64,000 bases of DNA. Origin: Stieleria varia (lineage in GTDB: Bacteria; Planctomycetota; Planctomycetia; Pirellulales; Pirellulaceae). Made by a program: the position numbers and the translations under genes. Under the pieces are notes generated by a model. It did not search any database and had not been told where the DNA came from. It saw nothing but the letters and a program-made list of their open reading frames with translations. Numbering within the stretch: the stretch's first letter is position 1; the number at the start of each line of letters is the position of its first letter. The stretch lies in the NCBI RefSeq assembly GCF_038443385.1, contig NZ_CP151726.1, positions 2,356,001 to 2,420,000 on the forward strand, given 5' to 3'. Positions 1 to 64,000 of this stretch are shown in pieces.

Positions 1-2022
1 CGCAACCAGCTCTTGGACTCGCAATTCGATCGGTTGCGTAAAGCTAAACGCATTACCGGGAACTTCTTTGATCAACGCGGCTTGCATTTCCTCGATCAAA
101 TCGGCTTTGGAGCGACCTTCACCGTAGTCGGCATTCGGGTCGAGTCTGACAAAGATGTCCGTTTGATAAACACCCATGGGGTCGTTGGCAATCTCTGGAC
201 GGCCGGTTTTAGAAACGACCGTCTCGACTTGAGGAAACTTCAGCAATGTGCGTTCCATCGCTTTGGTCATGTCGATGGACGTTTCGAGTGAGACGCTGGG
301 CAGTCGTGTTGCTTGGATGGCAATGTCACCCTCGTCCAGCTTGGGTACAAACTCCACACCGAATCCACTGGCCAGGATAACACTGCCCACAAACAATACG
401 ACCGAACTGCCGAACATCAAGAGCGGCTTTTTCATGGCGAACATCAGCATCGGTCGATAGGTTGATTTCAACTGGCGAACCACAAAAGTCTCACGCTGTT
501 TCACGCGTCGAGCGAGAAACAATGACGCCAACACGGGCATCACGGTCACCGACAGGATCAATGCCGACGAGAGTGCCGTCATGAAAGTGAAAGCCATCGG
601 CCGAAACATCTTGCCTTCCATTCCTTGCAAACTCAGGATCGGAAGGAAAACGATGATCACGATCAGTCCTGCAAAGAGTATGGGCTTACCGACCTCCTTT
701 GCCGATTCACGGAAAACGCCTTCGGGAACATGATCGCCGTCGTGTTCTTTTTGATATTGCATGGCCCGTCGAACACAGTTCTCGACCATCACGACTGCCC
801 CGTCGACGATCACGCCAAAGTCGACCGCGCCGAGGCTCATCAGGTTGGCTGAAACACCGGCATAACGCATCGCGATCAACGCACACATCGCAGACAACGG
901 AATTGCTGCCGCCACAATCAACCCGGCTCGCACGTCACCCAACAGCACAAACAGGGTCACAATCACAAGAATCACGCCCAATCCGATATTCTCGCCGACC
1001 GTGTGAATCGTTTTGGCGACCAGTTCCGTTCGATCGTAGAACGTGTCGATCACGATGCCTGTGGGTAGCGTTTTCTGGATTTCTGAGATCTTGGCTTTTA
1101 CATCGCCGACGACCTGACGCGAATTGCCCCCCATCAGCATCATCACCATGCCGACGACTGCCTCGCGGTTCCCATCGCGAGTCACTGCTCCTTGGCGAAG
1201 CATCGGGGCAAATTCGACGTTGGCGATGTCGGCGATGCGAATCGGAGTTCCTTCGCGACTCTCCAAGACGATCATTCGAATGTCGTCGAGCGATCCAACC
1301 AAGCCTTCGCCTCGAATCAACCGTTGCTCGGCATTGTGCGCGATGTATCCGCCGCCGGCATTCCCATTGTTCTGCTGCAGCGCATCCATGACTTGGGTCA
1401 ACGAAATGTCATAGTTTTGCAACTTGGCAGGGTCAATCTGCACCTCGTACGTCTTTAACGATCCGCCGAACGTGTTGACTTCGATCACGCCAGGAACGCT
1501 GCGAAGTTGAAACGCGATTTGCCAATCCAACACGGTACGAAGATCGGTTAGCGAATGGTCGTATCCTGGTTCGGCGCGAACTTCGAACTGATAGATCTCG
1601 CTCATCCCCGTGGCAATCGGCCCGAGTTCCGGCGTGCCCATTCCTGGCGGGATATCTTCGCGAGCTTTCAGCAGTCTCTCGCTGATCAAGTTTCTCGCCC
1701 AATAGATGTCGGTCCCCTCTTCGAATGCGACCGTGACGGCCGAGAGTCCGAAGCGACTGATCGACCGGATCTCATCGACCTTGGGGATCCCGCTCATCGC
1801 GTTTTCAATCGGGAACGTAATGAACTGTTCGACTTCGACCGGGCCGAGAGCGGGCGAGTTGGTAAGCACTTGCACTTGCACGTTTGTCAGGTCGGGAACC
1901 GCGTCAAGCGGGATCGTTGCGGCGGCGAAAAATCCCATCCCAAGAATCGCCAGTGACGACAGGATGACAATGAATCGGTTGTTGAGAGAAAAATCGATGA
2001 CGAAGTTGACCATCTTATTCAT
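1..2022 (-). CDS. Heavy-metal efflux RND transporter, CzcA type (3' partial)
   Basis: Inner-membrane proton-driven pump of a tripartite metal efflux system. The reading frame is open from ATG at 2022 to the window edge: about 674 residues, so roughly the last third of a usual ~1040-residue protein is missing. The N-terminus reads MNKMVNFVIDFSLNNRFIVI with the first TM helix, then a periplasmic porter domain. TM4 carries DFGVIVDGAVVMVEN near residues 395-410, the two-aspartate proton-relay signature of the divalent-cation (CzcA) branch rather than the Cu/Ag (CusA) form. The start overlaps the adaptor's stop by 8 bp and is preceded by TTAGGAG, so translation is probably coupled. The exact metal cannot be read from the sequence. 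Confidence 0.93.
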   Translation of the reverse strand, partial: MNKMVNFVIDFSLNNRFIVILSSLAILGMGFFAAATIPLDAVPDLTNVQVQVLTNSPALGPVEVEQFITFPIENAMSGIPKVDEIRSISRFGLSAVTVAFEEGTDIYWARNLISERLLKAREDIPPGMGTPELGPIATGMSEIYQFEVRAEPGYDHSLTDLRTVLDWQIAFQLRSVPGVIEVNTFGGSLKTYEVQIDPAKLQNYDISLTQVMDALQQNNGNAGGGYIAHNAEQRLIRGEGLVGSLDDIRMIVLESREGTPIRIADIANVEFAPMLRQGAVTRDGNREAVVGMVMMLMGGNSRQVVGDVKAKISEIQKTLPTGIVIDTFYDRTELVAKTIHTVGENIGLGVILVIVTLFVLLGDVRAGLIVAAAIPLSAMCALIAMRYAGVSANLMSLGAVDFGVIVDGAVVMVENCVRRAMQYQKEHDGDHVPEGVFRESAKEVGKPILFAGLIVIIVFLPILSLQGMEGKMFRPMAFTFMTALSSALILSVTVMPVLASLFLARRVKQRETFVVRQLKSTYRPMLMFAMKKPLLMFGSSVVLFVGSVILASGFGVEFVPKLDEGDIAIQATRLPSVSLETSIDMTKAMERTLLKFPQVETVVSKTGRPEIANDPMGVYQTDIFVRLDPNADYGEGRSKADLIEEMQAALIKEVPGNAFSFTQPIELRVQELVA

Positions 2023-3490
2023 CTCCTAACAAATCAGCGAGTAATTGTGACTTCAAGATGAATCCGCCGGCGGTCACGACCGACTCACCTTTCTGCAGAC
2101 CTGAACGAATGACGATGGAATTCCCGCTTGTCGGTCCCACGATGACATCTCGACGCAGGAATTGATCGTTTCCTTGATGTACAAAGACGAACTGCTTTCC
2201 CTCGTGCTGCTGCACCGCTGTCGCAGGAATCACGACGGATTCGGATTGTCGGATCGGCAATTCGATGTTGACAAACATGCCGGGTTTTAGGCGGTGGTCA
2301 GCGTTTTCCGCGATCGCCCGCAGCGAAATTGTGCGAGTGGCTTCGTCCATGATCTCGCCGGTGTAGAAAACCTTGGCGTTGAAAATGTGGTCAGGCAATG
2401 CGTCGTTGTGCAGCGTGATCGTCTGGTCTTTGAAGGAATCCAAGAACGGCAGATGCTCTTCGTAAACGTTCGCGGTGACCCAAACGGTGGACAGATCAGC
2501 AATGCTGAGCAACATCACATCGGGACGCACTTGCTCTCGCAGCACGACATCCTTTGACAGTACCGTGCCATCAAAGGGAGCTCGGATCGCGTAATGAGAA
2601 AGCGTTTCGCCCTGTTTCGCGGGGTCAATCTCTGCAATGTCTTCTGCATCGACGTTTAGAATTTGCAGGTTGGTTGCAGCAACCAGTACCTTGGCTTCGG
2701 CCTCCTTGACGGCCTGGTTGGACATCAAGGTGGTGGTCCGTAACTCGTGGTGAATCTGTTCGATGCGAGCTTGAAAGGTTGCTTGGTCGGCGTTGCGTTT
2801 TGCGGTCGCTGTCAGCAGCGTTTTCCCGGAAACGGCACCCGATTGGGAAACTCCCTTCAGACGCTCGACATCCGCCTCCGACTTCAAGAATGCCGCATAG
2901 GATGCCAGGGCACGCTCGCGAAAATCGCCCATTGGACGATCGCGGAATTGAGACTCTATCTCTTGGATATCGACGTTGGCTCGCAATGCTTGCAGCAACT
3001 CAGTGGCGTTCGTAGCGATCGCGGATTGCAAGTCATTCTTGGCGCGGGCAAGCTCTAGCTGCAGTCGAGCTTGATAAAGAGTAAGCTTGGCCGAACCTAC
3101 TTCGCGGCTGTGGATCACCGCCAATCGATCGTTTGATTTGACGGTCTGTCCGAGTCGGACGGATACATCATCGACGGTCCCCTCAACCATCGAATAGATG
3201 TGAGCCACGCGATCTTGGTTGAGCGAGATTTTTCCGGTCAGCCGCAAAGTCTTCTCAAAAGGTTCGTGACGTACTGGCGCGAGCTGGATTCCAGATGCCC
3301 GCCATTGGTCCTTTGGCAGGCTGATGACGGCCGGCGCGTCGGAATCGATCGCTTTCGCAGGGGGCTCAGGCGGCTGAGCCGAAACAGCATGCCATCCTGA
3401 GTTCAGTGGAAGTGCTGCTATCAAGGCCAGCATCAAACGGCCATGCCTGCGATGCCAGGTAAAGGACAGGAGGTAGTTTCGATTGATCAT
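2015..3490 (-). CDS. Efflux RND periplasmic adaptor subunit (CzcB/HlyD family)
   Basis: Membrane-fusion protein linking the RND pump to an outer-membrane channel. I start it at ATG 3490 (MINRNYLLSF), with GGAG five bases upstream, giving 491 residues; an ORF start 54 bp upstream has no such support. An export signal runs to about residue 40 (ending near AVSAQPPEPP). Two halves of a lipoyl-like barrel-sandwich domain (HIYSMVEGTVDDVSVRLGQT and APFDGTVLSKDVVLREQV) flank a long helical hairpin rich in Ala, Leu, Glu and Arg. A beta-barrel and membrane-proximal domain follow, ending QLLADLLGDE. It lies directly upstream of and overlaps the pump gene, the standard order. No outer-membrane channel gene is visible on this side. 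Confidence 0.93.
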   Translation of the reverse strand: MINRNYLLSFTWHRRHGRLMLALIAALPLNSGWHAVSAQPPEPPAKAIDSDAPAVISLPKDQWRASGIQLAPVRHEPFEKTLRLTGKISLNQDRVAHIYSMVEGTVDDVSVRLGQTVKSNDRLAVIHSREVGSAKLTLYQARLQLELARAKNDLQSAIATNATELLQALRANVDIQEIESQFRDRPMGDFRERALASYAAFLKSEADVERLKGVSQSGAVSGKTLLTATAKRNADQATFQARIEQIHHELRTTTLMSNQAVKEAEAKVLVAATNLQILNVDAEDIAEIDPAKQGETLSHYAIRAPFDGTVLSKDVVLREQVRPDVMLLSIADLSTVWVTANVYEEHLPFLDSFKDQTITLHNDALPDHIFNAKVFYTGEIMDEATRTISLRAIAENADHRLKPGMFVNIELPIRQSESVVIPATAVQQHEGKQFVFVHQGNDQFLRRDVIVGPTSGNSIVIRSGLQKGESVVTAGGFILKSQLLADLLGDE

Positions 3491-3720
3491 GAGGACTCCG
3501 GCAAGAATGTTTTTGTCGAGAAAGACAAGGCAGGTAAACGGCAACGTTTGGCTTCAGTGATTTTGCTGGCTTGCCACGCGCGAGATGGATGCAGACGGTG
3601 TCGGCAATGATGTGAGACCGCTCGTCATGACACATCAATACACGACCGAGCAGGCAAACCAGCCGACAGGATCAAAGACTCGTTCGCGAGCAACCCAACG
3701 CGATCAGAGGACTCGCTGAG

Positions 3721-4197
3721 TTAACAACGAATGACGCCAAGAAGCTCAGGCAGAGAGTGGCGAAACGCCAGTAAGCCAGTCGTCGTGAAAGAGTGACGAT
3801 GGTTCATCGGGACGGGAGGCGAAATGATAGAACTTTGCCAAATCCAAGCGTCCAGCTTCGACTCGCAGGGATGGTCGCTGGCTGCGAAATTCATGTTGTC
3901 CAGCGAAGGGATGCATAGTGCCCTGGAACCACTGTCATCGCCCCCGATGTCAGTGACCCTCATGACGGTGTCCATCCGAAGGACCCAATGCCAATGCCAG
4001 CCCGATGGCCAGTCGTCAGCGTTGGCAAGTCCGCCATGACAAGTTTGCAGATGCAACGCCATCTGTTGCTCGGACCAACCAAGCCCGCCGTCGCTGTGAC
4101 AATGTCCCATCGGAACGGGCGCAGCCCATAACACAACCGATAGCAGTACCAGCTTGGAGACGGCAGATGACAAGCGTTTGTGCAACCTGGGTGGCAT
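3721..4197 (-). CDS. Small exported His/Trp-rich hypothetical protein
   Basis: A 158-residue protein I do not recognise. It begins MPPRLHKRLSSAVSKLVLLS, a plausible signal peptide ending near APVPMG. The mature part is rich in His, Trp and Cys (GHCHSDGG, WHWHWVL, HLQTCHGG), which could bind metal. It lies upstream of the RND adaptor on the same strand, separated by about 230 bp, so co-regulation with the efflux genes is plausible but inferred. A shifted ORF reading through the neighbouring 15-bp tandem repeats overlaps its 5' end; I prefer this frame because of the signal peptide. Confidence 0.6.
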   Translation of the reverse strand: MPPRLHKRLSSAVSKLVLLSVVLWAAPVPMGHCHSDGGLGWSEQQMALHLQTCHGGLANADDWPSGWHWHWVLRMDTVMRVTDIGGDDSGSRALCIPSLDNMNFAASDHPCESKLDAWIWQSSIISPPVPMNHRHSFTTTGLLAFRHSLPELLGVIRC

Positions 4198-4343
4198 CGA
4201 CGTTCACGAACGCAAAGCAACGAAGGGAAGATGCGGAAAATTCACTTTTCAGAATAGTTGCGGGGTCGTCAAGAGTCAACCGGCAAGAGGGGGGGGCGCC
4301 GCCTTGGTTGTGAACGCTATCGACGCAAACGCTGGCCAACGCC

Positions 4344-4448
4344 GACCACTGCGGCAAGGACCACTGCGGCAAGGACCACTGCGGCAAGGACCACTGCGGC
4401 AAGGACCACTGCGGCAAGGACCACTGCGGCAAGGACCACTGCGGCAAG
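4344..4448. repeat. Seven tandem copies of a 15-bp repeat
   Basis: The unit GACCACTGCGGCAAG is repeated seven times without a mismatch (105 bp). Because 15 is divisible by three, every frame stays open; one frame reads DHCGK repeated, but a TGA lies at 4311 and no ATG follows it before the repeats. It lies between the His-rich protein gene and a fragment of a response-regulator 3' end. Confidence 0.95.
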
Positions 4449-4465
4449 GAGACCTGTCAGCCGAC

Positions 4466-4508
4466 CTCCTCTGTCGCATACTCGGTCATGGTGACGGGGG
4501 CCATGAGG
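4466..4508. repeat. Left 43-bp direct repeat (response-regulator 3' end fragment)
   Basis: These 43 bp match 8933-8975 at 41 of 43 positions in the same orientation. On the minus strand they encode LMAPVTMTEYATEE, close to the C-terminus of the HD-GYP response regulator (LMAPITMAEYATEE), followed by VG and a stop. The ISAs1 element begins at the next base. Confidence 0.85.
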
Positions 4509-5757
4509 CAGGGCGATTGCACGGCGATTTACCGACTGAAAACGACCTTTTCCATGTAGTCATCGTCCCACCCGGCGGTGAGCCGCCTGTTCTTGACTCC
4601 ACACTTCGCAGTTTTCTCTTGCTTGAGCAAGCGTAAGGCCGTCCGTCTAAGCGTGCTGAAGTTCTCGTCACCATGACCTTTGCGAATGCGACATTGGTCT
4701 TCGCCAAACGTCACGTCCAACTGCCAATGACAGCTGTTCTCGATGCCCCAGTGGTTACGCACAGCACAGGCAAACGATTCTCCTTCAAGTGTTTTGCTGA
4801 GTATGTAATAACGCACTGCGATCTCGTCGCCCTTTCGACGTTCCGTGTTGTTGATCGACATACCGATGGCACTGAGATTTTTCCAACGACTGGCGTCTGG
4901 AAGATCGCTGGGAACCTTGCACAAGTAGTAGCTACGCTCATCCACACGTCCGTGATCGGTCTCCTTCGTGTGATGTTCAAACACCTCGATTCGGGCAAAG
5001 TCATCCTCAAGATGATCCAAGAAGAAGGCCTTGATTCCCTCGTGAAGTGTCGGTTGGTTCCCTTTCACTGCCAAGCAATAGTCCGCACCTTCGTCAACGA
5101 TCTTTGCAGCGATCTCTGTTTGGCAGCCCATTGCATCAATCGTTACCAAACCTCCGGAAACGTCGATGATTTCCAGCAATTTAGGAATCGCTGTGATCTC
5201 GTTGCTCTTCGCATCGACCACCGTTTGTCCAAGGCTGATGTGGTTAGCCGTCGCCCATGCACTGACCATGTGGATGGCAGCTTTGCCGGTCGCAGTGTCG
5301 TAGCTTCTGCGAAGAGTCTTGCCGTCGATCGCAATGACTTGGCCATCGGTGATCTTGTGAAGCTGAGTGATCCATTCGAGCAGCATCGGTTCAAACTCTT
5401 CAGGTTTGACCGCATTGAGGATGGCGTTGAAACGATCGTGCGATGGAACTCCTGCGGTCATATCCAGGAACTTGGAGAACCATTCTTTCTTTGTGTTGGC
5501 AAACTTAGCGATCGCAACGAAATCATCCGCACCAGCGATCACCGCACAGATCGTCATAAAGAGAATATTGACAAGCGGATAAATCGGCTCGCCCGGTCGT
5601 GGATCGGAAACGGTATTAAGTTTTTCAATCAGTGAAGCAGAGCGTTCCATCAAGCCAATCCTGAGCGAGTCGATTCGCCCAGCCACTGCATCTCAGCGAC
5701 CCAAACACGAATCTTCGCTCATCTTCGCAAATTACCCAGTGTGGCGCAATCGCCCTG
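4509..5757 (-). mobile_element. ISAs1-family insertion sequence
   Basis: About 1249 bp bounded by 12-bp perfect inverted ends CAGGGCGATTGC (4509-4520 and its complement at 5746-5757), enclosing one transposase gene. No target-site duplication is visible (CCATGAGG on the left, CTGGCAAT on the right), so a rearrangement may have occurred at one end after insertion. Confidence 0.85.
4529..5650 (-). CDS. ISAs1-family DDE transposase
   Basis: Catalyses transposition of the surrounding IS. I take ATG 5650 (MERSASLIEKLNTVSDPRPG), which has AGGA eight bases upstream, giving 373 residues, normal for the family; a GTG start at 5686 would add 12 residues. The N-terminal motif YPLVNILFMTICAVIAGADD, the HDRFN stretch and the DDE residues are present: IDGKTLRRSYD, DAMGCQTEIAAKIVDEGADY with LAVKGNQP, and the late NHWGIENSCHWQLDVTFGED. 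The frame is intact to its stop, which lies 20 bp inside the left inverted repeat. Confidence 0.93.
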   Translation of the reverse strand: MERSASLIEKLNTVSDPRPGEPIYPLVNILFMTICAVIAGADDFVAIAKFANTKKEWFSKFLDMTAGVPSHDRFNAILNAVKPEEFEPMLLEWITQLHKITDGQVIAIDGKTLRRSYDTATGKAAIHMVSAWATANHISLGQTVVDAKSNEITAIPKLLEIIDVSGGLVTIDAMGCQTEIAAKIVDEGADYCLAVKGNQPTLHEGIKAFFLDHLEDDFARIEVFEHHTKETDHGRVDERSYYLCKVPSDLPDASRWKNLSAIGMSINNTERRKGDEIAVRYYILSKTLEGESFACAVRNHWGIENSCHWQLDVTFGEDQCRIRKGHGDENFSTLRRTALRLLKQEKTAKCGVKNRRLTAGWDDDYMEKVVFSR

Positions 5758-5789
5758 CTGGCAATCCACACCAAATTTGTGAGAAAGCT

Positions 5790-6822
5790 ATGATTCGAAA
5801 GCTTATCTGCATCCCTATTGCATTTTGGTGTTTTGTGTTCCCCTCAAAGCAGACGATGCATCGCCCTCCTTTTCTGGAGCTGCGGGGCGTGTGACCGCTG
5901 TTGTGGATATTGTGAGCGAAAGGCAAAGAGTTCCGCTGGGTACGCTCGCGTCAAGCTCGACCAATCCAGTTTCGATTGAGCTAAGAAATCCAACGACGGA
6001 ACCTATCACTCTTCTTGAGGCTACCGTTTCTTGCGGATGCATGGCGGTATCAACAACTAATGCGAAGATTGATCCAGGCAAGACCTGTCGGTTTTCATTA
6101 TCAATCAAGACCGGTCCCATGTCTGGACCCAACGAAAAAAGTGTGATTTTGCACTGCCGGACATCCTCCGGCGAAAAAATTGCAAAGAGAATTGAATTTA
6201 CCTTCTTGGTAACTAATCGCTTTGAGTTATATATGCCGATTAGGCGTTTGACAGTAGATCCAAATGAAAGGTCTGAGAAGTATCTTGACTTTGTTTTGCG
6301 CGGGTTTCGTGGGTTTGACTTAAGCCGTGTTTCTTTAACGGTTTCGGGTGTTGAGGGAGAGGTTACTCGAACACCAATGGGCCCTAGCGGTGAAGCTTCC
6401 AGTGCTGAGCATTGCAGGGTTGCCCTAAAAAACGATGTAATAGTCGACCGCCCCCTCCAAATGGTTTTGGTCGCTCGTGAAGACGGTGATCCTGCTGATT
6501 CGCATAGTATTACCGAGCGTGTCGTGGTGCTTAAGAAGGAACAGGTTTCCATTAGCCCACAGAGCCCTCGCGTGGTGAACGGGAGAATAGTTCTGATCGC
6601 AAGGTTATTGACTCCGCCTACGGATTCACCGCTATTTGAGTTAATGTAGGGTGAGCTAACGCGTGCGCCGTATACAACGACAAGTCTATCCCCTCAATTG
6701 TACCGTCTTGAGTTCTCACCAATCGGATTGACACAGGCTCCCGCTTCATTGTCAACGAAGATGAACGGCAATGCGTTTGAAATTCCTTTGTCAACCATCC
6801 ACTTTTCTGGAACTGATATATG
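5790..6822 (+). pseudogene. DUF1573-like secreted protein gene with a frameshift and an in-frame TAG
   Basis: The longest intact frame (5825-6649, 274 codons from TTG) contains a DUF1573/ASH-like domain (VSIELRNPTTEPITLLEATV, SCGCM, KIDPGKTC). It lacks a normal start. A good ATG at 5790 with upstream GAGAAAG opens a signal peptide, MIRKLICIPIAFWCFVFPSK, in the neighbouring frame; a one-base loss, perhaps in CCCC near 5840, would join the two. At the other end the frame stops at TAG (6647-6649) but stays open for 57 more codons to a TGA at 6820 that overlaps the next gene's ATG (ATGA), the usual geometry of coupled genes. I therefore read 5790-6822 as one gene with two lesions. A functional protein from 5825-6649 cannot be excluded. 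Confidence 0.6.
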
Positions 6823-7800
6823 ACAGCATTTCGAGCTATTCGGTCATTGAGGATAATTGCATGTGTCCTGATTCTCCACGGTATCACGACACCTACCACG
6901 GGCAAGGCAGATGACGGCATGCTGTCATCCAAGCAAGGATTTCACGCAATAGTGCTTGAATCGGTCGCCGCGCGTGCGGAAGTATCTTCAGGAGAGTTTA
7001 AGTATACAATAGTGCAATACCAGGAAGAGGGAGAAGACTTCGAGTGGAAAAAGGAGGGTGTGTTTGCGTACGATGAAAGGCAAAGCCTTAGTATTCACTG
7101 GTTTTTGCATACCTTTGGTAAGAAGGCAAAAGACCCAAACCCATGGGGCGCAACCCCTGGAAATGGAATTGCCATCCAAACCGACGATGGTATTCAGTAT
7201 CGGGGTGGCGCATTGTTTTCGCCTCAATTAGCACTGGCACGTTTACCTGTGTCTGACCGGACCAGAAAAATTGCTGTTGGTACTTCGCCAAACACTTCTT
7301 TGTTTGTACCTTTTGAATGGAGGGCCTTTGGTTTTGCATTCTACGCAGACGTCGATCGGAACACGCCTTTCGACAAGGTAATTCCCAACTATCTTGCAGC
7401 CGAGGAGGTAGATATCCTGGAAATAAAACACAAGGACCTGCCAAAATCATTTCAACCAGTTGTCAATCGCGCGCGATACTTCAACTATGGCGGATGCGTT
7501 TTGTGTGTTGAAGTTGATCGAGATTACTGGGTTACCCGAGCCCGCTTCGCTAGCCCATCCAAGGCGTCGGCTCGTAGTGATGGAGGATATGTTGGTGAGT
7601 CTGTAATAAGCGAATGCACGGTTTACCTGGAACAAGTTAACGGCTACTGGGTACCTGCTCGTGCATTGTACAAGTCTGGTAAGCGGCGACTAGATTTCCA
7701 AATGGATTGGAAGTTCGTCAATCCGCCCGAGGGAAAGTTTGTGTTCTCCAAGGAAAGGCTTGAAGAAAACCTCCAAACCTCCTTTGTTCCTATACCCTAA
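6820..7800 (+). CDS. Exported hypothetical protein
   Basis: A 326-residue protein with no family I recognise. MTAFRAIRSLRIIACVLILH followed by GITTPTTGKADDG is a signal peptide. The mature part has alternating polar and hydrophobic strands (FKYTIVQYQEEGEDFEWKKE, GGYVGESVISECTVYLEQVN, NGYWVPARALYKSGKRRLDF), like planctomycete secreted proteins with beta-sheet folds. It starts in an ATGA overlap with the (extended) DUF1573-like gene upstream. It is the only undamaged member of this small cluster. DNA here is visibly richer in A+T than the flanking housekeeping regions, suggesting foreign origin or relaxed selection. Confidence 0.7.
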   Translation: MTAFRAIRSLRIIACVLILHGITTPTTGKADDGMLSSKQGFHAIVLESVAARAEVSSGEFKYTIVQYQEEGEDFEWKKEGVFAYDERQSLSIHWFLHTFGKKAKDPNPWGATPGNGIAIQTDDGIQYRGGALFSPQLALARLPVSDRTRKIAVGTSPNTSLFVPFEWRAFGFAFYADVDRNTPFDKVIPNYLAAEEVDILEIKHKDLPKSFQPVVNRARYFNYGGCVLCVEVDRDYWVTRARFASPSKASARSDGGYVGESVISECTVYLEQVNGYWVPARALYKSGKRRLDFQMDWKFVNPPEGKFVFSKERLEENLQTSFVPIP

Positions 7801-7815
7801 CACGAAGGTGTTGCG

Positions 7816-8379
7816 ATGAAATCTCTATTTCGCATCTTGTCATAAATAGTGCTCAGTAAACCGTGCGTTGCATTTAAGATGGGGCCTGCATACTCGCAAT
7901 GCTATGAACAAGCCGACGACGAATGCAGTGAGTACGCGTTTGGGCTCGCCGATCACCTTTGCAATACTGAACTTTGTTTGTCCGAGCATGTGTTCGACAG
8001 TATGGGGATTGCTCAGCATCAGAATGGATTTTGGACGATGAATTATGATTGCCCGCCTAATAAATACGAGGGGATTGTGCAGTCAGGGGCGTTTTATATG
8101 TGTGAAGAATTTGGCCCAGATGCTTTATTCGACAGGGCTCAAGCCACAACGACTGTCCACTGCGTAAAGATTAAGTACTGCGGCGGTAGCTGTAATAATA
8201 ATATTACGTCCGAAGTGTCAATGAATAAGACATATCAAGGCCTCACCAAAATTGTTCGCAAAGCGTTTTGCCCCAGCGGAAATGGTCCGTTCTTGAATTG
8301 CATTGAGCAGTTCGATGGCTGTGAGGTGCCGAGCACGCAATGTGAGGATGATTGCCCGGAGCTGCCACCTGATCCATGA
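7816..8379 (+). pseudogene. Cys-rich small secreted protein gene with a TAA inside the signal peptide
   Basis: ATG 7816 follows GAAGGTG and reads MKSLFRILS, then TAA (7843-7845), then in the same frame IVLSKPCVAF and 170 further codons to the stop at 8379. The interrupted stretch looks like a signal peptide, so this is probably a nonsense mutation; GTG 7849 could still start a 176-residue product without an export signal. The mature part is unusually rich in cysteine (YSQCYEQADDEC, CNTELCLSEH, KYCGGSCNNN, CEVPSTQCEDDCPE), implying disulfides in an extracytoplasmic protein. I do not recognise the family. It follows the preceding gene by 15 bp and probably belonged to its operon. Confidence 0.55.
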
Positions 8380-8652
8380 TAGAATTGGAAATTGAATCGC
8401 ATTTTGCGGGCTGATGGACTTATGGGATTCATACCCCGTAGATGTCCAGTTCCGGAAAACGCGTTTTTCTACGGCAGCGATTTTCGTTTGAAATTGAACG
8501 TCGGTTTCGACATGGATTTAAAAGGCATGAACTCCTTAGCACGCGTCCAAAATCTATTCCGTGTTTTTGAGTTTTGGGCGGATCGTGTAATTGAGATCGG
8601 GACAAGTTTCGCTTCGAGTGAGTTGAATCTTGCGAAACTCTGACGGGCTCAC

Positions 8653-8847
8653 TTGGCCGGATCTTACGAGATTGTCGTCGTGCAAATCGTGATGACCGAA
8701 GACTTGGCCAAAGAAGCCCATACGCATGGGAATACGGTGCCGCGTCGGTACGCGGATTACTACACCAGCGGCCTAGAAATCGAGATTCCTCAGGATCAAA
8801 CCAAGCCGATCGAAATTGTGATTGCCCAGGATTCAGACGGACAGTGA
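8653..8847 (+). pseudogene. Possible 3' fragment of a secreted-domain gene
   Basis: The frame after the TGA at 8641 reads GSYEIVVVQIVMTEDLAKEA and YADYYTSGLEIEIPQDQ to a stop at 8847, with TTG as its only early start. The strand-like pattern ending in a YADYYTSGL motif resembles the C-terminal part of the small carboxypeptidase-regulatory-like proteins common in planctomycetes; this is a recollection of pattern, not a search. The upstream 8392-8643 is open in the same frame but does not read like the missing half. A remnant of a larger gene is the most likely explanation. Confidence 0.3.
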
Positions 8848-8905
8848 TTCAGATGGACAGTGACAGTTGCTGAAGCGACCGGTCTGATTTGCTTGAGACC
8901 GAAAT

Positions 8906-10093
8906 TCAATGCAACACGGTAGGCACGCCGGGCTCCTCTGTCGCATACTCGGCCATGGTGATGGGGGCCATGAGGTCGCTGAATTGTTGTTCGATCTTTT
9001 CGATTTCGTCAAAGCATTCCAGGAAGGCGTGTACGACTGCTGGATCGAAGTGAGAGCCGGCGCCTTCGCGGATGATTTCTAGCGAGCGTTGCACGCTGAA
9101 TGGTTCTTTGTAGGGTCGATGACTTCGCAGGGCGTCGTAGACGTCGGCAACGGCAACGATGCGTCCGGCAAGGGGGATGGCGTCGCCGTGGAGTCCGTTG
9201 GGGTAGCCTGATCCGTCCCACTTCTCATGATGTGTGGCTGCGATTTGCGCAGCCAGTTGGATGATCGAGTTGGCCGATGGCGCCATCGACTCGGTACCCA
9301 AAGATGATGTCTCATCCACTTGCTCCGTTCCGGCCACACGAGTGAACTTGCTCGGTTCGGTCAGAATCGCCACGCCCATGTTGCAGTGGCTTCGCATCAC
9401 TCGCCACTCGTCATTGGTCAGGCGTCCAGGTTTCAAGAGGACGGAGTCGGGGATACCGATTTTGCCGATGTCATGCAGCGGCGCGGCGAGGAAAATGTTT
9501 TCGCAGAACGATTCGCTCATGCCCAAGCCTTTGGCAATCGCTCGACTGTAGCCGCCGACGCGGATCACATGGTCGCCGGTTTCCTCGTCGCGGAACTCAG
9601 ACGCTTTGCCGAGACGCCAAATGATGTCCAGTCGTGATGCGTACAGTTCGGCGGTTCGCTGTCGTACCCGTTGTTCCAGTCGCTCATTGCTTTCCTTGAG
9701 TTGATCCGAGAATTGCTTCATTCTCAGGACACTCTTGAGCCGAGCGATGAGGTCATCCGTGTGGACGGGTTTGTTCAGCAGATCGGCTGCGTCCCTATCG
9801 ATCGCCTGACGCTTCAGCGTCCCATCGGCTTCGCCGGTCACAATGATGACTGGGACATCGTGAGTGGAAGGGTTCTCCTTGATCGCCTGCAGCAACTCCA
9901 TGCCGGTCAAGCCTGGCATGCGAACGTCTGATACGACGACATCAAAGGGCTCGTTTTGTATCCGCCCCAGAGCCTTGAGCGGACAATCCTCGAACGAAAG
10001 CACCCAGCTCGCGTCATAGCCTCGCAAAGAGCGGGCGTAGGATCGCAAGACGTTGATTTCATCATCGACGAACAAGATTCGATGTTGACGCAT
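8906..10093 (-). CDS. Response regulator with HD-GYP domain
   Basis: Two-component output protein, probably a cyclic-di-GMP phosphodiesterase. Residues 1-125 form a receiver (ILFVDDE acidic pair, phospho-acceptor D56 in VVVSDVRMPG, Lys in LLNKPV). A coiled linker (SNERLEQRVRQRTAELYASR) leads to an HD-GYP domain with HDIGKIGIPD near 207 and HHEKWDGSGYP near 290-298, both intact, so catalysis is expected. It is last in a run of four receiver genes, 9 bp after the stand-alone receiver. The family hydrolyses c-di-GMP; activity here is inferred from motifs. Its last codons are duplicated at 4466-4508. Confidence 0.92.
   Translation of the reverse strand: MRQHRILFVDDEINVLRSYARSLRGYDASWVLSFEDCPLKALGRIQNEPFDVVVSDVRMPGLTGMELLQAIKENPSTHDVPVIIVTGEADGTLKRQAIDRDAADLLNKPVHTDDLIARLKSVLRMKQFSDQLKESNERLEQRVRQRTAELYASRLDIIWRLGKASEFRDEETGDHVIRVGGYSRAIAKGLGMSESFCENIFLAAPLHDIGKIGIPDSVLLKPGRLTNDEWRVMRSHCNMGVAILTEPSKFTRVAGTEQVDETSSLGTESMAPSANSIIQLAAQIAATHHEKWDGSGYPNGLHGDAIPLAGRIVAVADVYDALRSHRPYKEPFSVQRSLEIIREGAGSHFDPAVVHAFLECFDEIEKIEQQFSDLMAPITMAEYATEEPGVPTVLH
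8933..8975. repeat. Right 43-bp direct repeat (intact response-regulator 3' end)
   Basis: Partner of 4466-4508 (41/43 identical, same orientation). Here it is part of the intact HD-GYP response-regulator gene. The two copies enclose the ISAs1 element and the AT-rich decayed cluster. Confidence 0.85.
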
Positions 10094-10102
10094 GGGGGTC
10101 TC

Positions 10103-10480
10103 TTAACGAGGAGTTGCTGCAAGCTGAAGGCCTTCGCGGATGACCATCGCCAGCTCAAAAGCGTGGCAGGGTTTGGTCAAGAACTTGAACACGCGGCCGC
10201 GGTTGATCGCGTCGGTCATCACCTCAACATCCGGTCGTCCGGTGAGCATGATGCGGACCGTTTCGGGCGAATTCTCGGCGATCCATGCAATCAGCTCGTT
10301 TCCTGTTTTGCCACTCATTTGTTGATCGGAAACGACCAGCTCAAAGTGATGGCGTTGCAACATGCTGATGGCCATTTCTGCGGAATTGGCGACAAACAAG
10401 TCGTAGGGCTGGTCCCTGAGGACACGTCTGAGACCGTTCAGCAAGTTCACGTCGTCGTCGACCACTAGGATGGAGGTCAT
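10103..10480 (-). CDS. Stand-alone response regulator receiver
   Basis: A 125-residue single receiver domain, MTSILVVDDDVNLLNGLRRV. The acidic pocket (D8-D10), phospho-acceptor D52 (VVSDQQMSG), Thr in IMLTGRP and Lys in FLTKPC are all present, so it should accept phosphate. With no output domain it may work as a phosphorelay intermediate or through protein contacts. It lies 4 bp downstream of the preceding receiver protein and 9 bp upstream of the HD-GYP regulator, within a tightly packed minus-strand operon. The partner kinase is likely one of the two encoded upstream, but specificity cannot be read. Confidence 0.92.
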   Translation of the reverse strand: MTSILVVDDDVNLLNGLRRVLRDQPYDLFVANSAEMAISMLQRHHFELVVSDQQMSGKTGNELIAWIAENSPETVRIMLTGRPDVEVMTDAINRGRVFKFLTKPCHAFELAMVIREGLQLAATPR

Positions 10481-10484
10481 GGGA

Positions 10485-11651
10485 TCAATCCTCTTGAAAG
10501 AAGTTGGGGGAAAGTTCGATTGTTTCGGGGGTGGTGATGGGAGCCGGAGCCGAGTCGCGAGTGATCAGCACACGGATGGGTTCTTCGACGCCCATCCCGG
10601 ATCGTTGCAACATTTGCAGTTTATGAATCATCGCTTGGTGCACTTCGATTCCGCTTGCAAGGAGCAGGCGGCCGGATCGATCCAGCACGTTTGCCGACAG
10701 GATCATCCCGTCTCGAAGGTCATCAATCGCAACTTCAACGTCTACTTGGTTTTCCGAGATGACACTCGCCAGAATTTCAACGACGGATGGATCGTAAATC
10801 TCGGCATTGTTCAGTTTCTGGAGTGCGACTCGGGGGGAATCGATGCTGCGAAATCGTTGGTAGTCGCCGACGGCTCTTAGGATCCGGGCCGCGATCGGGG
10901 TCGGATCGGCGGGAGCTCCGTTTTGTGCCAGGATGAGGTCGGCAACCCCCTGCAATCGAGGAATGGCAGCGATGAGAGATTGTCCGCGTTTGGGCATCTC
11001 GTCGACGAACGCTTGGTCGCTGGCAGCCAGTGGTCGTCCGCTGAGGTACTGGGTCAATGTCTCCTGCGGCATGGATACACAACCGACACGCATCAACATC
11101 GCGGCGATTTCGATTTGCCAAAGGGGGCCGACGCCGATTCGAATGGCGACCTCACGAGTCAAGTTGCGTGCTTCTTGCGTCAAACCGAAAGCATCGGGCA
11201 TCGTCAACGAGAGCACTTCCGTCAGCATTCGAACGCTGCCAGCGAGTGTCTTGTTGAGCAACTCGGCTTCGGCGGTCACCAGTCGGTACTGTTGGATGCC
11301 GGCATCGAGGGCTTGTGCCAACGCATCTGGTTCGCAGGGCTTGTTCAGAAAGCGAAAAATCTTGCCATCATTGACCGCATCGACAGCCGTCTTTTGATCG
11401 GCATTGCCGGTCAACATCACACGGATGGTGTGCGGATTGATTTCCAGCACTTTGCTGAGGAATTCGACGCCCGACATCTCCGGCATCTGCATGTCAGACA
11501 CGACGACCGCGAAGGGGCCTTCGTGGGCTATCGCTTCCAATGCGGCATGTCCACCGACAGCCAGTGTGATGTCGTAGCGTTTGCGTAGATGACGTTTGAA
11601 TCCTTGCAGGACATTCGGGTCATCATCGACCAGCAGGACTTTGTCGGTCAT
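10485..11651 (-). CDS. Response regulator with degenerate HD-GYP-like domain
   Basis: Receiver at residues 1-120 (KVLLVDDD, D53 in VVVSDMQMPE, K in FLNKPCEP), then a 260-residue helical part. Its middle aligns by eye with an HD-GYP fold, but where the neighbouring paralogue has LHDIGKIGIP this one has LMRVGCVSMP, and no HHE..GYP equivalent is present. The metal ligands are therefore lost and catalysis is not expected; it may still bind a partner or nucleotide. The C-terminus (DLRDGMILSANVLDRSGRLL) resembles a segment found in related regulators. The start overlaps the upstream HDOD gene's stop by 4 bp (ATGA). Confidence 0.85.
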   Translation of the reverse strand: MTDKVLLVDDDPNVLQGFKRHLRKRYDITLAVGGHAALEAIAHEGPFAVVVSDMQMPEMSGVEFLSKVLEINPHTIRVMLTGNADQKTAVDAVNDGKIFRFLNKPCEPDALAQALDAGIQQYRLVTAEAELLNKTLAGSVRMLTEVLSLTMPDAFGLTQEARNLTREVAIRIGVGPLWQIEIAAMLMRVGCVSMPQETLTQYLSGRPLAASDQAFVDEMPKRGQSLIAAIPRLQGVADLILAQNGAPADPTPIAARILRAVGDYQRFRSIDSPRVALQKLNNAEIYDPSVVEILASVISENQVDVEVAIDDLRDGMILSANVLDRSGRLLLASGIEVHQAMIHKLQMLQRSGMGVEEPIRVLITRDSAPAPITTPETIELSPNFFQED

Positions 11652-12850
11652 GGTGCCAGCTCCATATGAAACAGGGAGTCCCAGTGTTCGAGCCGGTCCC
11701 CTTCCTTGATCATCGTCAAGTATTGACGGTCAGGCATTTCATCTGTTGCGGCGTCGCCGTCGATAGGTTGCGAATGTCGAACGAGATTGGCAACGTAGAC
11801 GGCCGTCAATGGGGTAAAGCATTCACTGCAGGAGTCCGCTGGACGATGGTGAAATGCAACGGCCTCCACGATCGGGTTGGGCAAACCCCAGAGTCCGAGC
11901 AGGTGAGCACCGACTTCCGCGTGAGAGGATCGAAAGACGCGAGTTTCTGCTTGCCAAAGTGGTATGGCTTCATCCTTGGCAATACGAATCGCTTCGGAGT
12001 ACTGGGTAGGCAAATTGGCGGCTAGGACCAGTTTTCCGATGTCGTGCAGCATCCCAGCGATGAAGGAATCGTCGACGGTACTCGCCTGATTGGATTCTTT
12101 CTCGGCGATCCGTTTGGCGGTGGTTGCGACAGCGAGGCTGTGCTCCAGCAAGCGATCGAGAGAGAATCCTGGCACATTGGACTCTTGAAACTGACTGAAT
12201 GCGTTGGCGGTCAACACGAGAGGACGAATCACGTTGAGCCCTAGTAGCGACACGGCGTGTTTGGGGCAACTGACATGTTGTGGCAGCCCAAAGAAGGATG
12301 AGTTGACCAGCTGCAGTACTTTGGCCGTCATCCCGATGTCTGATCCAATTTTTTGTGCGATGCGATTGAGGGAGGCATCGTCGGATTCCAGTTCAGCAAC
12401 CAGTTCGCGATAGATCTTTGGCAGACTGGGGAGCGTTGAGAGTTGTGAGATGAGATCCTTGAGCGAATCGTCCTGGAGCTGGCTGCGAAGCCCGCAGGCG
12501 CGTTCGATGGTCTTGATCAGCGAATCCGGGTCGCACGGTTTGGACATGAACTGGTGCGCAGGTCCGACAGCACGAAGAATTTTTTCGTGTTCAGACTGGC
12601 CGCTCAGCACGAGTCGTACCGTGTTGGGGTACAGCTGTGAAACACGAGTGAGTAGTTCGGCGCCATCGATGATCGGCATTCGCATGTCGCTCACAATCAC
12701 ATCGAACGTCTCCTTTTCAAGGAGCTCCAGGGCTTCCACACCACCGTTGGCGAAATGCATTTCCCACACACTGCGTTGGTTTCGGAGCATGCGGCGGAGT
12801 CCCGACAGGACATTGATTTCGTCATCAACGAAGAGCACTTTGGTTGTCAT
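11648..12850 (-). CDS. Response regulator with HDOD domain
   Basis: A 400-residue protein from ATG 12850 (MTTKVLFVDDEINVLSGLRR), preferred over an ATG 27 bp upstream because AAGAGG precedes it. The receiver has D55 in VIVSDMRMP and Lys in FMSKPC. After a linker (residues ~125-140, LPSLPKIYRE) comes an HDOD domain with IGMTAKVLQLVNSSFFG and HAVSLLGL, then HDIGKLVLA and HHRPADS. HDOD domains are usually non-catalytic scaffolds in signalling. It is first of four receiver genes and follows a MITE that separates it from the kinase genes on the same strand. Confidence 0.93.
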   Translation of the reverse strand: MTTKVLFVDDEINVLSGLRRMLRNQRSVWEMHFANGGVEALELLEKETFDVIVSDMRMPIIDGAELLTRVSQLYPNTVRLVLSGQSEHEKILRAVGPAHQFMSKPCDPDSLIKTIERACGLRSQLQDDSLKDLISQLSTLPSLPKIYRELVAELESDDASLNRIAQKIGSDIGMTAKVLQLVNSSFFGLPQHVSCPKHAVSLLGLNVIRPLVLTANAFSQFQESNVPGFSLDRLLEHSLAVATTAKRIAEKESNQASTVDDSFIAGMLHDIGKLVLAANLPTQYSEAIRIAKDEAIPLWQAETRVFRSSHAEVGAHLLGLWGLPNPIVEAVAFHHRPADSCSECFTPLTAVYVANLVRHSQPIDGDAATDEMPDRQYLTMIKEGDRLEHWDSLFHMELAP

Positions 12851-12900
12851 GATGGTTGCCTCTTGATTGGATTGCATCTCGGAATTGATCCAACGAATCG

Positions 12901-13084
12901 CTAGCCCGGATACTGCATGGGATGTCTGCCACTACGACGTAAGTGGAAGTATCAAGTTGGTTTATGTTTAAATGAGGACGCTACCGTTTGGTACATTAGC
13001 CGCAACGCGATAGCGTCCGGTTCTCACTCGTATGCTCAGGAACCGGACGCTATCGCGTGCCGGCTGATGCAGCATTCAAGCTAG
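12901..13084. mobile_element. MITE-like palindromic element, copy A
   Basis: A 176-bp element (12905-13080) between two CTAG tetramers. Its left end CCCGGATACTGCATGG resembles the IS1380-like element's terminus CCCGGATATTGCATCC; its right end is a diverged complement. Inside is an 18-bp perfect stem, CGCGATAGCGTCCGGTTC (13006-13023), pairing with 13040-13057. The right CTAG supplies the TAG stop codon of the adjacent histidine kinase gene. Confidence 0.8.
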
Positions 13085-14373
13085 TGGACCCATGATTGGG
13101 TTGATTTTTCTGGAGTCGCTTGAGCCGATTTAGCGATGGTTTGCTTTGTGGATTGTTCCAACGGCAAACGGATCACAAAGGTGGTGCCACGGCCTGGTTG
13201 GCTTTCCACGTTGATCGTTCCGTTGTGTTTCTCGACCACCACCGAATGTGCGATTGCGAGCCCTTGTCCGGTCCCTTTGCCGGCGGCTTTGGTCGTGAAG
13301 AACGGCGTGAATATTCTCGCGATGTTTTCTGGTGGGATACCACAGCCCGTGTCTGAGATTCGGACTTCTGCGAATGGCTTTGCCAGTCGGGTCTCGACCG
13401 TGATCGTTCCTTTCTTCTCTGGAGAGTCACCGAGTGAATCTCCGATGGCGTGAGCCGCGTTGACGATGAGATTCAGCAGGACTTGATTGAACTCCCCGGG
13501 CAAGCAGGGGACTGCCGGCAAGTCTGGGGAGAAGTGGGTCACCATATCGGCGACATATTTCCATTCGTTTCTTGCAACCATGACCGTGTTCTCAATGGAT
13601 TTTGAAAGATCCGTGAGAGTCATTTCGGTTGCCCCCGGGTGCGCAAACTCTTTCATTGCACGAACGATATTGGAGACGCGAGTGACGCCGTCGAGGGTCT
13701 GGTCGATTGCTGCGGGGATTTCATCGACCAAGTATTCTGTATCGGCTGCTTGCATCGCGGCGTGCAATTGTCCGGCTGCGTCGTCGAGATCCTGCAGGCA
13801 ATGCCCTTCCTTTTGCGCCGTGGCAACCAGTTGTTCGCACGTTGCGAGGATTGCGATCAGATCGTTGCACGCTGATTGAACGAAACGTGTATTGTCGCCG
13901 ACGTATTGAATGGGGGTATTGATTTCATGAGCGATGCCGGCTGCTAGTTCACCGATCGATTCGAGTTTTTGTGCCTGGGCCAGTCGTTCTTCTGCTTGCT
14001 TGAGTTTTCGGGCGTGGTCGACTTTGGCGCGTAGTTCTTCCGCTGAGCAGTCTTCGTGCAGGCAGTCTTCGAATCCTGAGGAGAATGCGGAGCGAATCAT
14101 CGGATGATTCAGTCGGTCAACGACACTGACGGTGTAGACACTGCGAGTTCGTATTTTTTGGACGAGCGGGTTCATGTTGTCCTGTGAATCGGCCAATGGA
14201 CCCGGTTGCTCGACGGGGATGCAGCAGAGCACGAGTGCAAAGTGAATCTGATCGACTTGGATGCATGCGGACTCCAGCGACGAAGCCGTTGTGAGGGCAA
14301 CGTCGAGTGGTTGCAGGCGTTGGCTCCAGAGTTCAATCGAGGTGGGATCGTGTTCAATCAGTAGGACATGCAT
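13081..14373 (-). CDS. Histidine kinase with N-terminal pseudo-receiver
   Basis: Sensor kinase of 430 residues starting at ATG 14373 (MHVLLIEHDPTSIELWSQRL), overlapping the upstream kinase gene by 16 bp. Residues 1-115 have a receiver fold, but the phospho-acceptor position reads ALVLCCIPVE, with Cys instead of Asp, and the usual KP is replaced (CLHEDCS); it is probably not phosphorylated. The dimerisation helix carries GELAAGIAHEINTPIQYVGD (His near 147). The ATPase domain is complete: LLNLIVNAAHAIGD, ISDTGCGIP, FTPFFTTK, GTGQGLAIAHSVV. No transmembrane segment, so cytoplasmic. The stop codon is formed by the CTAG border of MITE copy A. Confidence 0.9.
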   Translation of the reverse strand: MHVLLIEHDPTSIELWSQRLQPLDVALTTASSLESACIQVDQIHFALVLCCIPVEQPGPLADSQDNMNPLVQKIRTRSVYTVSVVDRLNHPMIRSAFSSGFEDCLHEDCSAEELRAKVDHARKLKQAEERLAQAQKLESIGELAAGIAHEINTPIQYVGDNTRFVQSACNDLIAILATCEQLVATAQKEGHCLQDLDDAAGQLHAAMQAADTEYLVDEIPAAIDQTLDGVTRVSNIVRAMKEFAHPGATEMTLTDLSKSIENTVMVARNEWKYVADMVTHFSPDLPAVPCLPGEFNQVLLNLIVNAAHAIGDSLGDSPEKKGTITVETRLAKPFAEVRISDTGCGIPPENIARIFTPFFTTKAAGKGTGQGLAIAHSVVVEKHNGTINVESQPGRGTTFVIRLPLEQSTKQTIAKSAQATPEKSTQSWVH

Positions 14374-15737
14374 TCTTGAGACTCGGTTAAGATCGTCGTG
14401 TGAGAGAGGGGCAGCGAAATGAGGATGGTCGTGCATCCAGATTCGGTAGACTCGACAGCGATGGTGCCGTTGTGCTTGTTGACAATCACGTCGTAAGCGA
14501 ACGCCAAGCCTTGCCCGCTACCTTTGCCTACTTCCTTGGTGGTGAAAAAGGGGTCGAAGATTCGCTCTTGAACCTCTGGTTTGATACCGCAACCGTTGTC
14601 GGTGATTCGGATTTGGATGCGGTCCGCTATTTGCTCGGTACCAATCAGGATGGTTCCTTTACCGGGTTCGCAGTGTTCGGAAATCGCGTCAGCGGCGTTT
14701 GCCAGGACGATCAGAATCACCTGCATGAATTGGTCTTCCATGCATGGGGCTTTGTCCAGGTCTGACTGTAATTCGGTGCAGATTTTGGCGACATCTGAAT
14801 ACTGATTGGCGGCAACAGCCAGGGCTTTCTCGATGGACTGATTGATGTCGACTGGTGTGCGACACCCGCTGGACGACTGTGAGAATTCTTTCATTGTTTT
14901 GACGATACCAGCGACGCGTTCGATGCCGTCCAATGATTGGGCGATCGCATCAGGCAACTCTTCACGCAGGAAGGGCAGATCCACGAGTTCGCTTCGGTCA
15001 TTGATTTGTTTGATCAACCCGTCAGTCGTGGCGTTGTTCTTGACAGCGGTGACGAGCTCGTCAAACAAATCCAACAGTTCGCCAACGTCGTTAAAAGCAT
15101 CGTGAAGGAACTGAAGGTTGCTGCTGACAAACTGAATGGGGGTGTTGATTTCGTGTGCGATTCCCGCAGCGAGTTGCCCGATCGACTCCATCTTTCTCGC
15201 TTGCTGCAGGTTTGCTTCCAACAACTTGCGTTTGGAAAGGTCACGGATGAGGGCGGTGTAGGTGACGGGGTTTCCGAGACTGGGGTTTCCGAGATTGGGG
15301 GTATGGTGAGTCCGGCCAACCGAAATCTCACAGGCAAATGGTTCGTGATTGTGTCGCTGAGCGACCAGTTCCACAGGTTCTCTCGTTGCAGAACCGTCTG
15401 GGAAGATACTGGGACAAGCATCTGGGATGAGGAATAGAATGGGTTCGGCGTTCTCCGGTGCCGCGAACAACTCTCGGATATTTGCCCCACATGCCGAATC
15501 GCGGTCAAAGATTCGTTCTGCCGAGCGATTGCATGATTGAATGACTCCCTCACGGTTGTAAGTCACGATGCCTTCAGCGGCAGTGTCAACAATTGCTTTT
15601 GTCCGCTGGGCCAGTTCAAGTAATTGTTGATTGGCCTGGTAGACTTCAGCTGATTTCTTTTCCAACAACGATTCGGCTTCTTTTCTCGCTGCACGTTCGC
15701 GATCGAATCGGCGGCGGAGAAGTTCTAGATCGGACAC
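14358..15737 (-). CDS. PAS-domain histidine kinase, H-NOX-linked
   Basis: Cytoplasmic sensor kinase. I favour GTG 15737 (VSDLELLRRRFDRERAARKE), which overlaps the H-NOX stop by 13 bp; an ATG at 15791 would overlap it by 67 bp. An N-terminal coiled coil (RKEAESLLEKKSAEVYQANQ) leads to a PAS domain near 45-170 (TAAEGIVTYNREGVIQSCN, TALIRDLSKRKLLE). Then come the H-box GQLAAGIAHEINTPIQFVSS (His near 195), N-box VLANAADAISE, ITDNGCGIK, FDPFFTTK and GSGQGLAFAYDVI. H-NOX proteins usually control a kinase encoded beside them, so this is the likely direct partner of the upstream gene. The next kinase gene overlaps it by 16 bp. Confidence 0.92.
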   Translation of the reverse strand: MSDLELLRRRFDRERAARKEAESLLEKKSAEVYQANQQLLELAQRTKAIVDTAAEGIVTYNREGVIQSCNRSAERIFDRDSACGANIRELFAAPENAEPILFLIPDACPSIFPDGSATREPVELVAQRHNHEPFACEISVGRTHHTPNLGNPSLGNPVTYTALIRDLSKRKLLEANLQQARKMESIGQLAAGIAHEINTPIQFVSSNLQFLHDAFNDVGELLDLFDELVTAVKNNATTDGLIKQINDRSELVDLPFLREELPDAIAQSLDGIERVAGIVKTMKEFSQSSSGCRTPVDINQSIEKALAVAANQYSDVAKICTELQSDLDKAPCMEDQFMQVILIVLANAADAISEHCEPGKGTILIGTEQIADRIQIRITDNGCGIKPEVQERIFDPFFTTKEVGKGSGQGLAFAYDVIVNKHNGTIAVESTESGCTTILISLPLSHTTILTESQECMSY

Positions 15738-16309
15738 GGCGTCGCCGTCCCGAGTTCCTTGGGAACTGCAGTCGGAGTCAGTGTAAAGCAAGCGTGTGTA
15801 CCGTCCATCTTTCCTAGCTCCGTGCGACGTACGGCAACGACGTCATCGAAATGGTCCACACAAGCAAGAATCAAGCCTTCGGCGAGGTCCGCGAAAGGAC
15901 GACTGGATTGATAGGTCATCGTCAGTACGCCATCGCTGGTTTTCTCACATTCGAACGAAGGCAGTTCGGCGTCCGGGTAAAGCTTGCGCACTTCGACGTG
16001 GATGTAGGTTTCGATCAGCGGCAGGAAATCTAAGGCAGATTCAACTCCTTGAAAGAATTGTGGGTAGAGCGTATTAAAACGAGAGAATAGGTGTCGTCCA
16101 AAGGCACGCACGAGATCCGGAACAGGCACTCCTGTCTCTTGAGAGAGCGCGATCACCAGGCGAATCAGTTCGGCGTGATCATAGGTTCCCACAGCGGTGT
16201 ATGCGCCGTCGTTCTGTGTGTCGGCTGATTGGATCATGCGATCAGCGATCTCGATTCCGAGATCTGCTTCGACCATCTCGATCAGTTCGGTAAACACAAT
16301 GCCTTTCAT
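15725..16309 (-). CDS. H-NOX (haem NO-binding) sensor protein
   Basis: A stand-alone 194-residue H-NOX domain that binds haem and senses nitric oxide or oxygen. The start MKGIVFTELIEMVEADLGIE is typical. The proximal haem ligand is H104 (LIETYIHVEVRKLYPDAELP) and the YxSxR propionate-binding motif is Y133-S135-R137 (TYQSSRPF); both are intact. There is no second domain, so the signal must pass to a partner, most probably the PAS kinase whose gene overlaps its 3' end. It heads the kinase-receiver run. Whether it binds O2 or only NO depends on distal-pocket residues that I cannot assign. Confidence 0.95.
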   Translation of the reverse strand: MKGIVFTELIEMVEADLGIEIADRMIQSADTQNDGAYTAVGTYDHAELIRLVIALSQETGVPVPDLVRAFGRHLFSRFNTLYPQFFQGVESALDFLPLIETYIHVEVRKLYPDAELPSFECEKTSDGVLTMTYQSSRPFADLAEGLILACVDHFDDVVAVRRTELGKMDGTHACFTLTPTAVPKELGTATPCPI

Positions 16310-16353
16310 AACGTTCTCTTTCGTCGTCGTGGTTGGTAGATTGTTTTGGGCGA

Positions 16354-16522
16354 CTAGCCCGGATTATTCATACGAACGATTGGTTTTAGCGCAAGCAGAT
16401 TCTTGGCAATGAGTTATGTCACCGTTGGGAAAGGCAGCTTGTTCTTCATAATCCGACGCGTAAGCGAGGGATTTGCCGAGTATCCCTCGCTTAAGCGTCG
16501 GGCTATGAATCATCCGGACTAG
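16354..16522. mobile_element. MITE-like palindromic element, copy D
   Basis: A 161-bp element (16358-16518) between CTAG tetramers. Its ends are CCCGGATTATTCA on the left and the complement of TCCGGATGATTCA on the right. A 19-bp stem with one mismatch lies inside (16454-16472 with 16483-16501, CGACGCGTAAGCGAGGGAT). The right CTAG provides the TAG stop of the BLUF gene. Confidence 0.8.
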
Positions 16523-17001
16523 GTCGCGGCGGATTCTTGGGCATGGCGGCGCCACCTACCTCGACGGAATCCTTCCAGGATGAGTTGGATTCTTTCGTGG
16601 TCGCCCTTCAGATCAGTGAGAGGTCGATGTGGTTGGGATTCGTTGAAGAAATCGACAAACCCAGGAAGCTGTTTGACTTCGTCTTCATTCTCGATGTAGC
16701 CCATGCTCCATTGGCCGAAGTTTCGTTCTTCGATCTCGCGACTGGCGAGTTGCAGTACGTTGGTGTGTCGCGGGTCCTTTTCGATTTTTTCATACAGCGA
16801 ATGGACCACCTGGGGTTCGCCTTCCAGGACTTGAAAGAACGTTCCGTCGATGAAAAGCAGAACGCCCGTGACATTCAAGGAGTGGTTGTTGTCGCGAGCG
16901 AACCTCAACAGTTCGCGAAGCATTTCGTCGCTGAACTCCACCGTCGCGGCACTTGCGTAGACCAATTGGATCAACGAAGGATTGCTTGATTCTATGGACA
17001 T
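16519..17001 (-). CDS. BLUF-domain blue-light sensor
   Basis: A 160-residue single-domain flavin photoreceptor. The BLUF hallmarks are present: Y15 in IQLVYASAA, N43 in SLNVTGVLLF, Q57 in GTFFQVLEGE, and W98/M100 in FGQWSMGY. In this family FAD binds between the two helices and light rearranges the Tyr-Gln hydrogen bonds. It has no output domain, so it must act through a partner. It sits upstream of the H-NOX/kinase/receiver block on the same strand, separated by about 210 bp holding MITE copy D, and could feed the same pathway (inference). The stop codon TAG comes from the MITE's CTAG border. Confidence 0.95.
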   Translation of the reverse strand: MSIESSNPSLIQLVYASAATVEFSDEMLRELLRFARDNNHSLNVTGVLLFIDGTFFQVLEGEPQVVHSLYEKIEKDPRHTNVLQLASREIEERNFGQWSMGYIENEDEVKQLPGFVDFFNESQPHRPLTDLKGDHERIQLILEGFRRGRWRRHAQESAAT

Positions 17002-17254
17002 TGGAACCCTCTTTTACTCTTGTGTTGTGTGGTGTTCTATCAGACGAACACTTGTACGTAACATGTGATGAGATCACGGCGGGTGCCACCGGAAACTCAG
17101 CCGCGTGATGTGGAAAGAAACACATTTCGTCAGAAAACGAGGTTGTGTTGAATGTCACGCAAAAGAGAACGCGACGAGGGAGAAACCTCATCGAGAAAGC
17201 CATCGTTTTATTTGCCTTACACTCTGTCGTTCGTGAGTGCAGACATGCCGAGTT

Positions 17255-18739
17255 TCATTGCGGTGAGAGCTTGGTCCTTTGGACGTCGAATACATTGACG
17301 CCACGAGGGATCTTCTGTGCATCAATGATTCGCTGACGAAGCAATTGCTTGAGTTCGCTTCTGACTGAGTCCCATTTTGTCTCGCCGGCCAAGTTGTGCA
17401 TTTCGTCCGAATCCGTGCTCAGTTCGTAGAGTTCCTCACCGGCTGAGCCGTCATCGCCCCAGAATGTGTATCGATACTTTGCAGTCCGAATGCTGTATCC
17501 GGGAGCCGATTGGCTGAAATGGCTGAGGGCTGAGTCGCGTACCATCGTCTCGGGGTTCTGCAGGGCAGGAACCAGGCTGCGGCCAGACAGATCGTTTGGC
17601 GCGTCAACGCCGGCCAATTGAGTGAGTGTCGGATAGAAGTCCACCATTTCTGCCATCGTCTTGGCGACCGTGCCGCCGGGGATCCCCGGTGCTGAGATGA
17701 TCAGCGGCACATGGGTGGCATTTTCAAACAGTGTTGTTTTTTGATAGTGGCCGTGTTCACCCATGTGATAACCGTGGTCCGAGGTGAACAGGACGATGGT
17801 GTTGTCTGCCAAGCCGGACTCGTCGAGCGCGTCGAGAATCAAACCGAGTTGAGCGTCGGCAAAGGTGATGGAGGCGTAGTAAGCCTGAATGGCTTGCGCT
17901 GCGAGTTCTGGTTTCAAGTTCACTTGATCGCGTTTGCGACGGATCGATTGCAATGCCGGCTTGGGGATCGTTTCGTCATAGCCATCCGGCACGGACGGTA
18001 TTTTGATCTGGTCCAGAGGGTATTGGGCAAAGTAATCCTTGGGTGCGACGTATGGCGTGTGGGGGCGATAGAGACCGACGGCTAAAAAAAAGGGGTGTTT
18101 GTCGCTTGCATGTTTGTTCAGACGCCGAGCGGCTTCGGCGGCAGCGATCCCGTCGGTCTGCTCAGCGTCGGTACCTTCTGCAGCGAGCCAACTGAGTGTG
18201 CCCCCGAAAGTACCGGGCACCAATGAAAAGATTTGGTCTTCGTCATCCACATCGCGTCCGCGAGGGTTGAAAGTGTCGTTCCAGGAATAGGGATCATCGT
18301 GACCGCTGGTGCCGATGTGTTTGGGAACGTTGTAGTGATAGATCTTGCCGATGCGAGTCGCAAAGTAGCCTGCGTCACGAAATGCTTCGGACAGTGTCTT
18401 TACGTTGGGCAGATGCTCACGCACATAGATCGCGTTTTTCTTGATTCTGGTTTGGTCGGGATAGAGCCCCGTCATGAAGGAGGCTCTGCTCGGACCACAG
18501 AGAGGGTACTGACAGTGAGCCGATTCGAAACGAACGCCGCGTGCCGCGAGACGATCGATATTGGGCGTTTTGACTTGAGGGTGACCGTAACAACCGATGT
18601 CACAGTTCAAGTCATCGCAGATCAGAAAGAGGACGTTTGGTGGGGCAGCGTGGACCACCGTCGTGTTGGTGGCCAGCGATCCAAGAACCAGAAAAGCCAA
18701 AAAGGCGGCAGGGCGGAATAGAGAGAGGTGGGCTGGCAT
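17255..18739 (-). CDS. Secreted sulfatase (iduronate-2-sulfatase-like)
   Basis: Type I formylglycine sulfatase acting on sulfated glycans outside the cytoplasm. I start at ATG 18739 (MPAHLSLFRPAAFLAFLVLG), with AGGTCA upstream, giving 494 residues; an in-frame start 81 bp earlier lacks a signal peptide. The peptide ends near VVHAAPP. The N-terminal metal site is NVLFLICDDLN, and the formylglycine cysteine is C81 in CGPSRASFMTG, the Cys-type motif needing maturation by a formylglycine-generating enzyme. FTSDHGYHMGEHG supplies further metal ligands. Substrate cannot be read. It lies 95 bp downstream of the lipoprotein gene on the same strand and may be expressed separately. Confidence 0.94.
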   Translation of the reverse strand: MPAHLSLFRPAAFLAFLVLGSLATNTTVVHAAPPNVLFLICDDLNCDIGCYGHPQVKTPNIDRLAARGVRFESAHCQYPLCGPSRASFMTGLYPDQTRIKKNAIYVREHLPNVKTLSEAFRDAGYFATRIGKIYHYNVPKHIGTSGHDDPYSWNDTFNPRGRDVDDEDQIFSLVPGTFGGTLSWLAAEGTDAEQTDGIAAAEAARRLNKHASDKHPFFLAVGLYRPHTPYVAPKDYFAQYPLDQIKIPSVPDGYDETIPKPALQSIRRKRDQVNLKPELAAQAIQAYYASITFADAQLGLILDALDESGLADNTIVLFTSDHGYHMGEHGHYQKTTLFENATHVPLIISAPGIPGGTVAKTMAEMVDFYPTLTQLAGVDAPNDLSGRSLVPALQNPETMVRDSALSHFSQSAPGYSIRTAKYRYTFWGDDGSAGEELYELSTDSDEMHNLAGETKWDSVRSELKQLLRQRIIDAQKIPRGVNVFDVQRTKLSPQ

Positions 18740-18833
18740 GGTGTGACCTGTCGTTTCCGTGAAAGAATTTTCTAAGAACGACAGTTTAGTCAACCTGCAG
18801 GCATCGAGGTGGTTGCCCATTCACCGTGCCGCA

Positions 18834-20669
18834 TCATTCGTCGCCAGTGAAGCGTCCCAGGAGGCGTGCACGGATTCGATTGCCGTGTTCCTGCGGGTCA
18901 CCGTTGGTCTTGTACAGTTCCATTGCCTTGTCGTACTCGCCGGTCCGCTCGTAGGTGCGACCGAGGTTATAGCGGGCGGGTGGGACCCAGTACGAAAGCT
19001 GTTCTTCGTTGAGCACTCGCTTGCTGAGCCAATTGGCAGCCGTTTCGTAACGCAAATCATCGTACTGCAGCAGGCTGAGCCAGTACGTCGCCGTTCGCTT
19101 GCCCATTCGCATCAGGCCTTGGATTTGCCGGATTTGCTGATCGTAGATTTCTGAACTGATGCCAAGCTCCCGTCGCACGCCGTAGGCGATTTGCAAATCG
19201 ACGTCGATCATCAGGTCTTCGATTTCGAACTCGGGAGCTCGCTGGGCAAGGTAGAGGGACCGGGCACCTTCGATACTTTCCAGTTCGTCGTCACCGAAAA
19301 CGCCGCAGAGATGCTGCCAACGGCCTTTGGACAGTTTCTTTGCCATTTCAAAATCGGCTTCCATCATCGCCCACCGGGCGATGAACCAAAAACCGAAAAT
19401 CGGGTCGCGTTGTGCGTACTGTTGCAGGGTGGCTCGGTAGATTTCGGCCAGCAGGGGAACGTCCCACATCCGAACGCTGGCAATTCCTTTGACGGCCTCG
19501 AACTGGCTGGCAAGCTGATCGGCATCCACATAAACGTTCATGCGTCGATCACCGGTGAGTCCTGATTGCAGGTGTTTCATTCGGGGACTGACGGCTTCGG
19601 GCAGAAGATTCAGCAGGGCGACACACTGCTGGATGTCGCGTTGAGTGAGCGGATACTTGAACTGGTCCAGCCCTGCGATGGAGAGACGTCGCATGATCAG
19701 CTCATCGTCTCTGGCTTGACTGAGTGTTGCGATGCCGATGCCTTCGGACTCGGGGATGAACGTTCCCAATGCCGGTTCGAACAAATAGACTTCGTCGGCA
19801 ATCAGCACGCCGACGCAAAAGGGGGTCAGCTCGCCGGTATCGGTCGAACGTGTTGCCAACACGGCGGCGGGCAAGTTGACCTGTCGACACAACTGGGTGA
19901 ACACACCGGCGCGTTGCAGCGGGTCGCCGGTTCCGTGCATGACGGTGTAGTAATCCGATTGACGAATTCCGGCACCTCGAAACTGCATCCCGTGAGGTAG
20001 TTTCAGTTTGTCGGTTGGCGGAGCCGGATCTGTCGGCACCAACGGCTCGAAGGCGACGTTCCGGATCGTCCAATCAAAGAGTCGCGACGCGGTCCGCAAC
20101 TGATCGGTTGCTTCTTCGCCAATTTCTTTCGTCTTGGTTTCAAACCAGCTTTCCAGCAGCAGATCATCGCGTTCGGGGGTATCGACCCAGCGGACGATTT
20201 GTCGAAAAAGGTAGCAGTCACGCAGGTGAGTGGTGTCGGAGCCCGCGAATGTCGACGACTCGATTCGGTTTTCGACGACCTCGGGTGGCAGCAGTTCACT
20301 GATGGTGCTCAGCAATTTCGCTGCTTGGGTGCCCGAGGTGTCCGGGTGAGCGATGTTCCATTGATTGAGGTGATAGGCGATCTGCCGCTGGGCTTTTTCT
20401 GGATCAAGCCCGACGATTTTGTCGAGCAACTCGACGGTTTCGCCGAGGTGGTCTTGGATCGTCTCCGTCTGCATTTTGTTCTGGCGACGGGTTTGGATCT
20501 CGCGAACCAGTTGCCGGTCGTCACTGCAGCCTGCAACGCAAGTGATTGAGGTGAGAAACAAACCGAGTAACAGGCAGGCGTGATGCCGCAAGCGAGTGGA
20601 TGCCGGCGTGTGGTCTCGCGAGCAGGCAGGTGGTGAGTAGCGGGGCGAATTGGTGACGGGGCGGGCCAT
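18834..20669 (-). CDS. Lipoprotein with transglutaminase-like region and TPR-like C-terminus
   Basis: A 611-residue envelope protein. A long basic N-terminus precedes a hydrophobic segment and a lipobox ending CVAGC (HACLLLGLFLTSITCVAGCS); the true start may lie further downstream. Residues ~190-300 (FDWTIRNVAFEPL, RAGVFTQLCRQVNLPAAVLA, EVYLFEPALGTFIP) resemble a transglutaminase-like fold: the Cys in TQLCRQ fits the catalytic position, but a matching His is not clear. The C-terminus has helical repeats (PARYNLGRTYERTGEYDKAM) typical of TPR. It starts 16 bp after kdsA's stop and probably shares its transcript. Function unknown; peptidoglycan or envelope work is a guess. Confidence 0.8.
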   Translation of the reverse strand: MARPVTNSPRYSPPACSRDHTPASTRLRHHACLLLGLFLTSITCVAGCSDDRQLVREIQTRRQNKMQTETIQDHLGETVELLDKIVGLDPEKAQRQIAYHLNQWNIAHPDTSGTQAAKLLSTISELLPPEVVENRIESSTFAGSDTTHLRDCYLFRQIVRWVDTPERDDLLLESWFETKTKEIGEEATDQLRTASRLFDWTIRNVAFEPLVPTDPAPPTDKLKLPHGMQFRGAGIRQSDYYTVMHGTGDPLQRAGVFTQLCRQVNLPAAVLATRSTDTGELTPFCVGVLIADEVYLFEPALGTFIPESEGIGIATLSQARDDELIMRRLSIAGLDQFKYPLTQRDIQQCVALLNLLPEAVSPRMKHLQSGLTGDRRMNVYVDADQLASQFEAVKGIASVRMWDVPLLAEIYRATLQQYAQRDPIFGFWFIARWAMMEADFEMAKKLSKGRWQHLCGVFGDDELESIEGARSLYLAQRAPEFEIEDLMIDVDLQIAYGVRRELGISSEIYDQQIRQIQGLMRMGKRTATYWLSLLQYDDLRYETAANWLSKRVLNEEQLSYWVPPARYNLGRTYERTGEYDKAMELYKTNGDPQEHGNRIRARLLGRFTGDE

Positions 20670-20685
20670 TCAGGAGAATCCGGAG

Positions 20686-21516
20686 TCAAAGTAGTTCCAC
20701 GGCTTTTCGAATCTTTAGCAATCGGTCCACCATGGCGGCAAATTGATCCAGTGGAACCATGTTGGCCGCGTCGCTTGGCGAAGTTTCCGGTTGAGGATGG
20801 GTCTCGAAAAAGACCGCATCCGTACCGATTGCTACGGCGGCGCGGGCCAAAGGTTCGACCATTTCGCGGTTTCCTCCTGTCACACCACTCCCCCCACCTG
20901 GTTGTTGCACGCTGTGGGTGGCATCAAAAACGACGGGAGCCCCCAAGGCACGCATCAGGGGCAGGGACTGCATGTCGTTGACGAGGCGACCGTATCCAAA
21001 GAAGGTTCCTCGCTCGCACAGCAGAACGCCGCCATCGCCGGAGTCTCTTGCTTTTTGAAGTACAAATTTCATGTCCGAGGGGGCCATGAATTGACCTTTC
21101 TTGATGTTCACGGGACGGCCCGTGGCGGCAGCGGCCACGACCAAATCCGTTTGCCGTGCCAGGAAAGCAGGAATTTGCAACAGGTCACAGACCGCGGCAA
21201 CCCTTTCCACTTGGTCGGGCAGATGGACATCGGTCGTGACGGGCAATCCGGTGGACCGTTTGAGGTCAGCCAGCATTGCCAATCCGGATTCCAGGCCCGG
21301 TCCCCGCTGTGCCGAAAGGCTGGTCCGATTCGCTTTGTCAAACGAGGCTTTGAATACAACATTGACATCGTCACGCAGATTGATATCGCGGAGCACTTCG
21401 CCGATCTGCGTCGCGATCTCCATCGTTTGCAAAACGCAGGGACCAGCAATCAGTAGTAGCGGCTGGCCGGGGCCGCATGAGTAAGGTCCTATCTTGACGG
21501 GGGAGATTTGGAGCAT
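20686..21516 (-). CDS. kdsA: 3-deoxy-8-phosphooctulonate synthase
   Basis: Condenses phosphoenolpyruvate with arabinose 5-phosphate to KDO 8-phosphate, the first step toward KDO in lipopolysaccharide. All hallmarks are seen across 276 residues, the normal length: [90 protein letters not shown] and [14 protein letters not shown]. Cys27 in AGPC is the position that binds metal in the metal-dependent class, so this enzyme probably belongs there. A lipoprotein gene follows 16 bp downstream. Its presence implies an LPS-bearing outer membrane, in line with a Gram-negative-type planctomycete. Confidence 0.97.
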
Positions 21517-21678
21517 GTTTTGTTTCTAAGTAGGTTTCTGAGTAGCGTTGAAGCTATGTAGAGAGGATTTTGGTGTGCGGGCTAGGCGCCGTCGGCTCAC
21601 GATATCAACAGTCCGCACTCGGTAGAGTTTCGATGATCCTGGGGGCTGGGGCAATCGCAACAAAGCCCCTGAAAACCT

Positions 21679-22530
21679 TCATTGCGAGATTTTTCGCAAT
21701 CGGGTGTCCAACTCAGCGATCGTCGCCGGGCCGATTCCACAACATCCCCCGATGATGGTTGCTCCGGCCGAGATCCATGTCATCGCATGATGGGCGTAGC
21801 GAGTGGTGTCGTGTTGCGATTGGCTGTGCCATCCACAACGTTCTTCGTCCACGCCCGCGTTGGCATAGGCTCCCACGGGCACTTTGAGATCTGCAGAAAC
21901 CAGAGCCTGCAGGAATCGCAGGGTCTGTGATGCGGGAGTGCAATTGACGAGGATCGCGGAAGCACCTCGATCGACTGCGGCGAGGGCGATGTCTACCATT
22001 TCCGATTCGCTCAACAAGTCGGCATGGGGGCCAGCGGTGAGAGACAACCAAGTTTCGCTGCCCGTTCGAATCGCTTCCTCCACCGCGGAAAGTGATTCCG
22101 AGGGATGACAATGTGTTTCACACAAAATCAAGTCGCAACCGAACTGGTGCAAGGCGTTTGCAAACTCGCGTTGCTCGGGGCGTGGGTCGGGAGGTGACAG
22201 ATCCGGACGATAACAATCGCACAGCGGCGGCAGGCTGCCAGCGACTCGATGATCATTGGGCACGGCGTTTCTGGCCAATCCAATCGCTCGGCGGGTCCAT
22301 TGTGACCATTGCTGTCCGACCGTGCGACGTTGCGTTCGAAAGGTATTGGCTGTGTGAATCGTCGCACCGCTGGAAACGTAATCCCGGTGAATCGCGGTGA
22401 TCACATCGGCATGATCTGAGATTGCGGTCGCGCTCCAAGCCAGGGATTGGTCATTGGCGGCGCCACGGGCGATCAGCTCCGTTCCCATGGCTCCATCCAT
22501 TAACAAGACGGTTTGTTGGTGATCAGCCAT
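21679..22530 (-). CDS. Homocysteine S-methyltransferase-family protein
   Basis: Zinc-dependent methyl transfer to homocysteine is the family reaction. Start ATG 22530 (MADHQQTVLLMDGAMGTELI) gives 283 residues; the longer frame upstream runs into the divergent VWA gene and is a shadow. Seen are LLMDGAMGTEL, the single Cys in ILVNCTPASQ and the paired cysteines in IIGGCCGIGP, the three zinc ligands of this family, plus NTFRTQRRT. It resembles short MmuM-like enzymes that use S-methylmethionine or similar donors; the donor cannot be read. It stands 160 bp upstream of kdsA and diverges from the VWA operon with 156 bp between. Confidence 0.9.
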   Translation of the reverse strand: MADHQQTVLLMDGAMGTELIARGAANDQSLAWSATAISDHADVITAIHRDYVSSGATIHTANTFRTQRRTVGQQWSQWTRRAIGLARNAVPNDHRVAGSLPPLCDCYRPDLSPPDPRPEQREFANALHQFGCDLILCETHCHPSESLSAVEEAIRTGSETWLSLTAGPHADLLSESEMVDIALAAVDRGASAILVNCTPASQTLRFLQALVSADLKVPVGAYANAGVDEERCGWHSQSQHDTTRYAHHAMTWISAGATIIGGCCGIGPATIAELDTRLRKISQ

Positions 22531-22686
22531 GTCGAGGAACCGTAAAGAAGATGTGTAGCAAGGGATTCGTCCGATTTCGACTGTCCCGGGGAACAAGGCG
22601 ATTCGACATCGCCCCGTCAACCACTTGCACCGCGAGTCATTATACTTCTGTCTTGAAACCACACGGTAACGATCTGGAGCACTGAC

Positions 22687-25326
22687 TTGATCTCTCGCGT
22701 TTTTCAGCCAACTTGGATTCTCAGCACCTCGGCAACCCTTTGGATTGCGGTCTTGTGGTGTGCGAACGTTCACGGCGACTGTGACGCGACCCAGCTTTCT
22801 GCCCCGTACACGCTGTTGGTGATCGACAAATCCGGGTCGATGGAGATGACGGCGGACGAGCTGAGGGCGGAGGGATTGGCGATGTTGCCAATCGACGAAG
22901 GACGCAAACCTTGGGAAGCCGCGCGGGTGCGGATCGACGAGCTGCTCAATCGGCTCTCCGACGGTCGGATCGTCCGTGGAGGATTGTTCAGCAGCGAAGT
23001 GCAATGGCTGGACGAAGTCAGTCTTGATTCTGACGACGGCCGTGATCGTTTGAGAGGAATGATCGACGAACTGGCACCGGTCCGAGGCCAGGGCTCCACG
23101 GCGTTGTTCGAAGCGTTGAATGATGCGGTCGCGCAAGCCAGGACGTTGTCCGATGAAGACCCGTCACGAGATATCGCAATCATCGTCTATACCGACGGCG
23201 TGGATTCGACCCAAGACCCGACGGAGAAATCACGCAAGCGGGATCGCGTTCGCACCGAGTTTGCCAAGCTGGTGGACAGCAATCCCAACGTATGGCTTTA
23301 CTACACGCCGATCATTCAAGGCAAAAGCGATGCCATCGAAACGATCATCGATCACTCGCACGCCGTCGGGGTCGGATTCAAGTTTCCGCTGCCATTGGCG
23401 ATCGAGCCCACGGGGTTTGTTTTGCCGTCGGCCAAGCTGAATCCCAAAGCAACGATCAGCACCACCCTGTGTGGTCATCCAGGCGTATGGCAGATCATCA
23501 ATGATGCGACGATGAAGCTGGAGTTTGAACCAGACGAGCTGGATGGTGCCAGTGGTCCGCCCATCCAAATCGATGTGGCGCCGGTGAAAATGAGAGAAGG
23601 CACGATTGACATTCCGCTGGAAGTCCTCAATGCAGAGGTCTTGAAACCGGATCAAGTGTACTCGGGCAAACTCAAGATCACCTATCCGACGCTTGGCGAC
23701 CACGAGATTCGAGCGCCTGCGGAGTTCACCGTTCGATTCCAGGCCGCCGCGCCGCCTGAGATCTACGACATTCGTCCTGTAGATGGATCAACGGTTCCGG
23801 CCGGTCAACCGATCACCTTCATCGCACAAACCTTGCAAGGCGCCTCCATCATCTGGGACTTCGGCGACGGCGATTCCGATTCCAACGCCACGACCCAGCA
23901 CACGTACAGCACCGAGGGCGATCGCAAGGTCACGCTTACCGTGACGGCACCATCAGGTCGCACGGAAAAGACCATTTCGCTGAAAGTGATTGACTTGGCG
24001 GCGAACATCCAGCCGGTCAACGATCGATTGATCGCCGGTCAGCGTCACGTCTTTCGAAGCGTCACGCGTGGACCGATGAAACGTGTGGAGTGGCTCGTCG
24101 ACGGACGCCCGTTTGAGCCGACCAATCCGGCGACCGGCGAGTTGGAATATGCCTTTGATCGAGCCGGAGAGCACAAACTGGAGGTGCTCGGTTTCGCCGA
24201 GCAGATGCAAACGCCCTACAAGAGCCAGCCGCTGAACGTCACCGTGCTGCCAGGCCCCTCCCTGAAAAGTGACACCGATCCGGTGTACGTCGGACAACAG
24301 GTCAAGCTGACGGTGGATTCGCCACCGGGCTGGAAAAGCATCTCATGGGACTTTGACGACGGCACGACGGTGTCCGACGGCGGTGCCGAGCAAACCCACA
24401 CCTTCAAAATTCGCAAGACGCACCGAGTGCGCGCCGTCATCGAATGGACCGACGGGCCACCACAAACGGTTGAGCTGGACGCGGCGATCAAGTCACGAGC
24501 GTTGGTCGCCGGGATCGATCTGGGTGGAGATGCAAAACGGTTTTACTCGGGCGACACCTTGCCACTGAATGAGAAATCGACGGGCGATATCTGGAAACGT
24601 AGTTGGTCGGTGCGGCGCCCCGGGGCGGAAACGTTTGAGCCTCTTGTGGAGGGCGCAACGTCGCTGCCGTTGGACAGCGAGGGTGAGTACGAAATACGGT
24701 CGGACATCGAGTCCTATCCCGACGAAGCCGGGGCGACGCAGACGGCGTCGACCTCTGTCAAAATCTTGGTGTTGCCCAAGCCCAATCGAGCAATCCTGTG
24801 GTCCATCGGCGGACTGCTGGCAGCACTCGTGACGGGTGCGTATTGGGTGTTGGTGCATGGCAACAAGGCGATGTTTTGGCACTTGCGGTATCGCTTGGGA
24901 GGCGACTTTGATGCAGACAATCCTGGGTCGCTGACCAAAGTCAAATGGAATCCGTTTCGCAAACAGTCCGCCATTGAGCTCAAGCGTATGGTGCCCGATG
25001 GGTTTTGGAGGAGCGCTGAGGGCAAGAACGAGAAGCTCTTTCTGTCCTACAAACGGGCCGCCGGTGAGGTGCAAAGCCGGATGCAGTACACCCGCGAAAC
25101 ACAGCAGGGACGCAAGGAAGCGTCTGTGCGATTGAAACAATCCGAAGTGCGGGAAGACAAGTTTTTGCTGATCGAACCAAAATGTAACGACGAAGCGAGC
25201 AAGGTCTACCTGCGTGTGATCAAACGTCATGGCATTTGGTGGCTCGGGATTGTATTGTTCCTCGCCATCCTGGGCTTGAGCCTTTGGTTATTCGTCCTGA
25301 CCTATCAGTGGGTCTACTCCCTGTAA
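22687..25326 (+). CDS. Membrane VWA protein with PKD-type repeats (tubulin-like system)
   Basis: First gene of a four-gene operon; 879 residues from TTG 22687, with GGAG upstream. A signal segment (ILSTSATLWIAVLWCANVHG) precedes a VWA domain whose MIDAS is intact (VIDKSGSM near 45-52, YTDGVDSTQD near 168). About four PKD/Ig-like repeats follow, two with the classic WDFGDG and WDFDDG cores (near 388 and 554). A TM helix lies near 699-722 (ILWSIGGLLAALVTGAYWVL), then a basic ~130-residue cytoplasmic region, then a C-terminal TM (IWWLGIVLFLAILGLSLWLF). The ectodomain therefore faces the periplasm and may bind a ligand through the MIDAS metal. The tubulin-like gene starts 45 bp downstream. Confidence 0.9.
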   Translation: MISRVFQPTWILSTSATLWIAVLWCANVHGDCDATQLSAPYTLLVIDKSGSMEMTADELRAEGLAMLPIDEGRKPWEAARVRIDELLNRLSDGRIVRGGLFSSEVQWLDEVSLDSDDGRDRLRGMIDELAPVRGQGSTALFEALNDAVAQARTLSDEDPSRDIAIIVYTDGVDSTQDPTEKSRKRDRVRTEFAKLVDSNPNVWLYYTPIIQGKSDAIETIIDHSHAVGVGFKFPLPLAIEPTGFVLPSAKLNPKATISTTLCGHPGVWQIINDATMKLEFEPDELDGASGPPIQIDVAPVKMREGTIDIPLEVLNAEVLKPDQVYSGKLKITYPTLGDHEIRAPAEFTVRFQAAAPPEIYDIRPVDGSTVPAGQPITFIAQTLQGASIIWDFGDGDSDSNATTQHTYSTEGDRKVTLTVTAPSGRTEKTISLKVIDLAANIQPVNDRLIAGQRHVFRSVTRGPMKRVEWLVDGRPFEPTNPATGELEYAFDRAGEHKLEVLGFAEQMQTPYKSQPLNVTVLPGPSLKSDTDPVYVGQQVKLTVDSPPGWKSISWDFDDGTTVSDGGAEQTHTFKIRKTHRVRAVIEWTDGPPQTVELDAAIKSRALVAGIDLGGDAKRFYSGDTLPLNEKSTGDIWKRSWSVRRPGAETFEPLVEGATSLPLDSEGEYEIRSDIESYPDEAGATQTASTSVKILVLPKPNRAILWSIGGLLAALVTGAYWVLVHGNKAMFWHLRYRLGGDFDADNPGSLTKVKWNPFRKQSAIELKRMVPDGFWRSAEGKNEKLFLSYKRAAGEVQSRMQYTRETQQGRKEASVRLKQSEVREDKFLLIEPKCNDEASKVYLRVIKRHGIWWLGIVLFLAILGLSLWLFVLTYQWVYSL

Positions 25327-25371
25327 TCCCCTTTTCAATTCAATCCAATCGACTATTTCATAGGATCAACA

Positions 25372-28300
25372 ATGTCATCGAACGTTCATATTTTGACCGG
25401 ATGTGGCGGTACGGGAGTCACGACGCTGCTGCGAACACTGGAGTTGATGGTCGAAGATCCCTACTGGCGTCCAAGACTGCATCGCGACATCTATTTCATC
25501 TTGATCGATACCGATCGCAAGGACATCCAGAATTTCAAACGACGCAAAAGCGAGCTGCTGGCGGGGTTGCCTCATGAGCCGTACTTGTTGGTTCACAACT
25601 TGGCGCAAAACATTTCGCACCTGCAGCAACCCGTGCTCAGTCGTTTTCGCGCCAACGATGAATCGCCCGATGCGATCAAGGGACGCGATCGGCTGCTCAG
25701 GCACTGGTGGAATCGCAGCGCGTCGGAACCGTTTTATGCTCCGTGGGTCGATGACATCGTGCAGGGGGCCGGGCAATGCGGCCCGGTTTCGTATTTCCTC
25801 AGTTGGTTGCGGATGCCCGAGTTTGACGTGGCGCTCAAGGACCTGTTGCGTGAGATCGAGACGCGTCAGGGCGGACTGGGGCCGTGGAAGGTACTCAATT
25901 CGTTGATCGTTTCCGGTTTGGCCGGGGGCACCGGGCGCGGATGCTGGCAGTGGATCGGATTCAAGATCCGTGACTTCTTTGCCCGTCAGGGACACAGCCC
26001 CGCACCGACGGGATTCTTGATCGACCAATCCGCCTTTGAGGACCGCAAACGCAGTCGTCCACGAACGGCGGTTGCGATGACGGTCAACTCGCTGACCGGG
26101 TTGTCGGAACTGTCCGGTTGGATCACCAACCAGCGTGCCGAAAACCACAAGGACGTTTATCGATTCCGCTTGCCCAGTTTTCATTCGCCGGCCAACGAAG
26201 TCTCTGATGTGATCCAACCGGACCCGGAGTCCAACCAGTGGCACGGCGGTCCGATCAACTCGGTCCACTTGATCTTTGGCTCCAACGGTCAAACCCACCT
26301 GGCCTCCGCCGAACAGTACTTTGAAATGGTCGGCACGGGGATCTACTGCGCGATCAGCAACAGCGACATCCAAGCGCAGAACATCAACGATCGTGGCAGC
26401 GCGCACTACTACAGCATGGCCAGTGCGACCGTGGAGGTGAAAGCCAACCAGATCCGCAAGTTCTTTGAGTGGACGGCTCGCGCCGAAGCGATCCACCGAT
26501 TGCGAAATCGCGATGACAGCGTGGCCGATCGGGCTGCCGGGGAGTTCTTGAAGCAAAACAAGCTGCAGTTGGGTTTGCTTTCTGCGACTAGCCGCAGTGC
26601 CAAAGTCGATTCGCCCTTTGAGCCTGACGCACACGGAACTCCTTTGCAGCGTCTGCTGGCGTTCATCGACGGCGCCAGGGCGAAATTCAAGAATGCCCTG
26701 AATGAAGCGTTTGATTCCGACGACACGGATTTGGTTCTCGATGCCGCCGGACAACTCTCTGGGGAACGCGAATCGCTGATCGCCGACGCTCGCCAAAAAC
26801 TCAAAGCCGCATTTGATGAGGTCCGGATCGCTTCGTTTGATGAGGTCGAGCCCGAGATGCAGACGTTCCCGGTCGGCCCGGCATTGGCGGCGGCCAAGCA
26901 GTTGTATGAACGAACCGGGTCGGTCGCCAACATGTTGCAGTTCCTCAAACGTACACGGCAGACGTTTGAGTACGAGCGTGAGTCGCTCAACGCGGTGACC
27001 GAGTCGACTCATCGTGAAATCGATTCGCTGATCAACCAAGTCTCCGGTCGCAGTTACGCGTTGTTCGGCGAACGATTCGACGATGCGGAGGAGACTGAGA
27101 TCAAGAGCGCCTGTGACATCCAGTTTCTCGCCAAGAACGACGAACACATTCGCATGTACCTCAAGTCGATCTATGCCGAATGGATCGGAAAACTCCGTTC
27201 GTTGGAGGAGCGATTGGAGTTGTACCTCGAATCGCTGGGCGCCGCAGAGATTCTGCTGCGGGATCGCTGCGACGCGGTTGTCCCCGGGACCACCGATGCC
27301 CGTTCGCTGCTGTTCAGCAAAGAAGACAAGCCGGAGGATTCGGCGATCGACCCGCTGCATCCTGAGCGATTCTTTCGACGCACCTTGCAACCGGTCATCA
27401 GTGACGCTCGCATCAACGAGCTGGTGGAGCCGATGGTCGCCAAGTCATCCGTGTTGACGTCGCTCGTCTCCGACGCGTTCAAGCCGTTGGACAAAGATGC
27501 GTATGTGCGTCAACAAACCGGTCGCAACCAACGTGATCGTTTGGTCGCCGAAGTCACACAAGTGGTGCGGGTGAACGATGATTTCATGCCACGCGAATTC
27601 GCGTTGCGGAAAGTCGCCTATGACTTGGCCAAAGCATGGTGTAAGCGGCTCGACGGCGCGGTCTCGTCTGATGAACGCAATTACTTGACCGATTTGTGTT
27701 ACGCCACGTTGGGGTTCAAGCCGCAAACGCAAAAATCGCGTGATGAAATCCAGCATGTGTTGCCAACCGAAGAGGACATCATCCACTACTTGGCCGCCGC
27801 GACCGCAAAAAACTGCAAGCCGTACTGGCAAATCCGTAGCGATGCGCTCGTGCATCCGTTCTCGGTCAGCTTGTTCTTTGTCACCGATCTGTCGGAAGAC
27901 GAATCGAAAGCCAAGTTGCAACCTTTGTTGACGGATCGGCCAGTCAACATCGACGTCAACGCGAGGACGAACAACGATCAGCACTCCGGACACAACCCTT
28001 ATGTTTTGTTGGCCTACAGCAACGAAGGAATTGACTCCTTGGAGCCGATTCAGTCGGCCCGCTATCACGAAGAGGAGAACATCGAGACGTTGATCAAACA
28101 GACCGAGAATCCGTCGGGAGACACGATCTTTCAGCGCGGAATCGGTTACACCAGTCCGATCTTTGTCACTGAACCGGCGATCAGTTCCAAACGATGGAAG
28201 CCTTGGGCGAAAGACCTGCGATTCGAGGAAAATCAACGTCAGGGACGCGTCATGGATGCGATCTTGTATTCGCTCTTTCCGGGCAAGAGCGACGACGCCC

Positions 28301-28752
28301 ACGTGGTCGATTTGCTCAGCAAGTTGTCCCATTGTGATTGGCCGATGTCGCTCTTTGAGCCGCAGGATCGCAACTATTTCAAGGTCGCCCGCTTGCCTCG
28401 GATTTGGCAAGGCGGCCGATCCGCCATCGACCAACAGACCAGTCACTTGGACGGTTGGTCCGAAGGTTCCAACGTCGCCTCGTCCGCCGGTATCGCCAAC
28501 GTGCTCAAACGTCTGGAAGAGTCTCCAGCTTGGGTGGGACGCATCCATCAGGAGACCGAGATGTTCCTTGACGATGTGCTGCCATTCCTGGGCTACGGAC
28601 CGACAACGCCCGCACGCAAAGCCGTCTTTGCCGCGTTTCAGGGTTGGCTGCGCAGCGAGATGGATGATGCCGACAAGAACAAGGACGAAGCGGCTCGCGA
28701 AATTTGGAGCACTCTGCTGCAGCGGGCAGCTCAGTGGGGAATCAGCGGTTAG
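25372..28752 (+). CDS. Tubulin/FtsZ-like GTPase-superfamily protein
   Basis: A 1126-residue protein with two tubulin-fold nucleotide signatures: an N-terminal glycine loop, HILTGCGGTGVTTLLRTLEL (residues 6-25), and the tubulin T4 motif as GLAGGTGRGCW at 182-192 (GGGTG[ST]G in canonical members). Phe-, Asp- and Asn-rich stretches to about 330 would complete the GTPase half. The rest is long and helical (RQTFEYERESLNAVTESTHR, ERLELYLESLGAAEILLRDR), without TM segments. It matches the large bacterial Tubulin_2/FtsZl type described by Makarova and Koonin next to VWA and NTPase genes. Start ATG 25372 has AGGAT six bases upstream. Polymerisation and GTP use are inferred; the Arg in the T4 loop is unusual. 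Confidence 0.8.
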   Translation: MSSNVHILTGCGGTGVTTLLRTLELMVEDPYWRPRLHRDIYFILIDTDRKDIQNFKRRKSELLAGLPHEPYLLVHNLAQNISHLQQPVLSRFRANDESPDAIKGRDRLLRHWWNRSASEPFYAPWVDDIVQGAGQCGPVSYFLSWLRMPEFDVALKDLLREIETRQGGLGPWKVLNSLIVSGLAGGTGRGCWQWIGFKIRDFFARQGHSPAPTGFLIDQSAFEDRKRSRPRTAVAMTVNSLTGLSELSGWITNQRAENHKDVYRFRLPSFHSPANEVSDVIQPDPESNQWHGGPINSVHLIFGSNGQTHLASAEQYFEMVGTGIYCAISNSDIQAQNINDRGSAHYYSMASATVEVKANQIRKFFEWTARAEAIHRLRNRDDSVADRAAGEFLKQNKLQLGLLSATSRSAKVDSPFEPDAHGTPLQRLLAFIDGARAKFKNALNEAFDSDDTDLVLDAAGQLSGERESLIADARQKLKAAFDEVRIASFDEVEPEMQTFPVGPALAAAKQLYERTGSVANMLQFLKRTRQTFEYERESLNAVTESTHREIDSLINQVSGRSYALFGERFDDAEETEIKSACDIQFLAKNDEHIRMYLKSIYAEWIGKLRSLEERLELYLESLGAAEILLRDRCDAVVPGTTDARSLLFSKEDKPEDSAIDPLHPERFFRRTLQPVISDARINELVEPMVAKSSVLTSLVSDAFKPLDKDAYVRQQTGRNQRDRLVAEVTQVVRVNDDFMPREFALRKVAYDLAKAWCKRLDGAVSSDERNYLTDLCYATLGFKPQTQKSRDEIQHVLPTEEDIIHYLAAATAKNCKPYWQIRSDALVHPFSVSLFFVTDLSEDESKAKLQPLLTDRPVNIDVNARTNNDQHSGHNPYVLLAYSNEGIDSLEPIQSARYHEEENIETLIKQTENPSGDTIFQRGIGYTSPIFVTEPAISSKRWKPWAKDLRFEENQRQGRVMDAILYSLFPGKSDDAHVVDLLSKLSHCDWPMSLFEPQDRNYFKVARLPRIWQGGRSAIDQQTSHLDGWSEGSNVASSAGIANVLKRLEESPAWVGRIHQETEMFLDDVLPFLGYGPTTPARKAVFAAFQGWLRSEMDDADKNKDEAAREIWSTLLQRAAQWGISG

Positions 28753-28757
28753 CCGAA

Positions 28758-31052
28758 ATGGATCCTTTTTTCATCGTCGGAAAACGCGTCGAACTGACGC
28801 GTTTGCGTGAAGCCAGCCAATTGTCGGGCAGTTGGCTCGCCGATGATTTGCCTCACCCGCGGTACGGCCCCCAAAACAACGCGGGCAACGACATAGGTGA
28901 CAGCGCAGTCAACGGCGAGCGGACCAATGAGCCGATTCGGTTGATCGATCCCGAGGAGTGGGGTGAAGACGATTGGCCACGGTTGTTGACGATGCAGGAG
29001 TCCGTTGTCGCGCACTTGGTGGTGCTTGATGACACCTCCACGTTGAACGATGCAACCGAGCGGGCCAAGCGTCTATTGGACTTGCTCGCTCAGCACATGA
29101 TCGGCCGTGACCGAACAGTTCGGCACGTGTTGCTGTTGCTGCAGACAACCACCAGCAGCACGATGACACAGGCGGACTTGGACGAGATCGTGGAGCTGAC
29201 GCTGCCCGATAATCGTGGCCAGCAGAATGCGGATTCGGTTTGGTCGGCCGTCTACGCGATGACCAGCCGGCTCGAGCCGATCGGGGACACCGGGTTCACT
29301 GCGGCAAAAGTATGGCCGGTGGCCGTTGGACAGTTGTTGATGCACTGGATGCATGAGTTGCCGCCGGTGGTTGCCTCCTCCGGTTCGCACAATCGTTTCT
29401 TTGCGTGGCGGCATTTGACATTCTCGCCGCAGGGCACGCAGTCCCAGGACACGCAGTTACGGGGTTCGGAAGCAATCGACCAAGACGGCAAGCAGTGGGA
29501 ACAGTTGGTGGCGAAGTGTTTTCAGCAGGTGTGGCGAGGCGTGTTCGCGGATCGATCTGGCCAACGTCCTGATTTGCGATTGGCCGATGGTCCGATGGCG
29601 TTGACGCCATACGATTTTAAACCCCAACCGGGCGATCGTCCCTACCAGAAATGGACCGACTACCATTCGCAAGAGTTGCTGGAGCAGCGTTTGACGCCTC
29701 ATCTGTGGCGGAGTGCAACGCAGCAGACCGGTCAACAACTGCGTCAGCAATCCAGTCAGTACGCGCGCGACAGCTTTGATCGGGGACGTCAAGCCACCGA
29801 AGGCTATTGGCGATTGGTCCACACGGATCCCTCCGCGTTGATCTGGCCGCTCGTTGCGGACGGACAGGAGAAAGCAGCTCAGGATTCACTGGCACAATTG
29901 GGTGAAGCCGCTGCCCAATTCGAGGAAAACGTTGTCGATCACCATCGCTGTGGCGAAGAGTTTCAGCGGACTCAGTCGGGTTGGATCGAGTGGCCGATGC
30001 GGATCGTCGCCATCGTCGCGGTGTGCTTTGCAGTCGGGTATGCGGCGTTGTTGACGGTGTACTACTTGCTGGATTCCCTTTGGATGGCAGCAGGATGTTT
30101 GCTCGCTACGGTGATCGGATCGATCGCCGCAGCCTTTCTTAGCAAGGACCTCGAATCCAAAGCTGGTCGACGCGGTCAGTTCACACTGGACGCGGGTTTG
30201 CAAAGTTTGGATCAAGAGGTTCAGCAGCGTTATGTTGCCGCCGCGGATTTGTTTGCCCTGGGGACACAACGCAACACTTTGGTCCAGCGTCGTGCTCAGA
30301 TCGGACACGCCGAGTCCAAACGCAGGGCGTTGCATCACCAGATTCAGCAATGGCAATCCGACATCGACTTGGGCGACAAGCCGGCCAAACGCGGCGCGTC
30401 CCACTTGGACTTGGCAGACGTTTTCGCCCAAGCAACGACGTTGCCCCTGCCGATCGACATGCGACCGGTGGATCAGGAAGCCGCTGTGGCACCGTTCATC
30501 AAGAAAGAAGTCGAGACCTTTCGCGAGCGTGTTTGGCAACCGATATGTCGCGGCACCGATCCCTTTGCACGCGGTGCGATGGATCGCGATCAAATGCGAC
30601 GGCGAATCCAAGCGTATTTTGAACGGTTCGCGGCGCGACTGATTTCGTTTGCCGGGTTGATGGCGATCGCACAGTTACAGCAGTCACGGATCTCGGGCTG
30701 GTACCAGGATTTGACGTCGCACCTGCAATTGGACAGATACCTTTCAGGGGCATCGTGTCATTTCCCCAGCGGGACCACACCACCGTCGCACCTGCGTCCT
30801 GAAATCCAATTGGTGTTTCAATCCGGGTTTGAGAAACTCGGCTGCGACTCTCGCTTGGACGACTTTCGCAAAGACCATGTTTCCGATGGGTCTCATTGGC
30901 TGGGCGATGTGCCCGCGCTGGGCTACATGCACGAGCGAATTCCGGTTCACTTGACGGTCGAGGATGGGCAGCTCAGGGTCAAGTCTTGGGAGGAGGGCAC
31001 TCTCGACGCGCACCTTGGTGGGCAACCATCACCGGGGGGCAGCATCCGATGA
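28758..31052 (+). CDS. Two-TM membrane protein of the tubulin-like system
   Basis: A 764-residue protein I cannot place in a named family. ATG 28758 (MDPFFIVGKRVELTRLREAS) lies 5 bp after the tubulin-like stop; a longer frame start inside that gene is less likely. The N-terminal ~400 residues look soluble (VVAHLVVLDDTSTLNDATER, TVRHVLLLLQTTTSS). Two TM helices lie near 411-460 (MRIVAIVAVCFAVGYAALLT, LWMAAGCLLATVIGSIAAAF). A long charged helical tail with coiled-coil character follows (QRRAQIGHAESKRRALHHQI). Its soluble halves would lie on the same side of the membrane, probably the cytoplasm. Its TGA overlaps the next ATG. A membrane anchor for the tubulin-like protein is a reasonable inference. 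Confidence 0.8.
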   Translation: MDPFFIVGKRVELTRLREASQLSGSWLADDLPHPRYGPQNNAGNDIGDSAVNGERTNEPIRLIDPEEWGEDDWPRLLTMQESVVAHLVVLDDTSTLNDATERAKRLLDLLAQHMIGRDRTVRHVLLLLQTTTSSTMTQADLDEIVELTLPDNRGQQNADSVWSAVYAMTSRLEPIGDTGFTAAKVWPVAVGQLLMHWMHELPPVVASSGSHNRFFAWRHLTFSPQGTQSQDTQLRGSEAIDQDGKQWEQLVAKCFQQVWRGVFADRSGQRPDLRLADGPMALTPYDFKPQPGDRPYQKWTDYHSQELLEQRLTPHLWRSATQQTGQQLRQQSSQYARDSFDRGRQATEGYWRLVHTDPSALIWPLVADGQEKAAQDSLAQLGEAAAQFEENVVDHHRCGEEFQRTQSGWIEWPMRIVAIVAVCFAVGYAALLTVYYLLDSLWMAAGCLLATVIGSIAAAFLSKDLESKAGRRGQFTLDAGLQSLDQEVQQRYVAAADLFALGTQRNTLVQRRAQIGHAESKRRALHHQIQQWQSDIDLGDKPAKRGASHLDLADVFAQATTLPLPIDMRPVDQEAAVAPFIKKEVETFRERVWQPICRGTDPFARGAMDRDQMRRRIQAYFERFAARLISFAGLMAIAQLQQSRISGWYQDLTSHLQLDRYLSGASCHFPSGTTPPSHLRPEIQLVFQSGFEKLGCDSRLDDFRKDHVSDGSHWLGDVPALGYMHERIPVHLTVEDGQLRVKSWEEGTLDAHLGGQPSPGGSIR

Positions 31053-32656
31053 AATCGAATACCTTCCGCAGATCCGTTTTGGGCCGCTGGTCGTCGCATC
31101 CGGTCGATGTGGCTTGGCGAACCCGATGGTTGGCCATCGCGACGTTGCTGCCGCTGGTGATTTTTGCCGTGGTGTTGGCCACTGAAATTCGCAACCCGCG
31201 GCACTGGTTGGGGCTTTGGCAAAACGCAACGGTGTGGGGCAGCTTGGCGTTGATGTTGATCTGCATCACCGCTGCCACTCTGATGACGCTGGGCTTGATG
31301 GCGAGGCTGAATCGATGGAGCAGCGAGTTCAAGAAACAGGCTCCTAGCTTTCTCGGCTGGATCGATCCTTGGATGGCCATTCCGGCGATCGCGTTGGCAC
31401 TGCTGGGGCCGCTTTATTTGGCGGAGATCAACGGGATCGGCGGGTTGGCGGGCTGGGTGTTTCGATTCTTGGCCTTCCTGCCCCTGACATGCTTGATCGC
31501 CCTGACAGGTGCGATGCCTTTGCGAGACGATGCAGAGGAAAAGACAAAGCGACAACCTTGGTTGCTCGGCGTGGCGATCGTGTTTGGCTTGTTCGCGTTG
31601 CTCACGACGGCTCATGATTTGGCGGTCGCTACGGGAGCGACTCAGGTCAGCGGACGCTTGCAAGGACTCTTGCCCGGCTATGCAGGCGTCGCTCCACCGT
31701 TCTCCGGTTTAGTCGGATTCGGTTTGATCGGTTTGGTTGCCTATCTGGCGTGGCGTCTTTGGAAACGTGCGCCGTCGAAAGTGGAAAAGACGATCCGGCG
31801 TTACACGTCGTTGGGTAATTTGCTTGAGATTCGCAAGGACCTGATCTCGGGGGCATTGCAGGAGCAGGTGGACGACGATGCGGATTCGCAGGTGCGCGAA
31901 AGTGGTTCTCAGCGGGTCGAGTTGGCGTTGTTTGGTCACACCGCCAGCGAGCCACAACGGGGATTTCGCCAAGTCGCCGCGGAACGTTTCGAGCGAGCGG
32001 TTTCGGAAATTGTTAGCCCGGTCAGCGGAAACCCTTCCAACGGGCAGGACAACGTCGGCGCGGCGGATGTCTGCGTGATGGGCGATGCAGGATCGGGCAA
32101 GACCACGCTGTTGATCGCCCACGCACTGGCGATGGCGATCGAGTCAGGCACTCGAACGTTGTGGATTGTGCCGACGGACATGACATCGACACAGCATCAT
32201 GAGTTGAGCCGTCGGATCCAGGATCGACTACAAGCGTTGGATTTGGATTGGCTGGTCGCGACGGCAACGCTGTCGGTCCAGTTGGGTGTCGATTGGGCTG
32301 ATGGAAACGCATCGCTGCCGTCGATCCTGCTGGCCAACGAGCGGCAATTGCGAGAAGCGATTTTGGACAACACGGCGATGAATCAACAGCACCGAGGCAG
32401 TCTGCTGGCGTCATTCCCACAGATCATTGTCGACGACGCGCGGAGAGTTTTTGATGCAGACCCGAACGTGTTTTCGACCATTGATCAAGCCGGGCGGCTG
32501 TGTGGTGTCTACGGATATCGGACGCAGATGATCGTCAGTTTGTCGTCAACACCGTCGAGTGAGTTGATTCAAGCAATCGCAACGCAACCGGGAACAGCGG
32601 TGTTTGAGGATGCGGTCAGCTTGCAGCCTATCGATTCAAATCAACCCACGTTGTAG
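31049..32656 (+). CDS. Polytopic membrane P-loop NTPase of the tubulin-like system
   Basis: A 535-residue protein from ATG 31049, in an ATGA overlap with the previous gene. The first ~235 residues hold about six TM helices (LAIATLLPLVIFAVVLA, SLALMLICITAATLMTLGLM, FRFLAFLPLTCLIALTGAMP, GLVGFGLIGLVAYLAWRLWK). The cytoplasmic part has Walker A GDAGSGKTTLL, then WIVPTDMTSTQ, a Walker-B-like QIIVDDARRVFD and a late VSLSSTPSSEL. This order resembles motifs I, Ia, II and III of the first RecA lobe of SF2 helicase-like ATPases; no second lobe follows before the stop. It may be a different P-loop family or a shortened one. Repeats begin about 10 bp downstream. Confidence 0.8.
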   Translation: MKSNTFRRSVLGRWSSHPVDVAWRTRWLAIATLLPLVIFAVVLATEIRNPRHWLGLWQNATVWGSLALMLICITAATLMTLGLMARLNRWSSEFKKQAPSFLGWIDPWMAIPAIALALLGPLYLAEINGIGGLAGWVFRFLAFLPLTCLIALTGAMPLRDDAEEKTKRQPWLLGVAIVFGLFALLTTAHDLAVATGATQVSGRLQGLLPGYAGVAPPFSGLVGFGLIGLVAYLAWRLWKRAPSKVEKTIRRYTSLGNLLEIRKDLISGALQEQVDDDADSQVRESGSQRVELALFGHTASEPQRGFRQVAAERFERAVSEIVSPVSGNPSNGQDNVGAADVCVMGDAGSGKTTLLIAHALAMAIESGTRTLWIVPTDMTSTQHHELSRRIQDRLQALDLDWLVATATLSVQLGVDWADGNASLPSILLANERQLREAILDNTAMNQQHRGSLLASFPQIIVDDARRVFDADPNVFSTIDQAGRLCGVYGYRTQMIVSLSSTPSSELIQAIATQPGTAVFEDAVSLQPIDSNQPTL

Positions 32657-32663
32657 ATTTAGC

Positions 32664-33026
32664 CTGGACTGTTCACAGTTCGGTGTTGACATTGTTTTTT
32701 CAGTCCATGTTTTCGTTCCATGCATCGCAATCAAAGTGAGCCTCAGGCGCTAGCCGTGGGCCGGCACCACAATCCGCCTCAGGCGCTAGCCCGGATTATT
32801 CACGCCACTGACTACAGTCTCGCAATACGTTTGCGCAAAACGGTTTACGCGGATTGGCAGGAATAGAGTCTGCGCATATCAGCCGCCACGCGATAGCGTC
32901 CGGTTCTCACGCCTGTGATCGGGAACCGGACGCTATCGCGCCAGCGGCTGATGAATAATCCGCGCCTAGCCGTGGGCCGGCACCACAATCCGCCTCAGGC
33001 CCACGGCTAGCGCCTGAGGCTCACTG
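32664..33026. repeat. Palindromic repeat with internal tandem unit, split by MITE B
   Basis: From 32735 a 36-bp unit (CCTCAGGCGCTAGCCGTGGG with CCGGCACCACAATCCG) occurs twice; the second copy is split at CTAG by MITE B. It ends in CCCACGGCTAGCGCCTGAGG, complementary to its start. The same hairpin in inverted orientation, with its 70-bp flank, is at 61272-61420 (matching 32664-32736). Confidence 0.85.
32786..32969. mobile_element. MITE-like palindromic element, copy B
   Basis: A 176-bp element (32790-32965) between CTAG tetramers, left end CCCGGATTATTCA, right end TGAATAATCC. Internal stem CGCGATAGCGTCCGGTTC (32889-32906) pairs with 32923-32940. Removing the element and one CTAG restores a perfect copy of the neighbouring tandem unit, which fixes both its borders and the 4-bp target duplication. 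Confidence 0.9.
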
Positions 33027-33028
33027 GA

Positions 33029-33110
33029 CCAGCTGCGCCGGTGGAGGTGACAGCAGACCCCGCGCAAACCCAAAAAGACACAACCCCGAGTTTTGAGCAG
33101 CCCAGCGCTG
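33029..33110. repeat. Interspersed repeat (GGAGGTGACA...GAGCAGCCCAGCGC type)
   Basis: An ~80-bp sequence running from GCGCCGGTGGAGGTGACAGC to TTTTGAGCAGCCCAGCGCT. Related copies lie at about 41618-41700 and 52028-52108, and inverted at about 39540-39630. It fills part of the interval between the P-loop NTPase gene and the M48 peptidase gene. Confidence 0.7.
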
Positions 33111-33175
33111 CGTTCTGCCCTGGGCTTTCATGTCCGTCTGGAGAGAGTGCCAGAGGGTAGCCGTCCGACAGAGAA

Positions 33176-34582
33176 CTAAGGAACGATTCGATATCGCAGC
33201 GTGATCGCAGGTCGTTCCACGTTGGTGCTGGGAGACTCGACATCGGTTCGCAAACGTGTGGTGATGGTGTGCTCGCCTGGGGCCAAATCGGTGACAGGGA
33301 TTCTTGCCGCGCCCAATAGCGATTCGGCAAGCGTCGAGTTGTGATCGTAGAGATCCAAAAAGATACCTTCGCCCGGTACGATCGCGTGGTTGCGTCCGGT
33401 TAGCGACCAACTTGCCGAGCGGACATTCTTTTTGTGGTCGGTCGCAAACCGTTGTCCCGCATAGCGGATTCGCAAGAAGGGATCCGCGTCACCGCCGCCG
33501 TACAAGGGCACATTGACGTCACTGGGCTGCAGTTGTGATACGGACGCGGAGATGAGTTCCATGGTCGGTTGCTCGGTCGTGTCGGGGCCGCGACGAAGCA
33601 GGACTTGGCGGCAAGCCTCGGACTTGCTGAACTCGCTCAGACGTGCGCAGCGCTCGGGTACAAACGGGTGATCCTGTTGCATCTGTTGGATCACACTGAT
33701 GACTTTGGTGATGGGTTCTTCTCTCAAGCGAATCGATTGCTTCAGCACCAGGGCCGGATCAAAGTTTTTGTGTTCCGGATCGAACAGTGGATTGGACGGT
33801 TTGGTCTGATGGATCAAACGCATCAACGCTTGTTGGGCGACATCCAAGTCGCCACCGACACAGAACAATCCGCAGCGATCGGCAGAGCATTCCGACTCGC
33901 GATACCAGTGCAACAACGTCAGCGCCGATCCTGCGGCAACCGCGTCCCCCAGTAGACTTTGACTGGAACGACCGCCACGTCCGATCATGTGGACACACAA
34001 TCGGCCCACCGCATGAGTGCGCAAGTGCTCTGCTTTGAGGTGCCCAAGTTCGTGACCGATGATGAAGCGAAGCTCCTCAGGTGTTTCCGCGTACAGTTCC
34101 AGCAAGTCGCTTGTCAGCACCATCGCGTGTGGGTGCTGCAGACCACTGACGTACGCATTGGGCGGTCCCGGTTGGATGTAAACCTTTGGCGGCTCCAGTT
34201 CCAGGATCTCGGCGCACTGATCGACCATCTCCTGGATCGGTTTGGCGCGCGGTTGATCGGAGATATAGATGGAGTTGGTCGCCAAGCTGGATCGCAGTGG
34301 TGCATCGGCCAGCGACTTGCCGAACGCCCGCAGGTTCTTGACCAACGGCCACTGCAAGAAATCCACGCCTTCGGTCTGTGGCGTCAGGTGGTGGTGAAAA
34401 AACGCGTCCTCCGGGGTCATGATATCTTGTGGGGTCACGTAGGCCGGAAACGAGGTCTGGGTGACTTGCGATGGCTGGGCATTGAGCACCGGGCGCATCA
34501 TGGTTTGAGCGTCTGGGTCGGCTGCGTCGCAACCGACAAACAAAAGGGGCGCCAGCATGAGGCATGAGAGGCTGAGTTTCAT
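33176..34582 (-). CDS. M48-family zinc metallopeptidase lipoprotein
   Basis: A 468-residue envelope peptidase. ATG 34582 (MKLSLSCLMLAPLLFVGCDA) gives a lipoprotein signal with lipobox LLFVGC, so it is probably membrane-anchored in the periplasm. The zinc motif is IIGHELGHLKAEH, and the third ligand is the Glu of RESECSADRCGLF, as in M48 enzymes such as the BepA/LoiP group. YIQPGPPNAYVSGLQHPHAM is the usual strand before the helix. The last ~130 residues (NVPLYGGGDADPFLRIRYAG to ITLRYRIVP) look like an added beta domain. It is a single gene, about 500 bp from acpP and facing away from it. Confidence 0.92.
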   Translation of the reverse strand: MKLSLSCLMLAPLLFVGCDAADPDAQTMMRPVLNAQPSQVTQTSFPAYVTPQDIMTPEDAFFHHHLTPQTEGVDFLQWPLVKNLRAFGKSLADAPLRSSLATNSIYISDQPRAKPIQEMVDQCAEILELEPPKVYIQPGPPNAYVSGLQHPHAMVLTSDLLELYAETPEELRFIIGHELGHLKAEHLRTHAVGRLCVHMIGRGGRSSQSLLGDAVAAGSALTLLHWYRESECSADRCGLFCVGGDLDVAQQALMRLIHQTKPSNPLFDPEHKNFDPALVLKQSIRLREEPITKVISVIQQMQQDHPFVPERCARLSEFSKSEACRQVLLRRGPDTTEQPTMELISASVSQLQPSDVNVPLYGGGDADPFLRIRYAGQRFATDHKKNVRSASWSLTGRNHAIVPGEGIFLDLYDHNSTLAESLLGAARIPVTDLAPGEHTITTRLRTDVESPSTNVERPAITLRYRIVP

Positions 34583-35083
34583 CAAACGGGTTCCCCTGAG
34601 TGGTGGAAATGGTGTGCCGCGACGGATTTGCAGGATCGCGTCGTCCGATGTTTCTGCAGGCCCACTAAACTAACAAACGGGTCACGCAAAAGGTATGAAA
34701 TTATTGATTCATTCCCTTTGGCTTTCTCCCGGCGTCAGCAAAAGTTGCTGAACTGTTGAAAAACGGGCGATTTTCCTTGTGTGGGAGTGAGCGACGGCGT
34801 TGGGCTGGATGCTGGGCTGGGGGCGGGGAAGGGGATCGGTTTCTGCTGGGCGGCCCCCCAAAGTCGGCTATTGCCCGATCCGACGCCTGGGGATTTCATC
34901 GGCGTATTGACGTGTTTTGACTGTTTCACCTATGTTTTCAGCGAAATCACGCGGTGACACCGGGCTCCGGTGCTGCTTGGGGTCAGACGGTCACTCGACC
35001 GTGACGACTTTGTGCAGCGTCAGGCAAGTTCCTGAAGCCGTGTTCCACCATTCCTTTGCAGAACATTCCCCTGGAGATTGCTT
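34583..35083. other. Intergenic region between M48 gene and acpP
   Basis: About 500 bp between divergently oriented genes. It has a G-rich stretch near 34810-34840 and no convincing ORF. It must hold the promoters of both genes; see the candidate at 34907-34936. Confidence 0.6.
34907..34936 (+). promoter_or_regulatory. Candidate promoter for acpP
   Basis: TTGACG (34907-34912) and TATGTT (34931-34936) are 18 bp apart, a fair sigma70-like match about 150 bp upstream of the acpP start. Planctomycete promoter consensus is poorly known, so this is only a candidate. Confidence 0.3.
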
Positions 35084-35329
35084 ATGGCTACCGTCCAAGA
35101 ACGCGTGGTCGATATCGTGGCTGAACAATTGGGCGTCGATAAAGACAAAATCACTCGCGAGACTTCCTTCGTCAACGATCTCGGAGCCGACTCACTGGAC
35201 ACGGTTGAGTTGGTGATGGAGTTGGAGGAAGAATTCGATATCAGTATCCCCGACGAAGCTGCGGAGAAGATTCAAAAGGTCGGCGAAGCCGTCGATTTCA
35301 TTGAGAATGCGAAAGGCGACGAAGGCTGA
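35084..35329 (+). CDS. acpP: Acyl carrier protein
   Basis: Carries growing acyl chains on 4'-phosphopantetheine in fatty-acid synthesis. The 81-residue protein [20 protein letters not shown] has the attachment serine S37 in [19 protein letters not shown] and the usual acidic surface. The start ATG 35084 has GGAG seven bases upstream; an earlier in-frame start at 35078 has no such site. fabF follows about 200 bp downstream on the same strand, the common bacterial order. Nothing unusual is visible. Confidence 0.98.
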
Positions 35330-35532
35330 GTCAAAGGTCGAATGCCTGGGCGTTTCTTGAAAGCGTCCAGGTCGCCTTGGCCCGGTCGTGGTTTCTCGCA
35401 GTTTTGGCTGCAGGATTTTTTCGTCGACCAATCTTTCGCTTCATCTGAGTTCTCTGTTCCGAGTCCCGATCGACATTCCAGTCGTAGCGGACCGGTTCAG
35501 TGTGTGCCAAACACTTTCATCAAAGGTTATTG

Positions 35533-36780
35533 ATGCAACCGCAACGACGAATCGTTATCACCGGTGTCGGTACCGTCACGCCGTTGGGTAACGATGTCTC
35601 GACGCTCTGGGATCGACTGTTGGCCGGTGAATCCGGGATCCACGACATCACGACTCTGGACACAACGAAGTACAAGGTTCATTTTGCCGGTGACATCCCG
35701 GATTTTGACATTTCAGAGTTTGTGGATTCACGCGAAGAGAAGCGTCTGGATCGGTTCACGCAGTTCGCGGTCCACGCGGGTGGCCAAGCGATCCGGGATT
35801 GCGGTATCGATTTTGATTCGGTGGACCGAACACGTTGTGGCGTGATCCTCGGATCGGGAATCGGTGGACTGATCGAGATCGAAAATCAGATCGAGCGGAT
35901 GTTGTTCAAGGGTCCCGATCGGGTCAGCCCCTTTACGGTTCCCAAGATGATGGTCAATGCAGCGGGCGGTAACATTTCGATCACCTACGGACTGCAAGGT
36001 CCCAACTACGCCGTCGCAACGGCTTGCGCAAGTGCGACCAACGCGATGGGCGATGCGCTGCGGAGCATTCGCTTGGGCGAGACCGATTTGGTCATCACGG
36101 GCGGCAGTGAAGCGGCGATCACTCGCATGGGACTGGCAGCGTTTCAAAACATGAAAGCCTTGTCCACTCGAAACGAGGACCCGGCCAAGGCCAGCCGACC
36201 CTTTGACGCCGGTCGCGACGGATTCGTACTCGGCGAAGGTGCCGGAGTCCTGGTGTTCGAAGAGTTGGAGCACGCCAAGAAACGCGGAGCGAAGATTTAC
36301 GCGGAAGTTCTCGGATACGGTACGACCAGCGATGCTGGGCACATTACCGCTCCCGATCCGGAAGGCCTTGGCGCCGCACGTGCCATGCAAGCCGCGCTCA
36401 CCGACGCGGGGATCGCACCTGAGCAAGTCGATTACATCAACGCCCACGGGACCAGCACTCCGTTGGGCGATAAAGCAGAAACGACGGCCATCAAACGCGT
36501 CTTTGGCGATCACGCCTACAAGACGTCCGTCAGTAGTACCAAGAGCGCCTTGGGGCATTCCTTGGGTGCGAGTGGTGGGATCGAAGCCGTGATTTTGTGC
36601 AAGACGATCGAAACGTCGACGATTTCACCGACGATCAACTACGAAACACCCGATCCCGACTGCGATTTGGACTACACACCCAATACGCCCAAACAAAAGA
36701 ACGTCGAAATTGCGATGAGCAACAGTTTCGGCTTCGGTGGCCACAACGCGTGTGTGATCTTTGGCAAGATGAAGGACTGA
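35533..36780 (+). CDS. fabF: Beta-ketoacyl-ACP synthase II
   Basis: Elongates acyl-ACP with malonyl-ACP. The 415-residue protein begins MQPQRRIVITGVGTVTPLGN at ATG 35533 (AAAGG upstream). The active-site triad is complete: C165 in VATACASATNAMG, His in NAHGTSTPLGDKAET and His in KSALGHSLGASGG, with the gatekeeper region NSFGFGGHNACVIF at the C-terminus. Length and motifs are typical of FabF rather than FabB. It follows acpP, its substrate carrier, on the same strand. Confidence 0.97.
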   Translation: MQPQRRIVITGVGTVTPLGNDVSTLWDRLLAGESGIHDITTLDTTKYKVHFAGDIPDFDISEFVDSREEKRLDRFTQFAVHAGGQAIRDCGIDFDSVDRTRCGVILGSGIGGLIEIENQIERMLFKGPDRVSPFTVPKMMVNAAGGNISITYGLQGPNYAVATACASATNAMGDALRSIRLGETDLVITGGSEAAITRMGLAAFQNMKALSTRNEDPAKASRPFDAGRDGFVLGEGAGVLVFEELEHAKKRGAKIYAEVLGYGTTSDAGHITAPDPEGLGAARAMQAALTDAGIAPEQVDYINAHGTSTPLGDKAETTAIKRVFGDHAYKTSVSSTKSALGHSLGASGGIEAVILCKTIETSTISPTINYETPDPDCDLDYTPNTPKQKNVEIAMSNSFGFGGHNACVIFGKMKD

Positions 36781-36899
36781 TCGGGTCCGACTGGTAGACC
36801 CAGGGTTGCCTGGCCGTCGCGTATAATGTGTTCGTCTGGATCTGTGTATCCACCGATGCGTTTTTTCCCGACGCATGTTCTCACACGTATCGCGATGGC

Positions 36900-37820
36900 A
36901 TGTCGACTCACTCTCGTCGTCCCGGCAATCCGCCACCCTCTGTGGTTCGTCGCCGGCAAGCGGTGACGCGTCCGCAACCGCTCGATGAAGAAGAGTATAT
37001 CGAGCAGGCGCACCTTTACGAACTGCTACGGCTGCGCACCGCAGAGCAGATGCCCATCCAGGAGTTGCTTGAGCAGTTGCGTCACGAGGTGTTGGCGACA
37101 ACAAAACTGCCGATGGCGATGGAATACTTGCTCACCGAAGTCAAGCATTCCGGTCTGCTGGCTCCGGCGATGCAACGGATGGGGCACTACTTCACCGACT
37201 TTCAAACCTATCTGATCCGCCAAAGCGAGGAGGATACGGGGCGTTTCCTGATGGGCACGGCGTTGCAAATCATGGAGGCCGAAGTCAAGTTTCGCATTCA
37301 GGGTGCGACGCCCGCCGGGATGTTTTTGTTTCAGTTCGAAGTCCTTTGTCGCAACCGTCTGAGTTACGACAAGGGATTGACGGCGATCAGCAACGATCCG
37401 ATTTTTGATGACGATTGGTCCAAATGGATTCTTGGCATGCGTGCTCAGATCGGTCTGGTGGAACTGAGCGATTTGTTGTTCTTGGTCAGTGACGAGTACA
37501 AACGCCGATTGCTAGAGGCCGGCGAGTCCATCGAGAACAAAGGACCGTTCCTGTTTGGCGAAAAGGAAGGCCGAATCGCATTTGCCAACCGACGCAAGGA
37601 TCCGTTGTTTCTTTTCGGCGCCCTGCAGCGGCATCTGGGCTATCCTAAGGTGCCTCGCATCATCAAGACTGACCCCAATGTGGATCTGGTTCCTCAGTTG
37701 GCGCGGAGACTGGAACGATTAGAAGCCAGGATCGGTTTGATGGAGGAAGAACGTCGCGCGGGCTTGGACATCACCAAGTTCTACGAGCAAAACAAACACC
37801 GATTGAAACTGCCGGAGTGA
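36900..37820 (+). CDS. Conserved hypothetical protein
   Basis: A 306-residue protein, soluble, with no domain I recognise. ATG 36900 (MSTHSRRPGNPPPSVVRRRQ) is chosen over an in-frame ATG 72 bp upstream because the added residues (MFVWICVSTDAFFPD) look non-coding, though the ribosome-binding site is weak. The centre is helical (YLLTEVKHSGLLAPAMQRMG, GTALQIMEAEVKFRIQGATP), and the C-terminus holds a short coiled coil (LARRLERLEARIGLMEEERR). It lies between fabF and the DUF1080 gene, whose start follows 3 bp after its stop. Confidence 0.85.
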   Translation: MSTHSRRPGNPPPSVVRRRQAVTRPQPLDEEEYIEQAHLYELLRLRTAEQMPIQELLEQLRHEVLATTKLPMAMEYLLTEVKHSGLLAPAMQRMGHYFTDFQTYLIRQSEEDTGRFLMGTALQIMEAEVKFRIQGATPAGMFLFQFEVLCRNRLSYDKGLTAISNDPIFDDDWSKWILGMRAQIGLVELSDLLFLVSDEYKRRLLEAGESIENKGPFLFGEKEGRIAFANRRKDPLFLFGALQRHLGYPKVPRIIKTDPNVDLVPQLARRLERLEARIGLMEEERRAGLDITKFYEQNKHRLKLPE

Positions 37821-37823
37821 ATC

Positions 37824-38597
37824 ATGCGTCATGGGTTGAATTCAACTGTTCTGTCAGGAACTGTAATCGCGGTGACGCTGGTCGCGTTGCTCTCACTGCC
37901 GGCACCCTTGTCCGCGGACGAACCGGAGTCCCCAGCCGTCGCGGTGCCCCAGTGGCGAGACTTGTTCAATGGCAAGGATCTCAGTGGCTGGATCGACGTC
38001 AACACCTCTCCGGAGACTTGGTCGGTTCGTGACGGCATGTTGATCTGTACGGGGCAACCGATCGGTGTGATGAGAAGTGATCGTCAATACGAGAACTTTA
38101 TCATCAGCGTCGAGTGGCGGCACATGGAACCGGGCGGCAACTCCGGCATGTTCTTGTGGTGTGATGCGGTTCCCTCCGGCAATCGTTTGCCCAAAGGCAT
38201 GGAAGTCCAGATGCTTGAGCTGGACTGGGTCAATCAGCACAAGGGCGCCGATGGGACACTGCCGCCGATCGCCTACGTCCACGGTGAATTATTCGGCGCG
38301 GGCGGCATGACGGCCATCCCCACCAATCCGCGTGGCAACCGCAGCAAGTCTGTCGAGAATCGTTGCCTCGGAGTGGGACAATGGAATCATTACTTGATCG
38401 TCGCCATCGATGGTTCGGTGCAGTTGTCTGTCAACGGCAAATTCGTCAACAGCATCCGTGAAGCGTCGGTGCGTAACGGCTACATCTGCCTAGAATCCGA
38501 AGGACGTGAGATTCACTTTCGCAACATGCGGATCATGGAACTACCAGGCGGCATGGCCGATGAAAGCAATACCGCCCCGTTGATCGATGCCCCTTGA
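37824..38597 (+). CDS. Secreted DUF1080 (3-keto-disaccharide hydrolase-like) protein
   Basis: A 257-residue exported protein. [20 protein letters not shown] begins a signal peptide ending near PLSADEP. The DUF1080 concanavalin-like fold is shown by [68 protein letters not shown] and [19 protein letters not shown]. Members of this large planctomycete family act on glycosides, and some hydrolyse 3-keto-disaccharides; the substrate here is unknown. It starts 3 bp after the conserved hypothetical gene and is probably cotranscribed with it. Confidence 0.93.
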
Positions 38598-38775
38598 TTG
38601 TTGACGCTTGAGTTTTCAATGGGCATCAGGTCATCGAAATGGAATCAAAACCGAATCATCAAGAATTCTCGGACCGGTTGCACTTGAGCGGCGGGAGATG
38701 GATAAAATGAACTCTCTGCATACTGCGATCTGATTAACTCCCATTCCCATTCCCTTTCCCTATTCGTCTGTCCAA

Positions 38776-39480
38776 GTGTCCGAAGAATCTGATCCCAAAC
38801 CGTCGCCGATTTCCGATAAAGCACAACGCGTTCTCGGGGTGTTGGTCGAGAAAGCCAAGACAACGCCTGACAACTATCCGCTCAGCTTGGCGGGGTTGGT
38901 CAGTGGTTGTAATCAAAAATCCAATCGTTCACCGGTGATGGATTTGGACGAAGACGATGTCTTGTTGGCATTGGACGAGTTGCGAGAACGTGGCGCGGCA
39001 CGCGAGGTTCAAGGCAATGGACGTGTGACCAAGTATCGCCATGCGGCCTATGAATGGCTGGGCGTGGACAGCCCCGGCGCGGCAATCATGACGGAACTGC
39101 TGCTCCGTGGTCCGCAAACGATCGGCGAACTTCGCACGCGTGCGTCCCGGATGTACAAGCTGGATGATTTAGAGACGACCAAGCAGGTATTGAAAGAGCT
39201 GGAAGACAAGCAGCTCGTTGAATCTCTTTCGCCGCCGGGACGCGGGCAGACATTCGCTCACAAACTCTACACGACGCAGGATCGACTGTACTTGGACGCA
39301 CGGATGGCCAAGCAAGCAGCGGCATCTGAATCGGACGCTGGGAGTACAGCAACAGCACAACCCCGTTCTGCAGTGCCCAGTGAATCCAAGAGCGCTGTCG
39401 ATCAATTGATTGCTCGATTGGACAAAGTCACCGAGCGGATCGATGATTTGGAAGCCCGATTGAAGGCGTTGGAATCGTAA
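38776..39480 (+). CDS. YceH-family (DUF480) winged-helix protein
   Basis: A 234-residue cytoplasmic protein from GTG 38776 (VSEESDPKPSPISDKAQRVL). The family's two winged-helix units are seen: RVLGVLVEKAKTTPDNYPLS with NQKSNRSPVMDLDEDDVLLA, and MTELLLRGPQTIGELRTRAS with RMYKLDDLETTKQVLKELED. A 60-residue C-terminal extension ends in a coiled coil (AVDQLIARLDKVTERIDDLE). No biochemical role is established for the family. It stands alone, about 180 bp after the DUF1080 gene. Confidence 0.92.
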   Translation: MSEESDPKPSPISDKAQRVLGVLVEKAKTTPDNYPLSLAGLVSGCNQKSNRSPVMDLDEDDVLLALDELRERGAAREVQGNGRVTKYRHAAYEWLGVDSPGAAIMTELLLRGPQTIGELRTRASRMYKLDDLETTKQVLKELEDKQLVESLSPPGRGQTFAHKLYTTQDRLYLDARMAKQAAASESDAGSTATAQPRSAVPSESKSAVDQLIARLDKVTERIDDLEARLKALES

Positions 39481-39804
39481 GACGGCCACGCTTGGCCGAT
39501 GCTCTAATCAACTGCCTTTTGACTTTGTGAGCCGCAAGGCGCTGGACTGCTCAAAGTTTGCTGTTGTGTCTTTTATGGTTTGCGCAAGTTTTCTGTCACA
39601 TCCACCGGCGCAGCCGGGGGAGGTCGGATCGAGCGAAGCAAGATCCGGGAGGGGGCCTACACGCCGCAAACCGCGTTGGTGAACCTATTGCTTCACCCAT
39701 ACCCCCTCCCTCGCATTCGCCTAAACGGCTCTGCTCGACCTCCCCCAAGTTCCTTGGAGACTGCTGATTTAGTCGTGTTGCATTGTGTCTGTGAGCCGAT
39801 GGCG
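39481..39804. repeat. Intergenic stretch filled with interspersed repeats
   Basis: It contains an inverted copy of the GGAGGTGACA/GAGCAGTCCAGCGC repeat (about 39540-39630) and GAGACTGCTGATTTAGT near 39757, a sequence also found near 46385 and, inverted, at 41605. No credible gene is seen. It ends at the CTAG where the IS1380-like element is inserted. Confidence 0.6.
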
Positions 39805-41544
39805 CTAGCCCGGATATTGCATCCGAAAATTTGTTTCCCCCTATAGCGCAAGAGCCTTAGTCCTGGTATGCATTGGAGTTACAACACTTCACACATCCCA
39901 AGCCCAAGGCTCTCGGCAATGACAAAGCGTAATCGAAAACGAGCTGCACTGAAACGCCTCCGTCGCCAAGCTGTCGAGTTTGATTTTGATGGCGGAACGC
40001 TCACGTCCGACGCCGGATTGCTACTGCTTCGCGAAGTCGATCAACGACTCGGCCTGATCCGCCGAGTCGACGCTTGTATTGCCGATCCACGCGATCCTAT
40101 CTACACCGCACATCCGCAGGCCGAGATCCTGACCAGTCGTATCTTTGGAATTGCGGCAGGCTACGAGGACGGCAACGATCACGCCCACTTGCGGCATGAT
40201 GCAGCCTTTCAAGTCGCTGCCGGACGCACACCTGCACAGAATGACTATGACAGCGACGAACACGTTCCTTTGGCCAGTCCGTCAACGCATTCACGTTTCG
40301 AAAATCGTGTCGATCGCAAAGCGATGCTGGCTATCCACGAAGAAATCGTAAACACCTTTCTGGACAGCTACGAGAAACCGCCCGAAGAAATCACGTTGGA
40401 CTATGATGCCACAGATGATCCGACGCACGGCAATCAAGACAAAAACTACTTCAATGGATTCTACGACGGCCACTGTTTTCTGCCGCTGTACGTGTTCTGT
40501 GGCTATCAGTTGCTTGTCGCCTACTTACGTCCCAGCAGTTTTGGCGCAGCCCATCACGCTCGCGCGGTGACCAAACTGCTGGTTCAAAAGATTCGTTCGC
40601 GATGGCCGGAGACGAAAATCATTTTACGTGGCGATGGCGGATATTCTGATGAAAGACTCATGCGTTGGTGCGATAAAAACGACGTCTACTATGTCTTCGG
40701 ATTGCCCAAGAACAACGTCTTGATCCGCAATATTGCCTGCGAAATGACCCGTGCTCGACTTGAGCATTTGAAATTTAAATCCACGCGAACGCTTTTCAAG
40801 TGGTTCCGTTATCGCACTCAGGAAACATGGGACCGTCATCGCTGGGTTCTCGGCAAGGCGGAGCACGGCGACAAGGGAGCCAACCCGCGTTTCGTCGTGA
40901 CAAACCTGCCCAGTGCCCAAGGGATCGTCGAGCCGACTTATCATCGCCCTCGCGTGGACGGCAAACAGGTTCGACAAATCCTCGATCCTGGAACGATCTG
41001 CAGTGTTGCTTGGAACCCGAAGGATTTCTATCGAGAACGTTATTGTCAGCGTTGTGAAATGGAGAATCGGATCAAGGAACAACAGATGTGTTTGTTTGCC
41101 GATCGAACCAGCTGCACAGACTTCATGGCCAATCAGTTTCGTTTGATTCTGTCGTCGTTGGCGTATGTGTTGGTCGACGGAATCCGCCGGTTGGCACTTC
41201 AGGGCACTACACATGCTCGGATGCGTGTGGATACGATCCGCTTGCGTCTGTTCAAGATTGCCGCGCGAGTGCGCGTGACTTGTCGGCGAGTGATTTTTCA
41301 CCTTCCGACTCACTGCCCTAGCGCGAGTCTCTTTAACGAAGTCATGGCGCGTCTTTGCCGAAGCGACTAAGGGCGGCAACCCTCGAGGAAAACGCAACCA
41401 CGAAGCGAATCATTCGCTTGGGGGAGGGGGGGCCTTCTGCGCGGCGCTGCGAAAGCCCCCATCAAAATCAAATCATTTCCCAAAAGCGGACGTATCGAAC
41501 TCGCAACCCCGCGTCAATAACCGATGGATGCAATATCCGGGCTA
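39805..41544 (+). mobile_element. IS1380-like insertion sequence with CTAG target duplication
   Basis: Element 39809-41540 (1732 bp) with 16-bp perfect inverted ends CCCGGATATTGCATCC, flanked on both sides by CTAG. The empty site is preserved as an inverted copy at about 41830-41887: joining the left flank (GTGAGCCGATGGCG), one CTAG and the right flank (CCACGGGC) gives nearly that sequence. The element holds one intact transposase gene. Its ends resemble those of MITE copies A-D. Confidence 0.9.
39919..41370 (+). CDS. IS1380-family DDE transposase
   Basis: A 483-residue transposase starting at ATG 39919 (MTKRNRKRAALKRLRRQAVE); an in-frame ATG 51 bp upstream is possible. Family features: FDFDGGTLTSDAGLLLLREV at the N-terminus, ITLDYDATDDPTHGNQDKNY (first catalytic Asp), KIILRGDGGYSDERLMRWCD (second Asp), and the late QRCEMENRIKEQQMCLFADR (Glu). 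The reading frame is undamaged, so the element could still be active and could mobilise the MITE copies that share its termini. Codon use and G+C look like those of the host. Confidence 0.93.
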   Translation: MTKRNRKRAALKRLRRQAVEFDFDGGTLTSDAGLLLLREVDQRLGLIRRVDACIADPRDPIYTAHPQAEILTSRIFGIAAGYEDGNDHAHLRHDAAFQVAAGRTPAQNDYDSDEHVPLASPSTHSRFENRVDRKAMLAIHEEIVNTFLDSYEKPPEEITLDYDATDDPTHGNQDKNYFNGFYDGHCFLPLYVFCGYQLLVAYLRPSSFGAAHHARAVTKLLVQKIRSRWPETKIILRGDGGYSDERLMRWCDKNDVYYVFGLPKNNVLIRNIACEMTRARLEHLKFKSTRTLFKWFRYRTQETWDRHRWVLGKAEHGDKGANPRFVVTNLPSAQGIVEPTYHRPRVDGKQVRQILDPGTICSVAWNPKDFYRERYCQRCEMENRIKEQQMCLFADRTSCTDFMANQFRLILSSLAYVLVDGIRRLALQGTTHARMRVDTIRLRLFKIAARVRVTCRRVIFHLPTHCPSASLFNEVMARLCRSD

Positions 41545-41698
41545 GCCACGGGCTTCGAAGGGTTCCGTCAACACCATTAGGCCCGCGGCTAGCGCCTTGC
41601 GGCTCACTAAATCAGCAGTCTCCCTTGGGGGAGGTGACAAAAAATAGAACGGTGGCTTCGAAAAGACGTGTCAACAGCAAACTTTGAGCAGTCCAGCG

Positions 41699-41823
41699 CT
41701 AGCGGGCTGTTGATTTAATCGAAATTGGGAACGCAAGGGTGAGCCGTGGGCCGTAAGGCACCGGGCAATGCGGTAGGCCCGGCCGCTTACGCGTCGCGGC
41801 TCACTAAATCAACGGCCCGCTAG
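41699..41823. mobile_element. Second MITE-like element, 117 bp, CTAG-bounded (copy F)
   Basis: Element 41703-41819 between CTAG tetramers. Ends CGGGCTGTTGATTTA and, inverted, CGGGCCGTTGATTTA match at 14 of 15 positions. The inside contains a palindrome (GTGAGCCGTGGGCCGTAAG with CTTACGCGTCGCGGCTCAC). A near-identical copy lies at 51910-52018. Confidence 0.75.
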
Positions 41824-41944
41824 CCGCGGGCCCCAGTGGTGTTGACGAAACCCTGCGAGGCCCGTGGCTAGCGCCATCGGCTCACAGACATTACGCTACA
41901 CGACACCAAACGCCGCCTGCGACTTCGGCTGCGGGTCAAACGGC

Positions 41945-44900
41945 TCAGTCCCAGTCGCACAGGGATTCGATGTAGTCGGCAGAACCGTCTCGTTTCCACG
42001 GGTCCAACTGATCTTGGCTCTTGAGTTGTTGGCCGCGACGCATGGGAACGACAAAGAATCGTGAATCGAGTTCAGGCAGCGTTGTCATGTCGCCCCACAG
42101 TTTTTCGAATTGTGCGACGGGGAAGACATCTTCTTGAGCGTGTCCCCAACGCTTCTTGACTTCTTTGAGCGTCACATAAGTCGGCATGCGGGCTGCCAAG
42201 CCTCGCACGGCTGCGTCAACCACAATCGAGTCACCCAGTTGATCACGCGTCAGTCCGAAGGCGGAGAGTAATTGATCGATGTCGATCCAAGTCGTCATGG
42301 AGTTGTAGTAGGTCAATGCGAATTCGGCTTGTTCGTTGGGCATCGCCAGGCCTTCGACTAATTGCGGGCGTCCATTGACCAACGCCAAGCCGCCACCGCG
42401 ATCCTCCAGTCGTCGCGTGATGACTTCGAACGACAACGCGTTGCCTGCATCGATGTGCAATCCCAGCAGGCCGGGATCAACGCTTGCGCCGAGTGTATCG
42501 ATGTTGTGTAGCAGCAAGTATTTCAACTCGGGCTGTTCGCTGAGCATTTGATTCAGCAAGCCGTTTCGCAGCAAGTTGGGGATTTCGTACCAATGTCCCA
42601 CGGGGTGCATGCATTGATTGGGCAGGTTGTCGGTGTAATCGCTCGCTTCGCCCGCCGACTTGGCCCAACCGATCAAAGCGTTGCGGAGACTCTCACGGAC
42701 CTTTTGCTGCTGTTCGTCCAGCACTTGCTGCGAGATTTCCTCCCACATGAAGCGCAGGTCGCGGACCATCGGAACCATTCGCAGCCCGACGCTGCGCCCG
42801 GTGGAAACGTGTACGGGACCGTCGAAACCGAATTGATCCTGGTCGGCCAAATGTTGACGAATCGGCTGATCCGTCAGATAGCTGGTGGTGAACACATGGG
42901 GGATCACGCCGCCGTGAGTCTTGGTTGTCGCCCGGTTCTTGGCCAAGTGGACTTCGAGGAAACTGCGGTGACGTCCGCCGAATCGGTTGAAGGGATGCAA
43001 TGCCTTGCACACGCCGGCACCTTGCGTCCAGCGGCTTCCGACACCGGCGGCCAAGGTCACGACGGCGACTTCACCGTTGCGGATGGCGTTGGAGCCGAGC
43101 TGGACGTGGCGAGATCCGGCACCCTCACGCACGTCGACGACATCCTGGGGTCGCACTTCGGTGATGGTGGTGCTGCGGGAAAGTCGATTCTGTGACAGAC
43201 CGATACGTCCGCTCTTGAGGTCACCGCGGACGGCTTCGTGTTGTTCACGATCGAATCCGATTTGAGCCAGCAGTTGCTGTAATGATGCTTCGCGGTGTTC
43301 GTCGCTGATCGCGTGAGGCAGCACACTGCTGAGCAACAGGGTCGCGGTTTCACTGCCGCCGACGGTTTGTTGGCATCGACGTCCGATTTGCAGCAGCTCC
43401 TCGCGGGTAGAGTCGGACAGATCACGAAGCGGCGTTCGGAGCAAACGTGGCAAGACCAGTTGATAATAGCGATCGGGCATGGCCGCTTCATCGCCGCAAA
43501 ATAGTTCGGCAAAGCTGCCTTGATCGTTGATTTGGAAATCGTAAACGACGGGGTCCATCGCGAACGGCAATGCCGTTTGCATTTCACGTTTGATTCGGAC
43601 CATCGTTTCACCGAGCCAAGTCTGTGCCTGCGATTTGATTTGGGGATCAAACAAGAATCCCATGCCGCCGCCAGACATACCGCCGAGCATGACGAAGCCC
43701 CAAAACTGGTCGCCGTACTGCTGACGACACGCGTCGATGAGCCGATCGGTGAACCGGTTGGTGGCCCACGGGATGATGGTTTGCAGAGGGCCGACAAAAT
43801 TTCGCGTCGTGGCTCGACCGATGGCCTGGATGTCGCCCGCCGCGATGGCCTCGACGACTTCATCGAGCACCTTCATTGCTTCGGCCCGCCCCGCCCATTC
43901 GCGCTCACTGCGTAGTAAGTAATGCTCGGTCACCATCTCGAGGATGGGGCCGACATTTTGCGCCATGCCGCCGTGAACCAGAACGAGCGAGTCCTGTAGT
44001 TTTTGTCGAGTCTCGGGCGATGCATCCTGGGGGCCGAGGACTTTGTGAACCGGCATCAAGCGACCACGGCTGATGCCATATTCAGGGTCACCCGGCTCCG
44101 CCGTGGTGCCTTCGATCAGTTTGATGCCCGGCCAAACTCCTCCGCTGTCTTGCCAGCCTCCGCCGCTACCGCCGAGCCATTCGCCCAAGATGGCGCGCGC
44201 GGCGACCAGTCGGCGGTCGTTTTCCTCCAGTCGCCCGGTCAGTGCTTGGACTTGGCCGGTCGCTCGCATCAAGATCGAAATGAGCGAACCGAGCAGATTG
44301 GTGGAGACGGCCAGGCGAGAGCCTTTGGGGATGTCGTTGATTTTGCTGACCAACTCCAGGCCTTTGCCGGGACCGGCCAATCTTTCCAGCAGCTCCGACA
44401 TCGGACGTCCGCATCCTTCCAAACCCGGAGGGACGATCCCTGCAGCGATGACGGCTGCTTTGAGCAGTCCCAGGTAGTCACGGGCAAAGTCGAACATCTC
44501 GCCGATTTCGGTGATCTCAGCGGTTGCCCCGAGATCGACGCTGGCAAGACGGAAAACGGGTTCGTCGATGACACGCAAGTAGGTTTCGATGGGCGGGCGT
44601 GAACATTCGTCGCGCCCACGTACGCCCAGGTCGACGGAGATGTTCAGGACACGCGCGCCCTCGGGATAATCCATCCCCAAAAAGAAGATGTCGCTCCAGG
44701 CGCTGTGCGAAAGGTCCATGCGGACAGCCGTGGTTTCTCGCATCAGCGGCGTCGCGCCCGTTGCGGCGTCCTCCACCAACAACTCGGGACGCAGTCGCAG
44801 GGGGTGATCGGCGGGGTGACCGAGCCGGAACATCCACTGGTTTCCTTTGACCGTTCGTACACTGCGACGTACTTGGTCGGCCAGCGTTTGGAAACCCAAC

Positions 44901-45265
44901 TGATGGTAGGCTTGGGCCAAGGCGCTGCTGAGTCCATCGCTCGGCCCCGACTTGGTTTGCTGTTCCAAGAACGTATCGATGGCTTCGACGAATCGACGTG
45001 ACAGCAAGTGCTCGTAGCCTTCGTAGGGAATCAACCCCGTGTGCTGCGTTCCCAGTCGCTCTGGCAAGTGATAGCGATAGATCGCTGACAAAAAGAACAA
45101 CGCACGGACTCGATGATACAGATTGGGTTGACCGCGACGAAACGCGTCCAATGCCGAGGTGTGTTCCAAGAGCTGATCCAACGACGCCTCGCCGCACACG
45201 CTTTCCAGCGATCGGTGGCGGATGCTGTCATGTTCGGACAGAATGATTTCGATCAAGGGGTTCAT
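41945..45265 (-). CDS. GHMP-kinase / UDPGP-type nucleotidyltransferase fusion
   Basis: A 1106-residue cytoplasmic enzyme with two sugar-activating modules. The middle (about 290-560) is GHMP-kinase-like: KGSRLAVSTNLLGSLISILM, LGGSGGGWQDSGGVWPGIKL and the glycine-rich MLGGMSGGGMGFLFDP. The C-terminal third is UDPGP-like: VVTLAAGVGSRWTQGAGVCK near 740, LLLHNIDTLGASVDPGLLG and ITRRLEDRGGGLALVNGRPQ. The likely scheme is phosphorylation of a free sugar, then transfer to a nucleotide, as in FKP-type enzymes but with the modules in the opposite order. It starts in a 4-bp overlap with the GalU-like gene. Sugar and nucleotide are unknown; the first ~230 residues are unassigned. Confidence 0.85.
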   Translation of the reverse strand: MNPLIEIILSEHDSIRHRSLESVCGEASLDQLLEHTSALDAFRRGQPNLYHRVRALFFLSAIYRYHLPERLGTQHTGLIPYEGYEHLLSRRFVEAIDTFLEQQTKSGPSDGLSSALAQAYHQLGFQTLADQVRRSVRTVKGNQWMFRLGHPADHPLRLRPELLVEDAATGATPLMRETTAVRMDLSHSAWSDIFFLGMDYPEGARVLNISVDLGVRGRDECSRPPIETYLRVIDEPVFRLASVDLGATAEITEIGEMFDFARDYLGLLKAAVIAAGIVPPGLEGCGRPMSELLERLAGPGKGLELVSKINDIPKGSRLAVSTNLLGSLISILMRATGQVQALTGRLEENDRRLVAARAILGEWLGGSGGGWQDSGGVWPGIKLIEGTTAEPGDPEYGISRGRLMPVHKVLGPQDASPETRQKLQDSLVLVHGGMAQNVGPILEMVTEHYLLRSEREWAGRAEAMKVLDEVVEAIAAGDIQAIGRATTRNFVGPLQTIIPWATNRFTDRLIDACRQQYGDQFWGFVMLGGMSGGGMGFLFDPQIKSQAQTWLGETMVRIKREMQTALPFAMDPVVYDFQINDQGSFAELFCGDEAAMPDRYYQLVLPRLLRTPLRDLSDSTREELLQIGRRCQQTVGGSETATLLLSSVLPHAISDEHREASLQQLLAQIGFDREQHEAVRGDLKSGRIGLSQNRLSRSTTITEVRPQDVVDVREGAGSRHVQLGSNAIRNGEVAVVTLAAGVGSRWTQGAGVCKALHPFNRFGGRHRSFLEVHLAKNRATTKTHGGVIPHVFTTSYLTDQPIRQHLADQDQFGFDGPVHVSTGRSVGLRMVPMVRDLRFMWEEISQQVLDEQQQKVRESLRNALIGWAKSAGEASDYTDNLPNQCMHPVGHWYEIPNLLRNGLLNQMLSEQPELKYLLLHNIDTLGASVDPGLLGLHIDAGNALSFEVITRRLEDRGGGLALVNGRPQLVEGLAMPNEQAEFALTYYNSMTTWIDIDQLLSAFGLTRDQLGDSIVVDAAVRGLAARMPTYVTLKEVKKRWGHAQEDVFPVAQFEKLWGDMTTLPELDSRFFVVPMRRGQQLKSQDQLDPWKRDGSADYIESLCDWD

Positions 45266-46119
45266 TGGCCTGCCCCCGCCCCGATGTCTTTCGCCAACAG
45301 GTCGACCATCTCGGTCAAGATCAGGTCACGATCGCGACCGGAAAGTCCGATGGCCAGTTGGGCGATCAACAAACCGTAGCGAATGCCCAGGTTGTGCCGT
45401 GTGCCTTGGACTTCAAAGGCACAGTACTGATGTTTGGTTCTCAACACCTCCAGTGCATCGGAGAGTGTCGGCAAAATGGCAAGATCTGTGTGCAGTACTT
45501 GTTCGATTGCGGGCATGATGTCGGCGGTCAGCACGTGCATGCCAAAGAATCCCAGATAGTGCCCGCTTCGCAATCCCGCGGTGACCAGTTCCTGTTCGGC
45601 AAACGTCGGTGTGGGTTTTTCGACGACGCGATCGACGGTGTACAGGCCTTTTCGTTGGGCAACGTGTGTTCCCGAAACGATACCGAAATAGGGCAGCTTG
45701 TTTTCACGCGTGGCTTGCACCGCGGATACCGAGCACTCGCAATCACCAGCCACATCGATCAACTGTTTGGCACAAGCGACATCGGTTTGGCTGAGATAAA
45801 GGTGGTCTCCGACCAGATGCAAGAACGCATCGTTGCCGGTGAAGTCCTTCGCGCGATAAATTGCATCGGCGTATCCGAGAGACTTGGGCTGTTGCACAAA
45901 GTGCAGGCTACCCAAGTGTTCGCCGGATGCCAATTCATAAGCGGCCTGGTCTCCGGGTTTGATCACCACACAGATCTCCTCGACGCCTGCCGCGAGGGTT
46001 TCCTCGACGATCAACTGCAACGCTGTTTTATCGTCGCCATGGCGGCTGACGAGTTGCTGGAGGGGGAGCCGGTTTTGACGGGGGCCGGCGGCCGTGATGA
46101 CGGCTTTTCGAACCTGCAT
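45262..46119 (-). CDS. GalU-like UTP-sugar-1-phosphate uridylyltransferase
   Basis: A 285-residue nucleotidyltransferase from ATG 46119 (MQVRKAVITAAGPRQNRLPL); the longer frame adds an unlikely leader. The nucleotide loop reads KAVITAAGPRQNRLPLQQLV, altered from the usual AAGxGTRxxPxT. The GalU-type middle is LQLIVEETLAAGVEEICVVI, KSLGYADAIYRAKDFTGNDA, FLHLVGDHLYLS and VDRVVEKPTPTFAEQELVTA. The departures in the first loop leave true GalU activity open; it may be regulatory or use another sugar. Its TGA overlaps the ATG of the kinase/UDPGP fusion, so the two proteins are probably made together. Confidence 0.85.
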   Translation of the reverse strand: MQVRKAVITAAGPRQNRLPLQQLVSRHGDDKTALQLIVEETLAAGVEEICVVIKPGDQAAYELASGEHLGSLHFVQQPKSLGYADAIYRAKDFTGNDAFLHLVGDHLYLSQTDVACAKQLIDVAGDCECSVSAVQATRENKLPYFGIVSGTHVAQRKGLYTVDRVVEKPTPTFAEQELVTAGLRSGHYLGFFGMHVLTADIMPAIEQVLHTDLAILPTLSDALEVLRTKHQYCAFEVQGTRHNLGIRYGLLIAQLAIGLSGRDRDLILTEMVDLLAKDIGAGAGQ

Positions 46120-46444
46120 GATGAAGTCAACAGTACGGAGGAGAGACGGGGCGGCAAAGGAACCGAGGGCAAAAGCATTCGAAAGCAGTTCACCGGATGC
46201 CAATTCACCCGGTGAACAAAGCGTCAGGGTAGTCTGCTTTCGAAACGTCTGGACCGGGGGCGGGGGGCAATTGAAGTCGCCAAGGGCGGTCAGAAGACCA
46301 GCCGTCGGGGATGCAACGATTATGCAGACAGGGAGTTCGAAAGCTCAGGCGGATCGCTGGACGTAGGGAGTCCATCAGTGCAGAAGACTGCTGATTTAGT
46401 GAGCCGCAAGGCGTTAGCCGCGGGTAAAGCACCGCTGCCGGCGG

Positions 46445-46627
46445 CTAGCCCGGATTATTCACGCCACTGATTACAGCCTTCGCAATACGTTTGCACCAAA
46501 CGGTTTACGCAGATTGGCACGAAAACAGTCTGCGCATATCAGCCGCCACGCGATAGCGTCCGGTTTTCATGCCTTTACTGGGGAACCGGACGCTATCGCG
46601 TGCCGGCTGATGAATAATCCAGGCTAA
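46445..46627. mobile_element. MITE-like palindromic element, copy C
   Basis: Element 46449-46623 (175 bp), left border CTAG, right border CTAA. It is closely similar to copy B along its whole length (for example TCTGCGCATATCAGCCGCCA in both). The internal stem is 46549-46566 with 46583-46600. It lies in the ~745-bp gap between the GalU-like gene and sucA, among other repeats. Confidence 0.85.
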
Positions 46628-46757
46628 TGCCTTGCCGCTCACCATTTCTGGACGCAACACGATTAAATCAGCAGTCTCTGCAGCTGGGGGAGGTAACATT
46701 TGCGCAGCACGGCACAATGCGTATGGTTTGAGTTTGAGCGTATGGTGGTGTTCGTTT

Positions 46758-46805
46758 TCGACTTGGAAAGTCGAACGACAATTGTCGCTCGACTTTCCAA
46801 GTCGA
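46758..46805. repeat. 48-bp near-perfect palindrome downstream of sucA
   Basis: TCGACTTGGAAAGTCGAACG continuing to ACAA (46758-46781) is complementary to 46782-46805 at 23 of 24 positions, with no loop. It lies about 60 bp past the sucA stop. It could act as a terminator or attenuator of read-through, but there is no T tract. Confidence 0.6.
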
Positions 46806-46864
46806 TAGCGTGCCCCGCCAAGCGTCTGGCCGTTACCAATCATTGACTTGCCCGTCACTGATCC

Positions 46865-49741
46865 TCACAGGCCTTCGAACGCGGCCTCGATCAGTTCCTT
46901 TTGCTCCAGAACATGAGCCGCCATGCTGCCGGTGCTGGGGCTGGCCGATTCGGCTCGCGTGATTGGGATCAATTTGAACCCTGCCGCGGTGAGTTCGTCG
47001 CCGAAGCTGAGTTTGACGTACGGCCAAGCTCCCATGTTCATCGGCTCGTCCTGCACCCAACGGATTTCCGTCCCGGATTTGAGGCCGTTGAACGTTGATA
47101 GGACTTCGTTCACGCCGAGCGGGTAGAGCTGTTCCAGACGCACCAGGGCGACATCGTTGATTTCGCGGGTGCGACGTTCCTTGAGCAAGTCGTAATAGAT
47201 CTTGCCGGTGCACAGCATCACTCGCCGAGCGTCGGACATCGCGACGTCCGGGTCCGTCAGGATCTTGCGGAATTGACCATCGGATAAGTCTTCGATCGGG
47301 CTGACCACTTCACCATGACGTAACAGGCTCTTGGGGGTCAGTACGATCAACGGTTTTCGCCATTTGCGAATCAGTTGGCGACGGAGCATGTGGTAGTGCT
47401 GCGCTGGTGTCGTGGGCTGGCAGACTTGAATGTTCTGTTCAGCGGACATGGCCAGGAAGCGTTCGACGCGGGCGCTGCAGTGCTCTGGGCCTTGGCCTTC
47501 GAAACCATGAGGCAGCATCATCACCAAACCACTGAGACGGTTCCATTTGTCCTCGGCGCTGGCGATGAACTGATCCACGATGACTTGGGCGCAATTCCAG
47601 AAGTCGCCAAACTGGGCTTCCCAGATCACCAAGCCGTTGGGCGAATCGAGCGAATAGCCGTACTCAAATCCCAGCACACCGGCCTCGCTCAACGGGCTGT
47701 TGTACAGTTCCAGTGGAGCTTGGTTTTCACTCAGATGCGACAACGGTGTGTAGCGTTCACCCGATCGGACGTCGTGCAGCACGGCGTGGCGTTGGCTAAA
47801 GGTTCCGCGTTCGCAATCCTGGCCGGTGAAGCGAATCGGGTAGCCTTCCACCAACAGAGAAGCGAACGCAGCAAGCTCGGCGGTGGCCCAATCAAACGGC
47901 AGCTTTCCAGCAGCCATTTGCCGACGATTGGCCATCGGCCGCTTGAGCTTTTTGTGGGGCGAGAAACCTTCCGGTAAACGTGTCAGCGAGTCAACGAGTT
48001 CTGACAGACGTTGACGGTCATAGGTCGTATCGGTTGGTTCGGTTGGTTCATCACCGCCGAAGTAATCGCTCCAGTTCGCAGCCAAGGTTTGCGTATCGGG
48101 AACGAATTTCTCGTGCTGGCTGGCTTCGAACTCAGACTCCAGTTTGGATGTTCGACTCTGCTGAATCTTTTCGGCTTCGTCGGGAGAAATTTTTCCAAGT
48201 CCCTCGAGTCGTTTGAGGTATTGAACTCGAACGCTGTCGCGACGGTCGATAACCGAGTACATCCGGGGTTGGGTGAACCGGGGCTCATCGCCTTCGTTGT
48301 GACCCCAGCGTCGATAGGCGTACAGGTCGATGACGACGTCTCGCTGGAATGTTTTGCGAAATTCCATCGCCAGTTCGACGACTTGGGCAACCGCCTCGGG
48401 GTCTTCGCCGTTGACGTGAAAGATTGGGATTTGCAGCATCTTTGCGATGTCGGTCGCGTACGTGCTGCTGCGTCCCTGGTTGGGTTCGGTGGTAAAGCCG
48501 ACTTGGTTGTTGATGATGATGTGCAGCGTCCCGCCGGTCTTGTAGCCCGCCAATTGGCTCAGGTTCAGCGTTTCCTGGACGACGCCTTCGCCCGCAAACG
48601 CGGCGTCGCCATGGATCAGGATCGTCATGCACTTGCTGCGATCCGTGTCACCCTGATGGTCCTGTTTGCATCGGGTTCGACCGAGCGCGACGACGTTGAC
48701 GAACTCCAGGTGGCTGGGGTTAAAGCAAAGTGAGATGTGGATCTTTTTGCCGGCCGCGGTTTTCCAGTCGCTGCTGTATCCCAAGTGATAGCGAACGTCG
48801 CCGCCGCCACGACTCATTTCGGGGTTCGGATCATCGAACGACCAAAAGATGTTCATGGCTCGTTTCTTGAGGATGTTCGCCATGACGTTCAAACGTCCGC
48901 GGTGAGCCATCCCCATCACGACTTCTTTGACCTCATGCTCGCCCGCCTTTTCCAACGCCAAGTCCAGCATCGGGATCAGGCTCTCAGCGCCTTCGAGCGA
49001 GAATGTTTTTGCGCCCACGAACTTGCGACGCACGAACTCTTCGAAAATCGATGCATCGGCCAGGCGTGCGTAAATACGGCGCTGGGTCTTGTGGGGCAGG
49101 TCCAATCGATTCTGGGTCGACTCCATCCTCTGCTGCAGCCAATCGCGAATCCCGCGGTCGTCGATGTGCATGAACTGCGCACCGATGCTACGACAGTACG
49201 TGTTTTTTAGTTTTTCTAGAATGGCATCCAGTGTCCCACCGCTGACGTGTTCAATCGTCGTGGTGTCCAGCGGTCGGCTGAGGTCCTCGTCGCTGATTCC
49301 GTAAAGAGTCGGATTCAGTTCGGGCGAATCGGGGCGAGCCAGACCCAGGGGATCCAGCTTGGCGACTAGGTGACCGCGGACGCGGTACTCGCGGACGAGC
49401 TGATTGATGCGGTGCTGCATCCGCGACATCCAAAGCGCTTGGTCTCGCACGATGTCTTGCTCGGACAACGGCTGGCCGTTTCGCAGAGGCGTGACCGCGG
49501 TGGGCTCTTTTCTAGGCGAGGGCTGAACCGTTTGAGGTGGTCCCCCATCGGTGACGGATACCGTGGTTTTGGCGATTTCATTGGCGTCAACGGCCCGTTT
49601 TTCTTTGTCCCGGTCGGCCAGCGCCGCCGATCCGATGACAAATTGCTCAAAGTACTCCCGCCAAGAAAGGGGGACACTTTCGGGATCACGCACATATTGG
49701 ACATACAAATCGTCGATGTAGTCCACACTGTAGCTATTCAT
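46865..49741 (-). CDS. sucA: 2-oxoglutarate dehydrogenase E1 component
   Basis: Thiamine-diphosphate-dependent decarboxylase of the TCA-cycle 2-oxoglutarate dehydrogenase complex. The 958 residues, a normal length, begin MNSYSVDYIDDLYVQYVRDP with the conserved SWREYFEQF. Seen in order: the linker with QDIVRDQALWMSRMQHRINQ, GMAHRGRLNVMANI, YHLGYSSDW, CFNPSHLEFVNVVALGRTRC, the TPP-binding ILIHGDAAFAGEGVVQETLN and NNQVGFTTEPNQGRSS, NGEDPEAVAQVVELA, and the C-terminal pyrimidine domain with FGDFWNCAQVIVDQFI and MLPHGFEGQGPEHCSARVER. The E2 gene is not next to it here. It is divergent from the ABC-F gene. Confidence 0.97.
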   Translation of the reverse strand: MNSYSVDYIDDLYVQYVRDPESVPLSWREYFEQFVIGSAALADRDKEKRAVDANEIAKTTVSVTDGGPPQTVQPSPRKEPTAVTPLRNGQPLSEQDIVRDQALWMSRMQHRINQLVREYRVRGHLVAKLDPLGLARPDSPELNPTLYGISDEDLSRPLDTTTIEHVSGGTLDAILEKLKNTYCRSIGAQFMHIDDRGIRDWLQQRMESTQNRLDLPHKTQRRIYARLADASIFEEFVRRKFVGAKTFSLEGAESLIPMLDLALEKAGEHEVKEVVMGMAHRGRLNVMANILKKRAMNIFWSFDDPNPEMSRGGGDVRYHLGYSSDWKTAAGKKIHISLCFNPSHLEFVNVVALGRTRCKQDHQGDTDRSKCMTILIHGDAAFAGEGVVQETLNLSQLAGYKTGGTLHIIINNQVGFTTEPNQGRSSTYATDIAKMLQIPIFHVNGEDPEAVAQVVELAMEFRKTFQRDVVIDLYAYRRWGHNEGDEPRFTQPRMYSVIDRRDSVRVQYLKRLEGLGKISPDEAEKIQQSRTSKLESEFEASQHEKFVPDTQTLAANWSDYFGGDEPTEPTDTTYDRQRLSELVDSLTRLPEGFSPHKKLKRPMANRRQMAAGKLPFDWATAELAAFASLLVEGYPIRFTGQDCERGTFSQRHAVLHDVRSGERYTPLSHLSENQAPLELYNSPLSEAGVLGFEYGYSLDSPNGLVIWEAQFGDFWNCAQVIVDQFIASAEDKWNRLSGLVMMLPHGFEGQGPEHCSARVERFLAMSAEQNIQVCQPTTPAQHYHMLRRQLIRKWRKPLIVLTPKSLLRHGEVVSPIEDLSDGQFRKILTDPDVAMSDARRVMLCTGKIYYDLLKERRTREINDVALVRLEQLYPLGVNEVLSTFNGLKSGTEIRWVQDEPMNMGAWPYVKLSFGDELTAAGFKLIPITRAESASPSTGSMAAHVLEQKELIEAAFEGL

Positions 49742-50067
49742 ATCAGCCGGAGCCGGTCGCGGTCATTGAGGCGGGGCGAGAAAGACGGCGACGGGTAACC
49801 GACCAGGACAGGGCATCCTGCCACGGCGGGCACCGCATCTCCGTACTTGGAACAGTTTAGGAATGTCGCACCAAATCGTCATCTGCCAAAACACGATCTG
49901 GCGAGCAATTTAGGAAATCGTTCACGACCCGGGTAGCCGCGATGTTGGAGGATTGTCCTGGGCCGCCGCCCTGCTATCGTTTGTCGAAATTGACCGTTTC
50001 TGGAAGCTCAAAAACACTGTTTTGACCTCCATCCACCCTTCTGCACCATTTTTTCTCTGATCCCGTC
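49742..50067. other. Intergenic region between sucA and the ABC-F gene
   Basis: A 326-bp divergent interval that must contain both promoters. I see no ORF, strong hairpin or recognisable repeat. Confidence 0.5.
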
Positions 50068-51861
50068 ATGCCCGTTCTGATTCAAGTCCGCGATGGCCAC
50101 AAGCGATTTGGCGACCAAGTCTTGCTGGAGGGGGCAGAATTGTCGCTGGTCGATGACGTAAAAGTCGGCTTCATCGGCCGAAACGGAGCCGGCAAGAGCA
50201 CCCTGCTGCAAGCTTTGCTGGGCAACGAGGAGCTGGAAAAGGGCGAAGTGATCCACCACCCTTCGCTGCGTATCGGATACCTCCGACAACACGATCCCTT
50301 CAAGCCCGACGAGTCCGCGTTGGATTTTCTGATGCGAGACAGCGGACAACCGGATTGGCGTTGCGGGGAAGTCGCCGGACAATTCGAACTCAAAGGCGAC
50401 TATCTGGAAGGCCCGGTCAAGGCACTTTCCGGCGGTTGGCAAACCCGCGTCAAATTGGCCGCGCTGCTGTTGCACGACCCCAATCTCTTGATGCTCGACG
50501 AACCCACCAACTTCCTCGACCTCCGCACCCAAATCCTGCTGGAACACTTCCTGCGCGGTTTCAACAAAGCCGCCCTGATCGTCAGCCACGACCGCGCGTT
50601 TCTCAAAGCAACCTGTTCGCAAACCCTGGAGCTTTCGCGTGGCAAGCTGACGATGTATCCGGGCAAGATCGACGCGTTCCTGGAATATCGTGAAGAACGA
50701 AGGGAGCACGACCGCCGAGTCAACGCGACCACGATCGCGAAACAAAAGCAGTTGCAACGCTTCATCGAGAAAAACCGCGCCAACGCGGCAACCGCCAGCC
50801 AAGCTCGCAGCAAGGCCAAGCAGCTCGCTCGGCTTCAGACCTCCGAGATCGAAGTCGATGAGCCCACCGTCTGCATTCGAGCCCCGCGAGTCCAGCCCCG
50901 TCAAGGAACCGTCGCCCGCTGCGAAGGCTTGGCGATCGGCTATCCGGGCAACGTCGTCGCCAAGAATATCAACTTGGAGATCGAGCACGGACAACGTGCC
51001 GCAATCGTCGGTGACAACGGACAAGGAAAAACGACGCTGCTGCGGACGCTCGTGGACTCCCTGGCTCCCATCGAAGGCACCATCAAATGGGGCTACGGCA
51101 CCGAATTGGGCACCTACGCGCAACACGTCTACACGTCATTGGACGAACGACAAACCGTCCTGGAGCACTTGGAGTACGCCTCCGACCAGCAAACCACTCG
51201 CCAAGACTGTCTTGCGATGGCCGGTGCGTTGCTGTTCCGCGACTCGCACATCCAAAAGAAAGTCAAAGTCCTCAGCGGGGGCGAACGTGCACGTCTTTGC
51301 ATGGCCGGATTGTTGCTGGGAACCGCCAACGTGTTGGTTCTGGACGAACCCGGTAACCACCTTGATGTCGAGACGGTCGAAGCGTTGGCCGAAGCGTTGG
51401 TGGAGTACAAGGGCACCGTGATCTTCACCAGCCACGACCGGCACTTCATGAGACGCGTCGCCACGAACGTGATCGAAGTCCGTAACGGGACGGTCAAGAA
51501 TTACTTTGGCGACTACGACAGCTACCTCGAAAGCGTGGAGAGCGAGATCGACGAAGGAGAGCGGCAACGCAATTTGACGGCGGGCAAGTCCGCCGACTCC
51601 AAACCAGGCAAGCCACCTGAGGACAAGATCACCGCGGTTGACTATCGCCAGAACCAGCGAGACCAACGCAAGACAGAAAAGGAGATCAAGAATCTGGAAA
51701 AGAAAATCGCTCGACTGGATGACGAAAAACGCCAGTTGAACGAGAGTCTGTTGACCGAAACCAATCCCGACGCCGCGCTGAAACTGCACGAGCAGCTCAC
51801 CCAAATCACGCAAGAGTTGCAAGACGCCGAAGAACGCTGGCTGGAGCTGAGCGAGTTCTAA
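50068..51861 (+). CDS. ABC-F family ATPase
   Basis: A 597-residue soluble protein with two ABC ATPase domains and no membrane segments, the ABC-F type that acts on ribosomes. Domain 1: Walker A GFIGRNGAGKSTLLQ, signature ALSGGWQTRVKLA, Walker B LLMLDEPTNFLDL. The linker (residues ~205-260, RREHDRRVNATTIAKQKQLQ) is the usual charged helical arm. Domain 2: AIVGDNGQGKTTLLR, VLSGGERARLCMAGLLL, VLVLDEPGNHLDVE. A C-terminal coiled coil (KEIKNLEKKIARLDDEKRQL) resembles that of Uup, so Uup-like is the closest call. The second Walker A and the PGNH in place of PTNH vary slightly. It stands alone. Confidence 0.93.
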   Translation: MPVLIQVRDGHKRFGDQVLLEGAELSLVDDVKVGFIGRNGAGKSTLLQALLGNEELEKGEVIHHPSLRIGYLRQHDPFKPDESALDFLMRDSGQPDWRCGEVAGQFELKGDYLEGPVKALSGGWQTRVKLAALLLHDPNLLMLDEPTNFLDLRTQILLEHFLRGFNKAALIVSHDRAFLKATCSQTLELSRGKLTMYPGKIDAFLEYREERREHDRRVNATTIAKQKQLQRFIEKNRANAATASQARSKAKQLARLQTSEIEVDEPTVCIRAPRVQPRQGTVARCEGLAIGYPGNVVAKNINLEIEHGQRAAIVGDNGQGKTTLLRTLVDSLAPIEGTIKWGYGTELGTYAQHVYTSLDERQTVLEHLEYASDQQTTRQDCLAMAGALLFRDSHIQKKVKVLSGGERARLCMAGLLLGTANVLVLDEPGNHLDVETVEALAEALVEYKGTVIFTSHDRHFMRRVATNVIEVRNGTVKNYFGDYDSYLESVESEIDEGERQRNLTAGKSADSKPGKPPEDKITAVDYRQNQRDQRKTEKEIKNLEKKIARLDDEKRQLNESLLTETNPDAALKLHEQLTQITQELQDAEERWLELSEF

Positions 51862-51909
51862 CCGCCGCGACCGTTAGCACCTGGGCTGTTGAGCGAGACG
51901 CAGTCCAGG

Positions 51910-52018
51910 CTAGTGGGCTGTTGATTTAATCGAAATTGGGAACGCAAGAGTGAGCCGTGGGCCGTAAGGCACCGGGCAATGCGGTAGGCCCGGCCGCTTA
52001 CGCGTCGCGGCTCACTAA
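51910..52018. mobile_element. Second MITE-like element, copy G (right end replaced)
   Basis: From CTAG 51910 the sequence matches copy F (41699-41823) almost base for base, to CGCGTCGCGGCTCACTAA. Then, instead of the terminal inverted repeat, it runs into GTCAGCAGTCTC and another interspersed repeat. The element is therefore truncated or recombined at the right. Confidence 0.65.
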
Positions 52019-52027
52019 GTCAGCAGT

Positions 52028-52108
52028 CTCCTGCGCCGGTGGAGGTGACAGCAGACCCAGCGCAAACCCAAAATGCCACAACTCCAAACTTTGAGCAGTC
52101 CAGCCTAT
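52028..52108. repeat. Interspersed repeat, copy of the 33029 type
   Basis: GCGCCGGTGGAGGTGACAGC through CCAAACTTTGAGCAGTCCAG, closely similar to 33029-33110. It lies in the 330-bp gap between the ABC-F gene and the small membrane protein gene. Confidence 0.7.
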
Positions 52109-52193
52109 TGCGTCACGCATAGGGGACACATAGCCTTTGGGATGACGTAGGAGCCTTTAGTCACCGACGTTTGGTCATGGAGCAGAGCGAAAA

Positions 52194-52787
52194 GTGGAAA
52201 CCGACTCAACGACCGAAAACTCGCCAGCAGCTCCATTGTCGGAGCAACATTTCCAAGAGCTGGCCTTCGCAACTCAGCGTGCACTGCCGGTTCGCCGAGC
52301 AGCAAGAGTGGCTGCATTCAACGGATGGATCACTGCCATCATCGCAGCCCTCTCCCTGCCATTCGCTGTCACAGGTTTGATTGCCCTCCTGGTGGCGATC
52401 GGATTGGGCGTTGTCGCGTTTCTGGAGTTTCGAGGACGCAGGCAACTGCTGGCGTTCAAACCCGAAGGCGCAACGCTGCTTGGGTGGAATCAAGCGGGGT
52501 TCATGACCTTGATCATTGCCTACTGCTGTTGGATGCTCTTCAGCGGAGCCACCGATCTGGATGCGCACCCAGAATACGCCCAGTTGTTGGGCGCTCAAGG
52601 AAGAGAGCTTTACCGATCCTTGGTCGTCGCGTTTTACTCAGCCGTGATTGTACTGACGGTGATCTTTCAGGGTGGCAATTCGCTGTACTATTTTTCGCGA
52701 CGAAAGCACGTCGCTACGTATTTGGAGCAGACGCCGAAGTGGGTCCAAGATCTGCAGCAAGCCAATTCGGGCGCGATGTCAACGTAA
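52194..52787 (+). CDS. Four-TM hypothetical membrane protein
   Basis: A 197-residue inner-membrane protein of unknown function, starting at GTG 52194 (VETDSTTENSPAAPLSEQHF). After a soluble N-terminus, four helices are visible: GWITAIIAALSLPFAVTGLI, ALLVAIGLGVVAFLEF, AGFMTLIIAYCCWMLFSGAT and LVVAFYSAVIVLTVIFQGGN. A basic patch (RGRRQLLAF) follows helix 2. The C-terminus (YFSRRKHVATYLEQTPKWVQ) is soluble. It is convergent with the phosphoesterase gene, 17 bp away. Confidence 0.75.
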   Translation: METDSTTENSPAAPLSEQHFQELAFATQRALPVRRAARVAAFNGWITAIIAALSLPFAVTGLIALLVAIGLGVVAFLEFRGRRQLLAFKPEGATLLGWNQAGFMTLIIAYCCWMLFSGATDLDAHPEYAQLLGAQGRELYRSLVVAFYSAVIVLTVIFQGGNSLYYFSRRKHVATYLEQTPKWVQDLQQANSGAMST

Positions 52788-52804
52788 CCAGTCGCGTGGC
52801 GCGC

Positions 52805-53443
52805 TCATGTGAATTCACGATTCAGAATCTCACATTCACCTCCGGTGGCGAGACTGAAAACGGTGTACGAATGATCGGTGAGATCCAGAATGCCGCAGGT
52901 GTGGCTGTCTCGGCTTTGCAGATTGCAAACGGAACCTGGATTCAATACCCGCTTGCCTTTGTATCGGATGTCAAAGGGATAGTGTGTGTGCCCCACAACC
53001 AAGATGTCTGCCTCCATACGAGCCAAATCCTTCTTGAACGTCTTTGACAGTTTCTCACAACTGGGGTCTTGGAACACCGGTGCCCCGTTGTCCGATGGTG
53101 TAGCGTGTGCCAACAACATCGTCGAGCCAACCCATACAAACGACTGCGTCAGTGGCAGTCCTCTGAGGAAATCGACCGATGCGGCGCTGAGCGTGGAGTC
53201 ATCTTGGACTTCCACATGAGCTTGCAACTCGTGGTGGCGAACCGCGTTCTCGTCGTGGTTTCCTTGCACGCAGGGAATGGCATGCTGACGAAAATAGTCG
53301 ATCACGCCGTGATCGTTGCTCCCTCGCTCAACAAGATCTCCGGCGCAAAGGACCCTCTGGACTGAAGCCAATTGCATGTGACTTAGCGCCATGTTCAGTG
53401 ATGTGAGATCTCCGTGAATGTCCGAAATGATTCCGATCTTCAT
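52805..53443 (-). CDS. Metallophosphoesterase (YfcE/MJ0936-like)
   Basis: A 212-residue calcineurin-like phosphoesterase. The dimetal motifs are complete: IGIISDIHGDL, CAGDLVERGS, CVQGNHDENA, LLAHATPSD and VVGHTHYPFDI, with LNPGSVCNLQ near the C-terminus. The pattern and short length match the small family that hydrolyses phosphodiesters or nucleotides in the cytoplasm; the substrate is unknown. I place the start at ATG 53443, which shares its G-A with the preceding TGA (TGATG), a coupling overlap with the oxidoreductase gene. Confidence 0.92.
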   Translation of the reverse strand: MKIGIISDIHGDLTSLNMALSHMQLASVQRVLCAGDLVERGSNDHGVIDYFRQHAIPCVQGNHDENAVRHHELQAHVEVQDDSTLSAASVDFLRGLPLTQSFVWVGSTMLLAHATPSDNGAPVFQDPSCEKLSKTFKKDLARMEADILVVGHTHYPFDIRYKGKRVLNPGSVCNLQSRDSHTCGILDLTDHSYTVFSLATGGECEILNREFT

Positions 53444-54828
53444 CACAACACTTTCGTTTTGCCGGGCGTCGGGATCGCGTAGGTCCCATCCGTTTGAGCC
53501 GGAACGGGCGAGGCATCGTCGAAGGACAGCGGATCAAAGATCTCATCCGTTCCCGACGCCAACGCCTCATCCCACTGGATGACCTTGCCGGAGTAAGTCG
53601 CCATTCGTCCCATGATTGCGGACATCGTACTGTGCGCCGAATACTCGACTTCGTTGTACGGCTGGTCGCTGAGCACGGCTTCGATCAGCGTATTCCACTC
53701 CACTTGATAGGGGCTTTGATAGTCCTTGCCCTTTTGACGAGGCGTCCGCCAAAGCTCTTTCTCTGTGCCAGTTTCATCGATCAGCGACAGCGAGCTAGCA
53801 CCGGTACCCAGGTTTGCACGACCGCGAGATCCCTCGATGACTTCGCCGACATAGTTCTTGCATCCCGGGATCTGACGGCAATAACTGTGCATGGGAGTGC
53901 CGTTGGCGTAGGAAAACAGAACCGCATGGTGGTCGTAGATGTTCCCAAAGCGAGGCTCCACGCGTACTTGTCGTCCCCCCATTCCTTCCGCTGAAACAGG
54001 ATGGTCCTGCATCGCCCAGTTGCAGACATCGATGTTGTGAATGTGCTGTTCGCAGATATGATCGCCGCTGAGGAAGTCGAAAAAGTACCAGTTGCGAATT
54101 TGGTACTCCAGTTCCGTCATGTCTTCCCGGGGAACGGGTGTCTTGGCGGGAGCACTTGCATTCCAAAAGCATCGCATGGCGGTGACACGACCGATGACGC
54201 CACCGTGGATCTTTTCCATTGCGGTGAGGTAACTGTCTTGGTGGTGACGCTGCAGTCCGACACCGACCTTGAGATTCTTTTCTTTCGCTCTCATGGCGTC
54301 TTCCAAAACCGCTCGAATCCCGGATGGCGTGGATGCGACGGGCTTTTCCATGAACACGTGCTTGCCAGCGGCCACCGCGTATCGAAAGTGCGCGGGGCGG
54401 AACCCGGGAGGTCCCGTCAGGATCACGAGGTCGACTTCACTGTCGATCAGCTTGCGATACGCATCGAGTCCCGTGAAACGGCGTTCGGGAGGAACATCAA
54501 TCGCGTTGCCAAACCCGTTTCCGGCCTCAATCTTGCTCACGCCCGGTTTGCCGCGCAGCAGCGAACTCAAGCTGCCTTCCAATCGGTCAACAAATGCGTC
54601 CGCCATTGCCACAAGTTGAACATCGTTGCCGGTGGAGAGAGCGTGAGCGGCTGCCCCCGTGCCACGACCACCGCAACCCACCAAACCGATCTTCAGCGGC
54701 TCGGATGACGTCGTCTCGGCGGCTGACGCGAATTGGGTGTTCGCTACGTTCATGGTCATCGCCGCAGTTCCGGCGACCGCAGAGTGCCTCAGCACACTGC
54801 GTCGATCCATTCGAGAGGCCTGATTCAT
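53443..54828 (-). CDS. Gfo/Idh/MocA-family oxidoreductase with Tat signal
   Basis: A 461-residue NAD(P)-dependent dehydrogenase predicted to be exported folded. The N-terminus MNQASRMDRRSVLRHSAVAG has a twin-arginine motif and a hydrophobic stretch ending near FASAAE. The Rossmann loop is KIGLVGCGGRGTGAAAHALS, and the family's catalytic Lys lies in HVFMEKPVASTPSGIRA. CEQHIHNIDVCNWAMQDHP gives the conserved His pair. Family members act on sugars or inositols; many planctomycete copies are Tat-exported, with unknown substrates. The downstream phosphoesterase gene overlaps its stop. Confidence 0.93.
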   Translation of the reverse strand: MNQASRMDRRSVLRHSAVAGTAAMTMNVANTQFASAAETTSSEPLKIGLVGCGGRGTGAAAHALSTGNDVQLVAMADAFVDRLEGSLSSLLRGKPGVSKIEAGNGFGNAIDVPPERRFTGLDAYRKLIDSEVDLVILTGPPGFRPAHFRYAVAAGKHVFMEKPVASTPSGIRAVLEDAMRAKEKNLKVGVGLQRHHQDSYLTAMEKIHGGVIGRVTAMRCFWNASAPAKTPVPREDMTELEYQIRNWYFFDFLSGDHICEQHIHNIDVCNWAMQDHPVSAEGMGGRQVRVEPRFGNIYDHHAVLFSYANGTPMHSYCRQIPGCKNYVGEVIEGSRGRANLGTGASSLSLIDETGTEKELWRTPRQKGKDYQSPYQVEWNTLIEAVLSDQPYNEVEYSAHSTMSAIMGRMATYSGKVIQWDEALASGTDEIFDPLSFDDASPVPAQTDGTYAIPTPGKTKVL

Positions 54829-54946
54829 GACCTGGTGTTCATCATCTGGGGGAAACGCGACGCGTATGTCACGCGAGATTCTGGAATTAGCAGCACAGAT
54901 GATAGAGCCACGGGGGCGAGATCACAAGTTTTTGCTCAACCGCGTG

Positions 54947-57900
54947 CTACCGCAAGCCCCAGCGGATGGTGCTCCGTAGGCCGTCTTCTTCGAATTGCAT
55001 ATTAAGCTGCAAGGTGTCGATGCGGTTCATGAGCCCGAATGGCTTTTCCGGATCGAACGCGGGTTGACGTTGCTGGCTGGGTTTTCCGTATTGCTTGCTG
55101 ACCAGTTGATGGTTTTCCCACAGCCACTGATCACCGGGCAACTGTCGAGGATAAAAACCGAACAGTCGCTGGTGCTCCGCTGCGGCTTGCTCCACATTTT
55201 TGGAACCGCTCAACATGAACGGATACAGTCGCCCCAAGCCTGACATGACTGCTTGGCGATTGCCGTCCGACGCGGCGGCAAAAAGTCCGGGTAGTTGCCG
55301 CTGACACGCCGACGGATTGGCTTGTAACATCGCTGCATTGAGCTGCGCGGGCTCGACATTGATCACCTGATCGTCACTGGACCAAGGGATGTTGCGAATC
55401 ACCATGTAGTTGCCATGTACCTCGACTCCATAGCGAAGTTTGACGACGCCAAAGATATCCATGGTCCAAACCCATTCGTCGCGATCATCGACTTGGTAAA
55501 ACGAAACCGCGAAATCGTTTCGATTGCCACCAACCGTTTTAGACAGAGCGGCTTGACGCAAGTACTGCGCCGTTTGCTCGGGCGACTTTGTCTCCACCAT
55601 GATGCTGCAAGGACGTGTCAACATGGAAAGCATCACGGGGACCATCAGCATCTGGTTGCCGCCGCCGCGGAGCACATCGCCTCCGAAGGCACCGAAGATA
55701 TCTCCGCTGCCCATGGCGATGATCGGATCGGCATCAAAGATGGCCACGTGGATACTCGGACCAAAATCATCCATCATCGCGGGGCTTGCGCCGGAGAAAC
55801 GTTGAAAGAACTCTGAAAAATTGCCCGCGATCTGCTGCCATGCTGCTTCTTTTAAGTTCATCGAAAACTGCAAAACCGGTTTTGGCTCGACCACTGGAAT
55901 CGATAGCGGCACGTTGTCATCTTGATGTGCCAACATGGTCCTCAGACCGTTGTAGATTGAGTTGTCGACCAGCGGCAGAATGAACGTCGAAAGCTCTAAT
56001 TGATTCGATTCGACTTCGTCCAGCCGGATGGCGATGGGGTCAAAGAACCGACGCCAGTAGTTGGAATAATTTTCCACATACATCCGATACGCTTCGGCTT
56101 CCGCCTCGGTCGCCTTTTCGACCGGGACTTCCGGCAGGGTGCGCATGCGGGGCAATGAACCGTAGCGCTCGCTACGCACCAAACCAGTTGCTTCGACCGA
56201 CATGCCTTCGCCTTTCCAGTTCTTGGGTAGGAGCCCTTCGTCGATGAGGGTCGACGTCGAGATCGATTCGGCTTCTCCGTTGAGCCGCGCCAGCAAGACG
56301 CTTGCCGTCATCGCCTCCAGCTTCGCTTTCTCGATCATGCGTCGACGTTGGGCCAGCTTGACTTGAGGACTGACCAGTCGGCGAATGAAAGGGTCAGACA
56401 GGTAAGCGTAGATGCGAGTTTGCTCGCTGACATCGAGTTGCGTCAGCATGTAGCGAAACTCAGCACTGTCGCCGAGACTATCGTGTCCTTGTTGTTCGTG
56501 CAGTCCAATTGCCAGCTCGATTTCACCACGTTGTGTGCTGGCAAAGAGCAAATCGTCACGCAGTGCCATGTACGCGGGGGCGTCTGACGTGGTGGGAATC
56601 TCTAGGATCGCATTGCCCTCGAGCTTGGATGCCCCCAGCAGCCCGAGCAATTGCCGCAGCAGCTCGGGCTGTCTGAGTTTAGCCACGACCGTGACATCGG
56701 TGCCGTCGATGAAAAACAGATCGGGTGCGAACAACGCCATCTCACTGGTCAAACCCGAGGCAAGCACCGTATCGACCCAGTCGCGTGTCATCCCAAGTCG
56801 ACTCAAATAGCGAGACTCCAGGTTGTACTGCAGGCAGTTGCGTGTCAGCGATGTGCCCAAGCTGGCGATGAAGGGAGCACCTTTGTCGAGCATCGCAGGG
56901 ATGGATTCCGGCTTGCCGATGTAGACAAACAGTCGATCCGCTGGAACATAACGGGCCATTTCCAAGCTACCACCTTGTGCGCCGCCGAGCATCGCTTCGA
57001 ACGGATGCGACGTGACTTCGACACCCTTGAGTGAGTCAATCTCAACCGTTTGAGCTTCATCGGACCTTGTCACCGCAAGATCCTGCAATTGCAAGGTCTC
57101 TTCGATCGCAGCGCGTCCTCCCAGAACGGAGAACATTGACAGGTTCCGCCGAGCGTCTGGAGTTTGGCGAGGCGCGCCCGCTTGATTCCAAACGTGCAGG
57201 ACACCACCCCGGCTTGCCTTCAGATAGGGTTGCCAAGCAAAGTTTCTCGCATCGCTGAGATTGCCACTGAGTTGGGCGTAGGGCACGTCGGCAGCTTGTG
57301 GGATGTTAAGAGAAACCTTTTCGTTTTGGCCCAGCACTTGATTATGAATGTTCAAACTCAGCGGGGCGTCCATCGCTCGGCTGGACACCACCACCATCAT
57401 GTAATCCACGAAGTCCTTCTCGGCAGCGACCTTTGCCGCATCCTTGTCCAAAATCGGTCGTATCGTGACCTTTTGCGCTGCGATCAATTCGGGATCCACA
57501 TCGATACGTTCGCAGTTGCCATCCGTGTACAGAACCCAGTGCTTGCCGTCGTCAATGAGTGGACGTAGTTCAAAGGCAAGAACCACTCGCTTGTCCTGCG
57601 GAACGATTTGTCTGGTGACACCGTTGCGTTGAAGGTTCGCATCTGGCTCCGAAAACTTGAACTTTGCAGCCGGGATCAGATGCAAGAAGGGGCCGACGAG
57701 TTGCTGGTGATCGATCGCGTCCAGCAATTCATTGTTTCGTAAATTCAACGCATCCCAATTCTTAGCGACGTGCTCCCAACGCTTCTCGTTGGCGAAGTCC
57801 GCGAAGTCCGCAGGACCAACGCCGTCGTGGTCTTCTGCGAATTGGCGGCATGCTTCGTATCCCATACGCACCTGCCAGCGGCCATTCTGGACACTGGATT

Positions 57901-58207
57901 GCTGTAGCGCCGCATACATCCGCTTGCCGAGGTCACGCAGGCGGGCTTTGTCGGTCGGGACCAAGTACAGCTCGCGGAGGGTGTTTTGTGAATCGGCGTC
58001 CGGCAAACTTGGTACAAGGGGTGTCCAGAGTCCATCGGCGGGCAAGGAGACCTTGCCAACATAGAGGTGCAATGGGCCATCGCCCAGCGAAGCATGCGAA
58101 ATCTTGTTGACAGATGTGTCGGCAAACGCAGGCTGGAAGAAAACGCCTGTCGGAACGAAGCAAACTCCGAGAAAGATCGGAAACACTGAAAGAAATCGGC
58201 GAAACAT
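54947..58207 (-). CDS. Very large exported hypothetical protein
   Basis: A 1086-residue protein with no family I can name. MFRRFLSVFPIFLGVCFVPT begins a signal peptide ending near PAFADTS. No TM helix is seen in the rest, which alternates strand- and helix-rich parts (KHVLYVG-type strands such as PLHLYVGKVSLPADGLWTPL, and helices such as QVKLAQRRRMIEKAKLEAMT). It could be a periplasmic or surface protein. It is flanked by a Tat-exported oxidoreductase downstream and repeats upstream. No frameshift or internal break is visible. Confidence 0.85.
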   Translation of the reverse strand: MFRRFLSVFPIFLGVCFVPTGVFFQPAFADTSVNKISHASLGDGPLHLYVGKVSLPADGLWTPLVPSLPDADSQNTLRELYLVPTDKARLRDLGKRMYAALQQSSVQNGRWQVRMGYEACRQFAEDHDGVGPADFADFANEKRWEHVAKNWDALNLRNNELLDAIDHQQLVGPFLHLIPAAKFKFSEPDANLQRNGVTRQIVPQDKRVVLAFELRPLIDDGKHWVLYTDGNCERIDVDPELIAAQKVTIRPILDKDAAKVAAEKDFVDYMMVVVSSRAMDAPLSLNIHNQVLGQNEKVSLNIPQAADVPYAQLSGNLSDARNFAWQPYLKASRGGVLHVWNQAGAPRQTPDARRNLSMFSVLGGRAAIEETLQLQDLAVTRSDEAQTVEIDSLKGVEVTSHPFEAMLGGAQGGSLEMARYVPADRLFVYIGKPESIPAMLDKGAPFIASLGTSLTRNCLQYNLESRYLSRLGMTRDWVDTVLASGLTSEMALFAPDLFFIDGTDVTVVAKLRQPELLRQLLGLLGASKLEGNAILEIPTTSDAPAYMALRDDLLFASTQRGEIELAIGLHEQQGHDSLGDSAEFRYMLTQLDVSEQTRIYAYLSDPFIRRLVSPQVKLAQRRRMIEKAKLEAMTASVLLARLNGEAESISTSTLIDEGLLPKNWKGEGMSVEATGLVRSERYGSLPRMRTLPEVPVEKATEAEAEAYRMYVENYSNYWRRFFDPIAIRLDEVESNQLELSTFILPLVDNSIYNGLRTMLAHQDDNVPLSIPVVEPKPVLQFSMNLKEAAWQQIAGNFSEFFQRFSGASPAMMDDFGPSIHVAIFDADPIIAMGSGDIFGAFGGDVLRGGGNQMLMVPVMLSMLTRPCSIMVETKSPEQTAQYLRQAALSKTVGGNRNDFAVSFYQVDDRDEWVWTMDIFGVVKLRYGVEVHGNYMVIRNIPWSSDDQVINVEPAQLNAAMLQANPSACQRQLPGLFAAASDGNRQAVMSGLGRLYPFMLSGSKNVEQAAAEHQRLFGFYPRQLPGDQWLWENHQLVSKQYGKPSQQRQPAFDPEKPFGLMNRIDTLQLNMQFEEDGLRSTIRWGLR

Positions 58208-58259
58208 TGCTTCATTACCTTGTGGTTGGGGAACAGCGATTCAATTGCTGGCAGACTTC

Positions 58260-58314
58260 GTAGTGGGATACGCCATAATTCCTTTTGCAAGGGATTTCTG
58301 GCGAAATCCACTAC
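58260..58314. repeat. 55-bp imperfect palindrome, copy 1
   Basis: Begins GTAGTGGGAT and ends ATCCACTAC, with TTCTGGCGAAATCC in the right arm. A related copy in inverted orientation lies at 62277-62332. It is in the ~500-bp gap upstream of the 1086-residue protein gene. Confidence 0.7.
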
Positions 58315-58340
58315 ACCGACGATTGATAATATGTTGCTAG

Positions 58341-58553
58341 TGCATCGTCCAGTCTTAGAACGTGGGTTCGGTAGATGAGCCGTTTTGGCGTTAGCCACGG
58401 TTTTCGTGACACAACCGTGGCTAACGCCAAAACGGCTAACCCCAAAATCAAGGCACAACCGTGGCTAACGCCAAAACGGCTAACCCCAAAATCAAGACAC
58501 AACCGTGGCTAACGCCAAAACGGCTAACCCCAAAATCAAGACCGGACGATGCA
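58341..58553. repeat. Nested repeat: three 44-bp tandem units plus hairpin
   Basis: Three 44-bp units (starts 58410, 58454, 58498), each containing ACCGTGGCTAACGCCAAAAC, differ only at the last base. The region 58378-58402 is the exact complement of 58413-58437 (25-bp stem). Outer ends TGCATCGTCCAGTCTT (58341) and AAGACCGGACGATGCA (58538) pair at 15 of 16 positions. Confidence 0.9.
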
Positions 58554-58711
58554 CAAGGATGGATCATTCAGACAAATCAGCGAACGTGAATTCCCGTAGA
58601 GAGCCCTTGCGTTGAATTCCTGTGCGCGAAGGCAGCTTGGAAATTCAGAAACTTTTTCAAAGCTGCCGTGTGATCCTGCGAACGGTTCTCAACCTGTGCG
58701 TCGGAGCGCGT

Positions 58712-59908
58712 TCAGTTTGCCTCCAAGGCTTTGCGAAGCACCGGCTCGAACACTTCGGCTTGTCGCATGAACCCCAAATCGCTGGCGTGCGACCCGTCGG
58801 TAGCGCCTTCGGAATCGTCCCCGTACAGCGAGTCACCGTCGATGTAGAAGAGTCGCTCAACGCCCTCGTCTTGCAAGCGATTGAATGCTTCTTGGAGTGC
58901 CTTGTGGTTTCGGTCGTGGTGGGCATCGCGTGCCGGGGTGATCCAACTGTTGGTGTTCCGGCGATCCTCCACCAGGACGATCGGCGTCTCGGGTTTGGCG
59001 GCGCGGATCTGATGCACCAACGGCACACACTTTTGGGACACGGCGTCAGCGTCCATGTTGGGCAGGCAATCGATGACGTAGACGGCAGCATCCAGTTGGG
59101 TCAGAAAGTCACCCACTGCGGTGTCCATTCGCCCGTTGCCGGAGAATCCCAAATTGACCACCGGCATGTCGAACTTGCGTCCCAGGATTGCGGTGTGCAC
59201 CATTCCCGGGCGACTGGCACAGGCGCCGTGCGTGATGCTGGTTCCGTAGAACACGATTGGATTCTCTCGGGGAGGCAGGGAGTCAAACCGAGCTTCCAGC
59301 GGCACTCCAATGCTCAGAAATTCCACTCCGTTATACAGAGGCAAGTAGGCAACGTACTGGCGAAACCCTAGCGCCAAGTCCTTGGCGATGATCGTTTTCA
59401 TTTCTTGTTGATTGGGTTTGACGACGTTGACCCATCGCAGGTTGCCGTTGGGGTCCCTGGCGTACAGGTCGATGCCGCTCACTCCGGTCGCGGGCATGTG
59501 TGGCATCCCCAGCGAGCCTTTGGTTACTTTGTAGTGCACCTGAATCGTAGTGGCATCGGTGGCAAAACGGACCATCATTCCGGCACTGTCGCGGCTGAGA
59601 TTCCAAACCGCGTCGGTCACGCGTCCTTTTGCCGAGGCTGGGAATCGATCAAACCACCGCTCACGTGGTTGATCCGGCAGGATCCTGCCCTCGACACCCC
59701 AATTCGTCACATCATGCCACTGAATTCCGTCCCGTTGTGTCACACCGTCGGCGGATGTACCCGCATCGGCCATTTCTGGATCCAGTTTACCGATCGTGGG
59801 CGTCTCCCTGTCAGTCTGTTCTTTGTCAGTCGGTTTATCTTGGGCGATCAGCGAACAAGCAGGTGCCCAGAAGGCCAACGTGAGGAACAGCAGGGTTGTA
59901 GGTTTCAT
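58712..59908 (-). CDS. Secreted SGNH/GDSL-family hydrolase
   Basis: A 398-residue esterase-type protein. I use ATG 59908 (MKPTTLLFLTLAFWAPACSL); an ATG three codons earlier is equally possible. A signal peptide, with a possible lipobox in PACSL, ends near IAQDK. An N-terminal beta domain precedes the SGNH core: VFYGTSITHGACASRPG (catalytic Ser), NLGFSGNGRMDTAVGDFL (Gly and Asn), VLVEDRRNTNSW and DGSHASDLGFMRQ (Asp-His). It would cleave acyl or acetyl esters outside the cytoplasm, possibly from polysaccharides. It stands alone between repeats and the epimerase gene, which is divergent. Confidence 0.92.
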   Translation of the reverse strand: MKPTTLLFLTLAFWAPACSLIAQDKPTDKEQTDRETPTIGKLDPEMADAGTSADGVTQRDGIQWHDVTNWGVEGRILPDQPRERWFDRFPASAKGRVTDAVWNLSRDSAGMMVRFATDATTIQVHYKVTKGSLGMPHMPATGVSGIDLYARDPNGNLRWVNVVKPNQQEMKTIIAKDLALGFRQYVAYLPLYNGVEFLSIGVPLEARFDSLPPRENPIVFYGTSITHGACASRPGMVHTAILGRKFDMPVVNLGFSGNGRMDTAVGDFLTQLDAAVYVIDCLPNMDADAVSQKCVPLVHQIRAAKPETPIVLVEDRRNTNSWITPARDAHHDRNHKALQEAFNRLQDEGVERLFYIDGDSLYGDDSEGATDGSHASDLGFMRQAEVFEPVLRKALEAN

Positions 59909-60111
59909 TCGGGGCATTCCAGTCGAGAGAGTTGGCGTCTGCGGAGGGAAAAGGCGGTGCACGTAGGTGCACTTGCACAAGCCGTTTTACCTTGTCCATC
60001 AAGTCGGCGTCGGCATGTTTTTTGCAGCTTCCAGAAACATTCTTTTGGTCGCATCGCCGATTGAATTACCATAGAGGATACCAATAGCACTCTCAACATC
60101 ACAGAACCAAC

Positions 60112-61158
60112 ATGGCAAAGGCACTGGTAACGGGGGCAACCGGCTTCATCGGGTTGCACTTGGTCGAACACTTGACCCAGCGAGGAGACGACGTTCGCTG
60201 TCTGGTTCGTCGCGGCAGTGATCGTTCGGCACTGGGACGATACGGGGCCGAGTTTTTCGTCGGAGATTTGACCGATCAAGAATCGTTGCATCGTGCGGTG
60301 AAAGATGTCGATGTCGTCTATCACTTGGCGGGTGTGACCAAGTGTTTTTCCGTTGCCAGTTTTGAGGAAGCCAATGTGGTGGGAGTACGCCGTCTGGCGA
60401 CCGCGTGCTCAAGTCGAACAACGCCTCCGCGGTTCGTTCATGTTTCTTCGCTAGCCGCCGCCGGTCCGTCACAGATCGGTCGACCGAGAAAAGAATCCGA
60501 TGAGGCTGTTCCTGTTTCCAACTATGGTCGCAGCAAGTTGGCTGGTGAGTTCGTATTGCGGGAGTTCGTCGATCAGATTCCGGTCTCGATTGTTCGGCCC
60601 CCCGTGGTACTCGGTCCGGGGGACAAGGATGGTTTCTTACTCTTTGACTCGATCGCACGTTTCGGTTTGCACTTGGTGCCGGGACGAAATGATAACGAGT
60701 GCTCATTCATCAGTGCGTCTGACTTGGTCGCGGCGATGCGAGTTGTTTCAGAATCAGGTCAGCATTTGGTTTCCGATGTGGCCGATCCATCCGGCATCTA
60801 CTTTGTCGCGGACTCCATGATCCGTACGTTTGGTCAGTATGGTCAAATGATCGGTCACTCTTTGGGTCGAGAGCACGTTCGAGTGGTTTCTGTTCCGAAT
60901 CCCGTGATTTGGTGCGTTGCCGCGTTCAATGAGTTGGTTGCGAGAATTCGAGGGCATCAACACATCTTGAATTTTGACAAAGCTCGCGAAGCGGGTTACG
61001 GCTCGTGGGCCTGTTCGTCGGAAAAACTGGAGAGGGAAACCGGATTCGTTCCTGCGGAGTCTTTGCAAACTCGAATCGATCAGACGGTTGCGTGGTACGT
61101 TCAAAAAGGTTGGCTGCCGGCAACTGTCGGAACGACCGTCCGCGCAGAGTTGCAGTGA
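60112..61158 (+). CDS. NAD-dependent epimerase/dehydratase (extended SDR)
   Basis: A 348-residue cytoplasmic oxidoreductase. The dinucleotide loop is ALVTGATGFIGLHLVEHL, then GDLTDQESL, VVYHLAGVTKCFS and HVSSLAAAGPS (active-site Ser), with the catalytic pair Y138 and K142 in SNYGRSKLAGE. The C-terminal part (SFISASDLVAAMRVV) fits extended SDRs acting on nucleotide sugars or, less likely, isoprenoid or flavonoid-like substrates. The gene is alone; a 27-bp perfect stem hairpin lies about 110 bp downstream and could act as a terminator. Confidence 0.92.
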   Translation: MAKALVTGATGFIGLHLVEHLTQRGDDVRCLVRRGSDRSALGRYGAEFFVGDLTDQESLHRAVKDVDVVYHLAGVTKCFSVASFEEANVVGVRRLATACSSRTTPPRFVHVSSLAAAGPSQIGRPRKESDEAVPVSNYGRSKLAGEFVLREFVDQIPVSIVRPPVVLGPGDKDGFLLFDSIARFGLHLVPGRNDNECSFISASDLVAAMRVVSESGQHLVSDVADPSGIYFVADSMIRTFGQYGQMIGHSLGREHVRVVSVPNPVIWCVAAFNELVARIRGHQHILNFDKAREAGYGSWACSSEKLERETGFVPAESLQTRIDQTVAWYVQKGWLPATVGTTVRAELQ

Positions 61159-61271
61159 CGGTTCCTGGTTGACTACACGGGGATATTGCTGCGCTGATCA
61201 AAATCTGGGGTCGTGGCGCTGCGGCGCTCCGCAAGTTTCTGCCACGTCTCCCATCGCAGCTGGTGGCCCCC

Positions 61272-61420
61272 AGTGAGCCTCAGGCGCTAGCCGTGGGCCT
61301 GAGGCGGATTGTGGTGCCGGCCCACGGCTAGCGCCTGAGGCTCACTCTGATTGCGATGCATGGGACAAAAACATGGACTGAAAAAACAATGTCAACACCA
61401 AATCTTGATCAGCCCAGTCT
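61272..61420. repeat. 27-bp-stem hairpin with flank, inverted copy of the 32664-33026 repeat
   Basis: AGTGAGCCTCAGGCGCTAGC continuing to 61298 pairs perfectly with 61320-61346, with a 21-nt loop. The next ~70 bp are the reverse complement of 32664-32736. This copy has a single unit and no MITE. Confidence 0.85.
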
Positions 61421-61470
61421 TGATGACATTCGCTACGGGCCAACCACTCGTTAGTGGATCTGACACAGCA

Positions 61471-61980
61471 CTAGTTATCGCCGGTCAGCTCGTCGTCGAA
61501 CCATTGACGCCCCAGTTCTTGTTGAAATCGAAAAAGTCGATCGCCCGCGACTCTAAGTCGGCGACTGATTTCACGACCCAAGTTCATCATGACCATCGTG
61601 TACTGCTGCATGTCTTGATTGCAAAGTAATCGAAAGGCACGAAAAGGAATGCGAATGGCTTGGCAATCCGATTCTGCTCGGATCGACGCCGCACGCTTTT
61701 GGAGATCGACCAACGACATCTCACCAAAACAGTCTCCTTGCCGTAAACGTCCTAAGATAATGGGCATGTCTTCCCAACGTCGTTCGACAAGCGCTGTGCC
61801 TGATTGCAAGACGTAGACGCAGTCGCCCTTGTCGCCTTCGCAAAAGAAATACGAGTCGCGAGGGTGATGGTTTTCATCGCTATGGTTGAGGATGAAACTC
61901 AACGCTGCCGGAGAAACGCCGCCAAAAATCGGCATTGCTCGGAGCAACTCCAGTCGCTGTTGGGATGCCATCACTGTCAT
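61471..61980 (-). CDS. Cyclic-nucleotide-binding-domain protein
   Basis: A 169-residue single-domain protein; the start is ATG 61980 (MTVMASQQRLELLRAMPIFG) or the ATG nine bases later. The cNMP-binding beta roll is shown by GDKGDCVYVLQSGTALVERR and the phosphate-binding cassette FGEMSLVDLQKRAASIRAES, where the Glu and RA residues fit cAMP- or cGMP-type binding. No DNA-binding helix-turn-helix follows, so it is not a full CRP; the C-terminal helix is EISRRLRVAGDRLFRFQQEL. Ligand and partner are unknown. Confidence 0.9.
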   Translation of the reverse strand: MTVMASQQRLELLRAMPIFGGVSPAALSFILNHSDENHHPRDSYFFCEGDKGDCVYVLQSGTALVERRWEDMPIILGRLRQGDCFGEMSLVDLQKRAASIRAESDCQAIRIPFRAFRLLCNQDMQQYTMVMMNLGREISRRLRVAGDRLFRFQQELGRQWFDDELTGDN

Positions 61981-62276
61981 GAGTCGACCGCCTCTGAATC
62001 GCTAGAATGGGACCGCGTCTCAATAAACCGGTGTTCCTGAAACCGATGCACACGCCGTGTTGCATTGAACAGGAATGCCTGAATCTTAACGCATTCACGC
62101 GGGGGCGTGGTGGCTCGTGAATGATCCGGGCTAGCACCCAACAAGCATCTGGTCCAGTGTGCGTTACCCGTGGCCTGACGGCCAGTGGCTCAGGGCGCAT
62201 GACACCACCAGACGCATTGGAGACGCGAGAATGCTAAACTGCCGCTCACTTTGGATCGCATCGTCAGTCAATGGTG

Positions 62277-62332
62277 CAGTGGATTTCGCCAGAAATCCAC
62301 TGAGCAACGGAATTCTGGCGAATCCCACTACT
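62277..62332. repeat. 56-bp imperfect palindrome, copy 2 (inverted)
   Basis: GCAGTGGATTTCGCCAGAAA through GCGAATCCCACTAC, an inverted relative of 58260-58314. It lies in the gap before the subtilase gene. The same gap holds a lone MITE-like end, TGAATGATCCGGG followed by CTAG, near 62121-62137. Confidence 0.65.
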
Positions 62333-62406
62333 GAGTGAACTGCACATGAACCATTCGGGATAGGATTGATCCCCGATATTGCTTGCCCCGAATCCATTTG
62401 ATTTGA

Positions 62407-64000
62407 ATGCCCCAGTCCCGACACTTGCGAACCGTGCTGCGTGGCGAACGCCTGGAGTCGCGACGTCTGCTTGCCGTGGCAGGCAGCGATGTGATGTCCC
62501 GGGAACTCGGGCAGGCACCGTTTCTTGACAAGGGTATCCGCTACTACGATCTCGACACCCCCGTCTTGCTGTCCGTGATGCCGAATCGAATGGCGGTTCG
62601 ATGGAATGAATCTCCGACAAGCTTGCCGTCGTCGGTGCGCCCTCTGCGAATCGTTGACGGTGACGTCAGAATCTTTGAGTTGCCCGAACCGGTGTCGGTC
62701 GGTCCGAATCTGCAAGACTACGTCCGCAGCTTTCCTGGATATGACAGCGAAGTGCCTGTCTTTCACAATCCGGAAACCAATTCAGAAGTTGTCGTTTTCG
62801 ACGAAGTCATCGTTGCGTTGAAGGAAGTTGTTGACGCAAGTGATTTCTTTGGCCAGCACGAGTTGGTCCAAAGCTATAAACCGTTGTCGGGAACGTCGGA
62901 CCAATTCGTCGTTACCGTTGCGATTGGCGCAGGGATCGACGCGATCATTGCATCCAACACCCTTCGCAACGATGTGGCGGTCAGTTGGGCTGCCCCCAAC
63001 TTTTATCAGTCTTGGCAACGGACCGCGATTCCGAATGATCCACGGTTTGTCAATCAATGGCATGCCGAAAACAACGGTCAAGGCGGCGGTGTTATCGATG
63101 CCGATGTTGACTTGCCCACCGCATGGGACGTCAATTCGGGCGGTTCACCCGACATCGTGATCGGAATCATCGACGATGGAGTGGCAACGGATCATCCAGA
63201 CATTTTGAATCACGCCAATCCGGGCGAGATACCCGGTGACGGAATCGACAACGACGGCAACGGCTGGATCGATGACGTCCATGGATGGAACTTTGTCGCC
63301 GACAACAATCAATCCAGCTACACCCCGGTGGACGACCACGGGACTGCGGTCGCCGGTGTGGCGGCAGGACGCGGAGACAACGGGATCGGCATCGCCGGTG
63401 CGGCCTACCGATCGCCAGTGCTCAGCGCACGCATCTTTGACAATGGCGCGACGGCGAGCGACGCCAACATTGCCGCGGCCATTTATTACATGGCTGGCCG
63501 AACCAGGGACGGCAACGGCACTTGGCGATCAGCCGACATTGTCAACAACTCGTGGAGCGGCGGCAGTCCCAGCACGGTGATCCGTCAAGCGTTGCAATGG
63601 GGAACGACCCAAGGCCGGCTTGGTCAGGGTGCCATGTACCTGTTTGCGACGGGCAACGAGTTCGGCTCTGTCGACTTGCCGGCGTCCTTGTCATCGCTCA
63701 TTCCCGGCGTGGTTTCCGTGGGGGCGACGAACAATTTTGGCGAGCGATCCAACTACAGCAACTCGGGACCGCAAGTCGACTTGGTCGCGCCCAGCAACGA
63801 CACCCGTCCCGGTTATCTTGCCATTGACACGACAGACGTTCCCGGCAGCCAAGGCTATACGAGCAGCGACTACACCGGCACGGGCGGCACTGGATTCGGT
63901 GGAACGTCGGCGGCAACGCCGTTGGCAACCGGGATCGCCGCGTTGGCGATGGCGGAGCTGGCTGAGCAAAACATCGTGCTGTCGCCGGCACAGATGCGTC
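62407..64000 (+). CDS. S8-family serine peptidase (subtilase), 3' partial
   Basis: A surface or secreted protease cut by the window edge after 531 residues. The N-terminus MPQSRHLRTVLRGERLESRR continues LLAVAG, the ERLExRxLLA motif seen at the start of many planctomycete extracellular proteins. A prodomain-like region (~60-200, VVVFDEVIVALKEVVD) comes before the catalytic domain. The catalytic triad is visible: Asp in VIGIIDDGVATDHPD (near 253), His in DDHGTAVAGVAAGRG (near 310) and Ser in GFGGTSAATPLATGI (near 500), with SWSGGS and FATGNE as the oxyanion region. GDGIDNDGNGWIDD is a Ca-binding-like insert common in such proteases. Confidence 0.93.
   Translation, partial: MPQSRHLRTVLRGERLESRRLLAVAGSDVMSRELGQAPFLDKGIRYYDLDTPVLLSVMPNRMAVRWNESPTSLPSSVRPLRIVDGDVRIFELPEPVSVGPNLQDYVRSFPGYDSEVPVFHNPETNSEVVVFDEVIVALKEVVDASDFFGQHELVQSYKPLSGTSDQFVVTVAIGAGIDAIIASNTLRNDVAVSWAAPNFYQSWQRTAIPNDPRFVNQWHAENNGQGGGVIDADVDLPTAWDVNSGGSPDIVIGIIDDGVATDHPDILNHANPGEIPGDGIDNDGNGWIDDVHGWNFVADNNQSSYTPVDDHGTAVAGVAAGRGDNGIGIAGAAYRSPVLSARIFDNGATASDANIAAAIYYMAGRTRDGNGTWRSADIVNNSWSGGSPSTVIRQALQWGTTQGRLGQGAMYLFATGNEFGSVDLPASLSSLIPGVVSVGATNNFGERSNYSNSGPQVDLVAPSNDTRPGYLAIDTTDVPGSQGYTSSDYTGTGGTGFGGTSAATPLATGIAALAMAELAEQNIVLSPAQMR

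Follow-up and report, generated by a model that had tools for sequence, protein, structure and literature searches.

A four-gene unit encoding a tubulin-like protein, a VWA protein and two further membrane proteins in Stieleria varia and two other planctomycetes

Introduction

In 2010, Makarova and Koonin predicted a system that brings together an FtsZ-like protein, FtsZl1, and a VWA protein (PMC2875224). According to the available text of that paper, the VWA protein is encoded in the majority of FtsZl1 operons, while a diverged P-loop GTPase with a TxKD motif is frequent, not universal, as is an OmpA-like protein or a protein kinase; fusion of a kinase to the Tubulin_2 domain in Planctomycetes was already noted there. 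The same text carries a reviewer's objection, namely that a periplasmic VWA protein cannot reach a cytosolic FtsZ-like protein, and a proposal by the reviewer Jekely of a role in transport or signalling (PMC2875224).

The one experimental phenotype that we saw for Tubulin_2 in the open literature (subscription journals and preprints lay outside the scope) concerns Synechocystis Sll0445, which contains this domain. Interruption mutants of sll0445, sll0446 and sll0447 are described, in the available part of that work, as impaired in phototaxis and altered in photosystem II fluorescence, with contacts to pilus proteins (PMC9880817). An earlier sequence-only reading of the DNA analysed here had described a tubulin-like/VWA/membrane NTPase system with no demonstrated function. 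This statement is valid for the four-gene set, of which we found no account in the open literature (with the same scope), but not for the family, given the Sll0445 phenotype. Many members of the phylum had been said to divide without canonical FtsZ, and an FtsZ-less budding planctomycete has indeed been described in the accessible part of one report (PMC6952346).

Results

Gene layout

The unit occupies positions 22687-32656 of the forward strand of the window, that is, of the whole 64,000-nucleotide stretch analysed, and consists of the four co-oriented genes VWA, TUB, MID and NTP (Table 1). VWA starts with TTG and has GGAG upstream; it is followed by TUB after 45 bp and by MID after a further gap of 5 bp, while MID and NTP overlap by 4 bp (ATGA). 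Coordinates, strand, lengths and spacing all agreed with the sequence-only reading. Judging from gene spacing, the four genes appear to form one transcription unit; a sigma-70 promoter scan at the unit gave no site.

Table 1. Location of the four genes, of one flanking gene and of the other Tubulin_2 loci of the host genome
Feature	Location	Strand	Description
VWA	22687..25326	+	Secreted VWA (MIDAS) + PKD protein, 879 aa, two predicted C-terminal TMs
TUB	25372..28752	+	Tubulin_2 / FtsZl1, 1126 aa; tubulin-like domain residues 7-366
MID	28758..31052	+	764 aa, no known family; predicted two-TM hairpin 416-461
NTP	31049..32656	+	Six predicted TMs, then putative P-loop ATPase domain (Walker A GDAGSGKT, Walker B IIVDD)
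S-methyltransferase gene	21679-22530	-	Upstream flank of unit
VWA-TUB pair (L006)	G000:C1:3960658		Host genome
Kinase fusion with upstream P-loop gene (L007)	G000:C1:9591931		Host genome

The flanking genes are ordinary. Upstream, besides the S-methyltransferase gene, lies a gene that we take from its sequence to be kdsA, and downstream are genes for an M48 peptidase and a beta-ketoacyl synthase. The host genome is a single contig of 9.72 Mb. A recent mobile origin of the unit was considered and left unsupported, since GC is even along the unit, its codon-position GC is about that of five neighbouring genes, and no tRNA gene lies within the 64-kb window; searches of plasmids and of viral contigs gave no match to the unit. 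Elsewhere in the window we noted a DDE_Tnp_1_4 transposase (494 bits; 39868-41370, +), about 7 kb 3' of the unit, and a row of response regulators with HD/HDOD domains together with a HATPase_c protein (8906-14436, -).

Recurrence of the four genes

Two further planctomycetes carry all four genes with their order unchanged, a new observation. One is the Pirellulaceae metagenome-assembled genome KatS3mg110 (G181; loci L008 and L080 are one locus, their sequences being verified as identical), in which VWA (1070 aa), TUB (1121 aa), MID (722 aa) and NTP (259 aa) lie on one strand. The other, G606, belongs to another class of the phylum (locus L107; 1217, 1115, 753 and 1663 aa, respectively), and of its three gene junctions one is a gap of 13 bp while the others are overlaps, of 4 bp and 11 bp. 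Tight spacing is common to all three carriers, whose proteins are only about 20-35% identical.

Orthology was scored as z, the local-alignment score relative to 200 shuffles. Between the window and KatS3mg110, z was 76.6 for VWA, 179 for TUB, 6.1 for MID and 7.6 for NTP; between the window and G606, 45.5, 141, 16.0 and 27.3; and between KatS3mg110 and G606, 54.7, 174.4, 4.6 and 2.9. In the comparison of the window with KatS3mg110, MID and NTP were each top among 418 proteins, NTP narrowly (112 vs 109), and the assignment of these two KatS3mg110 genes, weakly tied by sequence, rests partly on position. The three TUBs form one clade (III, support 100), which adjoins four clade II TUBs (7 rows, support 99), in a quick tree that used 20 of the 41 other TUBs, left out L071 and gave base make-up warnings for the window, L080 and L107.

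Because the same set and order recur in two distant relatives, the arrangement is more than chance and the four gene products probably work together. The conservation in related genomes on which the sequence-only reading had staked its claim is therefore found, and its designation of the unit as a planctomycete version is apt, the nearest named relative being the Pirellulaceae genome KatS3mg110. In that genome a 234-aa gene without a Pfam family (L080:5717-6421, +), whose product has hydrophobic stretches as judged by eye, lies about 300 bp 5' of VWA on the same strand.

The tubulin-like protein

The tubulin-like domain of TUB matched Pfam Tubulin_2 (PF13809) with 69.5 bits (cut-off 27, E 4e-19) and holds both glycine-rich loops that had first suggested a tubulin relative, GCGGTGVTT (T1) and GLAGGTGRGCW (T4). 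At the level of sequence, the assignment to Tubulin_2/FtsZl1 is firm. The profile was matched at E <= 1e-5 by 26 of 26 TUBs scanned, and the G606 TUB scored 56.9 bits. G12, G185 and G186 are invariant across 26 TUB sequences; across 23 planctomycete Tubulin_2 domains the same holds for these three, for G134 and for N239, with T1, T4 and this T6-like Asn as a whole invariant or nearly so. By analogy, we take N239 to be the T6 Asn that contacts the base.

When a profile of the 23 domains was compared with solved structures, the top match was M. jannaschii FtsZ, at an E value (0.0055) that is weak alone, with an alignment spanning the T1 and T4 loops; among the best 60 of 63 matches, 51 were FtsZ or tubulin and 9 were RanGAP1 or subtilisin. 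The catalytic T7 loop was not identified in TUB. An AlphaFold model obtained from a two-sequence input, considered for the tubulin fold and for the central coiled coil and helical C-terminal domain expected of FtsZl1, was mostly helical, yet its mean pLDDT was 36, with values below 50 at 969 of 1126 residues.

TUB gave no NCBIfam match and did not reach the cut-off of canonical FtsZ, TIGR00065. No protein of the host genome was over this cut-off either, as opposed to 13 of 14 control genomes, and the FtsZ-less context assumed by the sequence-only reading fits the host.

The membrane proteins

The VWA protein has a hydrophobic N-terminus (residues 10-28), a MIDAS motif DxSxS at 47 and predicted TMs at 703-721 and 853-871. 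Its description as a VWA+PKD protein with two TMs stood as regards PKD (Pfam, 66 bits), MIDAS and TMs, while the Pfam VWA match, 22.1 bits, fell just under the cut-off of 23.8. By these sequence features it is a membrane-crossing protein with a complete MIDAS and a VWA/PKD part of extracytoplasmic type. The G606 counterpart matched no VWA family up to E 1, though the region aligns with that of the window protein.

In clades II and III alike, the VWA proteins start with a hydrophobic or signal-like stretch, carry a MIDAS as well as PKD repeats, and have a C-terminal TM. Between the two clades, the VWA and PKD parts match in profile-profile comparison (99.7%, hhalign); the inner tails do not align. 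The topology of six such proteins fits an extracytoplasmic VWA/PKD part, a TM and some 100-130 aa inside. Those of clade III have an extra second TM, and the loop between the two (131 aa in the window, 129 and 156 aa in the others) is predicted to lie on the cytosolic side.

MID matched no Pfam family over cut-off. Its two predicted TMs (416-434 and 443-461), already recognized by the sequence-only reading, form a hairpin in what is, from its sequence, a mostly soluble protein. Among 117 relatives, MID was found in two, namely those that carry TUB. A relationship to the two-TM gene of L075 was tried and rejected, as there was no similarity (hhalign 0.3%).

The six predicted TM stretches of NTP and its Walker A motif are as originally reported. 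Against Pfam DEAD, the window NTP scored 31.2 bits (cut-off 26) and that of KatS3mg110 24.3, below it; G606 was not listed. The nSTAND_NTPase5 profile ranked best or second-best in all three genomes, with scores (33.1 bits for the window, 21.2 for KatS3mg110, 26.9 for G606) that were all below the cut-off of 34. From these matches, NTP looks like a P-loop ATPase of helicase or STAND type. An SF2 helicase with both RecA domains was rejected, the DEAD N-domain alone being matched; a helicase C domain was absent from the Pfam matches of the window NTP, and none is reported for the longer G606 NTP. In the window and KatS3mg110 proteins, the sequence after the P-loop contains neither TxKD nor NKxD. 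Hence, of the Makarova-Koonin system invoked by the sequence-only reading, the coupling of FtsZl1 to VWA holds, but the distinct GTPase does not, the profiles of NTP being of ATPase type. The six-TM part is common to the window and G606 NTPs (28.9% identity over 263 columns, E 2.7e-13) and absent from KatS3mg110. An AlphaFold model of the NTP domain (two-sequence input) had a mean pLDDT of 42.

The 1663-aa NTP of G606 (L107:4101-9092, -) has about 1000 extra residues. Directly 3' of its gene is one for a ClpX-like AAA+ protein (L107:2375-4105, -; AAA_2 70.2 bits; NCBIfam ClpX 281 bits, below the cut-off of 359).

Rarity and kinds of Tubulin_2 locus

With TUB as a single query, carriers were found in 1 of 149 phylum genomes, 2 of 117 relatives and 0 of 13 genus mates; a two-row TUB profile found two carriers among 397 genomes of the class and two among 392 of the phylum. 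As these samples overlap, there are three carriers in all. A search of genome contigs with one protein as query yielded nothing, and one with the two-row alignment found KatS3mg110 alone; the latter used two exact peptide patterns, can miss carriers and did miss G606. Tubulin_2 of any kind was present in 71 of the 117 relatives and 12 of the 13 genus mates.

In all 10 genus mates examined (of 13), the presumed kdsA sits next to its neighbour gene, and the 18 remaining query genes are all missing from the flanks covered around this pair. No clean junction of an empty site was seen in the genus mates, though the region differs; the HMT gene lies elsewhere.

The host genome has three different Tubulin_2 systems (Table 1), and the genus mates have at most one of these three. 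We surveyed 44 loci, chosen by us from about 76 Tubulin_2 matches (one, L071, was miscalled from a wrong-strand ORF). The upstream gene had a GxPGNGK[ST] motif in 20, encoded a VWA protein in 6 and was of another kind in 18. Four upstream genes of the GxPGNGK class were scanned with Pfam and gave weak AAA matches, whereas the one gene scanned in the last class encodes an FHA-EAL protein (L042). A protein kinase was matched in 19 of 26 TUBs, which are not named individually, their number being that of the members outside the VWA-linked clades; the TUBs of the window, G606 and L006 gave no such match.

Two clade II VWA-TUB pairs have further genes on their 3' side. At L068 (12379-14904, +) the product has an FGE-sulfatase domain (91.3 bits) and also matches NACHT weakly, and at L075 there is (12407-16069, +) a TM protein of no family, followed by a TraG/VirD4-like coupling protein (195.8 bits).

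Discussion

Our best explanation is that the unit specifies a membrane-anchored machine of the tubulin superfamily, which would connect the external face of the inner membrane with a scaffold in the cytosol that depends on GTP, and would have its own ATPase. We hold this view tentatively, with a probability of about 45%. The VWA part might bind a metal-dependent ligand in the envelope, and its inner loop, together with MID, might recruit TUB to the membrane, where TUB would bind GTP and assemble. At the expense of ATP, NTP would then load the TUB assembly, remodel it or take it away. In the cell, this could serve to shape the membrane locally, or to position a structure of the envelope or of adhesion; membrane remodelling by the four-gene system, as put forward in the sequence-only reading, we keep as a hypothesis. 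The trans-membrane arm of the VWA protein offers an answer to the 2010 objection that VWA and tubulin sides cannot meet.

We counted in favour of this machine the Tubulin_2 match, the invariance of T1, T4 and N239, the gene order in three genomes, the tight spacing, the co-occurrence of MID and TUB and the topology of the VWA protein. The Sll0445 phenotype with its pilus-protein contacts, as far as the available text describes them, was added to these (PMC9880817). Counted against it were the low pLDDT values (36, 42), the sub-threshold VWA match, the KatS3mg110 NTP without a six-TM part, the weak z of MID (6.1), the absence from 13 genus mates and the failure to identify a T7 loop.

A somewhat unlikely alternative is a trans-envelope device for signalling, secretion or adhesion control, in which TUB would be a nucleotide switch rather than a filament, VWA/PKD would sense a ligand, MID relay its state and NTP act on a secreted or surface protein. 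The transport or signalling role raised by Jekely in the available 2010 text (PMC2875224) and the motility phenotype of the Sll0445 mutant, as partly described (PMC9880817), are in line with it. So are the protein kinases usually joined to clade I Tubulin_2 and the FHA-EAL partner at L042, but none of the window's four genes has a signalling domain. A weak transglutaminase-like stretch in the G606 NTP (Pfam 18.1 bits vs cut-off 23; top match among solved structures 4fgo, 'Periplasmic protein', E 0.017) also counts for this alternative, yet this part is missing from the window.

A system of biological conflict, or defence, with a STAND-like ATPase switch and a membrane-protein effector, appears improbable to us. 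Patchy distribution is what one might expect of it, the nSTAND_NTPase5 ranking of NTP points the same way, and so does the weak NACHT match in the FGE protein beside the clade II pair at L068; however, every nSTAND match lies below cut-off. PADLOC returned weak, chance-level P-loop matches for NTP (best E 0.0025) and none for VWA, TUB and MID, no Pfam defence family was found among 15 window neighbours scanned, and neither the plasmid and viral-contig searches nor gene composition, which is like that of the neighbours, speaks for it.

That TUB substitutes for FtsZ in cell division would suit a host without canonical ftsZ but is very improbable, because all 13 genus mates lack TUB and must divide without it. 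For the same reason the set is not a core cell-shape system; patchiness within the genus favours an accessory task and disfavours division.

In its boldest form, the membrane-anchored machine would be a rare, conserved trans-envelope tubulin skeleton of FtsZ-less bacteria, a tubulin-superfamily GTPase with a physical connection across the membrane to a MIDAS/PKD receptor outside, powered by an ATPase of helicase descent that sits in the membrane; this we regard as unlikely. Irrespective of the actual function, a constant set of four genes, two of them of unknown family, provides a small, testable group of partners, and it offers a connection through the membrane from the VWA side to the tubulin side. 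A natural comparison is given by three Tubulin_2 systems in one genome versus at most one per genus mate.

Comparison with known systems

Like the FtsZl1-VWA operons of 2010, as described in the available text, the unit has a Tubulin_2 domain with a long C-terminal part, an adjoining MIDAS VWA gene and membrane-associated partners. Unlike them, it lacks a gene for a GTPase with TxKD and, by Pfam, one for an OmpA-like protein or a kinase; it has instead MID and the six-TM helicase/STAND-like ATPase, either of which may equal one of the 2010 families A1-A2/B1-B9 (PMC2875224). Sll0445 resembles TUB as a Tubulin_2 protein with membrane-linked partners, but its neighbours are Sll0446 and Sll0447, and the accessible part of that work describes no VWA, MID or NTP (PMC9880817).

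The clade I kinase-Tubulin_2 fusions of planctomycetes, of which the host has one (L007), share the Tubulin_2 domain with the unit but differ in their N-terminal kinase and in an upstream gene of AAA type (at 20 of 44 loci) or of another kind, which they have in place of VWA, MID and NTP. As for the clade II pairs (L006 in the host, L046, L068 and L075), MID and NTP were not found beside them, but a VWA/PKD gene lies directly upstream of TUB, as in the unit, and both the VWA parts, by the match given above, and the tubulin domains (95.6%) are homologous to those of the window.
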